Program-made: the position numbers and the translations under genes
Origin: a virus
DNA length: 33,975 bases
Reading direction: 5' to 3' (one strand)
IMG/VR virus record: IMGVR_UViG_3300025101_000012
Location: 1 to 33,975 of that record
The notes under the pieces: model-generated
Database searches by the model: none
What the model was told of the DNA's origin: nothing
The model's input: only the letters and a program-made list of their open reading frames with translations
Part shown: positions 1 through 33,975 of the stretch, piece after piece
Layout of the letters: each line of letters starts with the position of its first letter
Position numbering within the stretch: position 1 is the stretch's first letter

Positions 1-99
1 AGTGATTTTGCTTCTAGTACATATACCGCTCCTTCAGATGGCAAATACTTTTTTTACACTAAATTATTATGTGATAATAGTTCAGGCGATACAGCTAAA
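1..99. repeat. Left copy of the 99-bp terminal direct repeat
   Basis: Bases 1-99 are identical to 33877-33975. The repeat lies wholly inside the tail-fibre reading frame, and that frame continues correctly when the two ends are merged. This is what an assembler leaves when a circular or circularly permuted genome is written as a line. A physical direct terminal repeat is less likely, because those of T7-like phages are usually longer and lie outside the tail-fibre gene. Confidence 0.95.
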
Positions 100-309
100 A
101 TATTCTTTTTTAAAAACGGATCAGCATTTACTGAACATAGAAACTCATCACATGGAGCAAATAGAAGAACTTATCAACATTCAGCAATTTTAGATTTATC
201 AGCAGATGATACTATTGAAGTATACAAATTTCAAGATGGTGGTTCTGCAAGAGATGTTGATGGTGACAGTAATAGATCAACTTATTTTATGGGATACAAA
301 ATAGCATAG
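1..309 (+). CDS. Tail fibre protein, 3' end (C1q-like tip)
   Basis: Frame 1 is open from the first base to TAG at 307-309. It is the C-terminal end of the fibre gene that starts at 31735; bases 1-99 duplicate 33877-33975. The residues carry C1q-type features: a YTAPSDGKYFF strand, an nG turn, SAILDLSADDTIEVY and the terminal YFMGYKIA strand. C1q-like heads form trimers and commonly bind ligands at the tips of phage fibres, so this is the likely host-receptor contact. It looks truncated only because the circle was opened inside the gene. Confidence 0.9.
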   Translation, partial: SDFASSTYTAPSDGKYFFYTKLLCDNSSGDTAKIFFFKNGSAFTEHRNSSHGANRRTYQHSAILDLSADDTIEVYKFQDGGSARDVDGDSNRSTYFMGYKIA

Positions 310-318
310 AGGAAAATT

Positions 319-651
319 ATGGCGACACTTTTTACAAAAGTTAAATTATATTTAGACGCAAACTCCAAGACTTGGGATAATACTACTATCGTTTTACAAA
401 ATGATGGAAGCGGAGATTATATTAAAACATGGACTGTATCAGGATTAGATAAACCTACAGATGAACAACTAGCATCTTACGAAACTGCTGCAAATACTGT
501 TGAAGCAAATATTGCTGTAGATGATACTAGAAAAATTCAATATCTGTCTTGGCAAGAACAAATGGAAATGATCTACAAAGATCAAAAGAATGGAACTACA
601 ACATTTAAAGATCATTGCGATAAAGTAAGATCAGATAATCCTAAAGGATAA
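319..651 (+). CDS. Small protein after the tail fibre (possible fibre-assembly or XkdW-like)
   Basis: 110 residues, starting 9 nt after the fibre stop with an AGGAAAA Shine-Dalgarno-like sequence ahead of the ATG. The C-terminal half contains YLSWQEQMEMIYKDQKNGTT followed by KVRSDNPKG. Proteins with a QxxMIYkD-type motif often sit directly behind tail fibre genes in marine phages, and some are assigned to the XkdW family. No signal peptide, membrane helix or catalytic motif is visible. Its position suggests a role in fibre assembly or a minor tail role. The function is not established. Confidence 0.8.
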   Translation: MATLFTKVKLYLDANSKTWDNTTIVLQNDGSGDYIKTWTVSGLDKPTDEQLASYETAANTVEANIAVDDTRKIQYLSWQEQMEMIYKDQKNGTTTFKDHCDKVRSDNPKG

Positions 652-653
652 TT

Positions 654-824
654 ATGGATCAGTCTGCAATAGAAGTAAAATTAGAATTTATCTGCAGAGA
701 AATCAAAGAGCTTAAAGATGAGCAAAAAAAAATCAAAGATGATCTAAATAAAGGTAAAGGTGCAGTTTATATTCTTATCTTTCTTGCAGGTATTATCACT
801 GCAGTATTGCAATATTTTGACTAA
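654..824 (+). CDS. Small coiled-coil plus membrane-helix protein (possible lysis accessory)
   Basis: 56 residues with a good AAAGGA Shine-Dalgarno 5 nt before the ATG. Residues about 5-35 are charged and helical (E, K, D, Q-rich, coiled-coil type). Residues about 37-54 (GAVYILIFLAGIITAVLQYF) form one membrane helix. A cytoplasmic coiled coil followed by one C-terminal membrane helix is the layout of XhlA-like holin partners. It lies just upstream of the endolysin and holin candidates. No sequence motif proves function. Confidence 0.65.
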   Translation: MDQSAIEVKLEFICREIKELKDEQKKIKDDLNKGKGAVYILIFLAGIITAVLQYFD

Positions 825-848
825 CCATCCACATCTAGTAGGCTAAGA

Positions 849-882
849 TTTACATTGTACTAAATATAGTTATACAACTATA
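849..882 (+). promoter_or_regulatory. Candidate sigma70 promoter with inverted repeat over the -10
   Basis: TTTACA (849-854) and TATACA (871-876) are 16 bp apart. The -10 lies in a 7-bp inverted repeat, TATAGTT (865-871) / AACTATA (876-882), that could be an operator. Transcription would begin about 5 nt before the ATG at 888, which has no Shine-Dalgarno sequence, so that mRNA could be nearly leaderless. Confidence 0.45.
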
Positions 883-887
883 AGTAC

Positions 888-1196
888 ATGAATATAAAAC
901 ACAGGAAAGGTATTATATCTCAACTAATTGCTCAGTCTTATCTGGTAAAACAAGAAGATATTATTGTGTTTACACCCCTTGATGGGTTAGGTCCTATTGA
1001 CATTATTACCTATAATACTAAAACTAAAGAGTATAAAAAATATGATGTTAAAACTGTATCATTTAGACAGCAACATGGCACAATGATTAATCGTTCACCT
1101 ACACAACAACAAAAAGATTTAGATGTAGAAATATTATATGTAACTGAACAAGGAGAAATTTACCCAGTTCCAAAACGTAAATTTAAAAATAAATGA
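888..1196 (+). CDS. PD-(D/E)XK-like small nuclease candidate
   Basis: 102 residues. The N-terminus has KGIISQLIAQSYLV, the helix that opens many small archaeal-resolvase-like or PDDEXK_5 endonucleases. It is followed by GLGPIDII (Asp38) and the strand YKKYDVKT (Asp53-x-Lys55), which fits the D-(x)n-(D/E)-x-K active-site pattern. The expected role is DNA cleavage, perhaps Holliday-junction resolution or host DNA degradation. No Shine-Dalgarno precedes the ATG. The stop overlaps the endolysin start as ATGA at 1193-1196, so the two are translationally coupled. The catalytic acid is Asp rather than Glu in the ExK position, which many members allow. Fold assignment is from motif reading only. Confidence 0.65.
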   Translation: MNIKHRKGIISQLIAQSYLVKQEDIIVFTPLDGLGPIDIITYNTKTKEYKKYDVKTVSFRQQHGTMINRSPTQQQKDLDVEILYVTEQGEIYPVPKRKFKNK

Positions 1197-1657
1197 AACT
1201 GACTGAAAACTTTAACCTTCGAGAGCTTACAAAATCACAAGTCGCCGAGCGTAACGGGATTCCAAACAATCCATCTAGTGACCACATTGATGCATTAAAA
1301 AAACTTGCAGAGTCTGTACTTCAACCTTTGCGTAACCACTATGAAAGTCCAGTAATTATTACTTCAGGCTATCGTAGTGCAGAATTATGTATGGCTATTG
1401 GATCAAATGGATTGACATCACAACACGCAAAAGGTCAAGCAGCAGACCTTGAAATTATTGGCGTTTCCAATTATGATACTGCATTATGGATTAAAAATAA
1501 TCTTGACTTTGACCAGCTTATATTAGAGTTCTGGAAAGGTGAAGATGAACCTAATAGTGGGTGGATTCATGTGTCGTATGTCGGCAAGAAAAATAGAAAA
1601 CAAAGTCTCAGAGCATTTAGAGACGACAATGGAAAAGTAAATTATAAACCTTGGTAA
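1193..1657 (+). CDS. Peptidase M15A-type endolysin (D-Ala peptide hydrolase)
   Basis: 154 residues matching the peptidase M15A family (PF08291 type), zinc enzymes that cut D-Ala-containing cross-links in peptidoglycan. Visible features are NFNLRELTKS near the start, the SGYRS motif (58-62), the zinc motif SQHAKGQAADLE (His78, Asp85) and the third ligand in WIHVSY (His126). The length is usual for a single-domain member, and no signal peptide is present, so release would need a holin. It overlaps the upstream nuclease-like gene by ATGA and precedes a holin candidate by one base, which makes a lysis cassette. Confidence in the enzyme family is high. Confidence 0.9.
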   Translation: MKLTENFNLRELTKSQVAERNGIPNNPSSDHIDALKKLAESVLQPLRNHYESPVIITSGYRSAELCMAIGSNGLTSQHAKGQAADLEIIGVSNYDTALWIKNNLDFDQLILEFWKGEDEPNSGWIHVSYVGKKNRKQSLRAFRDDNGKVNYKPW

Positions 1658-1658
1658 T

Positions 1659-2036
1659 ATGTGGTTAAGTGCAATAAAATTAGCAGCTCAAGTTGGAAGC
1701 AAAGTATACGCTAACAGACAAAAAGCAAAGATGGCTATGTCTGAGGCACAATTATTACACGCTGAACGACAAGCTCGTGGCGAAGAAGCTTATCAAGGTA
1801 AATTATTAGAAGCTAGACAATCAGATTGGAAAGACGAATTTATTTTAATTTTGCTCTCAGTGCCAATCGTGATGCTAGGATTTGCAGTATGGTCAGACAA
1901 CCCTGCGCACATGGAAAAAATGCAGCTTTTCTTTGAGTATTTTTCAAACCTTCCCTTTTGGTATCAGTCCATTTTTGTGGGTGTCATCGCATCTGTCTAT
2001 GGACTGAAAGCCACTGATCTGATAAAGCGTAAGTAA
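1659..2036 (+). CDS. Putative holin (two to three membrane helices)
   Basis: 125 residues. The N-terminal 55 residues are helical and Ala/Gln/Glu-rich. Residues about 60-78 (EFILILLSVPIVMLGFAVW) and about 101-117 (WYQSIFVGVIASVYGLKAT) are membrane helices, followed by a basic tail (DLIKRK). This is close to the GTA_holin_3TM layout. Starting one base after the M15 endolysin stop, it would form the inner-membrane lesion that lets the enzyme reach the cell wall. The assignment rests on topology and position. Confidence 0.65.
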   Translation: MWLSAIKLAAQVGSKVYANRQKAKMAMSEAQLLHAERQARGEEAYQGKLLEARQSDWKDEFILILLSVPIVMLGFAVWSDNPAHMEKMQLFFEYFSNLPFWYQSIFVGVIASVYGLKATDLIKRK

Positions 2037-2182
2037 TGAGTAATCAAATTGCAAAAATGTTTAGCCAAACATTTGGTACAAAGGTTACGTTAAAATCGCA
2101 ACAAGGATTAGGCTATGGCACGAAAAGTAAAAGACTACGCACCTCTGGAAAGAAAAAGAAGAAAAAGACCAGGACGACATAG
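2036..2182 (+). CDS. Small basic protein, unknown
   Basis: 48 residues, starting on the last base of the holin stop (TAATG). The N-terminus is MSNQIAKMFSQTF and the end is very Lys/Arg-rich (GKKKKKKTRTT). Its last 68 bases overlap the next gene (from 2115) in another frame. Start-stop coupling supports translation, but the heavy overlap with a more recognisable gene lowers confidence. No function can be assigned. Confidence 0.5.
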   Translation: MSNQIAKMFSQTFGTKVTLKSQQGLGYGTKSKRLRTSGKKKKKKTRTT

Positions 2183-2246
2183 TAAGTCGCCTAATAAATC
2201 CTTTAAGTTACAACAAAAAAAATACAATAGACAAGGTAGAGTATGA
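2115..2246 (+). CDS. Small Arg/Lys-rich conserved phage protein
   Basis: 43 residues with the central block RKRRKRPGRHSKSPNKSFK. Very basic proteins with an RPGRHSKS-N-SFK block recur beside lysis and structural genes in small marine podoviruses; this is remembered, not searched. It could bind nucleic acid or be a minor virion protein. It overlaps the previous small gene by 68 nt in another frame and the following gene by ATGA at 2243-2246. Confidence 0.6.
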   Translation: MARKVKDYAPLERKRRKRPGRHSKSPNKSFKLQQKKYNRQGRV

Positions 2247-2446
2247 TTTGTAAAAAAATTATTTGTATGAAGAGATTAAAAAAAGCAATTTGTAGAGTGT
2301 TATTACCCATTGTAGCAAGATGGGAGAATAGAATGTGGAAAGTTTTATATCAAAGACCAAGACGATATTGCGAATGTGTGAGTGATAAAGAGTTTGCTTA
2401 TCATGTTAAAAACAATTTACCAAACAAGGATCAGTTTAATGATTAG
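2243..2446 (+). CDS. Hypothetical basic, Cys-containing protein
   Basis: 67 residues beginning at an ATGA overlap with the previous stop. The N-terminal third (MICKKIICMKRLKKAICRVL) is amphipathic, basic and Cys-rich and may associate with membranes. The rest has RRYCECVSDKEFAYHVKNN. Its stop lies 8 nt inside the next gene. Translational coupling is the main support. Function unknown. Confidence 0.5.
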   Translation: MICKKIICMKRLKKAICRVLLPIVARWENRMWKVLYQRPRRYCECVSDKEFAYHVKNNLPNKDQFND

Positions 2447-3035
2447 ATTTTTATTAGCATTTATGCTAGTATGTTCTTTTGCTTATGGAGATACTACTCA
2501 AAATAATACTTCTGGCTCAAACACTTCCATCACAGGTGGATACACAAACTCAAATACTTATGAGTCAGGATCAAGTAATTCTTCAAGCACTACAAACAAC
2601 AGCACCAGCAATATTAGATCAGCACCTCCTAGTGCTTATGCACCTGGTCTATCCAATTCAGGTAATGATGTCTGCTCCGTAGGAGCTAGTGCTGGAGTTC
2701 AAACTTTTGGATTAGGTATATCAGGTGGTAAAGGTTTCAGAGATGAAAATTGTGAAAGAATAAAATTATCAAGACAATTAGATTCTATGGGAATGAAAGT
2801 TGCAGCGGTTGCTTTACTTTGCCAAGATCCCCGTGTCTTTGAATCTATGATTATGGCGGGGACTCCATGTCCTTACAATGGTAAGATAGGTAAACAAGCA
2901 GATAAGTTATGGAAAAAATATAATAAACTTAGACCAGATTACAAACAGTATACTAAAAATTTAAAAATTAAGGAGAAGATAGATGAAAAACTTATTCCTC
3001 GTAATAATTCTATCTATACTGACCCAGACGAGTAA
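2439..3035 (+). CDS. Sec-exported Ser/Thr/Asn-rich protein with conserved Cys domain
   Basis: 198 residues from the ATG at 2439, chosen over the upstream start at 2382 because it yields a clean signal peptide (MIRFLLAFMLVCSFAYG). Residues about 18-70 are low-complexity Asn/Ser/Thr/Gly. Residues about 75-140 form a compact domain with four Cys (NDVCSVGAS, DENCERI, ALLCQDP, GTPCPYN) and GVQTFGLGISGGKGFRD, followed by a Lys/Tyr-rich end. The predicted location is the periplasm or envelope, where the Cys could pair. It is followed by a second exported protein with a 53-nt overlap, so the two are probably made together. I recall similar proteins in marine podoviruses without known function. Lysis, superinfection exclusion or virion decoration are all possible. 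Confidence 0.8.
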   Translation: MIRFLLAFMLVCSFAYGDTTQNNTSGSNTSITGGYTNSNTYESGSSNSSSTTNNSTSNIRSAPPSAYAPGLSNSGNDVCSVGASAGVQTFGLGISGGKGFRDENCERIKLSRQLDSMGMKVAAVALLCQDPRVFESMIMAGTPCPYNGKIGKQADKLWKKYNKLRPDYKQYTKNLKIKEKIDEKLIPRNNSIYTDPDE

Positions 3036-4377
3036 TGCTGAACAAGCAACCTCTGGTAATCTTTTACCTAACGCTGGTGTCGGTACAACATCAGTACAAA
3101 ACCAATCAGGGTCAATAGATGGTATCAATGGATCAAATGGTTGGACCACATCAGGCGTATCTAATTTTAATAATGAGCTAGAAGCACAAGGCACTGGAAC
3201 AATATCTGCAAATGGATCATTGTTAAATATTACAACTGAAAAAGAAAATGGTGGTCAGTTTACAACAACAACAAATAGTTTAGATGGTGGTGTTAGATTA
3301 GACTCAACAACAGAAGTACAAAGTTGTGAATGGATAGGATCGGCTCATCAATGTGGACAAGCAACCAATGGCAGAGATAGTTATTCTACGACTGTAAATA
3401 TCAAAGATGAAAATAATCAAGTCTTATCAAGTGTAACACAAAACAGAAACAATGATGCTGGATATTATGGCAATACATTTACTTATAATGATACTGTTAT
3501 TCATAATGGAACAGGTGCAAGAAATTGGGATTGGACTTGGACAGGTGTGGATGGAAACAATGTTAATGCAACAGGTGCAGTTGGACCAAACTTATTAGGT
3601 GCTGAACTTACAGCAACCCTTTTAGATATTGATTACTCACCAATTCCACCAGCAGTACAGACTGAACTTGTTAGTTTTAACAATGAAATAAGAGAAGAGT
3701 TTAAAAAATTAGAAGAAGTTATAAATTTAAAAGAAGAAGTTAAGTTAGAGAAAGTTGCTTCTATTCAAGAAGAACCAAAACTTACTGAACCAAAAATGGA
3801 AAAGTTTAAAGAACCTGTTAAAACTATGCCAGTTAAAAAAGAAGAAGAACCAAAACAATTTGTAACTCAGAACAAACAAATAACAAGTCAAAGTTCTTCA
3901 CCTGCACAAACCAAAACTTTAAAACAAGAAACATCTAAAGAAGAAAAGATGGTTAAAGAAATAGCAAAAGAAGAAAAAACAGAAAAAACAAAACAGGTAT
4001 CAAATAAATCAAGTAGTAACAGTAATGTTTCAAGTGAAAACAAACCCTCAGTATCTGTTGTTTTACAAAAAACTATGGATAAAATTGATGAACGAGTCAA
4101 AGATATAGGTAAAAATTTAAAAATTAAAAACCTATTTAAGATGAGAGCAATGGTTGATAATTCTTTATTAGATGTATATAATATCCCATTTTATGAAACA
4201 AAAAATATTTACAAAGATCAACCAAGTATTCAAGACAACAGAAGAATATACACAACAAGTTTGGAATCGTATCAAAGATCAGATCCGATATTTCAAATGC
4301 AACGTAATGTACAGAAAATGCGATTGCAAAGAGAAAGACTTACAAGAGAAATAGAAATGTTAAAAAATGGACAGTAA
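2983..4377 (+). CDS. Large Sec-exported protein: beta-rich head, charged coiled-coil stalk
   Basis: 464 residues with an AAGGAG Shine-Dalgarno 7 nt before the ATG and a signal peptide (MKNLFLVIILSILTQTSNA, cleavage before EQ). Residues about 24-220 are Gly/Asn/Thr-rich beta sequence with GNLLPNAGVGTT, WTTSGVSNFNN and two Cys (SCEW, HQCGQ). Residues about 225-380 are Glu/Lys-rich and likely extended or coiled. The tail (about 420-464) is helical with QMQRNVQKMRLQRERLTREI. The NLLPN...GW.TSG head resembles extracellular carbohydrate-binding or adhesin-like modules; this is a resemblance only. The start lies inside the previous exported-protein gene. The export signal and the size of the two-gene module are unusual for a small lytic phage. 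Confidence 0.85.
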   Translation: MKNLFLVIILSILTQTSNAEQATSGNLLPNAGVGTTSVQNQSGSIDGINGSNGWTTSGVSNFNNELEAQGTGTISANGSLLNITTEKENGGQFTTTTNSLDGGVRLDSTTEVQSCEWIGSAHQCGQATNGRDSYSTTVNIKDENNQVLSSVTQNRNNDAGYYGNTFTYNDTVIHNGTGARNWDWTWTGVDGNNVNATGAVGPNLLGAELTATLLDIDYSPIPPAVQTELVSFNNEIREEFKKLEEVINLKEEVKLEKVASIQEEPKLTEPKMEKFKEPVKTMPVKKEEEPKQFVTQNKQITSQSSSPAQTKTLKQETSKEEKMVKEIAKEEKTEKTKQVSNKSSSNSNVSSENKPSVSVVLQKTMDKIDERVKDIGKNLKIKNLFKMRAMVDNSLLDVYNIPFYETKNIYKDQPSIQDNRRIYTTSLESYQRSDPIFQMQRNVQKMRLQRERLTREIEMLKNGQ

Positions 4378-4513
4378 AGATTTTAAATATATAATAAACT
4401 TTAGAGACAAAGAAGCAAAAAAAATGGTTCAAACTGTTTATGCTTTTAAACAAAGACAAAGCAGACCAAGAGCAAAACAAAATATTATTAACCCCGACTT
4501 AAAAGGTATTTAA
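4367..4513 (+). CDS. Small basic hypothetical protein
   Basis: 48 residues overlapping the end of the exported-protein gene by 11 nt. It opens with MDSKDFKYIINFRDKEAKKM and continues with a Gln/Arg/Lys-rich helix (FKQRQSRPRAKQN), ending one base before the next ATG. Tight spacing on both sides supports expression. No motif is recognised. Confidence 0.55.
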   Translation: MDSKDFKYIINFRDKEAKKMVQTVYAFKQRQSRPRAKQNIINPDLKGI

Positions 4514-4514
4514 T

Positions 4515-4793
4515 ATGGTAAAAAAATTACAAGATAATCTTGCAGGGATTGCAGCACTTATTGGTGTTGTGGGTGCAATAGGTGCAGGATTTATTACTTA
4601 TGGTAAGATGCAAGAACAAATTAATTCTGTTGCTGGACTTGATTTAAATCCATTAATAAAAGAAATCTCTGCACAAAATATTAAAATTGAAAAACAAAAT
4701 AAAGCATTGGCTATTATGGGTAAAGAGATTCAAGTTCTACAATTAGAAATGAAAGAGTTTAAAGAATCAAACAAAAATCCTTTGTTAAATTAA
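4515..4793 (+). CDS. Membrane-anchored coiled-coil protein
   Basis: 92 residues. Residues about 9-30 (LAGIAALIGVVGAIGAGFITYG) form one Gly/Ala-rich membrane helix. The rest is an amphipathic helical stretch (IKEISAQNIKIEKQNKALAI, then QVLQLEMKEFKES) with coiled-coil spacing. The form fits a spanin-like or holin-accessory protein, or an envelope anchor for the exported proteins just upstream. There is no lipobox. Function unknown. Confidence 0.65.
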   Translation: MVKKLQDNLAGIAALIGVVGAIGAGFITYGKMQEQINSVAGLDLNPLIKEISAQNIKIEKQNKALAIMGKEIQVLQLEMKEFKESNKNPLLN

Positions 4794-4794
4794 A

Positions 4795-4971
4795 ATGATT
4801 GATGCACTTATTTTTATTGCATCCATCATATTGTTTTTAGATTATATGCAAAAATCATACGTCACTAAAGATCCTGAAGATCCTGAAACTAAAAAATGGA
4901 TTGAAGAAATAGAAGCAGACAAACGAAGAGAAAAGTTTTTTAATAATAAAAAAGATGGTGAGATAAAATAA
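4795..4971 (+). CDS. Small membrane protein with charged tail
   Basis: 58 residues. An N-terminal hydrophobic helix (MIDALIFIASIILFLDYMQ) precedes DPEDPETKKWIEEIEADKRR, a charged cytoplasmic-type tail. It starts one base after the preceding stop and its own stop overlaps the next ATG (TAATG at 4969-4973). With the gene before, it makes a pair of one-helix membrane proteins. No family recognised. Confidence 0.6.
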   Translation: MIDALIFIASIILFLDYMQKSYVTKDPEDPETKKWIEEIEADKRREKFFNNKKDGEIK

Positions 4972-5219
4972 TGGCAATCACATACCGAGGTGAAAAGTTT
5001 TCAGGTTACAACAAACCTAAGAACGCAAGAACCAAGACTAAAAAGTTTGCGGTTCTGGCAAAGGTAGGAAACAAGGTAAGACTTATTCGCTACGGGGATG
5101 CCAACATGACCATCAAAAAATCATCACCTGCAAGACGTAAATCCTTTAGAGCAAGACATCGCTGTGCAACTGCAACGAATAAATTGACTGCGAGATATTG
5201 GAGTTGTAAGAAGTGGTAG
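4971..5219 (+). CDS. DUF5754-like conserved phage protein
   Basis: 82 residues with a distinctive layout: YRGEKFSGYNKPK, then KTKKFAVLAKVGNKVRLIRY, GDANMTIKK, ARRKSFRARHRC and the ending KLTARYWSCKKW. This matches the DUF5754-type family shared by cyanophages, pelagiphages and larger marine viruses, usually beside structural genes. It is basic, with two Cys that could hold a metal. The role is unknown, perhaps virion-associated. It is the last gene before a strong terminator. Confidence 0.85.
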   Translation: MAITYRGEKFSGYNKPKNARTKTKKFAVLAKVGNKVRLIRYGDANMTIKKSSPARRKSFRARHRCATATNKLTARYWSCKKW

Positions 5220-5245
5220 GGTGACTTTCGCCACCCCACCTTTTT
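5215..5245 (+). terminator. Intrinsic terminator closing the late plus-strand block
   Basis: GGTAGGGTG (5215-5223) pairs with CACCCCACC (5232-5240) with one A-C mismatch and an 8-nt loop, followed by TTTTT (5241-5245). The left arm begins inside the stop codon of the preceding gene. It separates the late operon from the opposing minus-strand gene. Confidence 0.8.
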
Positions 5246-5257
5246 AGATCTATTTAT

Positions 5258-5449
5258 TTAAATCTTTTTTTTTAGTTGTTTAAAATATTGATTTTTAGAT
5301 TTACGAAGTGCTGTTTGTAAATGGTCATACATAAGTTTCCATTCTACTGATAAATTATCTTTTAATTTAAGATCAGCTAAATCTTCAAATTTACCATAAC
5401 TAGCCATCAACAATGCTTGTGTTTCTTTTTGTGTTAAGTTTATTTTCAT
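5258..5449 (-). CDS. Small helical protein, lone minus-strand gene
   Basis: 63 residues. The AAAGGA Shine-Dalgarno and the strong promoter at 5472-5500 support it. The sequence MKINLTQKETQALLMASYGKFEDLADLKLKD... is helical and ends with a basic LKKKI. No recognised domain. It is isolated between two plus-strand blocks with its own promoter, and its leader resembles those of the minus-strand accessory genes at 12.7-15.6 kb, which suggests co-regulation with them. Confidence 0.75.
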   Translation of the reverse strand: MKINLTQKETQALLMASYGKFEDLADLKLKDNLSVEWKLMYDHLQTALRKSKNQYFKQLKKKI

Positions 5450-5471
5450 TTCTATCCTTTCTGTTTTTTAC

Positions 5472-5500
5472 AGTATATCATATCTGTATATGCTTGTCAA
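5472..5500 (-). promoter_or_regulatory. Sigma70 promoter for the 5258-5449 gene
   Basis: Read on the minus strand, TTGACA (5500-5495) and TATACT (5477-5472) are separated by exactly 17 bp. The -10 is preceded by TGA, giving an extended -10 (TGATATACT). The start point would fall near 5465, before the AAAGGA ribosome site. This is the best consensus promoter in the window. Confidence 0.8.
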
Positions 5501-5533
5501 GTCTTTTTTTTTCTGGTAAATTATAAACAAACA

Positions 5534-5863
5534 ATGTTAAGAAGAAAAAAACAAATAAGAATACGTTTATATAATTGTGATTACTGCAATAAAGAACATG
5601 AAAATATTAATTGCGGAAATGATTATATTGTATATGCTAGTGGTCATAGATTTTGTAGAGAACCTGATTGCTGGTCTCTTTACATTCAACAACAAAAAAA
5701 GAAAGATGAGGAAAGAAATGTACGGAATGAAGAAAAAAGGAAAAGGGTCTATGGGAAAAGGATCTTCAATGAAAAAGAAAAAGAAGAAAGGCAAAAAGTA
5801 ATCTCTAAGTTAGATCAATATTTAGATTACTTGAAAGGAAATCATGCCAAAGAAAAAAGGTAA
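5534..5863 (+). CDS. Zinc-finger-like small protein
   Basis: 109 residues. The N-terminal third has CDYC (residues 15-18), then NCG, then FCREPDCW. These spaced Cys could bind zinc in a ribbon-type fold. The remaining 60 residues form a strongly charged helix (Lys/Glu/Arg). It starts just after the divergent promoter region and the last codons overlap the next small gene. It may bind nucleic acid or be a regulator. No family match is recalled. Confidence 0.65.
   Translation: MLRRKKQIRIRLYNCDYCNKEHENINCGNDYIVYASGHRFCREPDCWSLYIQQQKKKDEERNVRNEEKRKRVYGKRIFNEKEKEERQKVISKLDQYLDYLKGNHAKEKR
5718..5801 (+). CDS. Possible tiny Lys/Gly-rich protein inside another gene
   Basis: 27 residues in a different frame within 5534-5863, with a GAGGAAAG ribosome site just before the ATG. 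The product is MYGMKKKGKGSMGKGSSM followed by a Lys-rich end. Tiny Lys/Gly/Met-rich proteins are typical of this part of marine podovirus genomes. The host frame is also A-rich, so the open frame could be chance. Confidence 0.35.
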   Translation: MYGMKKKGKGSMGKGSSMKKKKKKGKK

Positions 5864-5963
5864 AAAAAAATATACTGCAAAACAAATGAAGATAGCTCGT
5901 GTTGCAGAACCTAGAAATAGGATTACAGGAGCTGACTTTAAAAAATTAAGAAAGAAAAAATGA
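5844..5963 (+). CDS. Tiny basic conserved phage protein
   Basis: 39 residues with a GAAAGGAAATC ribosome site. The motif IARVAEPRNRITGADFKKLR is one I recognise as recurrent in small marine phage proteins of unknown function. Both ends are Lys-rich. Its stop overlaps the next ATG (AATGA at 5960-5963), giving a coupled chain of tiny genes. Confidence 0.7.
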   Translation: MPKKKGKKKYTAKQMKIARVAEPRNRITGADFKKLRKKK

Positions 5964-6103
5964 CAACTAAATCAATTAAAGCACCCAAAGGTTTTCATTG
6001 GATGAAAAAGGGTTCGTCTTATAAACTTATGAAAGGTGAATATAAGCCACACAGAGGAGCTGTGAGAATGGCAAAATTTACAGTACAAAAAAGACATGGC
6101 TAA
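5960..6103 (+). CDS. Tiny basic conserved phage protein (GFHWMKKGSSYKLMKG type)
   Basis: 47 residues beginning at an ATGA overlap. The layout PKGFHWMKKG...YKLMKG...PHRGAVRMAKFTVQKRHG matches a small conserved protein found in cyanophages and pelagiphages. It is basic and probably a single small beta fold. Function unknown. Its end overlaps the next gene by 8 nt. Confidence 0.7.
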   Translation: MTTKSIKAPKGFHWMKKGSSYKLMKGEYKPHRGAVRMAKFTVQKRHG

Positions 6104-6230
6104 ACTTTGTGCAAAAGGTAAAGCTGCTGCTAAAAGAAAATTCAAAGTCTATCCCAGTGCCTATGCAAATATGTATGCTGCTGGGGTATGTAGTGGTAGA
6201 ATAAAACCAAAACGTAAAAAGAAAAAATAA
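6096..6230 (+). CDS. Small conserved phage protein (KRKFKVYPSAYAN type)
   Basis: 44 residues: LCAKGKAAAKRKFKVYPSAY, then ANMYAAGVCSGRIKPK and a Lys-rich end. The KFKVYPSAYANMYA..VC.G signature is widely shared among marine phages and large DNA viruses as a short basic protein of unknown role. Two Cys flank the conserved core. The stop overlaps the next ATG (TAATG). Confidence 0.75.
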   Translation: MAKLCAKGKAAAKRKFKVYPSAYANMYAAGVCSGRIKPKRKKKK

Positions 6231-6475
6231 TGTCTAAAGGTTTACGATCATGGGTGAGAGCCAACTGGGTAGATATTGCTAACCCAAAAAAAGGTGGTGG
6301 TTTTCCCAAGTGTGGTCGTAGTGGTGGTGAGAAAAGAAGAAACTATCCTAAGTGTGTACCTTTATCAAAAGCCAGAGCCATGTCTCCAAGTCAAAGAGCT
6401 GCTGCAGTACGAAGAAAGAAAACAGCAGAGAGAAAAACACGCAGGGGTAAAAAACCTAATTACGCAAGAACATAG
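6230..6475 (+). CDS. DUF5872-like conserved basic protein
   Basis: 81 residues with GLRSWVRANWVDIANPKKGG, then PKCGRSGGEKRRNYPKCVPL, SKARAMSPSQRAAAVRRKK and a basic end. This is the DUF5872-type layout: KG...W....W.DI..PK.GGG...CGR......YPKCVP..KA..M. It usually lies beside the preceding KVYPSAYAN gene, as here, so the two probably work together. The paired Cys may bind a metal. Role unknown; nucleic-acid or virion binding is plausible given the charge. Confidence 0.85.
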   Translation: MSKGLRSWVRANWVDIANPKKGGGFPKCGRSGGEKRRNYPKCVPLSKARAMSPSQRAAAVRRKKTAERKTRRGKKPNYART

Positions 6476-6478
6476 TAA

Positions 6479-6712
6479 ATGAAATCATTTTTTTTATTTG
6501 CAATGATTTGTTTTGCTGATCCTGAAGCACCACGTGGTATTAGCTGTATGGATTTTAAAGAAAATGATGATAAAATTTATAACTCTCCCAAGGCTTGTTA
6601 TGATGCAGCAAATAAAGTGGGTGATGAAATTAAAATACAATTTACCACTAACGAAATTAAAATATTAGAGTTAATTATTTGGTGTGTAAATACTAAAGGT
6701 GAGATTGTTTAG
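6479..6712 (+). CDS. Small probably exported Cys protein
   Basis: 77 residues. The N-terminus MKSFFLFAMICFADPEAPRG reads as a short signal peptide cleaved near FA-DP. The mature part has three Cys (SCMDF, KACYDA, WCVNT) and would be periplasmic. It ends at 6710-6712 and overlaps the stop codon of the convergent minus-strand DnaA-like gene. It is the third exported-protein candidate of this genome. Confidence 0.65.
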   Translation: MKSFFLFAMICFADPEAPRGISCMDFKENDDKIYNSPKACYDAANKVGDEIKIQFTTNEIKILELIIWCVNTKGEIV

Positions 6713-7254
6713 AAAGATTTAAGTTCTATCTCTAAATCTTTGTATAACTTTTCATAATGTTGCCAAGTAATATTGTGAACATCCCAAAATCTTTTATGGT
6801 CAAACTTCATTCTTAAATGATGTAGGATTGTGGTGTGGTCTCTACCTCCAAGTATTCTACCAATCTCAGGTAAAGATAAAGGTGTCAGTTCTCTGATTAA
6901 ATTAATAATTACAGATCTAACTTCAGCGTATTCTCTCAAACGTCTAGGTGAAATAATCTCTTCATGGGTTCGGTTATAATGACGAAGCACTTTGTTATAA
7001 ATATAATCGGCTTGTCTGTTTGCAGTTTTGTAAACACTGGTTCTGGTATGTTGGTTAGGTGTCTTACCTTTAGCGACATAAATAAATTTTGTAATTGTTT
7101 TTGATTTGATGGTGTGTTCTTGACCTAGTTTATATCCCGTCATAAATGCGGACTGATGAATGTTTCGTTCTCGTTCATTCAAGTTTTCATAAGCAGATAT
7201 ATTTATTTTATAATTATATTCGTCTAATAAATTTTGATTTATATTTTGAGACAT
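6709..7254 (-). CDS. DnaA domain IV-like protein (replication initiator mimic)
   Basis: 181 residues from the ATG at 7254, chosen for the AAGGG ribosome site; an in-frame ATG at 7275 is possible. The C-terminal part (about 98-150) matches the DNA-binding domain IV of DnaA: a SPRRLREYAEVRSVIINLI helix, SLPEIGRILGGRDHTTILHH with the signature GGRDHTT at 136-142. The AAA+ ATPase domain is absent; the N-terminal 95 residues are unrecognised. It should bind DnaA boxes and could mark the phage origin for the host replisome or repress promoters. It ends the leftward operon and its stop overlaps the convergent plus-strand gene. Confidence 0.8.
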   Translation of the reverse strand: MSQNINQNLLDEYNYKINISAYENLNERERNIHQSAFMTGYKLGQEHTIKSKTITKFIYVAKGKTPNQHTRTSVYKTANRQADYIYNKVLRHYNRTHEEIISPRRLREYAEVRSVIINLIRELTPLSLPEIGRILGGRDHTTILHHLRMKFDHKRFWDVHNITWQHYEKLYKDLEIELKSF

Positions 7255-7298
7255 AGAACCCTTCTCTGTTTGCACAGCTTTTAGTTGTTTTATATATG

Positions 7299-7318
7299 CT
7301 TACCAGTTATGCGGTAAG
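7299..7318. repeat. Short perfect inverted repeat (possible operator or hairpin)
   Basis: CTTACC (7299-7304) and GGTAAG (7313-7318) flank 8 bases. It lies between the DnaA-like gene and the end of the 7307-7465 gene. There is no U-tract on either side, so it is not a classic terminator. Confidence 0.35.
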
Positions 7319-7465
7319 TTCTTCTTGAACTCTTTGAACTTTGAAAGTAAGTTGTTTCGCTTCATCAAGATACTTTCTAGCTTTCGCTTGATAAACAAGA
7401 CCCATCTCATATTTTTTTTGTTCCTTGTCTCTCAGCTTCTGGAGTTCCTTTTTGACTTTCGTCAT
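7307..7465 (-). CDS. Small Lys/Gln-rich helical protein
   Basis: 52 residues with a near-ideal ribosome site (AAGGAG, 5 nt spacer, ATG). The sequence MTKVKKELQKLRDKEQKKYE then GLVYQAKARKYLDEAKQLTF and VQRVQEELTA is all-helical and coiled-coil-like. It overlaps the preceding gene's 3' end by 59 nt in another frame. No family recognised. The ribosome site makes it more convincing than its length suggests. Confidence 0.65.
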   Translation of the reverse strand: MTKVKKELQKLRDKEQKKYEMGLVYQAKARKYLDEAKQLTFKVQRVQEELTA

Positions 7466-7625
7466 CTTCTCTCCTTACTGTTGTAAAGTCAATCTTTACT
7501 TCATTGACTTTTACTTCTACTGATAAAGGATTTTTATTATCAGCAGCATTCTCTACGGAAATGAATTTTTGTTCTCTAACAAAATTACAAACTCCGCTAT
7601 CTCTTTTTATATATGATTTTGACAT
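7407..7625 (-). CDS. Hypothetical protein in the leftward operon
   Basis: 72 residues with an AGAGG site 9-10 nt before the ATG. MSKSYIKRDSGVCNFVREQK opens a beta-type N-terminal region; the last 20 residues, charged and Gly/Glu-rich, overlap the strongly initiated 7307-7465 gene. It starts 5 nt after the DUF6378-like gene. No domain recognised. Confidence 0.55.
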   Translation of the reverse strand: MSKSYIKRDSGVCNFVREQKFISVENAADNKNPLSVEVKVNEVKIDFTTVRREDDESQKGTPEAERQGTKKI

Positions 7626-7630
7626 ATTGT

Positions 7631-7906
7631 CTAGTCCTCTTTATGTAAATCTTTTGCCATGTCTAAATAAATACTTGCATCTAAATAAGTGTCAGCTTTG
7701 TAAGCTCGTGTTGTTCTTAACATTTTTAACATCACCATCATGTTCGCTGCTTCGTAAGGTTTGACATCTGATTTTAATTTATCTTTTAATATAACGGACC
7801 AGAGAAAAGCAATCAATCCCATATTCTCTTTATAATCCCCATACTCTTTATCTTTTTGATCTCGGAGTTTCTTCTTAATTTCTTTTTCTAAATCTATTGT
7901 GTTCAT
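7631..7906 (-). CDS. DUF6378-like phage protein
   Basis: 91 residues: KEYGDYKENMGLIAFLWSVI, then VKPYEAANMMVMLKMLRTTR and DTYLDASIYLDMAKD. This is the all-helical DUF6378 layout (YG.....N...IA..WS..L....V...M.MLK..R.....D...D...Y). The family is common in phages and may relate to nucleotide pyrophosphohydrolases; this is not proven. The ATG has no Shine-Dalgarno sequence and lies 11 nt after a highly structured RNA element, so its translation may depend on that structure. Confidence 0.75.
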   Translation of the reverse strand: MNTIDLEKEIKKKLRDQKDKEYGDYKENMGLIAFLWSVILKDKLKSDVKPYEAANMMVMLKMLRTTRAYKADTYLDASIYLDMAKDLHKED

Positions 7907-7917
7907 ATTGTTTTAGC

Positions 7918-8003
7918 GAAACAGGCAAGAGCAAAACAACTTCGAAAGGTTTAGTCTGAAAGGAACGGCTTGTAAGCCATGACTAAAATCTCTCGCCTGT
8001 TTC
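7918..8003 (-). ncRNA. Structured RNA or regulatory element in the replication operon
   Basis: Three nested stems are visible. The outer 14-bp stem is 7918-7931 with 7990-8003, the middle 7-bp stem is TTTAGTC (7950-7956) with GACTAAA (7981-7987), and the apical stem is GGCTT (7967-7971) with AAGCC (7974-7978). The single imperfect pair of the outer stem is G-U in the minus-strand RNA but A-C in the plus-strand RNA, which argues that the minus strand is the functional RNA, as in the surrounding operon. The unpaired regions are asymmetric (18 and 2 nt, then 10 and 2 nt), unlike a plain terminator, and no U-tract follows. It could be a leader controlling the DUF6378-like gene, a processed small RNA or a replication site. 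No known riboswitch is recognised. Confidence 0.7.
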
Positions 8004-8004
8004 A

Positions 8005-8040
8005 TTATAGATATTTATATCACTAGATTAATATCTATAA
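8005..8040. repeat. 11-bp perfect inverted repeat at the end of the SSB-like gene
   Basis: TTATAGATATT (8005-8015) and AATATCTATAA (8030-8040) flank a 14-nt AT-rich loop. The right arm includes the last codons and part of the stop codon of the SSB-like gene. It lies next to the larger structured element and has no U-tract. It may protect or process the mRNA 3' end. Confidence 0.6.
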
Positions 8041-8363
8041 TTTCCCTTACCAAAGTTTCCTCTCTTTTGAAAGTTGTTATTTCCAAAAGACTTTTGTTGG
8101 TAATTAGGTCTGGTATTACCCGCAGCTTTACTACCACCTTCATTCGGTGTGAGTATAACCACAATTCCACCATTAGCTTCACCTGTCTCCATATCTGAAG
8201 ACTCAAAAGCCGCTTGGTTGTACCACGTTTCCCCGATACGAGTTCCCAGTGTCCAGTTTTTATCAGGATACTTGGGGTTCTTTGGTGCAACAAAAGCTGG
8301 AAGGTTATCTCCTGCTTGTTTGTTTGGATTAGGCATAAGATTTATATATATTTTATCTGCCAT
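8028..8363 (-). CDS. Small SSB-like protein (putative)
   Basis: 111 residues with an ideal AAGGAG ribosome site. Residues 1-75 are beta-type (KIYINLMPNPNKQ, WTLGTRIGETWYNQAAF, NGGIVVILTPNEG). Residues about 76-111 are a disordered Gly/Asn/Gln tail ending in an aromatic-basic stretch (FGNNNFQKRGNFGKGNYRY). A compact beta domain with a flexible Gly-rich tail, placed between a nuclease/annealing pair and replication genes, fits a small single-strand DNA-binding or DUF736-like protein. The acidic tip typical of bacterial SSB is absent. The assignment is by shape and context. Confidence 0.6.
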   Translation of the reverse strand: MADKIYINLMPNPNKQAGDNLPAFVAPKNPKYPDKNWTLGTRIGETWYNQAAFESSDMETGEANGGIVVILTPNEGGSKAAGNTRPNYQQKSFGNNNFQKRGNFGKGNYRY

Positions 8364-8371
8364 GTTTCTCC

Positions 8372-8998
8372 TTAGTTGTTATGAACAGGTGTATTTGTAA
8401 AATTATTTTCCTGTTCTAATTGGAACTCACGTGTCTCTATAACATCTGTAATCTCTTTATAAAGTCGTGGTTCATTTTTAAGAAGATAGTCAATCGTATC
8501 TTTATATACGACATCCTTTAGATATTTTAGTCTAGGAAGATGGATTGCTTTTTTAAAACTATCCTTGACATCTTCAACATCCACATCATCATTAAGCTGT
8601 GATGTGTCTTTGGACTCCTTACGAATATCTAAACCTAACTCATCATATTCTTCTTTGCTGGTTAGGTCGTCATCCAATATCCCTAAGTACGTCAAAGCTC
8701 TGCAAAAACTAAAGCTGGTTGCTAAATCAAAGTAACCAGGTTTGTCTCTATATTGTTTTGAAAAACCCTCACTGACAATAAACTCTGGATCTTTGGTACT
8801 GATAATACATTTCATAATCAAAGCACGATCAGAATGTTCCATGAGTTTGAACTGCACACCATAGTCTGATCCAAAGACTTGTCTAAAGTATTTAATTTTT
8901 GACCACGCAGATACTGTATGCTGACCATTTTTGTTTACATACATTCCATCATCTCTGCATAAAGCCATCACTTGTTTTATTTTATCTCTCATTTTCAA
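8372..8998 (-). CDS. Probable single-strand annealing protein (ERF/Rad52-like)
   Basis: 208 residues. The core GSDYGVQFKLME, then MKCIISTKDPEFIVSEGFSK, followed by FDLATSFSFCRALTYLGILD and DDLTSKEEYDEL, has the pattern of phage recombinases of the ERF/Sak type. In these a beta sheet is followed by an A..A..RAL..LGI helix and a short S.EE motif. The C-terminus is acidic and helical. Such proteins anneal single strands during recombination-dependent replication. The RecB/Cas4-like nuclease upstream in the same operon is the expected partner, as with lambda exo/bet. The family call is from pattern reading. Confidence 0.55.
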   Translation of the reverse strand: MKMRDKIKQVMALCRDDGMYVNKNGQHTVSAWSKIKYFRQVFGSDYGVQFKLMEHSDRALIMKCIISTKDPEFIVSEGFSKQYRDKPGYFDLATSFSFCRALTYLGILDDDLTSKEEYDELGLDIRKESKDTSQLNDDVDVEDVKDSFKKAIHLPRLKYLKDVVYKDTIDYLLKNEPRLYKEITDVIETREFQLEQENNFTNTPVHNN

Positions 8999-9215
8999 CT
9001 ACTCCTTTCTCTTGTAGTATTGTTAATGCTTTTTCTCCTACTGTTACTCTTTGGTTTTCTAACACGACCAAGATAGTGACAAAGGTTGCTAACATCAGAC
9101 CCATTAAAGTCCAGTTCACTATTCTAAAAAACTTTGTCAGTTTAGTTTGTCTTATTAGTTCATGTTTTAATTCAAACACATCTACGCTGTGTTCATCCTT
9201 TCTTCTCTGGTGCAT
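8982..9215 (-). CDS. Single-pass membrane protein between nuclease and annealing genes
   Basis: 77 residues from the ATG at 9215, picked because of the strong AAGGAGG ribosome site immediately before it. The frame extends upstream to 9311, but those starts lack such a site. The N-terminal 30 residues are charged (MHQRRKDEHSVDVFELKHEL). One membrane helix spans about 34-52 (VNWTLMGLMLATFVTILVVL). It overlaps the annealing-protein gene by 17 nt. It might tether replication proteins to the membrane or inhibit a host function. Unknown. Confidence 0.65.
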   Translation of the reverse strand: MHQRRKDEHSVDVFELKHELIRQTKLTKFFRIVNWTLMGLMLATFVTILVVLENQRVTVGEKALTILQEKGVVENER

Positions 9216-9298
9216 AACCCTCCTTATGGTTCGTTCATCCATGTTGTTTTGGAGTGGAGAACATAGAACGTAAACAAAAAAGGATATATAAAAACACC

Positions 9299-10183
9299 CT
9301 ACATCCTCCACACTTTTTTTATTTCTTCTAACTGGCTCGGAGTAATGTCCGAGTAATAGAAGCTTTTGAAGTCAGGTGGTTCAACCAACTGGCTAATTTT
9401 ATTCATATCTGCTTCTGTTATTTCTAACAGATTTTGTATAATGAATGCTTTGTTAATCATCTGATCGTAATAATATTTTAGTTCAGGTATTTCTGGTTTA
9501 AATATTCTATATTCATCTGCGTTTACATACACAAGATAAGGTGTCTTTTGTGTACACTGCCAATAGAATGCTAATTGTTTTAAGTGTGCTTCATCTGGTT
9601 CGTCTGGCAACTTTTGTTTGTAACATGATAAACCATTTTTTGTCTGTCTAAAATTAGGCGGTTTCGTTTTAAGTTCCATGATAATATTTTCACTTTCATA
9701 ATCTATTCTGCCAAGAATATCCAAGACCAAACCTTTGGGTGTGTCATAAACATATCGTTCTGCCACAAGCTCTTGTTTACTGAAAATTTCTTTAACTGCT
9801 TTTACAATTTGATTTGCTGTAGGTTCTATGTGTTGCTTCATTTCTTTTCTACATCGTGCATCTCGTTCATCTCTTGGCTCTATTTTATCTATAATTTCAA
9901 TCTCTCTTATTATATTATCTTTTAGTTTTTTTGATGATGGTGTTATCTTTTTACCTGCATCAAAAATATATTTACATAAATGTCTTTGTACTGGATTGTT
10001 ACACGCATTACCAAAGTGTGCTTTGTAACCTGATAACTGCAATCGTCTTTGTTCTTGAGTAAACATAAGATAGTTAATAAAAAATTTTGGCAAAGGAATA
10101 CCCAGAGATGATGGAGATAAATGATCGTAACCCAATCCACCATTCATGGCTTGTCGTATCTTGTTTGCTAATGCTTCATTCAT
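9299..10183 (-). CDS. RecB/Cas4-type PD-(D/E)XK exonuclease
   Basis: 294 residues. The N-terminus has LSPSSLG, usual for the PDDEXK_1 (Cas4/RecB C-terminal) group. The active-site block is GRIDYESENIIMELKTK (Asp161, Glu170, Lys172), with the RecB-family QLAFY motif at 203-207. It likely resects double-stranded DNA ends to feed the annealing protein encoded downstream. It is the first gene of the leftward operon and starts at the divergent control region. Length and motif order agree with phage-encoded members. Confidence 0.8.
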   Translation of the reverse strand: MNEALANKIRQAMNGGLGYDHLSPSSLGIPLPKFFINYLMFTQEQRRLQLSGYKAHFGNACNNPVQRHLCKYIFDAGKKITPSSKKLKDNIIREIEIIDKIEPRDERDARCRKEMKQHIEPTANQIVKAVKEIFSKQELVAERYVYDTPKGLVLDILGRIDYESENIIMELKTKPPNFRQTKNGLSCYKQKLPDEPDEAHLKQLAFYWQCTQKTPYLVYVNADEYRIFKPEIPELKYYYDQMINKAFIIQNLLEITEADMNKISQLVEPPDFKSFYYSDITPSQLEEIKKVWRM

Positions 10184-10199
10184 AGTTGTTTTCCCACAG

Positions 10200-10228
10200 T
10201 GTATAATTTAATTAATGCTTGAAGTCAA
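10200..10228 (-). promoter_or_regulatory. Leftward sigma70-like promoter of the replication operon
   Basis: On the minus strand, TTGACT (10228-10223) and TATACA (10205-10200) are 17 bp apart. It points into the nuclease gene, with its start near 10193. The -10 lies inside a DnaA-box-like sequence, so the DnaA-like product of this operon could repress it. Confidence 0.7.
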
Positions 10229-10247
10229 TACTATTTTGATATATATC
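10219..10247 (+). promoter_or_regulatory. Weak candidate rightward promoter for the Cro-like gene
   Basis: TTGAAG (10219-10224) and TATATC (10242-10247) are 17 bp apart. The -10 is inside the 16-bp palindrome, as expected if the palindrome is an autoregulatory operator. The match to consensus is modest, and TATACA at 10255-10260 is an alternative -10. Confidence 0.35.
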
Positions 10248-10277
10248 AAATAATTATACACAACTAAAGGAATAATA

Positions 10278-10526
10278 ATGACGTTAGAACAATACAGAAA
10301 AGAGATAGCCAAAAAATCATATTATCGTTTTGGTCAAGAAGATCTTGGTATGAGAACTTTAAACCCAGGTTGTATGACCCAACGATGGTGTTTAACAGGT
10401 GATCCTAAATACTGGACTTTGCCTAGTAGTAACATGATGATTAAGATTGAAGAGATCACCAAGGGTAAAGTTAAAATTCAAGATCTAGTCAGAGAACACG
10501 CAAGAAAGAAAGGTGATAATGTTTAA
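10278..10526 (+). CDS. Cro/YdaS-like small DNA-binding regulator
   Basis: 82 residues with a CTAAAGGAATAATA ribosome site. The C-terminal half, MMIKIEEITKGKVKIQDLVREH, matches the end of Cro/YdaS-type HTH proteins (kIeeiT.GkV...dL). The first half has MTLEQYRKEIAKK and MTQRWCLTGDPKYW, where the recognition helix is expected but diverged. It lies just right of a perfect 16-bp palindrome and faces the leftward operon, as Cro does in lambdoid phages. No partner CI-type repressor or integrase is present, so it probably times early gene expression and not lysogeny. Confidence 0.6.
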   Translation: MTLEQYRKEIAKKSYYRFGQEDLGMRTLNPGCMTQRWCLTGDPKYWTLPSSNMMIKIEEITKGKVKIQDLVREHARKKGDNV

Positions 10527-10779
10527 TGAAAGATTTAACCCGACTCCAGTTATTATTGAATGGTTTGACATCAACGCTACAGACGGGGGTTGGCACAGCG
10601 AAGAGGATATTAAAAAACATGAACCCGCAAAATGTATTGACTTGTGTTTTATCTATAGTGAAAGCGATGATCGTGTTATTACTTACTCTTCTTATAACTT
10701 GCACGATGATGGTGCAGTGGAGTATGGATTTATTACAGCAATTCCTACAGGGTGCATACGAAAAATTACAAAACTATGA
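10519..10779 (+). CDS. Conserved small phage protein, unknown function
   Basis: 86 residues from the ATG at 10519, selected because AAAGG lies 5 nt upstream; a GTG at 10513 is in frame. The sequence has VIIEWFDINATDGGWHSEED, then CIDLCFIYSESDDRVITYSS and AIPTGCIRKITKL. The pattern W.D...D.GW, a central strand with Y..E, and IP.GCI..I at the end is frequent in phage genomes as a single small beta protein of unknown role. It overlaps the Cro-like gene by 8 nt and the next gene by ATGA. Confidence 0.75.
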   Translation: MFNERFNPTPVIIEWFDINATDGGWHSEEDIKKHEPAKCIDLCFIYSESDDRVITYSSYNLHDDGAVEYGFITAIPTGCIRKITKL

Positions 10780-11003
10780 CTGATGATAGAGGAGAACTAG
10801 ATTTGACAAGACAGATTGATGATCTAAGTATTCAGCTAGAACAATATAATAAAACATTAGAGATTATGAATGAAGAGAATGCTAACTTAAAAGTTATCAT
10901 ATCACAATTACAAGAAGAAAAATTAGAATTACAAAAAGAAATCCATGATCTCCAATACCAAAGGAACATAAGAGACTATGCGATACGCAAAACATTTTCA
11001 TAA
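10776..11003 (+). CDS. Coiled-coil protein
   Basis: 75 residues from the ATG at 10776, which overlaps the previous stop (ATGA). The chain is almost entirely a heptad-type helix (LTRQIDDLSIQLEQYNKTLE, EENANLKVIISQLQEEKLEL). It is predicted to be a coiled-coil oligomer with no catalytic residues. It overlaps the following gene by 26 nt. Role unknown. Confidence 0.65.
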   Translation: MTDDRGELDLTRQIDDLSIQLEQYNKTLEIMNEENANLKVIISQLQEEKLELQKEIHDLQYQRNIRDYAIRKTFS

Positions 11004-11361
11004 AGATTTATATTCTAAACGACATCGAGACTTTGATGGTATTGCAATGATTGATTTGGATTCACTTGAAGTGTGTTTAAATAAAGGATGTTGGAAACCT
11101 TTAGCGTGTGTTGAGACTGTCTATGATACGGGTAATTATGTTAAGTATACCACTGTCACAGAACACGTTGCCAATGGCTTAAATATACCTGCTTTTTTAG
11201 TGTTCTATCAAAAAGGGTTAGGCAGTAGCCTATTTTATAAAATCAGGCAAGTAGCACCCTTTAAAAGCCGTTTAAGGAGTGTTTCTGAGTATGTTTGGAT
11301 ATCTTATTTGCGTAAATTACAAAGACAGCATCAACCCTACTGTAAACATGGCAAAAGGTAG
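10978..11361 (+). CDS. Hypothetical protein with possible nuclease-like core
   Basis: 127 residues. The central part, GIAMIDLDSLEVCLNKGCWK then PLACVETVYD and NIPAFLVFYQKG, resembles a group of phage proteins with (D-x-D)...C..(K/E)PLA..E....A...IPA..V.Y. These are sometimes modelled as restriction-endonuclease-like, but no clear E-x-K is visible. The C-terminus is basic (RLRSVSEYVWISYLRKLQRQ). Function not assigned. It precedes the winged-helix gene by 8 nt. Confidence 0.65.
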   Translation: MRYAKHFHKDLYSKRHRDFDGIAMIDLDSLEVCLNKGCWKPLACVETVYDTGNYVKYTTVTEHVANGLNIPAFLVFYQKGLGSSLFYKIRQVAPFKSRLRSVSEYVWISYLRKLQRQHQPYCKHGKR

Positions 11362-11369
11362 TCAAGATT

Positions 11370-12026
11370 GTGGCGAATAGATCGTTCTTACTTACAACAT
11401 ATAAGCTGTATCATCATTTGGATAAAGTATCAGGTTCGGCAAAGGCAAACTGTCTATCGGTGTATATGTCTATAATGAAATATGCATGGAGAAAAAATAA
11501 TTATGAGTGTGGGTTGCGACACAGCACAATCGCCAAGGACACGGGACTATCTCGTTCCACCATACATAGATCTTTGTTGACCCTTGCCAAGCTTAATATA
11601 CTTAAAATGTATAAGGGTAGATCTGGAAAAACATATTGTATAAATGCTAAGTTTTTAGTGCCTGAAAAGACTGGTATGTATAAATCTGACACATCTATGT
11701 ATAAAATAGACACAAACTATGTGTCAAATATACAGACATTAGAAGAACAATATATTACATTATACAATATACTAAAATCAGATAGAGATTTGTCTTATAA
11801 GATAGATGCTTTAAGCGTACTCCCCCTTGCTGACTTACAAGCTAATTTAAAATACAATCCTTATTATATTAAGAAAGCTATCGCTTTGAAAAAGGAGAAT
11901 GATAAACCCAAAGTGGAATTGAATACGGGTGCGGTGTTGAAAAAACTAGCCAAGGAAAAGAACCCCCAGTATCATATTAAGAAGCAATATAATATTCGTA
12001 ACAATATCAAACCATGGGAGAAGTAA
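11370..12026 (+). CDS. Winged-helix (HTH_36-like) protein, possible replication initiator or regulator
   Basis: 218 residues beginning with GTG at 11370; no upstream ATG keeps the frame intact. Residues about 20-105 have the helix_turn_helix_36 pattern: ANCLSVYMSIMKYAWRKNN, then ECGLRHSTIAKDTGLSRSTI (recognition helix) and LLTLAKLNILKMYKGRSGKT. The C-terminal half is helical and Lys-rich. Such domains occur at the N-terminus of phage replication initiators (often partnered with DnaC-type loaders) and in regulators. As no polymerase or helicase is encoded, it may help recruit host replication. The GTG start is plausible but not certain. Confidence 0.65.
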   Translation: MANRSFLLTTYKLYHHLDKVSGSAKANCLSVYMSIMKYAWRKNNYECGLRHSTIAKDTGLSRSTIHRSLLTLAKLNILKMYKGRSGKTYCINAKFLVPEKTGMYKSDTSMYKIDTNYVSNIQTLEEQYITLYNILKSDRDLSYKIDALSVLPLADLQANLKYNPYYIKKAIALKKENDKPKVELNTGAVLKKLAKEKNPQYHIKKQYNIRNNIKPWEK

Positions 12027-12030
12027 CAAC

Positions 12031-12423
12031 GTGGTCGCAAAGCCAATGCAGAAAATTCTGTGCCAAGGAAAGTCTAGGCAGACAGGTAAACCTTGTGGGT
12101 GTAAAGGGTATAGAACAGCGACAGGATTATATCTTTGTAAGTATCATGGTGGACAAAACAGATTTGCATTTAACAAACATAACTATTCTGATATAGCACG
12201 TATACGAAAATTAAAGGGACTTAAACAATTTCAAAAGTTTACTGATGATGAACTCGAAAAATATTACAAAGAAAAAGTCAAACCAAGAATTGATAACAAT
12301 CAACCAAGCCGATACTATTTGCGAGAGACTAACAGACGGACTGACTTTAGTAGAGATTTTAGAGGACAAGCAGTATCCGTTCAGCTTGATGAAGTTTTAC
12401 GCATACTTAAAAAAAAATCCTGA
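12031..12423 (+). CDS. Small conserved protein with CxC...CKYHGG metal-binding motif
   Basis: 130 residues from GTG 12031 (ATG at 12046 is an alternative). The N-terminus has CQGKSRQTGKPCGCKGYRTA, then TGLYLCKYHGG. Spaced Cys and His suggest a zinc site of the HGG-type small protein often found upstream of terminases. The rest is helical and charged. Its last 179 bases overlap the small terminase gene in another frame, which is long for this genome. Function unknown; the position links it to DNA packaging. Confidence 0.65.
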   Translation: MVAKPMQKILCQGKSRQTGKPCGCKGYRTATGLYLCKYHGGQNRFAFNKHNYSDIARIRKLKGLKQFQKFTDDELEKYYKEKVKPRIDNNQPSRYYLRETNRRTDFSRDFRGQAVSVQLDEVLRILKKKS

Positions 12424-12715
12424 ACTTGAAGAGAGAATAACTGAAGCTAGAAAACATGGTATTCAAACTTTAGTTGATAAGATGCTCCGAATATATGATA
12501 GTGATAAAGTACCAGATCAATCACTCATTTTATTTTTAAGGGACAAGCAATCATTCCTGAAGTGGATTGCTGGTAAGGTTACAGATATTTATTCAGATAA
12601 TAAAGTCCAGAATATTAAGCAAGATACATCACTCAATATTTCTTGGTCGGATGGTAGTCAGATTAAGGAGATTGAGGGGATTGTTGACGAGATAGAACAA
12701 CCCCCTAAAAATTAA
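12245..12715 (+). CDS. Terminase small subunit (TerS)
   Basis: Up to 156 residues; the true start is uncertain (ATG at 12245 or 12248, neither with a clear ribosome site). The core, ADTICERLTDGLTLVEILED followed by FSLMKFYAYLKKNPELEERI and TEARKHGIQTLVDKMLRIYD, is the Sf6-type terminase small subunit pattern: an HTH that reads packaging DNA followed by an oligomerisation helix. SFLKWIAGKVTDIYSDNKVQ matches the conserved WLA.K..P..YGDK region. It should bind the packaging site and guide TerL, encoded 3.5 kb away past an inserted minus-strand block. It ends one base before the stop codon of a convergent gene. Confidence 0.75.
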   Translation: MMNSKNITKKKSNQELITINQADTICERLTDGLTLVEILEDKQYPFSLMKFYAYLKKNPELEERITEARKHGIQTLVDKMLRIYDSDKVPDQSLILFLRDKQSFLKWIAGKVTDIYSDNKVQNIKQDTSLNISWSDGSQIKEIEGIVDEIEQPPKN

Positions 12716-12716
12716 T

Positions 12717-12887
12717 TTATTTTAAAATTCCCTTTCTTTCTTCTACATATATTTTTATTTCATCAAATAAAGCATTCAAACAAAAGTCTCCTATGTTCAA
12801 ACTATTTAAAATGTGAATTTTCCCTTGTGGGTCTTTGATATTAATTTTAAGACTTTCCCACTCCCATTCATTTTTTTTATCTTCCAT
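12717..12887 (-). CDS. Small hypothetical protein at the end of the accessory operon
   Basis: 56 residues, MEDKKNEWEWESLKINIKDP then QGKIHILNSLNIGDFCLNAL, ending near the TerS stop. An AGAGG site lies 7 nt before the ATG. Start and previous stop share one base. It looks like a small beta-plus-helix protein, with no family recognised. Confidence 0.6.
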   Translation of the reverse strand: MEDKKNEWEWESLKINIKDPQGKIHILNSLNIGDFCLNALFDEIKIYVEERKGILK

Positions 12888-13114
12888 TACGCTACCTCTT
12901 TCTCTTTTATTTTCTCACAAAATTTAATTAACTTCTGAAAAAATATAATAGATTTTAATTCAAATGCGTATTGTTTAGCGTCACGTCTTAACATTTTGAA
13001 AGCATTATCAATAAAACCATTTAACATTTTTATTCTTTCATTATGGTTTAAACTAGCGAGATCTTTGTAAATTGCTCCGTCTCGTTTTTTATAATGTGAT
13101 AAAAATATATTCAT
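12887..13114 (-). CDS. Small helical basic protein
   Basis: 75 residues: MNIFLSHYKKRDGAIYKDLA, then NERIKMLNGFIDNAFKMLRR and FFQKLIKFCEKIKEKEVA. All-helical with basic faces. It is preceded by one of the repeated AAACAACAGAAAGGAAAG leaders (13136-13119). No homology recalled. The shared leader argues for a real, co-regulated gene. Confidence 0.65.
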   Translation of the reverse strand: MNIFLSHYKKRDGAIYKDLASLNHNERIKMLNGFIDNAFKMLRRDAKQYAFELKSIIFFQKLIKFCEKIKEKEVA

Positions 13115-13133
13115 TTACTTTCCTTTCTGTTGT

Positions 13134-13217
13134 TTACCTATTTGCTAACCATAGACCCATTAAAATAATGCAACCTATGAAAAAAAATATTACACCTAAT
13201 ACAAATGCTACTGTCAT
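13134..13217 (-). CDS. Tiny one-helix membrane protein
   Basis: 27 residues, MTVAFVLGVIFFFIGCIILM then GLWLANR: almost the whole chain is a membrane helix. AGGAG lies 5 nt before the ATG and the start overlaps the upstream stop (ATGA). Membrane microproteins of this size in early regions often affect host envelope or secretion enzymes. Unknown. Confidence 0.6.
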   Translation of the reverse strand: MTVAFVLGVIFFFIGCIILMGLWLANR

Positions 13218-13393
13218 ATATTCTCCTCATCATCCTCATCATCCTCATCATCTTTAAGAAACATATAAGATGCTCCTTCATAATACGATTTATCTGCATT
13301 ATAATGTTTTCCATTTTGTATTCTAAACCATTGTACAGGACATTGGTCTAACCATTCATGGAATTCTTCATTCATTACACTTACATCATTCAT
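13214..13393 (-). CDS. Small acidic protein with F-x-EWL-x-x-CPV motif
   Basis: 59 residues. The N-terminus has EEFHEWLDQCPVQWFRIQNG; the C-terminus is an acidic repeat (DDEDDEDDEENI) encoded by a 9-nt repeat. The FxEWLxxCPV motif is shared with the 103-residue protein at 13840-14151, so the two look like diverged paralogues. The acidic tail could mimic DNA. It couples to the next tiny membrane-protein gene by ATGA. It has no ribosome site of the repeated leader type but directly abuts the upstream stop. Confidence 0.6.
   Translation of the reverse strand: MNDVSVMNEEFHEWLDQCPVQWFRIQNGKHYNADKSYYEGASYMFLKDDEDDEDDEENI
13224..13253. repeat. 9-bp tandem repeat (three copies) coding an acidic tail
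   Basis: The unit TCATCATCC, read on the plus strand, is repeated about three times. It encodes the Asp/Asp/Glu tail of the gene at 13214-13393. Such a tract can change length by slippage without a frame change. Confidence 0.7.
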
Positions 13394-13549
13394 TTACGCC
13401 ACCTCTTGATCTAGTTTTTTTTCATAAAAATAAACTTTAGCAACAATACCTTTTGTTGCACAATGCGTTATCTCAAAATCTAAATCATAAAACTCGTTAT
13501 CAAGTCTTTTGATTAATTCATGCTCTGTTAATTTATTTTCCTTATTCAT
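13394..13549 (-). CDS. Small hypothetical protein
   Basis: 51 residues: MNKENKLTEHELIKRLDNEF, then YDLDFEITHCATKGIVAKVY and FYEKKLDQEVA. It starts at a TAATG overlap with the upstream stop and ends directly against the next ATG. A small alpha/beta chain with no recognised family. It belongs to the tightly coupled accessory run. Confidence 0.6.
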   Translation of the reverse strand: MNKENKLTEHELIKRLDNEFYDLDFEITHCATKGIVAKVYFYEKKLDQEVA

Positions 13550-13821
13550 TATCGTTCCTTTCTGTTGTTTGCTTTTTGTTTAAGTAAATTTCTTTCAACA
13601 GGAATAGTTGCAAGTCCATCTATGTTGGTGAAAATTGCTCCTGCATTATTACCCTCATCATCACAACTTGGAGTCAATATTACTCCATTACTTAAATGAA
13701 TTTCGCAAGGTTGATAATTCCAACCATAGAATTTTTTAGAATCCTTTGGACTCAAATATTCAATTTTAACAATAGTTTGTCCAACTAAACCTTTTAGTTT
13801 ATTCATAAATTGTTTATCCAT
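13549..13821 (-). CDS. Conserved small phage protein (DDEGNxxGA motif)
   Basis: 90 residues with LKGLVGQTIVKIEYLSPKDS, then CEIHLSNGVILTPSCDDEGN and NAGAIFTNIDGLATIPVERN. The pattern L.G..I..V.YLS...., a strand, a S.DDEGND.GA...T turn and IPV is a small beta protein seen in many phages; its function is unknown. A repeated leader with AAAGGA precedes it. It overlaps the next gene by TAATG. Confidence 0.7.
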   Translation of the reverse strand: MDKQFMNKLKGLVGQTIVKIEYLSPKDSKKFYGWNYQPCEIHLSNGVILTPSCDDEGNNAGAIFTNIDGLATIPVERNLLKQKANNRKER

Positions 13822-13839
13822 TGTTTTCCTTTCTGTTGT

Positions 13840-14151
13840 TTATCTGTTAATCTCATCAAATAATGATTCACCATCCATACCCTCGTAAAGGTAATGAGCA
13901 TGATCTTCACAGAATTTATATAATTTTTCATCATCCCAATTTTCATAATCTTCTGGAAGATACTCGGTAAGATAATGACCAGACGCTTCTATTGTATTAT
14001 ATTTACTTACGTCTCTATATTTATCCATATCAAAGTTAAAAGAAACTAATCCCTCACTAGGATGTTTTGTTTCTTTATATTCAACTGGACATTTTTTTAA
14101 CCACTCATTAAATCTATTATTGAGTGCTTTTGTTTTTAGTTCTTGGCTCAT
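13840..14151 (-). CDS. Hypothetical protein with F-x-EWL-x-x-CPV motif
   Basis: 103 residues. RFNEWLKKCPVEYKE near the N-terminus matches the shorter protein at 13214-13393. The middle has EGLVSFNFDMDKYRD and HYLTEYLPEDYENWDDEK, and the end is acidic (HYLYEGMDGESLFDEI). The net charge is negative, so DNA mimicry is possible. It is preceded by a copy of the repeated leader and by an extended -10 promoter at 14182-14210. Confidence 0.65.
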   Translation of the reverse strand: MSQELKTKALNNRFNEWLKKCPVEYKETKHPSEGLVSFNFDMDKYRDVSKYNTIEASGHYLTEYLPEDYENWDDEKLYKFCEDHAHYLYEGMDGESLFDEINR

Positions 14152-14155
14152 TGTT

Positions 14156-14311
14156 TTACTTTCCTTTCTGTTGTTTATTAAAGCATATCAAATTAATATA
14201 TTGATGTAAAGATATATTATTTTTTTTCAAATACCTTTCTAATCGTATTCGCATAATACCTTCAGAGTTCCACCAATTAAGAATTGTTTTAGCTTTTAAT
14301 TGTTGTGTCAT
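14156..14311 (-). CDS. Possible small basic protein overlapping the next leader
   Basis: 51 residues, MTQQLKAKTILNWWNSEGIM then RIRLERYLKKNNISLHQYIN, ending with residues coded by the repeated leader of the following gene. It begins 3 nt after the previous stop. The overlap with a promoter and a conserved leader means the 3' end may simply be open by chance. Function unknown. Confidence 0.45.
   Translation of the reverse strand: MTQQLKAKTILNWWNSEGIMRIRLERYLKKNNISLHQYINLICFNKQQKGK
14182..14210 (-). promoter_or_regulatory. Extended -10 sigma70-like promoter (accessory operon)
   Basis: On the minus strand, TTTACA (14210-14205) is 17 bp from TATGCT (14187-14182), with TGA just before the -10 (TGATATGCT). 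It drives the 13840-14151 gene through a repeated AAACAACAGAAAGGAAAG leader. Confidence 0.65.
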
Positions 14312-14314
14312 TAA

Positions 14315-14506
14315 TTAGTTTTTTATTTTATTTTTTAATATATTGATTACTTCTTTTTTAGAATAATCCATAAATTTTTCTGTAAAATTACTTCCATTGT
14401 CGTGTAAACAAGTAGCAATCATCATATTATTTATTTTCAATTCTAAAAATATATCATAACCCTTATATCTTACTGGCTTGTATTCTTTTACTGTTTCGTA
14501 AAACAT
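14315..14506 (-). CDS. Small hypothetical protein
   Basis: 63 residues: MFYETVKEYKPVRYKGYDIF, then LELKINNMMIATCLHDNGSN and the helical end KEVINILKNKIKN. The leader AAACAAAGAAAGGTAAATTA is a variant of the repeated one. It resembles a small alpha/beta single-domain protein (Y.GYDI...K.N..IA) without known family. Confidence 0.6.
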   Translation of the reverse strand: MFYETVKEYKPVRYKGYDIFLELKINNMMIATCLHDNGSNFTEKFMDYSKKEVINILKNKIKN

Positions 14507-14508
14507 AA

Positions 14509-14643
14509 TTAATTTACCTTTCTTTGTTTTATTAACTCTATTATCTGTTTAATTGTCGTCTTTTTGCTGACAATTATCCCATGCTGTAAACCTAAATATC
14601 TAATGATATTAAAGTCTTTGTTTTTACCTTGATATAGTTTCAT
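14509..14643 (-). CDS. Tiny basic protein
   Basis: 44 residues, MKLYQGKNKDFNIIRYLGLQ then HGIIVSKKTTIKQIIELIKQ. The ATG abuts the preceding stop. Small and basic, possibly DNA-binding, with no motif. Its 3' end lies within the leader of the next gene. Confidence 0.5.
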   Translation of the reverse strand: MKLYQGKNKDFNIIRYLGLQHGIIVSKKTTIKQIIELIKQRKVN

Positions 14644-15204
14644 TTATGCCACTTCATCTTCTTTATAAATTTCGTCATCCCAGTTATAAAAACTATCTAC
14701 ATCTACTTTGAAAAATTTGTAGTCAGTCATTCCACCTCTAGCATCACATCCATTATGAATACAAAGAGCGATTATATTATTTTCATATAAATCACCACTT
14801 GAAATGTATTGAATATCTTGAGATAAACAGTTTTCAAAATTATATGTATATGTGCATTGACTTTCTGTTTCTGGATATATGTAGGTATCCATAAAATTTT
14901 GCACATCATTTATAATATGACATCTACCATCTGGATTTTTTACCCAGTCATATTTGTCAGCTTTTATCCAAGCATTAAACATGTTTGTCTCACTTGGTAG
15001 ATATTCCAAACTTTCATTTAAATGATGGAATAATGACTTAGTAATAAAGCCATCATCATTTGAGGTATATGACTCATTCCTGAAATCTTTGATAGATTTT
15101 TTTTGATTTCTTTGCCAGTGTCTATCATTATCTCCACCGCTATCACACAAGTGAACGCCAGTGTTTTCTGTTAACATTTTGTATATTATAGTTTCTGTTT
15201 TCAT
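14644..15204 (-). CDS. Conserved phage protein (LTENTG...DSGG..RHWQRN)
   Basis: 186 residues from the ATG at 15204, chosen for its AAAGGA ribosome site and because the conserved block begins soon after. The block MLTENTGVHLCDSGG...DRHWQRNQ is a signature I recognise in many unrelated phages and integrated elements. The C-terminal half has YNFENCLSQD, LCIHNGCDARGGMTDYKFFK, with conserved Cys/His/Asp. The function is not known; the invariant D, G, R, W and H look catalytic or ligand-binding. It is the largest accessory protein and has its own promoter after a terminator, so it leads an operon. Confidence 0.75.
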   Translation of the reverse strand: MKTETIIYKMLTENTGVHLCDSGGDNDRHWQRNQKKSIKDFRNESYTSNDDGFITKSLFHHLNESLEYLPSETNMFNAWIKADKYDWVKNPDGRCHIINDVQNFMDTYIYPETESQCTYTYNFENCLSQDIQYISSGDLYENNIIALCIHNGCDARGGMTDYKFFKVDVDSFYNWDDEIYKEDEVA

Positions 15205-15226
15205 TTTATTTTCCTTTTGTTGTTTA

Positions 15227-15261
15227 AACATATCAATACAATATATAATATGATTTGTCAA
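15227..15261 (-). promoter_or_regulatory. Promoter ahead of the 14644-15204 gene
   Basis: On the minus strand a perfect TTGACA (15261-15256) is followed by TATTGA (15238-15233) at 17 bp, and by an extended -10 TGATATGTT (15235-15227) further on. Either could serve. The terminator just upstream isolates this promoter. Confidence 0.5.
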
Positions 15262-15264
15262 CCC

Positions 15265-15301
15265 ATAAAAAAACCCCTGACAAAATTAATTATCAGGGGT
15301 T
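15265..15301 (-). terminator. Intrinsic terminator on the minus strand
   Basis: AACCCCTGA (15272-15280) pairs perfectly with TCAGGGGTT (15293-15301) over a 12-nt loop. Read on the minus strand the stem is followed by a run of seven T. It ends the 15312-15645 transcript and insulates the following promoter. Confidence 0.9.
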
Positions 15302-15311
15302 AAAAGGATAT

Positions 15312-15503
15312 TTATTTAAATTTTAATTCTTTTAAACAGGCTTCTGTAAATTTTTCTCTATCAAAATTTTTATTAAGTTCTAAAAATAAATTTGAAAGTT
15401 TATCTACTAAATCTATTTTTTGACTTAATGGATTACTGAAATTAGAGCTTCTATTATTTCCAATTATCTCAGCAATTTTTTTAAAATGTTTTTTTGTTAG
15501 CAT
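15312..15503 (-). CDS. Small helical protein
   Basis: 63 residues from the ATG at 15503, picked for the GAAGGGAG ribosome site; the frame extends to 15557 without one. MLTKKHFKKIAEIIGNNRSS opens it and REKFTEACLKELKFK closes it. The pattern 'FKKIAEII' with a basic helix resembles other very small phage early proteins. No family. It ends just before the terminator. Confidence 0.65.
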   Translation of the reverse strand: MLTKKHFKKIAEIIGNNRSSNFSNPLSQKIDLVDKLSNLFLELNKNFDREKFTEACLKELKFK

Positions 15504-15645
15504 TTGTTTTCTCCCTTCTTTGTTGTTTATATAAATCATTCCTATAATCGCACTCATCTATTGAAGCAATAGCGAGAACTACACCCATACAGACAATAGA
15601 CAAACCCATTGAAAGTAAAATAATTAATACAGATATTTCAGACAT
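15481..15645 (-). CDS. Tiny membrane protein, first gene of the accessory block
   Basis: 54 residues with an AAAGGA ribosome site. Residues about 4-28 (ISVLIILLSMGLSIVCMGVV) form one membrane helix, followed by a charged tail (DECDYRNDLYKQQRREKTN). It overlaps the next gene by 23 nt, and the ribosome site of that gene is within it. Role unknown; it parallels the 27-residue membrane protein at 13134-13217. Confidence 0.6.
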   Translation of the reverse strand: MSEISVLIILLSMGLSIVCMGVVLAIASIDECDYRNDLYKQQRREKTNANKKTF

Positions 15646-15675
15646 TTTATTTCCTTTTGTTAGTTGTTTAATGTA

Positions 15676-15703
15676 GTTATATCATTATTGAGACAATAGT
15701 CAA
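15676..15703 (-). promoter_or_regulatory. Leftward promoter at the head of the accessory block
   Basis: On the minus strand, TTGACT (15703-15698) is 16 bp from TATAAC (15681-15676), with TGA before the -10 (TGATATAAC). It points into the tiny membrane-protein gene at 15481-15645. Confidence 0.65.
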
Positions 15704-16045
15704 TACATAGAATTAAAAAAGTTTATTGGTGTAATAAAGTTGTAATTTTTTTATTCAGCGAGCCACCGCCAACTCTCACAACAAGAGCAACGGCAACCAA
15801 TATAAAAGAATAAATTAATATATTTTCCTATAACTTTCTATTATCACGTCTATATATAATATATGACAGCTACATTTTTGCAAAACTAACATAGGGTATA
15901 CACCAAAAAGTCATCGCACTTTATTATATATATATTCATGGGACTGTAGGACACCTTTAGCCAGACACACTTACCCCACCCCGCTAAAACAACCCACACC
16001 TTTTCCTCTTTGCCAAGCCTACCTAAATACTATATCTGGTATAGG
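15704..16045. other. Long non-coding region before the terminase block
   Basis: About 340 bases without a convincing gene, the longest gap in the genome. It contains a GC-richer island around 15764-15808 within very AT-rich DNA, alternating AT runs (15860-15870 and 15922-15935) and a G-poor, C-rich plus strand around 15965-16005 (ACCCCACCCC and ACCCACACC). I find no clear promoter for the late block here, though one must lie nearby. A packaging signal or late promoter is possible. Confidence 0.5.
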
Positions 16046-16234
16046 ATGAGTGAGTTTGATACTAAAGATGTTAAATCAATTGTTTATGTAGACCCTAAAA
16101 CAAACAATGTGGTGATAAAGATTACTGGTCTACCTAATAGATTTGCGTCTATGCTTTACATGGATTGGATTATGGCAAGTCTAGAATTTGAATATAACCC
16201 AGATCAAGAACCTATATCAAGCACGATGCACTAA
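16046..16234 (+). CDS. Small protein before the large terminase
   Basis: 62 residues from the ATG at 16046. The upstream frame has no ATG and lacks a ribosome site. The sequence has VKSIVYVDPKTNNVVIKITG, then RFASMLYMDWIMASLEFEYN. A short beta hairpin and one helix give a DUF-like small protein I associate with terminase-adjacent genes in marine podoviruses. It overlaps the TerL ATG by one base. Function unknown. Confidence 0.65.
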   Translation: MSEFDTKDVKSIVYVDPKTNNVVIKITGLPNRFASMLYMDWIMASLEFEYNPDQEPISSTMH

Positions 16235-17505
16235 TGCAGATTAAAATAGAATACACCCCCAGAAAACACCAGAAGTATATTCATCATAAGATAGATCAAT
16301 ATAGATGGTCAGTGCTTGTTTGTCATAGAAGATTTGGCAAAACAGTCTGTATGATTAATCATCTCATTAGATCCGCCATGACCTCTAAAGAGAAGAACCC
16401 AAGGTTTGCTTATATTGCTCCAACCTTTAAACAAGCAAAATCTATTGCATGGGATTACATGAAACAGTTTTGTGAAAAGATTGTAGGTACAAAGTTTAAC
16501 GAAACAGAGCTACGTGCAGATTTACCTAATGGTTCAAGGATTACATTACTAGGATCAGAAAACTGTGATGGGTTGAGAGGAATCTATCTTGATGGTTGTG
16601 TGATTGATGAATATGCTAATGTTAATGAACGATTGTTTCCAGAGATTATAAGACCCGCACTATCCGACAGAAAAGGTTACTGTGTGTTTATTGGTACACC
16701 CCAAGGAATGAATAATAACTTCTATGAGCTTTATCTTCACGCACAAAGTGCAGAGGATTGGTTTCAGTATAAAGCAAAAGCATCAGATACAAATATCGTA
16801 GACCCAGATGAATTAGATAAGGCTAAACAAGTGATGGGAGATAACAAGTTCAAGCAAGAGTTTGAGTGTGATTGGATTGCAAACATTGAGGGTGCGATCT
16901 ACGGAACACAAATCGCAGAGATGGAAAACAAACGCCAGATTGCTCGTGTACCTTACGATCCTTCCTTGCCAGTACACACCAGTATGGATCTAGGAGTTTC
17001 AGATCATACTGCAATTATATTTTATCAGCAGTTAGGTAGATCAATAAACATCATAGATTACTATGAGGAACGTGGTCAGGGTTTACCTCATTACATTCAG
17101 TATATGAAAGAAAAGGATTATGTATACGAAAATCATTATGCTCCGCATGATATAGAAGTTACTGATTTTGGTAATGGTAAAACTCGTAGAGAGGTCGCCT
17201 ATCAATTAGGAATACGATTTAAAGTCGTTCCAAAAATTCCACTAGAAGATGGGATACACGCAACCAGTATGTTGTTGCCTAGATGCTGGATAGATGTAGA
17301 TCATTGCAAAAAACTCATAGATGCGTTAAGACATTATCACAGGAAGTATATTGATAAAAACAGAATGTTTAGATCAAAGCCTGTACACGATTGGAGTAGT
17401 CATGCGTGTGATGCTATGAGGTATCTTGCTGTAGGACTACAAGAACTTAACACTAGACAAGTTGCACCTCAAAGTGTAGCAGATAATAGTTACAATATAT
17501 TATAA
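16234..17505 (+). CDS. Terminase large subunit (TerL)
   Basis: 423 residues. The ATPase has an adenine/Walker A motif CHRRFGKT (30-37) and Walker B CVIDEY (Asp125, Glu126), followed by the coupling motif FIGTPQG. The nuclease domain has MDLGVSDH (Asp252), a middle acid near APHD (Asp306) and DWSSHACDAMRYLA (Asp393). It cuts concatemers and drives DNA into the prohead through the portal encoded just downstream. It is somewhat shorter than many TerL proteins, but all key motifs are present. TerS is separated from it by an inverted accessory block. Confidence 0.95.
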   Translation: MQIKIEYTPRKHQKYIHHKIDQYRWSVLVCHRRFGKTVCMINHLIRSAMTSKEKNPRFAYIAPTFKQAKSIAWDYMKQFCEKIVGTKFNETELRADLPNGSRITLLGSENCDGLRGIYLDGCVIDEYANVNERLFPEIIRPALSDRKGYCVFIGTPQGMNNNFYELYLHAQSAEDWFQYKAKASDTNIVDPDELDKAKQVMGDNKFKQEFECDWIANIEGAIYGTQIAEMENKRQIARVPYDPSLPVHTSMDLGVSDHTAIIFYQQLGRSINIIDYYEERGQGLPHYIQYMKEKDYVYENHYAPHDIEVTDFGNGKTRREVAYQLGIRFKVVPKIPLEDGIHATSMLLPRCWIDVDHCKKLIDALRHYHRKYIDKNRMFRSKPVHDWSSHACDAMRYLAVGLQELNTRQVAPQSVADNSYNIL

Positions 17506-17508
17506 ATT

Positions 17509-17730
17509 ATGGGATCATTATTTTCACCTAAAATGCCACCGCTACCTCCAGTGCAACCCGCACCAGAGCCACCATCAGCAGAACTTTCCGCTGAAGAAAA
17601 AGAAAGAATTGCATCTGAACAAGCAGGAGTAGAACGAAGAAGAAAAGGAAGAAAATCAACAATATTAACTGGACCACTTGGAGTTGAGGAAGAAGCAGAA
17701 GTGGGAAGAAAAACTTTATTAGGAGAATAG
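17509..17730 (+). CDS. Small Pro-rich protein with KGRKSTILTG end (paralogue 1)
   Basis: 73 residues. An N-terminal Pro-rich stretch (FSPKMPPLPPVQPAPEPPSA) leads to a basic RRRKGRKSTILTG followed by VGRKTLLGE. The KGR.STILTG....K.LLG end is a familiar phage motif in small proteins before the portal gene; the function is unknown. It is a tandem paralogue of the next gene. A role in portal assembly or prohead attachment is inferred from position. Confidence 0.8.
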   Translation: MGSLFSPKMPPLPPVQPAPEPPSAELSAEEKERIASEQAGVERRRKGRKSTILTGPLGVEEEAEVGRKTLLGE

Positions 17731-17731
17731 T

Positions 17732-17944
17732 ATGGGAGGCGTATTTAAATCACCACCACCACCTGCACCACCAACTCCTGCACCAACTCAAGCAGAGGTT
17801 TCACAAGCAACTGCAATGGATCAATCGGGATATGGTACAGATATAAAAACAAAACGAAAAGGAAGATCAGCTACAATTTTAACTTCATCTACTGGTGTTC
17901 AAGGAGAACCAACTTTAGGTAAACAAAGTTTATTAGGATCATAA
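17732..17944 (+). CDS. Small Pro-rich protein with KGRSATILT end (paralogue 2)
   Basis: 70 residues, the same layout as the preceding gene: FKSPPPPAPPTPAPTQAEVS, then KRKGRSATILTSSTGVQGEP and LGKQSLLGS. It begins one base after its paralogue stops and overlaps the portal ATG by one base. The two copies have diverged in their middle parts, consistent with an old tandem duplication with separate partners. Confidence 0.8.
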   Translation: MGGVFKSPPPPAPPTPAPTQAEVSQATAMDQSGYGTDIKTKRKGRSATILTSSTGVQGEPTLGKQSLLGS

Positions 17945-19563
17945 TGGCACAAACAGATTTAACAAAAGCATTACTCAAACGATATGATCGTTTAAAATCT
18001 CAAAGACAAAACTGGGAAACGCATTGGCAAGAAGTTGCAGATTATATGCAACCAAGAAAAGCAGATGTAACTAAAACAAGATCAAAGGGTGATAAAAGAA
18101 CTGAACTTATTTTTGACAGTTCTCCAATTCAAGCGGTAGAACTTTTAGCAGCATCACTTCATGGAATGCTGACTAATCCATCCACCCCTTGGTTTTCTTT
18201 ACGCTTCAAAGAAGAAGATATAGAATTTGAAGATGAAGCAAAAGAATGGTTAGAGTCTGCAACAGAACAAATGTATATTGCATTTGGAAGATCAAACTTT
18301 CAACAAGAGATATTTGAACTTTACCATGACCTAATTACTTTTGGTACAGCAGCAATGTTTATTGAAGAAGATGAAGAAGATATTTTAAAATTTTCAACAA
18401 GACACATCAATGAAGTTTACATTGCAGAAAATGATAAAGGTAGAGTAGATACTATATTCAGAAAATTTAAAATGTCTGTAAGAGCAGCAATACAAAAGTT
18501 TGGAACTAATGTAGATTTTGAAAGTATACAAAAAAAGAATCCATACGAAGAAGTAGACATTATTCACGCAATCTATCCAAGAGATGATTTTGATGTAACC
18601 AAACAAGATAAAAAAAATATGCCTTTTGAATCAGTCTACATGACAGGCAAAGGTGAAGAGTTATCAGTGTCTGGGTTCAGAGAGTTTCCATTTGTAATTC
18701 CAAGATACTTAAAAGCATCACATGAAATTTATGGAAGATCTCCTGCAATGACAGCTTTACCTGATGTTAAGATGTTAAATGAAATGTCAAAGACAACGAT
18801 TAAAGCCGCACAAAAACAAGTCGATCCTCCTTTACTTGTTCCTGATGACGGATTTATTTTACCTGTAAGAACAGTTCCTGGTGGACTTAACTTCTACAGA
18901 TCAGGCACAAGAGACAGAATAGAACCACTTAATATTGGAGCAAACAATCCACTTGGATTAAATATGGAAGAGCAAAGACGAAACGCAATTCGTAATGTAT
19001 TCTATGTCAATCAGTTAATGATGCAACAAGGTCCACAAATGACAGCAACCGAAGTCATACAAAGAAACGAAGAGAAGATGAGACTCCTAGGACCTGTGTT
19101 AGGAAGATTACAATCTGAATTATTAAAACCTTTAATTGATAGAGCATTTAATATTCTATTGAGAAAAAATATATTTAAACCTGCACCAGAATTTTTAGCA
19201 GGTAAAGATGTAGAGATTGAATATGTTTCTCCTCTTGCCAAAGCTCAAAAGTCCACAGAGTTACAATCTATTATGCGAGGTATTGAAATCATGGGATCTA
19301 TTGCAAATGTTGCACCAGTATTTGATTATGTAAACTTTGATAAACTGGTTAGACATTTAATGGATATTGTGGGTGTACCACAAAAAGTTTTAAAACCACA
19401 ATCTCAAGTGAACGCTGAAAGACAACAAAAACAAGAACAGCAACAACAAATGCAACAAATGCAACAACTACAACAAGTCGCTGAAGCTGGAGGAAAAATA
19501 GCACCACTAGCAAAAGCACTACCAGATGAGGCTAGAGCTTTAGCAAATGCTGAAGCTGAATAA
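17944..19563 (+). CDS. Portal (head-tail connector) protein
   Basis: 539 residues, the usual length for T7 gp8-like Head-tail_con proteins. Recognisable parts include RLKSQRQNWETHWQEVADYM, FDSSPIQAVELLAASLHGML, TNPSTPWFSLRF, FGRSNFQQEIFELYHDLITFGTAAMF split over two helices, YGRSPAMTALPDVKMLNEMS and QQGPQMTATEVIQRNEEKMR. The C-terminus has a Gln-rich tract (QQKQEQQQQMQQMQQLQQ) coded by CAA repeats. It forms the ring through which DNA enters and leaves. Both ends overlap neighbours by one base. Confidence 0.95.
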   Translation: MAQTDLTKALLKRYDRLKSQRQNWETHWQEVADYMQPRKADVTKTRSKGDKRTELIFDSSPIQAVELLAASLHGMLTNPSTPWFSLRFKEEDIEFEDEAKEWLESATEQMYIAFGRSNFQQEIFELYHDLITFGTAAMFIEEDEEDILKFSTRHINEVYIAENDKGRVDTIFRKFKMSVRAAIQKFGTNVDFESIQKKNPYEEVDIIHAIYPRDDFDVTKQDKKNMPFESVYMTGKGEELSVSGFREFPFVIPRYLKASHEIYGRSPAMTALPDVKMLNEMSKTTIKAAQKQVDPPLLVPDDGFILPVRTVPGGLNFYRSGTRDRIEPLNIGANNPLGLNMEEQRRNAIRNVFYVNQLMMQQGPQMTATEVIQRNEEKMRLLGPVLGRLQSELLKPLIDRAFNILLRKNIFKPAPEFLAGKDVEIEYVSPLAKAQKSTELQSIMRGIEIMGSIANVAPVFDYVNFDKLVRHLMDIVGVPQKVLKPQSQVNAERQQKQEQQQQMQQMQQLQQVAEAGGKIAPLAKALPDEARALANAEAE

Positions 19564-19799
19564 TGATTAAAGAAATAAAACAACTAAGAGAAATATATAA
19601 AATAGTTTTTGGATCTGACCCAGGCAAACGTGTCATGGAAGATCTTGAAAAAAGATGCCACTATCATTCTACAACCAATGTTAAGGGAGATAGCCATGAG
19701 AGTGCATACATGGAAGGACAACGCAGCGTTCTTCTATTTATAAAATCAATGCTGCAAAAGGAAAATGAAAATGTCAAACGAGCAGATAACGGAGAATAA
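19563..19799 (+). CDS. Bbp19-like structural protein
   Basis: 78 residues. YKIVFGSDPGKRVMEDLEKR, then a spacer and ESAYMEGQRSVLLFIKSMLQ match the Bbp19-type family (Y...F....G..VL..L....., then a G.R.....I....). These small proteins lie between portal and scaffold in many podoviruses and may be head-maturation proteins. It overlaps the portal by one base and the scaffold gene by up to 35. Confidence 0.75.
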   Translation: MIKEIKQLREIYKIVFGSDPGKRVMEDLEKRCHYHSTTNVKGDSHESAYMEGQRSVLLFIKSMLQKENENVKRADNGE

Positions 19800-20658
19800 T
19801 ACTTCGCCTGTAGACACAACACCACAACCAGAAACATCTACAGAAACAACAGCAACAGATACATTAGTATCATCAACAACCGACAACACAGTACAAACCG
19901 CAAAGTCTTGGAAAGAAACTATTTCTGAAGAATTTAGAAATGATCCAAACATTTCAAAGTTTACCGAGATAGATGCGTTAGCAAAATCATATATTAACGC
20001 AACACGAATGATTGGTTCAGATAAAGTAATTATTCCAAACAATAATTCTACTGACGATCAATGGAATGAAGTCTATGATAAACTTGGAAGACCTGAATCT
20101 TCTGATAAATATAAACTTGATTTTAAATCAGAGGTTACGCCTATAGATGAAAACGCAATCAAAGCATTTGCAGACGTGGCTCACAAAACAGGTTTGAATG
20201 AAAAACAAGCTCAGTCAATTTTAGATTTCTATAAACAGAACTCTGAAAGCACTGCACAACAATTAAAGATAGATACTGAAACTGCACAAGCTAAATCTGA
20301 ACAACTGTTAAGACAAGAGTGGGGTAAACAGTATGATGAAAATATTAATAAAGCCGCAGCAATTGCAAAAGCAAATATGCCTAGTGATGTATTAGATATG
20401 CAACTCAAAGATGGAACAAGACTTGGAGATCATCCAGATGTCATCAAAGGTTTTTCTAAGATTGCTGGACTTTTATCTGAAGACAAAGTGATTACCACAG
20501 AGTCTGAATCTGTAGATCAAGGCAGAGATCTTGAAGGTGAAATATCTAAAATTATAAATGATAGATCAGGACCTTACTGGAACAAAGGTCATCCAGATCA
20601 CGATAAACTTGTACAACAAGTCTACACTATGAGAGAGATGATAAATGGCGGAAAGTAA
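19765..20658 (+). CDS. Scaffolding / capsid assembly protein
   Basis: Up to 297 residues (an ATG at 19771 is also suited to the AAGGA site). Residues 1-45 are Thr/Glu/Pro-rich and disordered. The middle (KSWKETISEEFRNDPNISKF, ATRMIGSDKVIIP, WNEVYDKLGRPESSDKYKL) matches T7 gp9-like capsid assembly proteins, where WKE.L.EE.R..P and LGRPESP.~Y are characteristic. The C-terminal region is helical and ends WNKGHPDHDKLVQQVYTMRE, the usual capsid-binding end. It acts as an internal template for the prohead and leaves before packaging. Confidence 0.9.
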   Translation: MKMSNEQITENNTSPVDTTPQPETSTETTATDTLVSSTTDNTVQTAKSWKETISEEFRNDPNISKFTEIDALAKSYINATRMIGSDKVIIPNNNSTDDQWNEVYDKLGRPESSDKYKLDFKSEVTPIDENAIKAFADVAHKTGLNEKQAQSILDFYKQNSESTAQQLKIDTETAQAKSEQLLRQEWGKQYDENINKAAAIAKANMPSDVLDMQLKDGTRLGDHPDVIKGFSKIAGLLSEDKVITTESESVDQGRDLEGEISKIINDRSGPYWNKGHPDHDKLVQQVYTMREMINGGK

Positions 20659-20821
20659 TCATTTATCAGATAAAGAGCTTAGATTAGAAATCTTGCGATT
20701 GGTTAAGGAATGTGGTTCAGAATTTCAAAAAAAAAATCCCTTGCCAATCGCTGACGAATATTATAACTGGGTTAATAGGCGTGGGACAATTCGTAAGAAC
20801 CCCACTGGCAAGAAGGAATAG
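20645..20821 (+). CDS. Small protein between scaffold and capsid
   Basis: 58 residues in another frame, overlapping the scaffold 3' end by 14 nt. MAESNHLSDKELRLEILRLV opens it, then NPLPIADEYYNWVNRRGTIR closes a helical chain with basic end. Position suggests a minor head or assembly role. No family recognised, but small genes at this position are frequent. Confidence 0.6.
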   Translation: MAESNHLSDKELRLEILRLVKECGSEFQKKNPLPIADEYYNWVNRRGTIRKNPTGKKE

Positions 20822-20926
20822 ACTTCTAGTCTAAAAGACTTTAAATCCAAGAGATGCCTATCAATTTTGATGGAGAACCTTTCTGATTGTTTTAAAAAAT
20901 AAACTATAACAAATGGAGAGACAAAT

Positions 20927-21781
20927 ATGTCAATCAACGTAACAACAGCTTTTGTACAGCAGTATTCTGCTAACATACAATTGCTTTCTCAACAAATGGG
21001 ATCGTTACTAAGAGACAAAGTTCGTCTTGAAAGTGTCGTAGGTAAAAATGCTTTCTTTGACCAAGTAGGAGCAGTAACAGCTCAGAAAAGAACAAGTAGG
21101 CATGGCGATACTCCACAAATTGATACCCCTCACGCTAGACGTAGAGTATCTCTTGTGGATTATGAATTCGCTGACCTAATTGACGATCAAGATAAAGTAA
21201 GACTCTTAATCGATCCAACTTCATCTTACGCTCAAGCTGCAGCTTATGCTATGGGTAGAGCAATGGATGATGAAATAATCAGTGCTGCGATAGGAACTGC
21301 TTTCACAGGTGAAACAGGATCTACAAGTACGGCTAATGCAAATCAAATCGTTCACGGATCTGCTGGTTTAACAATTGCTAAATTAAGAACTGCAAAACAG
21401 ACTCTTGATTTAAATAGTGTTGATCCTTCAATTCCAAGATTTATTATTGTAGGACCGAAACAAATCACTGATTTATTAGGGACAACTGAAGTAACAAGTT
21501 CAGATTTTAACACTGTCAAAGCATTGGCAAATGGTGAAATAAACTCGTTTCTTGGTTTTAATTTTATTGTATCAAACAGACTATCACTATCTGGAACTAC
21601 CAGATCTTGTATCGCTTATGCACAAGATGGTATCGCACTTGCTGTAGGCAAAGACGTTACTGCTAGAATAGACGAGAGAGCTGACAAAGGTTATGCTACT
21701 CAAGTTTACTACTGTGCATCTTTCGGAGCAACAAGAATGGAAGAAGACAAAGTAGTGGAAGTTCAATGTACAGAATCGTAA
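20927..21781 (+). CDS. Major capsid protein
   Basis: 284 residues with a GGAGAGACAAAT ribosome site. SINVTTAFVQQYSANIQLLS, SRHGDTPQIDTPHARRRVSL, IDDQDKVRLLIDPTSSYAQA and MGRAMDDEIISAA resemble the HK97-fold capsid proteins of marine podoviruses (Phage_capsid_2 type). It lies directly after the scaffold, as expected. FIIVGPKQITDLLG and FLGFNFIVSNRL fit the peripheral domain. A leader of about 100 nt separates it from the small preceding gene and may carry extra translation or transcription signals for its high expression. Confidence 0.9.
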   Translation: MSINVTTAFVQQYSANIQLLSQQMGSLLRDKVRLESVVGKNAFFDQVGAVTAQKRTSRHGDTPQIDTPHARRRVSLVDYEFADLIDDQDKVRLLIDPTSSYAQAAAYAMGRAMDDEIISAAIGTAFTGETGSTSTANANQIVHGSAGLTIAKLRTAKQTLDLNSVDPSIPRFIIVGPKQITDLLGTTEVTSSDFNTVKALANGEINSFLGFNFIVSNRLSLSGTTRSCIAYAQDGIALAVGKDVTARIDERADKGYATQVYYCASFGATRMEEDKVVEVQCTES

Positions 21782-21796
21782 TAGGAGGATAGAAAT

Positions 21797-22276
21797 ATGG
21801 GAACTAAAAATACTGATTTAGTAGCAAATTTCGAAGCTACTCCACAGGTTCCAAATAACGCTGCAGAATTACATGGTGTACTTCGTGTAGCTCAAGGAAC
21901 TGTTGAACTTGCCGCTGGTGACAGTGATAATAACGATATTGTAATGTTAGCACCGATACCAAGTAATGCTTCTGTGCCTCAATTATTTATTGGGTCAGAC
22001 ACATTAGGTGGATCGTGTACATTCAATGTTGGAATTTATACTACTGCTGGTGCAGTCAAAGATGAAGACGTTTTCGCAACTGCGGTAGCTGATGCTGGCG
22101 CAATGGCAGACGTTAGATTTGAAGCTGCAAACATCAACACAGCAGGTCAAAAAATGTATGAATTAGCTGGAGACAGTACAGATCCAGGTGGTTACTACTA
22201 CATCGCTGCTACAATGGCAGCAGATGGTGGTACTGCTGGAACTATGTCTTGGAATATTACATACGTAATAAACTAA
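21797..22276 (+). CDS. Capsid-adjacent beta-rich structural protein (possible decoration)
   Basis: 159 residues with a GGAGGA ribosome site. The sequence is Gly/Ala/Asp-rich and beta-type (LHGVLRVAQGTVELAAGDSD, IFLAPIP-like NASVPQLFIGSDTLGGSCTF). It contains the NVGIYTT..G.V segment often seen in phage proteins following the capsid gene. It probably decorates the head or forms a head fibre. A strong terminator follows. Confidence 0.75.
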   Translation: MGTKNTDLVANFEATPQVPNNAAELHGVLRVAQGTVELAAGDSDNNDIVMLAPIPSNASVPQLFIGSDTLGGSCTFNVGIYTTAGAVKDEDVFATAVADAGAMADVRFEAANINTAGQKMYELAGDSTDPGGYYYIAATMAADGGTAGTMSWNITYVIN

Positions 22277-22284
22277 TCACAATT

Positions 22285-22316
22285 AAGTGGGGGGGTTATC
22301 TCCCCCACTTTTCTTA
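22285..22316 (+). terminator. GC-rich intrinsic terminator after the capsid genes
   Basis: AAGTGGGGG (22285-22293) pairs with CCCCCACTT (22302-22310) over an 8-nt loop, followed by TTTTCTT, which touches the next ATG. It probably ends most capsid transcription and lets a fraction read on into the tail genes, lowering their level. Confidence 0.85.
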
Positions 22317-22528
22317 TGAAGAAGACAGAAAAACTAGAAACGTTCATACATATAAAAAAAAATAATTACATTTATAGATATGTTTTAGTAGATCGTTTTG
22401 AGCATACATCAAAACATCATCATGGTTTTAATCTTAAACCCTGCAGAACTACAGATGAAATATATCAACAACTCACACACCCTAGAAAATTAAGACGTAA
22501 ATATATATTAAAAGATGACCAAAAATGA
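22316..22528 (+). CDS. Small hypothetical protein after the capsid terminator
   Basis: 70 residues, starting inside or right after the terminator U-tract with no Shine-Dalgarno. MKKTEKLETFIHIKKNNYIY then RYVLVDRFEHTSKHHHGFNL. The block YIYRYVLV resembles VYRYALV in the next gene, so the two may be diverged paralogues. Function unknown; they sit where small head-tail proteins are common. Confidence 0.6.
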   Translation: MKKTEKLETFIHIKKNNYIYRYVLVDRFEHTSKHHHGFNLKPCRTTDEIYQQLTHPRKLRRKYILKDDQK

Positions 22529-22739
22529 TTTTGATCCAAGAAACCTTGGTTTATATGATGAGCCTAAACAGTTATTGCATTTTCAATGGCAAGACGATAC
22601 TAGAGTTTATAGATATGCTTTAGTTGAAATTATTGAAGAAAAAGATATTAATAGTAGAAACAAGCAAAAGACAAATGAACAAGGTCTAACGCAACAGGAG
22701 ATATGGCAACAATATGGCATCAGTAGTAGACATTTGTAA
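22515..22739 (+). CDS. Small hypothetical protein
   Basis: 74 residues overlapping its neighbours on both sides (14 and 26 nt). NLGLYDEPKQLLHFQWQDDT, then RVYRYALVEIIEEKD, and a C-terminal QGLTQQEIWQQYGISSRHL helix pair. It shares YRYxLV with the preceding gene. No family recognised. Confidence 0.6.
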   Translation: MTKNDFDPRNLGLYDEPKQLLHFQWQDDTRVYRYALVEIIEEKDINSRNKQKTNEQGLTQQEIWQQYGISSRHL

Positions 22740-23295
22740 CGGAGCTTTAAATCAACTGGGAGCATCTACAATCCTTTCATTGACAGAAGATTCTAAGAAT
22801 GCAAGATTATGTAATGCAAGATTTACTCAAGTGCGAGATTCAATATTCAGATCTCACCCTTGGAATTGTTTACAAAAAAGAGTTCAACTTGCAGCAGATA
22901 CAGACACACCTGCATGGGGATTTACCAAACAATATACCTTACCTGCAGATTGTTTACGACTGCTTACCATTCTTGATTACGACTCAGATTACAAAGTAGA
23001 AGGTAGAAAAATATTAACAGATAATTCTTCATTAAAAATTTTATACATTGGAAGAATAGAAGATCCAAATGAATATGATGAATTGTTAAGAGAAACATTA
23101 TCAGCTGCATTAGCTGCTGACATTGCTTATGCGATTACATCATCTAATCCTTTAACTGCCAATATGTATAATCTTCTTAGAGATAAATTAAGAGAAGCAA
23201 GATTTGTAGATAGTACAGAAGGTCAAAATACTCAACCCGATAAAGGTATGGCAGATGTAATGGATGCAAGTACATTTATCAATTCAAGGTTCTAA
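22714..23295 (+). CDS. Tail tubular protein A (T7 gp11-like)
   Basis: 193 residues. VVDICNGALNQLGASTILSL, FTQVRDSIFRSHPWNCLQKR, RVQLAADTDTPAWGFTKQYT and LPADCLRLL are the typical signature of gp11-like adaptor or tubular proteins, followed by DELLRETLSAALAADIAYAI and KLREARFVDSTEG. It joins the portal to the nozzle. It overlaps the preceding small gene by 26 nt and is followed directly by tubular protein B. Confidence 0.9.
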   Translation: MASVVDICNGALNQLGASTILSLTEDSKNARLCNARFTQVRDSIFRSHPWNCLQKRVQLAADTDTPAWGFTKQYTLPADCLRLLTILDYDSDYKVEGRKILTDNSSLKILYIGRIEDPNEYDELLRETLSAALAADIAYAITSSNPLTANMYNLLRDKLREARFVDSTEGQNTQPDKGMADVMDASTFINSRF

Positions 23296-23298
23296 TAC

Positions 23299-25629
23299 AT
23301 GGCAAGAGTAGCCGCACAGCTTACAAACTTTACAGGTGGAGAATTTTCACCAAGATTAGATGGTCGTAATGACATAGCTAAATATACAACAGCGTGTAAG
23401 ACTTTAGAAAATTTTGTTGTTTATCCTCATGGATCAGCTACTCGTAGACCAGGCACAACATTTATTTCAGAAGTAAAAGATAGTTCAAAAAAAACAAGAC
23501 TTGTTCCTTTTGAATTTTCTACAACACAAACTTATATGCTTGAGTTTGGAAATCAATACATCAGAATCTACAAAGACAAAGGACAAGTATTGGATAGTGG
23601 TTCTGCAGTTGAAGTCACTACACCTTATCTAGAAGCTGAGTTGTTTGATCTAAAGTTTGCACAATCAGCAGACGTGATGTATATTTGTCACCCCAATCAC
23701 GAAGTAGAAAAATTATCCAGAACCTCACACACTGCTTGGACTTTATCAGATGTTGATTTTACAAAAGGTCCAATGCAAGATCCTAACACAACAACAACAA
23801 CTTTAAATCCTGGACAGTCAGCAGTAGGTACAGGAATAGCTTTAGTTGCTTCTGCAGTAACAGGTATCAATAGTGGTTCAGGTTTTCTTGCAACAGATGT
23901 TGGAAGATTTGTTTTTTTAAATGGAGGCTATGCAAAAATAACTGCTGTTGCAGATACAACAAACGCAACCATAACAATTATCACAGCTCTTACAGGTGCA
24001 AGTGCTACAGCAAATTGGCAGCTAGGAGCTTTCTCAGATACTACAGGTCATCCTTCTTGCGTTACTTTTTTTGAACAACGATTAGTTTTTGCAGGAACTT
24101 CTCAACAACCTCAAACTATTTTTTTCTCAAAGTCAGGTGATTATGAAAACATGGATGCAAATATTGGAGGAACAATAGCAGACAGCGATGCTATTATTTA
24201 TACGATTGCATCTAACCAAGTAAATGCCATAAGATTTATGACTGCGACCAGAACCTTAATTATTGGTACAGCAGGTGGTGAGTTTGTAGTAAGTGGAGGT
24301 GGAACTGACTCTGCAATAACACCGACTAATATACTTATCAAAAAACAATCTAATCATGGTGCAGCAAACGTAGATGCGATTGCAGTTGGTAACGCAACTT
24401 TATTCCTTCAACGTGCAAAAAGAAAGATTAGAGAACTTGCTTATAACTTTGATGTAGATGGTTATATTGCACCTGATATGACGATCCTTGCAGAACACGT
24501 TACAGAAGGTGGACTAACTCAAATGGCATATCAACAAGAACCTAATCAAATTATGTACGCAACAAGAAACGATGGTGAACTTATTGCACTAACTTATCAA
24601 AGAGAACAAAAGGTTACAGCTTGGCATAGACATATCTTTGGTGGTAGATTTGGTAATGCTACCATCACAGTGACTGATTATGCAAACATAGCAAACGGAA
24701 CAAGAATTGTTTTAACAAAAGCAGATGGAACTCAAGTTACATTTACATCTTCTACAACTGATGTGTCTGGTAAGTTTCATACTGAAACAAGTAATAATCA
24801 AACAGCAACAAATTTAAAAACATTAATAGATGCTGATTCTAATTTTACAGCAACAGTGAGTAGTAATGTGGTTACGATTACAGAGACAACACCAATATCT
24901 ATAGGATTTTTAACAATTACATCTTTAGATGATGCGACTAGATTAGCAAAGACTGATGAAGGCAAAGCTGTATGCGAAAGCGTAGCAGTGATTCCAACTG
25001 ATGATACAGAGTATGAAGTCTATGTTATTGTAAAAAGAACAATAAATGGATCAACAAAAAGATATGTAGAAGTTTTAAATACTTTTGATTTTGATGAAAC
25101 AGATAATACATCTTTTAATTTTCTAGATAGTCAATTAACTTATTCAGGATCTGCAGCAACTAGTATATCTGGTTTATCACACCTTGAGGGACAAACTGTT
25201 TCAATATTAACCAATGGTGCAACACATCCTGACAAGACTGTGAGTTCAGGTGCGGTAACTTTAGATCGTTCTGCAACAGAAGTTAAAATAGGATTAGCTT
25301 ATACTTCTTTGCTTACAACAATGAGACTAGATGCAGGTTCTCAAAATGGAACATCTCAAGGTAAAACAAAAAGAATATACGACATTACCATAAGAATGTT
25401 TGAAACAGTTGGAATAGAAGTTGGACCAGATTTAAATAATATGGAACGCATACCATTCAGATCATCTGCAAATGATATGGATAATGCTTTACCAGTATTT
25501 ACAGGAGATAAGGAAGTAGAATTTAGAGGTAACTATGAAACAGATGGTTTTGTGTTTGTAAGACAAACTCAACCTTTACCTTTAACTCTTTTATCGTTAT
25601 ATCCTAGATTGCAAACAAATGATGGATAA
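23299..25629 (+). CDS. Tail tubular protein B / nozzle (T7 gp12-like) with inserted domain
   Basis: 776 residues. The start AQLTNFTGGEFSPRLDGRND, then CKTLENFVVYPHGSATRRPG identifies the nozzle protein, along with FFEQRLVFAGTSQQPQTIFF and the IRFMTATRTLIIGTAGGEFV block. Residues about 452-550 (TITVTDYANIANGTRIVLTK to VVTITET) look like an inserted beta-sandwich module common in phage structural proteins and absent from T7 gp12. The C-terminal part returns to the family pattern (LDAGSQNGTSQGKTKRIYDI, FRGNYETDGFVFVRQTQPLP, LTLLSLYPRLQTND). It forms the tail tip tube and carries fibres. Confidence 0.9.
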   Translation: MARVAAQLTNFTGGEFSPRLDGRNDIAKYTTACKTLENFVVYPHGSATRRPGTTFISEVKDSSKKTRLVPFEFSTTQTYMLEFGNQYIRIYKDKGQVLDSGSAVEVTTPYLEAELFDLKFAQSADVMYICHPNHEVEKLSRTSHTAWTLSDVDFTKGPMQDPNTTTTTLNPGQSAVGTGIALVASAVTGINSGSGFLATDVGRFVFLNGGYAKITAVADTTNATITIITALTGASATANWQLGAFSDTTGHPSCVTFFEQRLVFAGTSQQPQTIFFSKSGDYENMDANIGGTIADSDAIIYTIASNQVNAIRFMTATRTLIIGTAGGEFVVSGGGTDSAITPTNILIKKQSNHGAANVDAIAVGNATLFLQRAKRKIRELAYNFDVDGYIAPDMTILAEHVTEGGLTQMAYQQEPNQIMYATRNDGELIALTYQREQKVTAWHRHIFGGRFGNATITVTDYANIANGTRIVLTKADGTQVTFTSSTTDVSGKFHTETSNNQTATNLKTLIDADSNFTATVSSNVVTITETTPISIGFLTITSLDDATRLAKTDEGKAVCESVAVIPTDDTEYEVYVIVKRTINGSTKRYVEVLNTFDFDETDNTSFNFLDSQLTYSGSAATSISGLSHLEGQTVSILTNGATHPDKTVSSGAVTLDRSATEVKIGLAYTSLLTTMRLDAGSQNGTSQGKTKRIYDITIRMFETVGIEVGPDLNNMERIPFRSSANDMDNALPVFTGDKEVEFRGNYETDGFVFVRQTQPLPLTLLSLYPRLQTNDG

Positions 25630-26074
25630 TACACTACATATAGTACCTTACACTTCTGAACATGGAAGATTTATACTCTCATGTCAAATGAACCATGCGT
25701 TGATGGATAAGGATGCTGAATTTGAATTAGATGCCATGAACCTAGTGGAGGATCATTTATCTTTTACAGGTATCATTGGTAAGAAGCCAATCTTTGCTGC
25801 TGGTATGAAAATGCTTTGGCAAGGGGTAGCCGAGGGTTGGGTGATTGCAACACAAGATGTTTGGAATCATCCATTATCAGTTGCTCGTGCAATTAAAAAA
25901 GATTTTGCCAAAGTTGCAAAAAAATATAATATTAAAAGAGTTCAGACCGCTGTAAGATCAGACTTTGATAAAGGTATAAGATTTGCAGAATGGTTAGGAT
26001 TAGAAAATGAAGGTCTAATGAAACACTATGGTTTTGATAGTTCACACCAATACAGATATGCGAGGATATTTTAA
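25619..26074 (+). CDS. gp13-like protein with GNAT acetyltransferase-type fold
   Basis: 151 residues overlapping the nozzle gene by 11 nt (ATG at 25619 or 25622). IFAAGMKMLWQGVAEGWVIA, then HPLSVARAIKKDFAKVAKKY and RVQTAVRSDFDKGIRFAEWL, LGLENEGLMKHYGFD follow the GNAT-like DUF2833/T7 gp13 pattern. In T7, gp13 is needed for virion assembly of internal proteins rather than known acetylation. Between nozzle and internal proteins, this is the same position as in T7. Confidence 0.8.
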   Translation: MMDNTLHIVPYTSEHGRFILSCQMNHALMDKDAEFELDAMNLVEDHLSFTGIIGKKPIFAAGMKMLWQGVAEGWVIATQDVWNHPLSVARAIKKDFAKVAKKYNIKRVQTAVRSDFDKGIRFAEWLGLENEGLMKHYGFDSSHQYRYARIF

Positions 26075-26515
26075 ATGAGTTATGTATTTGATATTGCGGC
26101 AGCAAAACAAGCTAGTGCTATTGGTAAATATAATCAATCAATACAAGAAAGAAATGCACAGATTTCAGAACAAGAAGTAGAAACATTAGATAAACAAAAA
26201 GAGTTTGATCTTGCTAAATTTGAAGAAAGTTTTGAAAGACTTCAAGCAGAAACTCAAGTTGCATATTTAAAATCTGGTGTTCAGTTATCTGGAACTGCGT
26301 ATAGAGTTATGCAGTCTAATGTTGAACAAGCAGAATTAGATAAAAAAGTTATAGAGTACAACACAGATATTAAACAATCTCAAAAATTAGAAGAGGCTAA
26401 TTATTCTCGTATGCAAGGACAACTTGCTAGACAACAAGCAAAAATTGCTGAATTAGGATATTATTCTAAAGCAGGTCAAAGTTTAATGTCAATGGGATCT
26501 GGTGGAGGTAAATAG
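26075..26515 (+). CDS. Internal virion protein (T7 gp14-like)
   Basis: 146 residues, long helical chain: SAIGKYNQSIQERNAQISEQ, FEESFERLQAETQVAYLKSG, VQLSGTAYRVMQSNVEQAEL, ending with a Gly-rich LMSMGSGGGK. Alternating Ala/Gln helices with a central Y..SGV.LSGTA...M motif are typical of the gp14 group, which is ejected and forms the outer membrane channel. It starts one base after the gp13-like stop. Confidence 0.8.
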   Translation: MSYVFDIAAAKQASAIGKYNQSIQERNAQISEQEVETLDKQKEFDLAKFEESFERLQAETQVAYLKSGVQLSGTAYRVMQSNVEQAELDKKVIEYNTDIKQSQKLEEANYSRMQGQLARQQAKIAELGYYSKAGQSLMSMGSGGGK

Positions 26516-26519
26516 CATA

Positions 26520-28034
26520 ATGAAAATACCTGAACCATATACATCAAGAGCAAGAATTACAGCAGAGACTGGATCTGTAAAATCTAATATTCAGGTTTCA
26601 CCATTTAGAACAACAGCTGGTGCTTTATCTGAAGTAGCTAAATCTGCTCAAAATTATTATCTAGCAGAAAAAAGAACAACTGATAAATTGAAAGCAGGTA
26701 AACTATCAGAAGATGCCACTGTTGAAATATTTAATGCAAGAAAAGAATCTGAATTATTAAAAAATCCTGAAGATGGTGTAAAAAATTTTAATGAAAAATT
26801 TAATAAAATAATAAACAAATATAAAGTAAAAGCAGATAACAAATTTATAAAAGATTATTTTGAAACAAATCTTTTAAAAGAAAAAAAAAATCATGTCACA
26901 AGTATTCTCAAACAAACAAGAGATAATTTAGTTACAACTAGAACAGATCAAGTTAATGGATCTATTAAAAGAAAGATATTTGATGCAGTACATTCCAAAG
27001 GAAAAATAGATTTCAAAACTTTAAACAACGATGTCATAAATGATTATAATGAGTTAAGAAAAGAAGGTTTAATAGGACCAGACGATGTAAATAAATTTAA
27101 AAAGGATCTTCCTAAAGTAATTGAAATAGAGATGATAAATAAACTTGCTAGTGAAAACGCTGCAAGAGCTTTGGTTGCTTTAGATGACCCTGCTAATTTT
27201 ACAACATTAAAGGGTGAAGAAAGACAAAAAGTAAAAGCACAACTAAGAACTCAAGCAAGATTTCAAAGTGAAGTTTTAAAAAGTGCTGCGAGTGTAAGAG
27301 TTTTAAATGTTAAAAAGAAAATTGCAGAAGAATACAAGGGAAATAAAAATCAATATTTTGGTATAGATCCAAAACAATTATCTAAATACAAAACAGGTAA
27401 TGTAGATTATGACAGACAAATTGTTTCTCTAAATGACAAAATCATTAATAAAAAAATTAGTGAAAATACGGACTTTCAATACAATTCTAAAATTATTAAT
27501 AAAATATTAAAAGGTGAAATATCTAATTCTATGGAAAAATTTATTTTGGAAGGAGAGAGTGAATCTTTAAGTATTACTGAAAGGGTTGGCTCTGGTAAAA
27601 TAAATTTAGATAATGATGAGTTTTTTACAAATTTATTTGAAGTTCAGAACAATAAAAAAATTAATTCAGCAAACAAAGAATTTTTTAATTTCATAAACAA
27701 AATTGTTCCACTGGTCGAAGGAACTCCAAGTACAAAAATTTTTGACGAAAAATATAACAGTAGACTTTCTTCTTTTAGACAGGAAATGTATGGCAAGTTT
27801 GTTAAAGGATTACAATCTGGTACTCCAGTAAATGAACTGTTAAGTCCAACATCTAATAATTATATTGCTAAAGATTTACTTAAACACATTCCACCTAAAA
27901 CAAAAATAAGAGAAGCTCTTATGGATTACGCATCTAAAAAAGAAGAAGAAAATAAAACAATATCTGTTCCTAGAAAAAAAAATGAAAGTTATGAAAGCTG
28001 GAGAAAAAGATGGCAACAATCTCAGCAGAAATAA
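26520..28034 (+). CDS. Internal virion protein (T7 gp15-like position)
   Basis: 504 residues from the ATG at 26520; an in-frame start 18 nt upstream lies in the previous gene. The N-terminus MKIPEPYTSRARITAETGSV is followed by a long Lys/Asn-rich helical chain. Family resemblance is weak; the assignment as the second ejected protein is by position between gp14-like and the giant ejected protein. The C-terminus has KKNESYESWRKRWQQSQQK. It overlaps the next gene by 25 nt. Confidence 0.7.
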   Translation: MKIPEPYTSRARITAETGSVKSNIQVSPFRTTAGALSEVAKSAQNYYLAEKRTTDKLKAGKLSEDATVEIFNARKESELLKNPEDGVKNFNEKFNKIINKYKVKADNKFIKDYFETNLLKEKKNHVTSILKQTRDNLVTTRTDQVNGSIKRKIFDAVHSKGKIDFKTLNNDVINDYNELRKEGLIGPDDVNKFKKDLPKVIEIEMINKLASENAARALVALDDPANFTTLKGEERQKVKAQLRTQARFQSEVLKSAASVRVLNVKKKIAEEYKGNKNQYFGIDPKQLSKYKTGNVDYDRQIVSLNDKIINKKISENTDFQYNSKIINKILKGEISNSMEKFILEGESESLSITERVGSGKINLDNDEFFTNLFEVQNNKKINSANKEFFNFINKIVPLVEGTPSTKIFDEKYNSRLSSFRQEMYGKFVKGLQSGTPVNELLSPTSNNYIAKDLLKHIPPKTKIREALMDYASKKEEENKTISVPRKKNESYESWRKRWQQSQQK

Positions 28035-31000
28035 ATGCAGCTAAAGAAGCTGGATTTTCAGATCAAGAAATTAAAAATGGTCTAGCAGATGAGATTAACT
28101 CTGCAAAAGAGGCAGGTTTTACTGAACAAGAAATAAATCAACATTATAATTTTGAAGATTCAAATAAAAATATTACTCAAGGTTTTTGGGGAAGTATAAA
28201 AAAAGATCTTGAAGAGACTTTTGAAAAAAGACGAGAGTCAAGAAAAGAAATAAAAAAATATGTAATAGGTGAAGAGTTTGATGGTGATTATATTACTGAA
28301 CAAATATTAGGAACTTCTTTATATAATCTGCAGTACAGAGCTGCAACAAAACAAGGAACACCAGATGCCATGAGAATGCCTAAACCACAAGATCTTACAT
28401 TCACTGAGGATCTTTTACTAAATGTTGGAAAGTTAGCATACGAGTCTCCTATATATGGATTAAGTGCATTACTAGGTCTTCCTGCTGGACCAATAGGAGC
28501 AGGTTTTACAGGTGCTGCAATACCAGAAACAACAAGGCTTACTTTACTTAAAATATTAGAAAATCAAGATGAGGGTAAACCATCTGATATAATGAAAATT
28601 TTATTAGAAGAAACCTTATACGAAGGTTCTAAGGAAGGAGTTAAATTTGGTACTTCTATGGCTTTACCTCTTCTTAGAGTTCCTGGTGTTGGTAAACTTT
28701 CTAAAAATTATTTTACAAGAACAGCTTCTCAAATTGTAGGTTACGAAGGAACAGGAATGTTAATAGATCAAGAAGTTCCCAATCTTTATGATTTTGGAAT
28801 GTCTTCATCTATGTTTGCTATATTTAATGTATTTGTTCCTAAACAATTAGCAACAAAAAAAACAAAAAATATTTTTGTTAAGACAGGAGAGAAACCCTCG
28901 GATGTTGCTATAAAATCTGCTAAAGATGGAACATTAAAAGAAGATCTTGTTTCACTAGATAATAAAATACCAAGAAGTTTAGAAAATAAATTAGAAAAAC
29001 CTATTGAAGTTAAACCAGATAAAATTGAAACAATAGACTTTAAAGATCCTATTTTAAAAAAAGCTGGAGAAAATTTTTTATTAAAAAAAAATAAAATGTC
29101 TTTAGATGCTGATACAGTATCAAGAGTAGCGAAAAAATCTAAAAGAAAATTTGTAATAGATTATATAGATCAAAAATATCCAGTATATGAAATGTTAAAA
29201 CAAGCTGGTGTTAATACAAAAACAGGAATTGAAAAATTAAATATATATGAAGCAACTAGATTATTAGAAGGAAGTCAAGGTAGAGCAGTACATTTTTTAG
29301 AATACGGAACATTAGATTTTAAAACTTTAGCAGAAAAAGGACCTTCTTTTCTATCAATAGTTCAACCTTATGCAAAAGTTAAAGATCCAAAAAAATCTAT
29401 AGATGCTTTAGATCTTTATCTTGGTAATAAACAGGCAATAGATCTTGCGACTAGAGGTATTAAAACAAACGTAGACATTGAAAATGCAAAAAAATTTGTA
29501 AAAAAATATAAAAAAAATTTTGAAAAAACAGCAGAACAAACTTATCGTTATCAAAATGATCTTGTAGATTATGCTGCGGATGGTGGTTTAATTTCAAAAG
29601 AAGCAAGAGATGCTTATAAAAAAATTAATAGAAATTATGTTCCTATGAGAAGAGAACAAATAAAAGAAGGTAAGTCAGGAATTATTAAAGATATGGTTAA
29701 TCCTTTTAAAAAATTAAAAGGTTCAACATTAAAAATTAAAAGTCCAATAGAAAGTATAGTTAAAAATACAGATTTTATTATCAGAGCAACTGAAAAAAAT
29801 AAAGCTATGGTAGATCTTATTGATTTTTCTCAAGCAAATAAAAGTGCATTTCCATATATTAAAAAGAAAAAAGGAAATTTAAAACCAGTAAAAGTTTTAA
29901 GAAAAGATTTAGAAATAATCTTTGACAAAGAAGATATTGCTAAAATGTCTGATAATGTAGTTAATGATTTAACAATATTTAGACAAGAAAGAGTTTATCC
30001 TGATGCTCAGTCTATAGCAATTAGAAGAAATGGTAAGTATGAAGTTTGGGAAGTAGGTGAAGATCTAGTCAATGCGTTTAGGTCTGTAGATCCAGTAGGA
30101 ATGAATATAGTACAAAGATTTCTTTCTTTACCCGCTAGAACTTTAAGAACAGGTGCAATTGTAACACCTGATTTTGCTGTGCCAAACTTTTTTAAAGATA
30201 CATTGAATGCAACATTTTTGTCTAAAATAGGTTGGATTCCTATTGTAGATTCATTTAAAGGAATGTTTAGTGTAATTTACAAAGATCCTAAAAGAGCAAA
30301 TGAAGCGTATAAAAGATATTTAAAAAGTGGTGGAGCTTTTGCTACACTTAGATCTGTAGATAAAAATATATTTGATAAAGGAGTGCATGAAATATTAAAT
30401 AAAGGTGTACTTAGAAATGAATATAGAGGTCCACTTGGTCCATTTAGATATTTAACAGATATATCTGAAGAAATGACAAGGGTGGGTATGTCAGAAAAAG
30501 TTTATAAAGCTGGTATTAAAAAAGGGTTGACAGAAAAACAAGCGTTAGAACGTGCAGGTTTTGAATCAAGAAATCTTTTAGATTATCAAAAAAAAGGAAC
30601 AATAGGAGCTACTATAAATAGATATTCTTCTTTCTGGAATGCAAGAGCACAAGGTTCTACTATAATTTATGAGGCATTTAGAGATAGACCAAAAAAAGTA
30701 ATGACAATGATAGGATTAACAGTTGTTCTTCCAACTTTAGGATTTATGGCAGCAAACTATGATTTTGAAAAAAAAGAATTTAATAAAGATTATTTAGAAT
30801 TACCTGAATATATAAAAACAAATAAATGGTATTTTAAAATTGGAGATCAAGGAACATTTTTTCCAAAAGGTTTTGAAGTAGGAACATTCTTTTCTAGTAT
30901 TATAGAAAAAACAATATTAGCAATACATGAAAACGATAAACAAGGACTTGATGAATTTTTGCGTGACTTTACCATACAAAACATAAAAGCATTCAATCCA

Positions 31001-31720
31001 GTACCTACTTTTTTTAGACCTCACATTGAAAATTTAATTGATTATAGTTTTTTTAGAGATGCTCCAGTGTTACCACCTTCAGCTCCTAAAAATATGCTTA
31101 ATAAATATTATTCAACTGAATATACCAATGAAGCAATTAAAAGAATTGCTGAAGGATTAGCCGAAATAGTTGGACCAGATAGTTACGGAGCAAATCCAAT
31201 TTTCTTAGAAAATATGTATGACCAGTATACTGGTGGTATTGGTAGAATGATTAAACAAAGTATAGAGGCTTTACTAATTTATGGTAAACTTATTGACAAT
31301 CCTATCAAACCAACAGATCCCTTGACTAAAATACCAGCTGTCAGAGCTTTTCAAGCTAAAGATGTTTATGGTTATTCAGCTTCTATTGCAAGATACTACA
31401 AGAGAATAGATAAATATAAAAAAGTATTTAATTCTGTTAAATTTATAGAAAAAACAGATCCGAATAAATACATAGAAGAAGTTAAAAAATTAAGCAAAGA
31501 TTATAATTTTGATGTTGAAGCTGTACTTGACATTGAGGAAAATATGAAAGATGTATCAAGAGATATCAGGATAATATATAATTCTAAATATAAAGATGAT
31601 GGATCTTTATTTACCAATGACGAGAAAAGAGAGTTGATAGATAGATTATATATAGTAAGAATTGGTTTAGCTAGAGACGCATTAAAAATTATGAAAGCTC
31701 TTGAAGAAGAAGATAAATAA
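28010..31720 (+). CDS. Giant ejected internal protein (LPD38-type, gp16-like position)
   Basis: 1236 residues. The ATG has a GGAG site. Residues about 6-46 hold two tandem copies of a short repeat, (I/E)NAAKEAGFSDQEI and INSAKEAGFTEQEI. Residues about 700-900 (LPARTLRTGAIVTPDFAVPN, RDxxNA-like FKDTLNATFLSKIGW) match the large polyvalent protein domain LPD38 that occurs in giant ejected phage proteins. About 140-175 and 950-970 are hydrophobic or Gly-rich and could cross membranes. No lysozyme motif is visible, unlike T7 gp16. It likely enters the host cell with the genome. The last coding gene before the tail fibre. Confidence 0.8.
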   Translation: MATISAEINAAKEAGFSDQEIKNGLADEINSAKEAGFTEQEINQHYNFEDSNKNITQGFWGSIKKDLEETFEKRRESRKEIKKYVIGEEFDGDYITEQILGTSLYNLQYRAATKQGTPDAMRMPKPQDLTFTEDLLLNVGKLAYESPIYGLSALLGLPAGPIGAGFTGAAIPETTRLTLLKILENQDEGKPSDIMKILLEETLYEGSKEGVKFGTSMALPLLRVPGVGKLSKNYFTRTASQIVGYEGTGMLIDQEVPNLYDFGMSSSMFAIFNVFVPKQLATKKTKNIFVKTGEKPSDVAIKSAKDGTLKEDLVSLDNKIPRSLENKLEKPIEVKPDKIETIDFKDPILKKAGENFLLKKNKMSLDADTVSRVAKKSKRKFVIDYIDQKYPVYEMLKQAGVNTKTGIEKLNIYEATRLLEGSQGRAVHFLEYGTLDFKTLAEKGPSFLSIVQPYAKVKDPKKSIDALDLYLGNKQAIDLATRGIKTNVDIENAKKFVKKYKKNFEKTAEQTYRYQNDLVDYAADGGLISKEARDAYKKINRNYVPMRREQIKEGKSGIIKDMVNPFKKLKGSTLKIKSPIESIVKNTDFIIRATEKNKAMVDLIDFSQANKSAFPYIKKKKGNLKPVKVLRKDLEIIFDKEDIAKMSDNVVNDLTIFRQERVYPDAQSIAIRRNGKYEVWEVGEDLVNAFRSVDPVGMNIVQRFLSLPARTLRTGAIVTPDFAVPNFFKDTLNATFLSKIGWIPIVDSFKGMFSVIYKDPKRANEAYKRYLKSGGAFATLRSVDKNIFDKGVHEILNKGVLRNEYRGPLGPFRYLTDISEEMTRVGMSEKVYKAGIKKGLTEKQALERAGFESRNLLDYQKKGTIGATINRYSSFWNARAQGSTIIYEAFRDRPKKVMTMIGLTVVLPTLGFMAANYDFEKKEFNKDYLELPEYIKTNKWYFKIGDQGTFFPKGFEVGTFFSSIIEKTILAIHENDKQGLDEFLRDFTIQNIKAFNPVPTFFRPHIENLIDYSFFRDAPVLPPSAPKNMLNKYYSTEYTNEAIKRIAEGLAEIVGPDSYGANPIFLENMYDQYTGGIGRMIKQSIEALLIYGKLIDNPIKPTDPLTKIPAVRAFQAKDVYGYSASIARYYKRIDKYKKVFNSVKFIEKTDPNKYIEEVKKLSKDYNFDVEAVLDIEENMKDVSRDIRIIYNSKYKDDGSLFTNDEKRELIDRLYIVRIGLARDALKIMKALEEEDK

Positions 31721-31734
31721 TATATAGAAAAAGC

Positions 31735-33975
31735 ATGACCATATCATCTACAACAGTTAGAAATTCATATTCAGGCGATGGATCAACTACTGCCTTTAGC
31801 TACACCTTTAAGATTTTTGCTGACTCTGATTTACAAGTTATCATAAGAAGTAGCACAGGATCTGAAACTACAAAAACTATCTCAACTCATTACAATGTTT
31901 CTGGAGCTGGAGATGCTTCAGGTGGAAGTGTAACTTTCACATCAGGTAATATTCCTGCATCTGGAGAGACTGTAGTTCTTAGAAGAGCTGTCCCGCAAAC
32001 ACAAGCAATAGATTATATTGCTAATGATCCTTTCCCTGCGGAGTCTCACGAAGAGGGTCTGGATCGTGCAACAATGAACATTCAACAAATGCAAGAAGAG
32101 TTGGATAGATCATTTAAAGTTTCAAGAACTAACTCAATTACAACTCCAGAATTTACAGACAGTGCATCAGACAGAGCTTCTAAAACATTAGGCTTTGATA
32201 GCGATGGAAACTTAACCACTGTTGCAGATTTTTTACCTGCGGGTGGAGACTCTGCACAATTTACTTATTCAACAACAACAACTGATTCTGATCCAGGATC
32301 AGGAATATTTAGATTAAACAATGCAACAATCTCTAGTGCAACAGAAATGTACATTGATGATTTAGAAGCAAATGGAACAGATGTTTCTGCTTGGGTTCAA
32401 TCATGGGATGATGTGACAGGTAATGATACTAATAGAGGAAGAATAAGAATTTCAAAAGCAAACACCTTAGATAGTTGGATGGTATTTAAAGTAACGGGTG
32501 CAATCACTGACGCAAGTGGTTATTCAAAAATAAGTTTAGTATACATTGATAACGCTGGGACATTTTCTAACAATGACAAAGTATTTATTTCATTTGTAGC
32601 CAGTGGAGAAGACGGATCAATACCAGGATATTTTTACAAGTTTGATACTGGAACATCTGATGCAGATCCAGGAGCTGGAGAGATAGCATTTAATAATGGA
32701 ACTTATGCTTCTGCTACAGAAATTTATATTGATGACGCTGATTCAAATGGCGTTACTGTTTCAGCAGATATTTTAACATGGGATGATTCAACATCAACTA
32801 TCAGAGGATATTTGCATATTGTAGATATTAACGACAGCACTACATACGCAAGATTTAAAATTACAGGTGCGTCAACTGATGCTTCAGGTTACGTAAAATT
32901 AGCTGTAGGTCATTTAGCATCCAATAATACTTTTTCTGCTGCGGATGAATTATCAGTTCACTTTACAAGAAACGGAGACACTGGAGATACAGGTGCTACT
33001 GGATCAACTGGTTCTACAGGATCAACTGGTGCCACTGGAGCTTCAGGAACAAACTCACAGCTATCCATGACTTTCAATAACTCTACATCAGACGCTGACC
33101 CTGGTGCTGGTAAAATTGCTTTTAACAATGGCACATTAGCAAGTGTATCAGTTCTATTTGTAGATGATGCAGACGATGGTGGAGCAGACATTACCACTTT
33201 TGTACAATCTTTTGATGATGTTTCAAACTCAACAGCAAGAGGAATTGTTACCATTACAAAAGAAGGTACACCCGCAACTTTTGCAACTTACAAAGTATCA
33301 GGTGCGATTACAGATGCTTCTGGATATACAAAAGTTCCAGTAACACATTTAGCTTCTAATGGCACTTTTTCTAATACAGATGGAGTAGGTGTTCATTTTA
33401 GTTATTCAGGTGCAGATGGATCTGGAGACATAGAAGGAGTTACAGCAGGAACAAATTTATCAGGCGGAGGAACAAGCGGAACTGTTACTATAAATTTAGC
33501 AGATGCTTCAACCTCAGCTAAAGGTGCTGCGTCTTTTAGTTCAGATAATTTTGCTGCTAGTTCAGGTGCAATAACAATTAAAGATTTAGGAGTGGCTACA
33601 GCAGAAATACAAGATAACGCAATTACTTTAGCAAAAATGGCTGGTGGTACAGATGGAAATATTATTTCTTATGATGCGTCTGGTGATCCTGTAGCTGTTG
33701 CAACTGGAAGTGCAGGACAAGTTTTAACTTCTGCAGGTGCAGGTTCACCTCCAACTTTTGCTACTCCTAGTGGCGGATCAAGTGATTTCTTTTTTGCATC
33801 TAAAACCTCTGGTCAAAGTATACCAAACAATACTAATACCAAAGTAACTTTTACTAGCGAAGATTATGACACAGGTAGTGATTTTGCTTCTAGTACATAT
33901 ACCGCTCCTTCAGATGGCAAATACTTTTTTTACACTAAATTATTATGTGATAATAGTTCAGGCGATACAGCTAAA
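31735..33975 (+). CDS. Tail fibre protein (5' part; continues across the circle junction)
   Basis: The frame is open from the ATG at 31735 to the window end. After removal of the 99-bp duplication it continues at base 100 and stops at 307-309, giving about 816 residues. Residues 1-130 resemble the T7 gp17 N-terminal domain that attaches the fibre to the tail (RRAVPQTQAIDYIANDPFPA, then an EEGLDRATMNIQQMQEELDR helix). Three homologous modules of about 115 residues follow (about 175-295, 298-413 and 444-560). Each starts with a D-x-DPG-x-G motif and contains VTGAITDASGY or a close variant. A collagen-like G-x-y run (about 414-440) separates modules 2 and 3. The end, about 682-816, is C1q-like (YTAPSDGKYFF, SAILDLSADD, YFMGYKIA), probably the trimeric receptor-binding tip. 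The gene follows the ejected internal protein, as in T7-like phages. The start is well supported by the family match at residue 1. Confidence 0.9.
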   Translation, partial: MTISSTTVRNSYSGDGSTTAFSYTFKIFADSDLQVIIRSSTGSETTKTISTHYNVSGAGDASGGSVTFTSGNIPASGETVVLRRAVPQTQAIDYIANDPFPAESHEEGLDRATMNIQQMQEELDRSFKVSRTNSITTPEFTDSASDRASKTLGFDSDGNLTTVADFLPAGGDSAQFTYSTTTTDSDPGSGIFRLNNATISSATEMYIDDLEANGTDVSAWVQSWDDVTGNDTNRGRIRISKANTLDSWMVFKVTGAITDASGYSKISLVYIDNAGTFSNNDKVFISFVASGEDGSIPGYFYKFDTGTSDADPGAGEIAFNNGTYASATEIYIDDADSNGVTVSADILTWDDSTSTIRGYLHIVDINDSTTYARFKITGASTDASGYVKLAVGHLASNNTFSAADELSVHFTRNGDTGDTGATGSTGSTGSTGATGASGTNSQLSMTFNNSTSDADPGAGKIAFNNGTLASVSVLFVDDADDGGADITTFVQSFDDVSNSTARGIVTITKEGTPATFATYKVSGAITDASGYTKVPVTHLASNGTFSNTDGVGVHFSYSGADGSGDIEGVTAGTNLSGGGTSGTVTINLADASTSAKGAASFSSDNFAASSGAITIKDLGVATAEIQDNAITLAKMAGGTDGNIISYDASGDPVAVATGSAGQVLTSAGAGSPPTFATPSGGSSDFFFASKTSGQSIPNNTNTKVTFTSEDYDTGSDFASSTYTAPSDGKYFFYTKLLCDNSSGDTAK
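33877..33975. repeat. Right copy of the 99-bp terminal direct repeat
   Basis: Exact copy of bases 1-99. Removing one copy closes the genome at about 33,876 bp and joins the tail-fibre gene without changing its frame. Confidence 0.95.

Follow-up and report, generated by a model that had tools for sequence, protein, structure and literature searches.

Two-component spanins (Rz/Rz1; PHROG 739/812), the curli genes of pelagiphages and several sugar-binding domains are the described systems with which the genes reported here can be compared. Features in common with spanins are a trans-envelope idea, a late lysis neighbourhood and overlapping genes. With curli, or type VIII secretion, the likeness lies in an exported multigene cassette that occurs across unrelated SAR11 phages and for which a surface or lysis role has been proposed, as it is here (PMC9599517, PMC7029224, PMC9004378). 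The domains CBM_4_9, CBM61, CBM16 and the Fbs1 sugar-recognition domain share the predicted fold of one part of the locus. As to lysis genes already named in these phages, the Skadi paper names, for the HTVC010P group, only a peptidase M15 (PMC10504331).

The window, by which we mean the whole stretch of 33,975 nucleotides analysed (IMG/VR record IMGVR_UViG_3300025101_000012), is a complete phage genome. Its first 99 bases are repeated exactly at its end as a direct repeat (1-99 and 33877-33975), from which we take the genome to be complete and either circular or terminally redundant, and its terminase shares about 82-84% identity with the terminases of HTVC010P-type pelagiphages, the type to which this genome belongs. 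Three genes, here called A, B and C, follow the endolysin and a holin-like gene in that order, on the same strand as the structural block and placed after it in the circular map (Table 1). A sequence-only reading had singled out A and B as an overlapping pair with Sec-type signal peptides, and both features held up: the genes overlap by 53 nt (2983-3035), and a hydropathy rule, by which the signal peptides of both proteins were called, recognizes the two N-termini.

The locus differs from spanins in having no lipoprotein, in encoding a large exported, stalked, lectin-like protein, and in lying beside real spanins in T4-like relatives. It differs from curli in that none of the 39 records searched has CsgG and in that A, B and C match no curli family. 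Compared with the sugar-binding domains, the head of B stays below the Pfam cut-off, as scored in two relatives, and is joined to a signal peptide, a stalk, a helical tail and the partners A and C. No convincing Pfam, NCBIfam or PADLOC family was found for the three proteins, PHROG gave only a family of unknown function for A (phrog_20531, which names no partners), and full-text searches of a library of papers found no description of the trio. The sole PADLOC match, of C to DrmMII (E=0.0028), was rejected as a chance coil match, as it scored 14.6 bits over 44 of 371 positions; the trio appears to be no known defence family.

Table 1. Features of the window in and around the A-B-C locus
Feature	Position	Strand	Evidence
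Peptidase_M15 endolysin	1193..1657	+	PF08291 E=1.6e-15; phrog_894 endolysin E=1.2e-38
Two-helix holin-like membrane protein	1659..2036	+	phrog_2524 (function unknown) E=1.6e-29
Gene A, exported 198-aa protein	2439..3035	+	ORF, 40-member alignment, phrog_20531
Gene B, exported 464-aa stalked protein	2983..4377	+	ORF, alignment, predicted model
B head, residues about 20-215	3040..3627	+	model, fold matches, head swaps
B stalk, Glu/Lys/Pro-rich	3646..4062	+	model and sequence
B tail, helical C-terminal region	4063..4374	+	conserved residues in 47 sequences
Gene C, 92-aa membrane protein (one helix, coiled coil, NPL at the C-terminus)	4515..4793	+	alignment, linkage
58-aa one-hydrophobic-helix protein	4795..4971	+	close relatives only; outside obligate module
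77-aa exported-looking Cys protein	6479..6712	+	close relatives only; outside obligate module

An obligate unit of three genes and its distribution

At least 594 relatives of A were confirmed in IMG/VR, which argues that A is not a chance ORF; 80 of these loci were kept, and dereplication of the A loci left 53. A large exported gene occupied the B position, as defined by position, length and hydrophobic start rather than by homology, in all 44 of the 53 non-redundant loci that had at least 2.7 kb of downstream sequence. Starting instead from C, independently of A and B, and taking the best 80 of 334 confirmed loci without dereplication, we found B directly upstream in 69/69 loci with at least 700 bp upstream and A in 51/51 with at least 3.4 kb. 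In almost all complete loci, A and B alike have an export-type N-terminus. A, B and C are an obligate unit of three genes, so the co-occurrence that the sequence-only reading had proposed checking in relatives is there for the trio. That reading had implied a set of five, adding three small genes; each has the features ascribed to it (one helix each in C and the 58-aa protein, an exported-looking N-terminus in the 77-aa protein), and only C belongs to the module, the other two being detected in 14 and 7 loci respectively, all close relatives. The broader claim of an envelope module that matches no described phage system is supported by this linkage and by the lack of a named family or published description. 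After the module the window also encodes small, very basic proteins in series (4971-5219, 5960-6475), some of which are like the basic Cys/Trp-ended proteins of other pelagiphages.

The trio was found in the Pelagibacter phages HTVC023P, HTVC202P (which has a tape-measure gene) and T4-like Mosig, Baldr and HTVC033P, and in one uncultured phage of the Autographiviridae; it occurs in unrelated podo-, sipho- and myoviruses. Matches to A came from 11 phage records and from 19 loci in cell genomes (L104-L122). The latter lie on contigs of marine MAGs or single cells whose host names are scattered, and are probably phage contigs binned with hosts. Archaea, Flavobacteriia and Actinomycetota are among the host labels of the MAG contigs. 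GenBank labels on some A or B genes read "putative carbohydrate binding domain containing protein", "OmpA family protein" and "transport protein tonB". Related arrangements, in which the gene in the B position falls outside the B profile, occur in HTVC115P, two Manatee Spring phages and the roseophages CRP-207 and CRP-810, and such a gene was likewise seen in ct7L0027, ctXG6705 and several MAG loci.

HTVC010P, HTVC034P, Skadi-5 and Lederberg are not among the A matches and carry different small genes, of membrane or exported type, where the trio would be. In the T4-like HTVC008M, also without an A match, the spanin region leads into the coil gene and primase that follow C elsewhere, the coil gene being 35-37% identical to those of Mosig and of loci L077 and L086. 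Because isolates of the HTVC010P group fill the slot with other genes and the HTVC008M region lacks A, the trio is an optional cassette. The Skadi-5 slot (L129:23382-24260) holds a comparably built pair without an A match: a coil protein with a single helix, and an exported Cys protein rich in Asn. Several pelagiphages, some with A-B-C and some lacking it, have in this region a one-helix coil gene (phrog_20984) and a 70-aa exported-looking Cys gene (for example L031:2359-2951 and L127:25223-26149). HTVC008M carries CsgF/CsgG (L131:7562-9557) and no A match, and Mosig (L003) carries A-B-C and no CsgG; curli and A-B-C cassettes could be alternatives, but these are two phages, so the pattern is possibly chance.

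The three proteins and exchange of the B head

The ORF of A spans 2382-3035, and the start at ATG 2439 gives the 198-aa protein, with the signal peptide MIRFLLAFMLVCSFAYG. The mature part consists of a Ser/Thr/Asn-rich stretch with a conserved GSNTxIxGGY, followed by a core that holds most of the invariant columns, around four conserved Cys; the earlier description of A as a four-Cys Ser/Thr/Asn-rich protein was accurate, all four lying in the mature part. A matches phrog_20531 (E=3.5e-16), and so do distant members, some of which have long NT repeats and a hydrophobic C-terminal end. The predicted model is poor (mean pLDDT 52.5), a sequence search of the PDB gave no match, and a Pfam search at E up to 1 gave no curlin match. 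C, as judged from sequence and alignment, has one N-terminal hydrophobic helix followed by a coil, matching the design of the inner-membrane subunit of spanins; its C-terminal NPL is kept by all 21 aligned members, whose identity falls as low as 17%. Among PHROG spanin families C matches only phrog_739, at E=0.16, and A and B match none.

B is predicted to begin with the signal peptide MKNLFLVIILSILTQTSNA. Its model has strands at residues 22-213, mostly at high confidence, that form a jellyroll head; a stalk at about 250-356 that is disordered, with a predicted helix followed by mostly low-confidence positions; and helices at 357-461. The beta-rich head and charged stalk anticipated by the sequence-only reading are thus recovered in the model. 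Y399, Y423, L427 and Y430 of the tail are invariant in 47 sequences. Fold comparisons with the predicted model matched the head to the Fbs1 sugar-recognition domain 2rj2 (Z 15.2, 2.4 A, 153 residues) and to TmCBM61 (Z 10.8), suggesting that most of the domain adopts the jellyroll fold seen in sugar-binding domains. By sequence, B of the window has no Pfam match, two of its relatives match CBM_4_9 (PF02018) at 16.8 and 15.7 bits, below the curated cut-off of 25.9, and PDB matches are weak and confined to the low-complexity stalk.

The head of B is exchanged between phages. Among 3321 pairs drawn from 82 loci, 43 pairs, not independent of one another, have tails more than 70% identical and heads less than 35% identical. 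In the DNA, L034 and L045 are 92.3% identical as far as nt 28 of B, do not match over the head and match again, at 91.6%, from the stalk onward; L068 and L069 likewise share 86.2% identity as far as nt 58 of B and 94.2% once the stalk is reached. These are two separate cases of head exchange in which A, stalk and tail stay similar. Domain exchange in a recognition part gives just such a pattern, and the target recognized may itself vary. A search of the heads against other genes in the loci examined, mostly flanks, and including tail fibres, gave no match, the hits being B copies, or B relatives ended by a contig edge or outside the B list.

Lysis genes around the trio

Lysis genes were counted by phmmer with fixed seeds. 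The 11 seeds came from phages without an A match (six) and from the A-bearing Baldr, HTVC202P and AP013540 (five), in which they are more than 4 kb away from the trio. They gave 29 matches in the roughly 240 kb examined that lie no more than 2 kb from the module, against none in the 186 kb at 2-4 kb and one in the 105 kb at 4-6 kb. Counted by locus, a match lay within 2 kb in 22 of 66 non-redundant loci; the other 44, many of which are short-flanked, gave none with these seeds. With wider seeds, partly picked for proximity to A, lysis-gene density was 0.39 per kb in the first upstream kb, compared with 0.055 per kb across nine genomes. These wider seeds also placed a lysis gene no more than 4 kb upstream or 5 kb downstream of A in 24 of the 35 loci with enough flanking sequence, spanin genes being present in six of the 24. 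Holins alone were found in 10/37 loci within 3.5 kb and in 8/37 within 1.5 kb upstream. The holin-like gene of the window owes that name to its position and topology, and a Pfam holin search of it gave no match.

The linked lysis genes are of several unrelated kinds, including M15 in the window, annotated lysozymes in CRP-207 and CRP-810, GTA_holin_3TM in Mosig and spanins in T4-like phages, and this variety argues that the linkage is functional and not simply inherited. HTVC202P and Baldr are exceptions, their endolysin lying about 10 kb or more from the trio. In three T4-like loci (L061, L077 and L086) an i-spanin (Rz-like phrog_739, E 1e-9 to 4e-7) and an o-spanin (phrog_812, E 5e-9 to 3e-7) lie upstream of A, and the trio is therefore not needed there for canonical outer-membrane disruption. 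A lipobox search of eight genomes, the window and seven that are related or bear A, found no credible ORF; its three matches are 46-47-aa ORFs antisense to annotated genes. Since the trio has no lipoprotein and true spanins adjoin it in T4-like loci, we ruled it out as a spanin set.

Possible functions of the trio

The reading we favour, tentatively, is that A-B-C form a late, lysis-linked, envelope-spanning and lectin-like complex. C would be anchored in the inner membrane, its coiled coil lying on the periplasmic side, and the helical tail of exported B would pair with C, with A, or with both. The charged stalk may then cross the periplasm and cell wall, so that the jellyroll head could hold a glycan of the host's outer envelope, either lipopolysaccharide or another surface sugar. 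A, exported and disulfide-bonded, would be the partner by which B is carried or put in place. Produced alongside the endolysin and holin, such a complex may help to breach or condition the outer envelope, letting progeny exit. The sequence-only reading had offered superinfection exclusion, a part in lysis and action on the surface as roles; lysis gains from gene position, and surface action from the swapped, sugar-binding-like heads. Against a role in lysis, exchange of heads is more usual in recognition than in bulk lysis, linkage to lysis genes is not universal, as the HTVC202P and Baldr loci and the 44 loci lacking a nearby match illustrate, and the HTVC010P group can lyse without the trio, given the four isolates that lack an A match. 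The one pelagiphage transcriptome we found covers HTVC022P and HTVC027P (PMC12753301), neither of which is among the A matches.

The main rival, which we think unlikely, is a block to adsorption or superinfection, with lectin-like B exported late to mask the phage's own receptor glycan, excluding sister phages and keeping virions off debris. Exported proteins, a sugar-binding-like head and heads that swap while stalk, A and C stay constant, as if a recognition part tracked a variable target, would all suit such a block, but C lies in the inner membrane and the trio showed no pore or anchor for the outer membrane, leaving access to the surface unexplained; moreover, the heads match no tail fibre or other gene in the flanks searched, and the trio sits at the lysis end rather than among early genes. 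It is improbable that the trio substitutes for spanins, itself fusing or disrupting the outer membrane in phages without Rz/Rz1. The i-spanin-like topology of C, the lack of a credible lipobox ORF in the eight genomes searched and the adjoining endolysin and holin-like gene are consistent with substitution, whereas the T4-like loci have both spanins already, the trio brings no outer-membrane lipoprotein, and isolates of the HTVC010P type do without either the trio or recognisable spanins; a one-helix coil gene (phrog_20984) between A and B in L029 and L031 further demotes this idea.

We give as little credence to a curli-like surface adhesin or aggregation device, in which partly repetitive exported A would form fibres with B at the tip. 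The Ser/Thr/Asn-rich N-terminal part of A and the long NT repeats of its distant members fit such a device, and other pelagiphages are known to carry curli genes (PMC9599517, PMC7029224). However, CsgG was found in none of 39 records, comprising the window, 15 named phages and several fragments among others, while a control in cell genomes detected it in 4 of 14, and Pfam finds no curlin repeat in A; the trio was rejected as curli on these grounds. Jellyroll heads are common in tail fibres, and the structure matches of the B head among viral proteins include tail-fibre-type jellyroll proteins. That A and B are ordinary virion or tail parts with an incidental N-terminal hydrophobic stretch is nevertheless highly improbable, as export-type N-termini recur on both in almost all complete loci, the genes of the window follow the endolysin and holin-like gene outside the tail block, and the same trio accompanies unrelated tails in podo-, sipho- and myoviruses.

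Returning to the lysis-linked complex, a bolder version of it, which we regard as rather doubtful, is that the trio represents a new class of phage envelope machine: a stalked lectin tethered in the inner membrane, its heads exchanged like the receptor-binding parts of tails, which would grip or cap host-specific envelope glycans at lysis and travel as a cassette among unrelated phages that infect the dominant bacteria of the ocean. HTVC023P- and HTVC010P-type phages are reported to be the two most abundant known groups of pelagiphages (PMC12753301). A conserved, mobile envelope trio beside the endolysin is a concrete candidate for the passage of pelagiphages through the outer membrane, and the exchanged heads of B point to a recognition step that can be tested.

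Follow-up and report, generated by a model that had tools for sequence, protein, structure and literature searches.

What would a phage with no visible replication enzymes of its own do with the DNA-binding domain of the bacterial initiator DnaA, detached from its ATPase? This question is raised by a small gene in the viral genome analyzed here (IMG/VR record IMGVR_UViG_3300025101_000012; the whole stretch of 33,975 nucleotides is hereafter called the window). A previous sequence-only reading had placed at 6709–7254 a 181-residue protein that keeps the DnaA signature GGRDHTT and has no ATPase domain. The open reading frame (ORF) is real, with an ATG start and 181 residues, but its strand had to be corrected to minus (7254 to 6709); the plus strand of the same interval is crowded with stops. 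The gene product, DnaA-C, is laid out as follows:

6709..7254, minus strand: DnaA-C, a free-standing DnaA domain IV protein of 181 amino acids (ORF, Pfam, alignment and predicted fold)
DnaA-C layout: amino acids 1–65, phage-specific helical part; 66–93, connector and first helix; 80–176, domain IV

The signature is found at residues 136–142 of DnaA-C, and the Pfam family Bac_DnaA_C (PF08299) matched residues 83–148 with an E value of 1.2e-19 and 70.5 bits, against a cut-off of 31.5. The remaining Pfam matches up to an E value of 1 were two, both to weakly scoring helix-turn-helix (HTH) families; no AAA+ family was among them, in agreement with the earlier description of a protein lacking the ATPase. 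When compared with the NCBIfam DnaA model TIGR00362, DnaA-C scored 64.1 bits (cut-off, 343.9) and covered only profile positions 344–414 of 437, and the AAA+ ATPase domain III of chromosomal DnaA is not part of the protein. A first structure prediction, made from 8 alignment rows, gave a mean pLDDT of 75.5, and a second, alignment-based AlphaFold2 model with 73 rows gave 82.3, with residues 1–4 and 53–62 below 50. The second model matched 1j1v, the structure of E. coli DnaA domain IV with a DnaA box, over 94 residues (model residues 80–176) at a Z score of 14.9 and an rmsd of 1.6 Å. Together, the Pfam and fold matches identify a free-standing domain IV, which is complete in the model, HTH included. 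The alignment with Aquifex DnaA (1l8q; Z score 13.1) begins at model residue 67, which places residues 66–95 in the DnaA fold and leaves approximately residues 1–65 alone as unlike DnaA; the 95 N-terminal residues initially set apart from DnaA were therefore the wrong span.

In the model, residues 1–65 form a short helix, a longer helix at 27–53, in which F37 and G40 are near-invariant across the family alignment, and a linker predicted with low confidence. When a profile of this N-terminus was run against our first set of related loci, it found 106 ORFs, each of them a DnaA-C protein, so that it is not a domain common to other proteins in that set. Residues 1–65 gave no sequence match to DnaA domain I in Pfam or NCBIfam, no partner was recognized for the N-terminus, and no fold was recognized for it in a structure comparison that barely probed this part (non-DnaA rows had Z scores of at most 5.8).

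The genome is that of an HTVC010P-type pelagiphage, a virus of the most common bacteria in the ocean, from a group for which the family name Ubiqueviridae has been proposed. Nucleotide matching of window positions 1–20000 returned 21 records, every one a Pelagibacter phage, with 77–80% DNA identity in the terminase and portal genes; the conserved terminase, portal and capsid genes and the early gene order likewise place the window in this type. Bases 1–99 are identical to the last 99 bases, which fits a complete genome assembled as a circle. Among 41 window ORFs scanned with Pfam, no polymerase, helicase or primase was visible, consistent with the dependence on the host replisome that had been suggested; neither an integrase nor a helicase loader was matched among the scanned ORFs, a set that left out some small ORFs and the open-ended ORF 31735–33975. 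Passages of PMC10504331 describe HTVC010P-type phages as among the most abundant marine viruses and the phage Skadi-1 as lacking DNA and RNA polymerases and using those of its host; they state a helicase loader for Skadi-1 (gene unnamed) and the absence of helicase and primase genes, and they offer only guesses as to how such phages replicate without polymerase, helicase and primase.

DnaA-C is the last gene of a leftward early operon, in which a nuclease, an annealing protein, an unknown protein, a DUF6378 protein and small genes precede it:

9299..10183, minus strand: nuclease, first gene of the leftward operon (name from relatives' annotation)
8372..8998, minus strand: putative single-strand-annealing protein (name from relatives' annotation)
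7631..7906, minus strand: DUF6378 protein of the leftward operon

This order is also annotated in HTVC203P, Skadi-1, HTVC204P, HTVC100P, Greip, HTVC035P, HTVC024P and HTVC034P, and it is alike in HTVC010P and Lederberg, where most gene names are missing. A TBLASTN search with DnaA-C matched 54 phage records, 19 of them at a coverage of at least 80%, all Pelagibacter phages (several being strains of one species). The window's protein belongs to one family with those of the isolates (HTVC203P gp22, HTVC010P AGE60316.1, Skadi-1_28, Greip gp42 and Lederberg_50), with homology over both the N-terminus and domain IV and a shared position at the end of the operon; the isolates' proteins have the same N-terminal motif and are 26–31% identical to the window's over most of their length. 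Other viral DnaA-C proteins, such as the BFVD entries named "Chromosomal replication initiator, DnaA C-terminal" and the Cellulophaga phage DnaA, are short and alike in the domain, but differ from the window's in their N-termini and phage type. Among the viral predicted structures in BFVD, 284 matched DnaA-C at E ≤10 and 6 at E ≤0.001.

The gene itself is already known in this virus family. It has been deposited as "DNA replication initiation (DnaA)," "chromosomal replication initiation protein DnaA-like protein" and "Bac_DnaA_C domain-containing protein"; one study reports it for all of its HTVC010P-related genomes, and the earlier literature on the gene includes Chen et al. In Bacillus phage Pony, a "DnaA-like replication initiator" has been named in a passage of PMC3853050. 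No functional test of a phage DnaA-C was among the matches listed in literature searches.

The operon that ends with DnaA-C also holds a covarying RNA element, located on the minus strand at 7907–8027, between ORFs 8028–8363 and 7631–7906, and in the same gap in relatives. It consists of a 12-bp stem that encloses U-rich and CCUUUC stretches and whose arms are wholly different from one phage to another. In 24 of the 46 distinct gap sequences, compensatory changes were observed in 10 of the 12 pairs; 89.9% of cells pair, compared to 70.4% in shuffles, and the covariation score was 0.66, compared to 0.28 in shuffles and 0.39 for the best slid version. No Rfam match was found for the element in the window or in three related loci (L025, L027 and L093).

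DnaA-C is not the sole initiator candidate in this genome without a visible polymerase, helicase or primase, since the rightward early operon encodes an O-like protein:

11370..12026, plus strand: lambda-O-like initiator candidate (HTH, PHROG and family conservation)
11675–11734, plus strand: 22-bp direct repeats in 2.8 copies, candidate origin iterons, inside the O-like gene

Homologues of ORF 11370–12026 in isolates are annotated as "putative transcriptional regulator." Its N-terminal (winged) HTH matched HTH_36 at 26.8 bits (Pfam cut-off, 25), and it matched PHROG replication-initiation families, one of them O-like, with E values of 6.1e-06, 4.7e-05 and 1.2e-04. Across its family, the N- and C-termini are conserved and the middle is variable. 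Relatives' O-like genes have 21–22-bp repeats at the same place, with units of other sequence: among 21 distinct genes, 19 had their best repeat site at nucleotides 290–430 of the open frame; in another set, anchored on O, 51 of 67 genes had it at 280–440, and 55 of 67 showed a lag of 21 or 22. When control lags of 26–32 were used, 25 of the 67 genes had their best site in the same mid-gene span. Because only 19 of the 67 genes reached significance individually (no more than 2 of 100 shuffles), 48 did not, and the genes are related, the case for iterons rests on position and period together. No tandem array with a period of at least 12 was present in 8 of 23 O-like genes, and in two loci (L027 and L032) the best repeat site lay outside the usual mid-gene position. 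Like lambda O and its origin, for which a passage of PMC3985674 gives four 19-bp iterons, the gene combines an N-terminal HTH, in-gene repeats, a variable middle and a conserved C-terminus; it differs in its 21–22-bp spacing, in its fewer recognizable copies and in having no recognized P-like neighbor. No model of a P-type helicase loader matched the scanned neighboring ORFs, several of which are small unknown proteins. From these features, ORF 11370–12026 probably encodes a replication initiator of the O type and contains the origin repeats within its own sequence. No pelagiphage paper was among the best matches of a literature search for pelagiphages with iterons or noncoding RNA.

We also analyzed how often the O-like gene and DnaA-C occur together. 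Where an O-anchored locus extended 6.5 kb or more upstream, both were present (all 17 loci); of the nuclease-anchored loci reaching 4 kb or more downstream, 24 of 25 had both, and so did all 27 O-bearing loci of the first set, which had been chosen by DnaA-C. The two anchored sets were the 80 nearest matches each, counted where the flank sufficed, and thus cover near relatives only, and the counts in related loci are not independent. In HTVC028P (L242/L243), an integrase-bearing phage of the HTVC010P type, neither DnaA-C nor the O-like gene was found at E ≤10, and the nuclease, DUF6378 and the homologue of ORF 10978 are kept; this is a single genome, which may carry a diverged O. Three loci are incomplete in other ways: L274 has the nuclease and no DnaA-C within 7.6 kb; L250 lacks O, the ORF-10978 homologue and DnaA-C, with only 1.4 kb after the nuclease; and L314 has DnaA-C without O on a contig that ends in the ORF-10978 homologue, so that O may lie beyond it.

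We then turned to the DNA that DnaA-C might bind. In the window, the consensus DnaA box TTWTNCACA was found 4 times against 7.1 expected, with at least as many in 91 of 100 shuffles, and TTATCCACA with one mismatch was found 13 times against 12.4 expected. The best 300-bp cluster of boxes was no better than in shuffles in any of 8 sequences, and no cluster was found near the iterons of the O-like gene. Three whole genomes together hold 12 boxes against 22.8 expected; this apparent depletion is nothing special, as 17.6% of 1386 permuted motifs were equally low. A search of three genomes for a phage-specific repeated target word among 9- and 11-mers gave nothing conspicuous. In the host, exact TTATCCACA was counted 11, 8, 12 and 6 times in four SAR11 genomes, compared to 20, 14, 12 and 13 for the reversed control, and no evident cluster indicated oriC.

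The recognition residues also bear on the question of the target. We take R399, R407, L422, P423, D433, H434, T435 and T436 of E. coli DnaA to be its DnaA-box contact residues. The counterparts of all eight are kept in the window's DnaA-C, and likewise in SAR11 DnaA from nine genomes; bacterial DnaA (1j1v, 3pvp and the SAR11 proteins) thus has the full domain IV fold and these presumed contacts in common with DnaA-C, and differs in possessing the AAA+ domain and domain I, of which DnaA-C lacks the former and has no recognized version of the latter. Across the 73-row family alignment, D433, H434, T436 and R407 are invariant, and the R399 position is R in 63 rows and K in 10. Conversely, P423 is kept in only 10 of the 73 rows, T418 in 22 and R432 in 22, the replacements being mostly T/S, Y and Q, respectively, whereas SAR11 DnaA keeps P, T and R at these positions in 9 of 9 genomes. 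If the protein were selected solely to occupy host oriC, it should retain these residues, as the hosts do; judged from the alignment, the altered positions in most relatives are more easily reconciled with the phage's own sites than with an unchanging host oriC. A recent acquisition of DnaA-C from the host is ruled out by its identity with SAR11 DnaA domain IV, 27 of 69 residues (39%); SAR11 and E. coli DnaA are 52–58% identical. No free-standing copy was found among 10 SAR11 genomes, nine of which gave one match each, in a frame of 472–499 amino acids, and one of which gave none.

Candidate sites of the phage's own lie at two places, the divergent early region and the leader of the DnaA-C gene:

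10199..10206, minus strand: left arm, TTATACAC(T), which is TTATACACT, 8/9 to TTATNCACA; candidate site
10254..10262, plus strand: right arm, TTATACACA, an exact TTATNCACA, 16 bases ahead of ORF 10278, the first rightward one
10200..10228, minus strand: apparent sigma-70-like promoter of the leftward operon, TTGACT-N17-TATACA (pattern match)
7266..7277, minus strand: CTGTGCAAACAG, candidate autoregulatory site, just upstream of the DnaA-C Shine-Dalgarno

The 34-kb window holds exactly two copies of the 8-mer TTATACAC, and both lie, inverted relative to each other, in the 94-bp intergenic region that separates the leftward operon, from the nuclease to DnaA-C, from the rightward operon with the O-like gene. 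When this region was shuffled under a dinucleotide model, both arms appeared in 0 of 5000 shuffles and one arm in 77 of 5000, for a pair that was noticed post hoc. Among 89 distinct sequences upstream of the nuclease, five retain the inverted pair, one of them being the window's own; in two loci with the pair (L248 and L249) no DnaA-C was seen, the L249 contig stopping within the nuclease. At this place TTATACAC is absent from L014 and L016, both of the window clade, and L036 has one copy; outside the clade, few sequences have it, with one copy each, and the pair therefore cannot explain the gene across the whole family. TATACA lies within each arm, so that promoter hexamers could account for part of the pair, and what looks like the –10 hexamer of the leftward promoter, TATACA, overlaps the left arm. 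A promoter scan, which requires the second hexamer to end in T and hence does not list TTGACT-N17-TATACA, gave one site in the region against 1.3 expected and did not single it out. Between the two arms also lies a perfect palindrome, TTGATATATATCAA (10235–10248), which by eye is operator-like.

In front of the DnaA-C gene itself, CTGTGCAAACAG is an inverted repeat, CTGT-GCAA-ACAG, which as RNA would have a GNRA-type loop; its opposite strand, GTTTGCACA, is one mismatch from TTWTNCACA. It was found ahead of DnaA-C in 17 of 17 window-clade loci (9 distinct upstream sequences, with proteins 53–99% identical to the window's; the cut locus L015 was skipped) and in 0 of 89 other loci. This site and the host-type residues at P423, T418 and R432 set the window clade apart from the isolates. 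Alternatively, the hairpin could work in translation, as an RNA element, and not as a site on the DNA.

Together, these results suggest, with a probability of roughly 0.4, that DnaA-C is an early regulator acting at the phage's own divergent promoters and tied to an O/iteron origin. What is shown is the domain with its fold and without an ATPase, the conserved operon, the co-occurrence with the O-like gene, the in-gene repeats, and both the inverted pair and the conserved leader site. DnaA-C would be a DNA-binding early protein, with DnaA domain IV behind a short phage-specific helical N-terminus, and may act as a DnaA that is able to bind and unable to unwind. It would bind the inverted pair TTATACACA/TTATACACT in the divergent region and the box-like site that precedes the DnaA-C gene, and would thereby set the transcription of both early operons, one of which carries the O-like gene and its repeats. 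These in-gene repeats probably form the origin, at which the O-like protein would start replication and the host replisome would carry it out; DnaA-C may be linked to origin firing, and its N-terminus may dimerize or contact a partner. There is a precedent in lambda, where, according to a passage of PMC3985674, host DnaA acts at an early promoter and in the ori region. A fuller version, about which we are more doubtful, has this very abundant phage family use an ATPase-less DnaA to regulate its early switch and lambda-like origin: DnaA-C would read box-like operators in place of, or against, host DnaA, while the O-like protein on in-gene iterons starts replication, and the protein and its sites would covary between clades.

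The altered recognition residues, the candidate sites and the co-occurrence with the O-like gene lead us to prefer regulation of the phage's early promoters to a blockade of oriC in the host. In the latter, DnaA-C would be a dominant-negative DnaA: sitting on the oriC boxes of the host and on promoters under DnaA control, it would prevent further rounds of host replication and release DnaB, polymerase III and nucleotides for use by the phage. Such a role, which we consider unlikely, would suit the window's protein, with its host-type recognition residues and no ATPase domain, and a phage whose genome is not enriched in DnaA boxes and whose origin is apparently of the O/iteron type, so that host DnaA would be dispensable. 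It is at odds with the loss of P423, R432 and T418 in most of the family while SAR11 retains them, and its presumed target was not found, exact TTATCCACA showing neither excess nor a cluster in the four SAR11 genomes.

About equally unlikely is a loader or co-initiator that sits near the iterons and hands over host DnaB or another part of the replisome through its N-terminus, replacing lambda P. The co-occurrence with the O-like gene and the joint absence in HTVC028P point in this direction, as do the want of a recognized helicase loader among the scanned ORFs and the conserved N-terminal helix, with its near-invariant F37 and G40 and a profile confined to DnaA-C in all 106 ORFs. Against it, there is no cluster of boxes near the iterons, the N-terminus has neither a recognized fold nor a sequence match to domain I, the gene sits in a recombination operon and not beside O, and Skadi-1 is stated, in a passage of PMC10504331, to have a helicase loader (gene unnamed). 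The deposited annotation as a replication initiator would accord with a DnaA-type phage origin, marked by DnaA-C for host DnaA, as had also been proposed from the sequence. That proposal is weakened, and is now very improbable: boxes are neither enriched nor clustered, which argues against an origin of this type, and the phage has a separate O-like initiator candidate with repeats in its own gene.

Regulation of the early promoters by DnaA-C is thus the reading that we carry forward, and what is new is that candidate sites at these promoters and a separate, probably lambda-like origin make the protein's job testable. In place of the earlier guess on replication there are now three things to test, namely the probable O-type initiator with its origin, the candidate DnaA-C sites named above and the covarying RNA element. 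Many phages have free-standing DnaA-C genes, so a function tested in this one would be relevant to a large class that is still unassigned. Farther along the window, at 13108–14183, we also observed a 35-nt repeat around CTTTCCTTTCTGTTGTTTA that is present four times, in each case before a small leftward ORF, with spacings of 435, 271 and 335; these are possibly common ribosome-binding or leader sequences.

Follow-up and report, generated by a model that had tools for sequence, protein, structure and literature searches.

A structured RNA family in the replication operon of HTVC010P-type pelagiphages

Hairpins that lie between genes on the mRNA strand, directly 3' of one of them, are known from phage lambda (sib) and from the intercistronic RNase III sites of T7; RNase III prefers a helix of about 22 bp. 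The leader operators of T4 gene 32 and M13 gene II are pyrimidine- or U-rich RNAs tied to a gene of the replication and recombination cluster. Phage single-strand-binding proteins such as M13 gene V and T4 gp32 exert feedback control, and to our knowledge their operators are located in 5' leaders and not at 3' ends. In ENE and other triple-helix elements U-rich strands flank a GC-rich stem that is followed by an A-rich tract, and the mitochondrial origin OriL combines a GC-rich purine/pyrimidine stem with a T-rich loop.

The element described here resembles each of these systems in part. It lies in a 33,975-base IMG/VR virus record (the window), whose nearest annotated DNA match is pelagiphage HTVC010P. 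It shares its intercistronic position with lambda sib and the T7 sites, whereas its conserved pyrimidine loop motifs and stop-codon hairpin have no counterpart in them, and its cleavage is putative. Its pyrimidine-rich loop recalls the T4 and M13 operators, but it is placed 3' of its gene and not in a leader, and nucleic-acid binding by the encoded protein is likewise putative. Compared with ENE, its minimal form has no upper stem, its linker appears too short and its A-tract is not universal; in contrast to OriL, it has G-U pairs throughout and a linkage to the coding frame, which point to RNA. We found no description of the element in the literature and regard it as a previously unlisted RNA family, although it may be included in the large catalogue of candidate viral structured RNAs reportedly assembled by Fremin and co-workers in 2023.

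The element in the window

A non-coding element had originally been predicted at 7918-8003, with three nested stems of 14, 7 and 5 bp and an imperfect outer pair that is G-U on the minus strand and A-C on the plus strand. Folding of this 86-base hairpin region agrees with that description: it gives stems P1 (14 bp), P2 (7 bp) and P3 (5 bp), the one imperfect pair of P1 is A7927/C7994 on the plus strand and G-U on the minus strand, and the minus-strand fold reaches -31.2 kcal/mol (z -4.7, none of 200 shuffles as good), against -24.6 kcal/mol on the plus strand (z -3.1, 1 of 200 shuffles as good). The predicted extent holds for this fold but not for its end, where a further hairpin, P0, adjoins at 8004-8041 and makes the element larger; the 181-nt region containing P0 and P1 folds with z -4.5 on the minus strand and -2.7 on the plus strand. 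Similarly, P1 is conserved family-wide, but P2 and P3 are lineage-specific and missing from the minimal form. The parts found in the window, in the order in which the minus strand is read, are the following.

8028-8363, minus strand: upstream open reading frame of 111 aa, with a strong AAGGAG ribosome site; its 3' end carries the element
8004-8041, minus strand: P0 hairpin, with arms 8030-8041 and 8004-8015 (12 bp) and the stop codon (8028-8030) inside
7990-8003, minus strand: 5' arm of P1, GAAACAGGCGAGAG, purine-rich
7985-7988, minus strand: conserved U-tract on the 5' side of the loop, UUUU in the window and U5-7 in most relatives
7950-7987, minus strand: P2 stem, lineage-specific (7950-7956 with 7981-7987, 7 bp)
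7967-7978, minus strand: P3 hairpin, lineage-specific (7967-7971 with 7974-7978)
7958-7963, minus strand: first copy of CCUUUC, which is the best-conserved stretch outside the stems and occurs in 42 of 43 distinct loops
7944-7949, minus strand: second copy of CCUUUC, present in the L024 type as well
7933-7940, minus strand: GUUGUUUU, the GUUU(U) motif, shortly ahead of the 3' arm of P1
7918-7931, minus strand: 3' arm of P1, CTCTTGCCTGTTTC, pyrimidine-rich
7631-7906, minus strand: downstream open reading frame, DUF6378, with its start codon 11 nt past P1; the gene at this position varies among relatives

The downstream start codon is preceded in the window by AAAACAAT, without a Shine-Dalgarno sequence, as the original prediction had noted. 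Its statements that the element is followed by no terminator U-tract and matches no known riboswitch, ribozyme or tRNA also agree with our searches. No terminator-like site was found in 7600-8500, and in most relatives P1 is followed by an A-rich stretch and not by a U-tract. A search of Rfam 15 with the window and 11 relatives of the main types gave no match at the gathering threshold and, at E<=10, a single sub-threshold chance match (E 0.32), and a tRNA search gave none. A riboswitch, with a conserved core ahead of one functional gene class, is not supported, the class of the downstream gene being variable.

The P0 arms of the window were also recovered as a self-complementary match. A TATAAT-like promoter match (10/12) lies in P0 at 8014-8041 on the plus strand, and because the arms are complementary TATAAT occurs on the minus strand of P0 too; other lineages are without it. 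The replication operon is closed by a protein with only the C-terminal DNA-binding domain of DnaA (6709-7254, minus strand), and DnaA boxes are not enriched: the window has 4 matches where 7.1 are expected, none of them near the element. GC skew in the window tracks gene direction and is uninformative.

Distribution, anatomy and covariation

Relatives were collected with the upstream 111-aa protein (26 loci), with a profile search (80 loci, some on the same contigs) and with two scans of IMG/VR for the loop pattern, which added 68 and 79 viral matches, and later scans enlarged the analysed set to about 256 loci; some contigs were fetched more than once and enter these locus counts repeatedly, so that the numbers of distinct sequences are more trustworthy. 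The element was found directly 3' of the upstream gene in all 182 loci with that gene (108 distinct stretches), and it is present in the isolates HTVC010P, HTVC024P, HTVC034P, HTVC035P, HTVC100P, HTVC203P, HTVC204P, Greip, Lederberg and Skadi-1. Furthermore, 67 of the 68 and 76 of the 79 viral pattern matches lie behind the upstream gene, the remaining four being cut by contig ends, and neither the pattern scans nor a descriptor search revealed an element that lacks the upstream gene, contig ends aside. The descriptor search covered 1.8 Mb of fetched sequence and found no copy away from the site behind the upstream gene; it gave one copy each for the window and for the complete HTVC010P and Skadi-1 genomes, and none for HTVC011P, HTVC019P and HTVC028P; pelagiphages without the upstream gene lack the element. 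When 84,980 bacterial and archaeal species genomes were scanned with one form of the pattern, the two matches obtained both lacked the P1 stem and were due to chance. The element is a structured RNA family of HTVC010P-type pelagiphages, present in every relative examined.

In its minimal form the element consists of a stem of 12-14 bp and a loop such as UUUUUUUCCCUUUCCGUUUU (HTVC024P), about 45 nt overall, and in larger forms, including that of the window, P2 and P3 are inserted between the U-tract and GUUUU. The U-tract and the GUUU(U) motif adjoining the P1 3' arm are each present in 43 of 43 distinct loops; CCUUUC occupies the apical loop of P3 in the GGTGTGG type and the L192 type, and an internal loop in the type of the window. 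P1 is purine-rich on one strand (mean fraction 0.73), and 63 of 79 distinct tails have an A-rich sequence after it, L025, L033 and L036 being among the relatives without this tract. P0 lies directly 5' of P1, with a gap usually of 0-5 nt and none in the window, and mostly measures 8-14 bp. It is found in nearly all of 105 distinct upstream stretches (mean z 2.9, above 2 in 89), with a sequence that differs by lineage. In the minimal-type lineage an anchored test found 95.6% of P0 positions paired, against 18-61% at other offsets; in the GGTGTGG-type lineage this test was misplaced and gave no signal, and P0 is there supported by the 105-stretch test. P0 and P1 together form a nearly contiguous helix of about 22 bp. 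Selection for a 22-bp total is not evident, since the two lengths show no mutual compensation (correlation +0.23).

Because MAFFT applied to whole elements misaligned the 3' arms, covariation in P1 was scored on its 11 innermost pairs, aligned without gaps and linked through a constant, information-free filler loop. Among 31 distinct P1 stems 99.4% of the cells in these 11 pairs are paired, whereas sliding the partner by 1-3 columns leaves only 47-66%. The original prediction had been staked on compensatory changes among relatives, and it survived decisively, with compensatory double changes at 11 of 11 pairs. The minus-strand RNA that it proposed is supported by the imperfect pairs of the same 31 stems, which in operon polarity comprise 53 G-U and no A-C, as counted on arms located by a pairing-based finder that favours paired cells and allows G-U but not A-C. 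A strand-neutral finder arrived at the same P1 for nearly every stem, choosing other stems for L033, L036 and L151, and the A-C pairs that it showed all lay beyond the inner 11 pairs; the remaining bias of the finder is limited by the slid and shuffled controls and by the descriptor search of 1.8 Mb. Furthermore, in each of 75 distinct elements the better fold is that of the operon strand, with a mean z of -5.4 against -3.9 for the other strand. G-U pairs make up about 15% of P1 cells, and such a wobble rate is unusual in DNA and normal in RNA. The pattern of P1 fits an RNA of the operon strand and argues against a palindrome or cruciform in double-stranded DNA; taken alone, the strand signal is also compatible with single-stranded DNA of operon polarity. 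Together, this evidence makes it almost certain that the element is a real structured RNA family supported by covariation.

The genes on either side

The upstream gene is annotated as hypothetical in the isolates and comes after a putative single-strand-annealing gene. The original prediction had called its product SSB-like, a description which family, PDB-sequence and fold searches leave unsupported: the 111-aa protein has no match in Pfam, PHROG, NCBIfam or the PDB, and a fold search with its model, which is of moderate to low confidence (pLDDT 67), was without a match. The distance from the upstream stop codon to P1 is 10-45 nt, and P0 overlaps the stop codon, which makes the element inseparable from the upstream gene. 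Pairing of the CCUUUC loop with the ribosome site of the upstream gene itself was considered and rejected, the sites being AAGGAG and a poor match.

The downstream side is variable. The genes found there are DUF6378 (123), DUF3310 (117) and rare insertions, which comprise a C5 methyltransferase, Dam-type methyltransferases, Mom and an unassigned protein resembling adenine methyltransferases. They form seven sequence groups from several unrelated families; many have no Shine-Dalgarno sequence and some bring their own. The next start codon follows the end of P1 at a median distance of 14 nt (about 8-17 nt). Insertions are all found past P1, ahead of the next gene, and none separates the upstream gene from the element. 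The element stays when the downstream gene is exchanged, so that it belongs to the upstream gene or to this operon position and not to DUF6378. Control aimed specifically at the DUF6378-like gene, as once proposed, is consequently unlikely, since the element is kept when DUF3310, DNA methyltransferases or Mom take over. As a separate observation, the gap past the element is a hot spot for the insertion of DNA-modification genes (L008, L009, L011, L025, L136 and L155), with C5 and Dam-type methyltransferases and Mom standing in place of, or ahead of, the usual DUF6378 or DUF3310 gene.

A candidate role in the operon mRNA and its alternatives

From the observed structure, operon strand, conservation and position of the element and its linkage to the upstream gene, the explanation that we tentatively prefer is an intercistronic cis element of the 3'-UTR type, which would govern how the upstream mRNA is processed or how stable it is, and would insulate the next start codon. 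P0 around the stop codon, and then the long P1 with its pyrimidine loop, would form in the polycistronic mRNA and would define and protect the processed 3' end of the upstream message, as a retroregulatory or processing and stability element; a host nuclease or a loop-binding protein may act on the hairpins, and translation of the next gene would be kept independent of the upstream gene. As at lambda sib and RNase III sites, the mRNA strand has a stable hairpin immediately past the 3' end of a gene, and the total P0 and P1 helix of about 22 bp is compatible with an RNase III site. However, the U-tract, CCUUUC and GUUUU of the loop are conserved more strongly than an RNase III site, or a hairpin that serves for stability alone, would require, and therefore some protein or nuclease would have to exist as a specific partner. 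A variant in which the element reads translation termination, the finishing ribosome opening P0 and so altering binding or cutting at P1 and the loop, seems doubtful to us; in that case the phage would tie the expression of a replication and recombination gene to what becomes of the operon mRNA that carries it. HTVC010P-type pelagiphages rank among the ocean's most abundant viruses, their hosts are its commonest bacteria, and little is known of gene regulation in these phages; the element offers an experimental handle on the infection programme, having a small minimal form and being present in cultured HTVC010P, HTVC024P, Greip and Skadi.

The same conserved loop could bind a protein, possibly the one encoded by the upstream gene, and so provide feedback control. 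The co-occurrence of gene and element without exception, the unpaired motifs as the best-conserved part and the position of the gene after a putative single-strand-annealing gene all speak for it; yet no family, PDB-sequence or fold match marks the protein (model pLDDT 67) as a nucleic-acid binder, and the element sits past the stop codon and not in a 5' leader, and we consider this explanation rather unlikely. Control of downstream translation, with the stem blocking a nearby start codon that has no Shine-Dalgarno sequence or the U-rich loop recruiting ribosomes, would agree with the short median distance of 14 nt and with the many downstream genes lacking such a sequence. It is unlikely in our judgement, given that the seven sequence groups belong to unrelated families, some with their own Shine-Dalgarno sequence, and that the element tracks the upstream gene; some effect on the downstream gene is nevertheless possible because the stem ends only about 8-17 nt before its start codon. 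A role as single-stranded DNA, for example as a lagging-strand priming site resembling OriL, would be in keeping with the purine-rich stem and T-rich loop, with an operon encoding replication and recombination proteins that include the DnaA C-terminal domain protein, and with the lack of a polymerase or primase among the window open reading frames tested. We regard it as improbable, since the G-U pairs of P1, normal for RNA, destabilise DNA, the stop codon within P0 ties the orientation and position of the element to the reading frames, and no DnaA-box match lies nearby; with all wobbles being G-U in transcript polarity, the replication or packaging site suggested in the original prediction is weakened.

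An ENE-like triple helix, in which two U-strands of the loop would clamp the A-rich tract after P1, draws on the U-tracts at both sides of the loop base, the frequent A-rich tail and a complementarity between 3' U-strand and tail that is slightly above that of shuffled partners (5.23 against 4.90), an excess small enough to come from relatedness alone. The linker appears too short to span the 12-14 bp of P1 in cis and the A-tract is missing in L025, L033 and L036, and this structure is highly improbable. Hardly any credence can be given to the loop acting as an antisense to the GAAAGG Shine-Dalgarno sites of early genes, which was prompted by a 16-nt match upstream of HTVC204P gp08, an 11-nt match in HTVC010P and the occurrence of GAAAGGA ahead of 6 of 56 window genes against 0.17 expected. 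The loop of a phage matches its own sites no better than the loops of other phages do, HTVC024P and Greip keep the loop yet have no match of at least 8 nt at any candidate ribosome site, and the GAAAGG sites are explained by the host 16S tail; the own-versus-other-loop matrix and these two phages rule it out as a general explanation.

GAAAGGA ribosome sites occur in the leftward gene cluster of the window (12717-15645, minus strand), and this motif matches the far 3' tail of alphaproteobacterial 16S rRNA. The ribosome site AATAGAAAGGGAAAA is conserved ahead of early genes in several HTVC010P-type phages (HTVC204P 1876-1891, HTVC010P 33786-33796). Finally, the last open reading frame of the window (31735-33975) ends with the protein sequence that opens the first (1-309), SDFASSTYTAPSDGKYFF..., so that the record ends overlap and the record is probably circular or terminally repeated.

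Follow-up and report, generated by a model that had tools for sequence, protein, structure and literature searches.

We propose that the 94-bp gap between the two divergent early operons of this phage (10184-10277) is an early promoter/operator region, and that replication starts at iterons and an AT-rich tract within an O-like initiator gene (11675-11800). We put the probability of this explanation at roughly 0.7. Its basis is formed by sequence elements, comparative conservation, covariation and predicted folds, from which we infer promoter activity, protein binding and the replication start.

The window, that is, the whole stretch of 33,975 nucleotides analysed here, comes from a complete HTVC010P-type pelagiphage, an ocean phage of SAR11 bacteria. 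The window carries a 99-bp direct terminal repeat and hence corresponds to a genome that closes at about 33,876 bp. Of the known marine phage groups, the HTVC010P type is one of the most abundant. Among phage records, full-length matches to the nuclease, the DnaA-domain-IV protein and the O-like protein came almost only from HTVC010P-type Pelagibacter phages, and the gene order around the gap is common to HTVC010P, HTVC034P, Greip, Lederberg, Skadi-1 and others.

Predicted divergent early promoters and the Cro-like gene

The early region and the gap contain the following features.

6709-10183, minus strand: leftward early genes, left of the gap
6709-7257, minus strand: DnaA-domain-IV protein without an AAA+ domain (Pfam Bac_DnaA_C, E = 1.2e-19)
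9299-10183, minus strand: early nuclease gene, which opens the leftward operon (relatives annotated 'putative nuclease')
10184-10277: gap flanked by the nuclease gene (minus) and the Cro-like gene (plus), predicted to hold divergent early promoters and an operator, 94 bp, 78% AT
10198-10206, minus strand: TTATACACT, DnaA-box-like and forming the inverted repeat's left arm, the same in near relatives and missing from L005 and L007
10200-10228, minus strand: predicted leftward promoter, -35 TTGACT (10228-10223), 17-bp spacer, -10 TATACA (10205-10200), from the sequence and the TTGACAA of relatives
10219-10247, plus strand: predicted rightward promoter, -35 TTGAAG (10219-10224), 17-bp spacer, -10 TATATC (10242-10247), from the sequence and the TTGTCA-16/17-TATATA or TATAAC of relatives
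10235-10250: perfect 16-bp palindrome TTTGATATATATCAAA over the rightward -10, probable Cro-like operator (sequence, gap shuffling and Cro comparison)
10254-10262, plus strand: TTATACACA, a DnaA box that forms the inverted repeat's right arm, just past the predicted start of rightward transcription
10278-12715, plus strand: rightward early genes, right of the gap
10278-10526, plus strand: Cro/YdaS-like helix-turn-helix (HTH) protein, first rightward gene (AF2 pLDDT 94; nearest PDB structure YdaS)

The sequence-only reading had regarded this gap as a candidate phage origin and switch, built from inverted DnaA boxes around a palindrome. The elements that it described are all present at its coordinates: the inverted DnaA-box-like pair, the exact 10-bp inverted repeat (GTGTATAATT at 10199-10208 and AATTATACAC at 10252-10261) and the palindrome. 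It was also right that the gap separates divergent early operons and that the leftward -10 is overlapped by a box, since TATACA sits inside the left DnaA-box-like sequence, TTATACACT, whose last base departs from the DnaA box consensus. The rightward -10 TATATC sits inside the palindrome.

Genome-wide, each of these elements occurs about as often as expected. The strict box TTATNCACA was found twice against 3.0 expected, which is not above chance; 10-bp inverted repeats with spacers of 20-80 bp numbered 7 (6.4 expected), and there was one 16-bp palindrome (1.25 expected). When the 94-bp gap itself was shuffled, a 16-bp palindrome in it had a p-value of about 0.01, and the only two copies of TTATACAC in the whole genome both lie in the gap, in inverted orientation. 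Singly the elements are thus unremarkable, and that all of them should meet within 94 bp is beyond expectation.

We compared the gap with those of eight close relatives and with about 50 nonredundant gaps; the metagenomic loci used are fragmentary. A TTGTCAA core was present in 37 of 50 nonredundant gaps; read leftward it gives TTGACAA and read rightward TTGTCA, so that the two -35 elements overlap. The sequence 16-17 bp to its right is TATAAC where the Cro-like gene is lacking and mostly TATATA where it is present. The rightward -10 scored at least 5/6 in 76% of the relatives' cases (9% in shuffles), and the leftward -10 is poorly conserved among relatives. In L005 and L007, whose nucleases share 81% and 69% identity with that of the window, the left arm is lost along with the palindrome, and GTCAAT and the ATATAT stretch are kept. 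As read from these comparisons, the conserved core of the gap is a predicted promoter element and not the DnaA boxes, and the gap most likely serves to turn the two early gene sets on and off. Another match from the promoter scan, TTCATA-17-TATAAT (10179-10207, plus strand), was dropped because promoter-like matches in the region were as frequent as in shuffles (7 vs 7.3) and the relatives keep the other element.

The gap would accordingly hold two sigma70-type promoters back to back, with predicted starts close to 10193 (minus strand) and 10253 (plus strand). The leftward one would drive the recombination/DnaA-IV operon (nuclease, annealing protein and DnaA-IV), and the rightward one the operon that holds the replication initiator. 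The two arms would then coincide with the leftward -10 and the initial transcribed region of the rightward promoter, with binding by DnaA or DnaA-IV possible and secondary.

The first rightward gene encodes a protein of 82 residues with a predicted HTH fold. Among solved structures the closest to it is that of YdaS, which is a Cro analogue (PMC8630535), with a weak match (E = 0.65, probability 0.90); a sequence match was found in neither Pfam nor PHROGs. Palindromy of the rightward -10 was higher in Cro-positive than in Cro-negative phages (means of 5.9 and 4.6 out of 8 pairs, against 4.9 after shuffling; p = 3e-6 by Mann-Whitney test), a difference to which the TATAAC of the Cro-negative phages contributes trivially by depressing their score, and which is not phylogenetically independent because Cro-positive and Cro-negative phages split by clade. 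The Cro-like gene is missing and the rightward -10 is uniformly TATAAC in many relatives (many of L020-L076) and in four named phages (L112 and L115-L117). A palindromic -10 goes with the Cro-like gene, and therefore an operator is the simplest reading of the palindrome. We consider 10235-10250 the probable operator of the adjacent Cro-like protein, which would repress its own promoter by binding over the rightward -10.

Of the components of a lambda-like immunity region, the divergent promoters, the Cro-like repressor and a putative operator are present as judged from sequence and fold. A CI-type repressor is not there leftward from the gap, where the first gene is the nuclease homologue; nothing CI-like lies beside the gap, and neither CI nor an integrase was found. 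Phages related to HTVC010P are described as lytic and without integrase (PMC6811365). The window phage is likewise predicted to be lytic and shows no sign of lysogeny. The proposed 'switch' is therefore supported in the sense of early promoter/operator control and unsupported in the sense of a decision between lysis and lysogeny.

An O-like initiator gene with internal iterons

About 1.4 kb downstream of the gap lie the features on which the proposed replication start depends.

11370-12026, plus strand: lambda-O-like replication initiator with a winged HTH (residues 1-97), a disordered linker (101-128) and a helical C-terminal domain (PHROG 678 and AF2)
11675-11726, plus strand: iteron array, TATGTATAAATCTGACACA at 11675-11693, TATGTATAAAATAGACACA at 11696-11714 and inverted TGTGTCA at 11720-11726 (sequence and repeats in relatives)
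11735-11800, plus strand: AT-rich tract adjoining the iterons, a candidate for the unwinding element, with about 80% AT (AT profile)

The profile PHROG 678, 'replication initiation O-like', was matched by 20 of 22 homologues (best E = 1.4e-9; window protein 4.7e-5). BFVD matches included 'Replisome organizer' and 'lambda, GpO, N-terminal', and a PDB sequence search gave nothing useful. In GenBank the genes of relatives are annotated 'putative transcriptional regulator'. We identified no helicase loader of the lambda P kind in the window, where the gene after O (12031 to about 12420) is without a Pfam match; for Skadi-1, a lambda-like replication machinery including a helicase loader has been reported (PMC10504331). 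The genes flanking O on both sides (10978-11361 and 12031-12423) had no convincing Pfam match. Further along the same operon, 12245-12715 encodes an Sf6-type small terminase subunit (PF20901, E = 3e-11), which published pelagiphage records call only 'DNA binding protein'.

The window has two direct 19-bp iterons and one inverted 7-bp core, and these fall in the DNA for the low-confidence disordered linker (AF2). A mid-gene repeat array, with varying words, was present in nearly all related phages examined. Across 53 nonredundant genes the iteron zone contained 364 repeat pairs, compared with 58 ± 10.5 in synonymous shuffles (largest 89), a sixfold excess, and cross-frame or inverted pairs numbered 278 (32.6 ± 6.7 in the shuffles). 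Per gene, about 6.9 repeat pairs were found in the iteron zone and 1.2 in other zones. The AT peak of relatives follows directly after the iterons, at gene nucleotides 341-440, and the window reaches about 0.8 at 11740-11800. The word GATAGCC is read as I-A and as D-S within one gene, and this use of two reading frames indicates that selection acts on the iteron DNA.

Iteron words are specific to clades. Many cultured phages carry GATAGCCGT, other clades GATAGCTC/GAGCTATC, GAGAACAC, AAGAACACYCT or TGAAACA, and the window TGACACA. We found that iteron type was correlated with the recognition helix of the HTH (partial Mantel r = 0.49, p = 0.0005), in a test that controls shared ancestry in part and in which some N-terminal segments outside the HTH also reach 0.5-0.6. 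By sliding segment, the covariation was maximal (0.71) around residues 47-60 and about 0 in the C-terminal domain. The winged HTH of the O-like protein would thus bind the iterons, in a layout like that of lambda pR, O and ori. The word TTATACA, 5 of whose 12 copies lie at 11608-11766 in the O gene, was considered as a set of DnaA-like boxes and rejected; since it is restricted to the window clade, the general feature is the iteron position and not TTATACA.

Other readings of the boxes and the repeats

That the gap itself is the origin, a mini-oriC bound by host DnaA, phage DnaA-IV or both, was the view of the sequence-only reading, and we consider it very improbable. It draws on the two DnaA-box-like sequences that flank AT-rich DNA, as in bacterial oriC, on arms that are the same in the window and L003 while the middle varies, and on a phage DnaA-IV protein, correctly recognised in that reading, that keeps all its base contacts; the density of TTATNCACA is also 0.83 per kb in gaps against a background of 0.065, a figure that comes from few clades. 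However, the gap has just two boxes, one strict and one off-consensus, with no cluster of three or more, and the arms are lost in L005 and L007. Strict boxes occur in 0 of roughly 27 Cro-negative gaps and are missing from most Cro-positive gaps, despite a DnaA-IV gene in every named HTVC010P-type phage; the palindrome tracks the Cro-like gene, and a stronger origin signature lies in the O-like gene at about 11.7 kb. The cumulative GC-skew minimum, expected at the gap in the sequence-only reading, is at 16,036, which is weak evidence since coding-strand third-position skew is positive in both gene directions in the early region and the curve follows gene orientation; GC skew was therefore rejected as an origin test. 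The O-gene repeats, for their part, could be operators of an O-like protein that acts as a transcription regulator, as the label given to relatives suggests and as winged-HTH folds, common to many regulators, would permit. We regard this as unlikely, because replication-initiator profiles dominate among the matches, the repeats lie mid-gene in the linker beside the AT peak as in lambdoid ori (PMC7466680), and the phages are without a DNA polymerase gene, with the lambda-like machinery reported for Skadi-1 (PMC10504331).

Two further readings concern the arms. Their likeness to DnaA boxes may be chance in AT-rich promoter DNA, the arms being mere promoter and leader, and to this we give nearly even odds: each element is at its chance level genome-wide and TATACA would simply be the leftward -10, but both copies of TTATACAC lie inverted in the gap and both arms are unchanged throughout the near clade. 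Alternatively, DnaA-IV or host DnaA may bind both arms and regulate both early promoters, which in turn would govern transcription across the O-gene origin, in the way that host DnaA acts at lambda pR/ori. Such a role fits the promoter/operator explanation, to which it adds one regulator, and we hold it tentatively, at somewhat longer odds than chance resemblance. The phage protein matches domain IV of E. coli DnaA (1j1v), whose base-specific contacts are residues 399, 423, 432-435, 438 and 439 (PMC5043019), and all eight are identical in the DnaA-IV of the window clade. Most cultured HTVC010P-type phages have S or T at 423 together with Q at 432, and in most of them the gap is free of boxes. 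Between the window and L003 there were 0 changes in 22 arm positions and 9 in 42 positions between the arms. However, the correlation of boxes with contact residues rests essentially on one clade, L100, L103 and L016 carry GRDHTT or KRDHTT yet have no box in the region examined, and arm conservation could be explained equally by the promoter -10 and the leader sequence.

DnaA boxes were rejected as a group-wide gap feature, since they belong mainly to one clade among about 50 relatives. Because boxes are mostly absent where DnaA-IV is present, the group-wide role of DnaA-IV cannot depend on them. In the window clade, they could nevertheless be real DnaA-IV binding sites. The R432 to Q replacement and the changed residue 423, seen in the cultured-phage homologues (in L111-L120) and not in the window clade, possibly reflect a shift of box specificity. 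A fuller scheme is that in the window clade DnaA-IV binds the inverted boxes over its own early promoters, replaces host DnaA in its lambda-pR role and so couples early transcription to the firing of an origin whose iterons have coevolved with the O-like initiator inside its own gene; as a whole, this would be a long shot, though not a negligible one.

A second and larger divergent gap (15646-16009, 364 bp) lies between the leftward genes at 12.7-15.6 kb and the terminase operon. The GC-skew minimum adjoins this gap, which contains a C-rich, G-poor stretch at about 15955-16000.

Relation to lambda and meaning for pelagiphages

The lambda origin lies in gene O, transcribed from pR, and shares with the window the mid-gene iterons and AT-rich tract in the initiator (PMC7466680, PMC3985674); in both, a divergent early promoter region, with a Cro-like gene first, lies upstream of the initiator. 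However, lambda ori has four iterons of about 19 bp, each of them an imperfect inverted repeat, whereas pelagiphages usually have two direct iterons and one short inverted iteron, with words that vary by clade. HTVC010P-type phages also have a podovirus-like head-tail connector and are reported to be without DNA polymerase, and the leftward operon of the window carries recombination and DnaA-IV genes in a phage where no CI or integrase was found. The YdaS/Cro region of the lambdoid prophage CP-933P similarly has a small HTH gene adjoining overlapping divergent promoters (PMC8630535), and YdaS is the fold nearest to the window Cro-like prediction; unlike CP-933P, the window has no CI/PaaR2-like partner, a single short palindrome and a predicted lytic phage. 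In contrast to oriC, the gap has boxes that are few, partly off-consensus and unconserved in relatives. HTVC010P, Skadi, Greip, Lederberg and HTVC024P share gene order and the DnaA-IV, O-like and nuclease genes with the window, and the cultured members differ from it in their iteron words, in Q at DnaA-IV 432 and in mostly having no gap boxes.

We found no published replication origin for HTVC010P-type phages in the literature searched, whose coverage of the group is incomplete. The origin proposed here in the O gene would belong to the lambda type and lie in a marine phage group of very high abundance. The idea of DnaA boxes is redirected from an origin to possible transcription control, and the phages without a Cro-like gene, with their uniform TATAAC -10, provide a ready-made contrast for judging operator function. 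An origin of lambda type, whose iterons vary by clade and match the HTH, would give a concrete site for mapping replication starts. Such matching would make initiator specificity readable from sequence, and the clade-specific iterons would make incompatibility between co-infecting pelagiphages testable.
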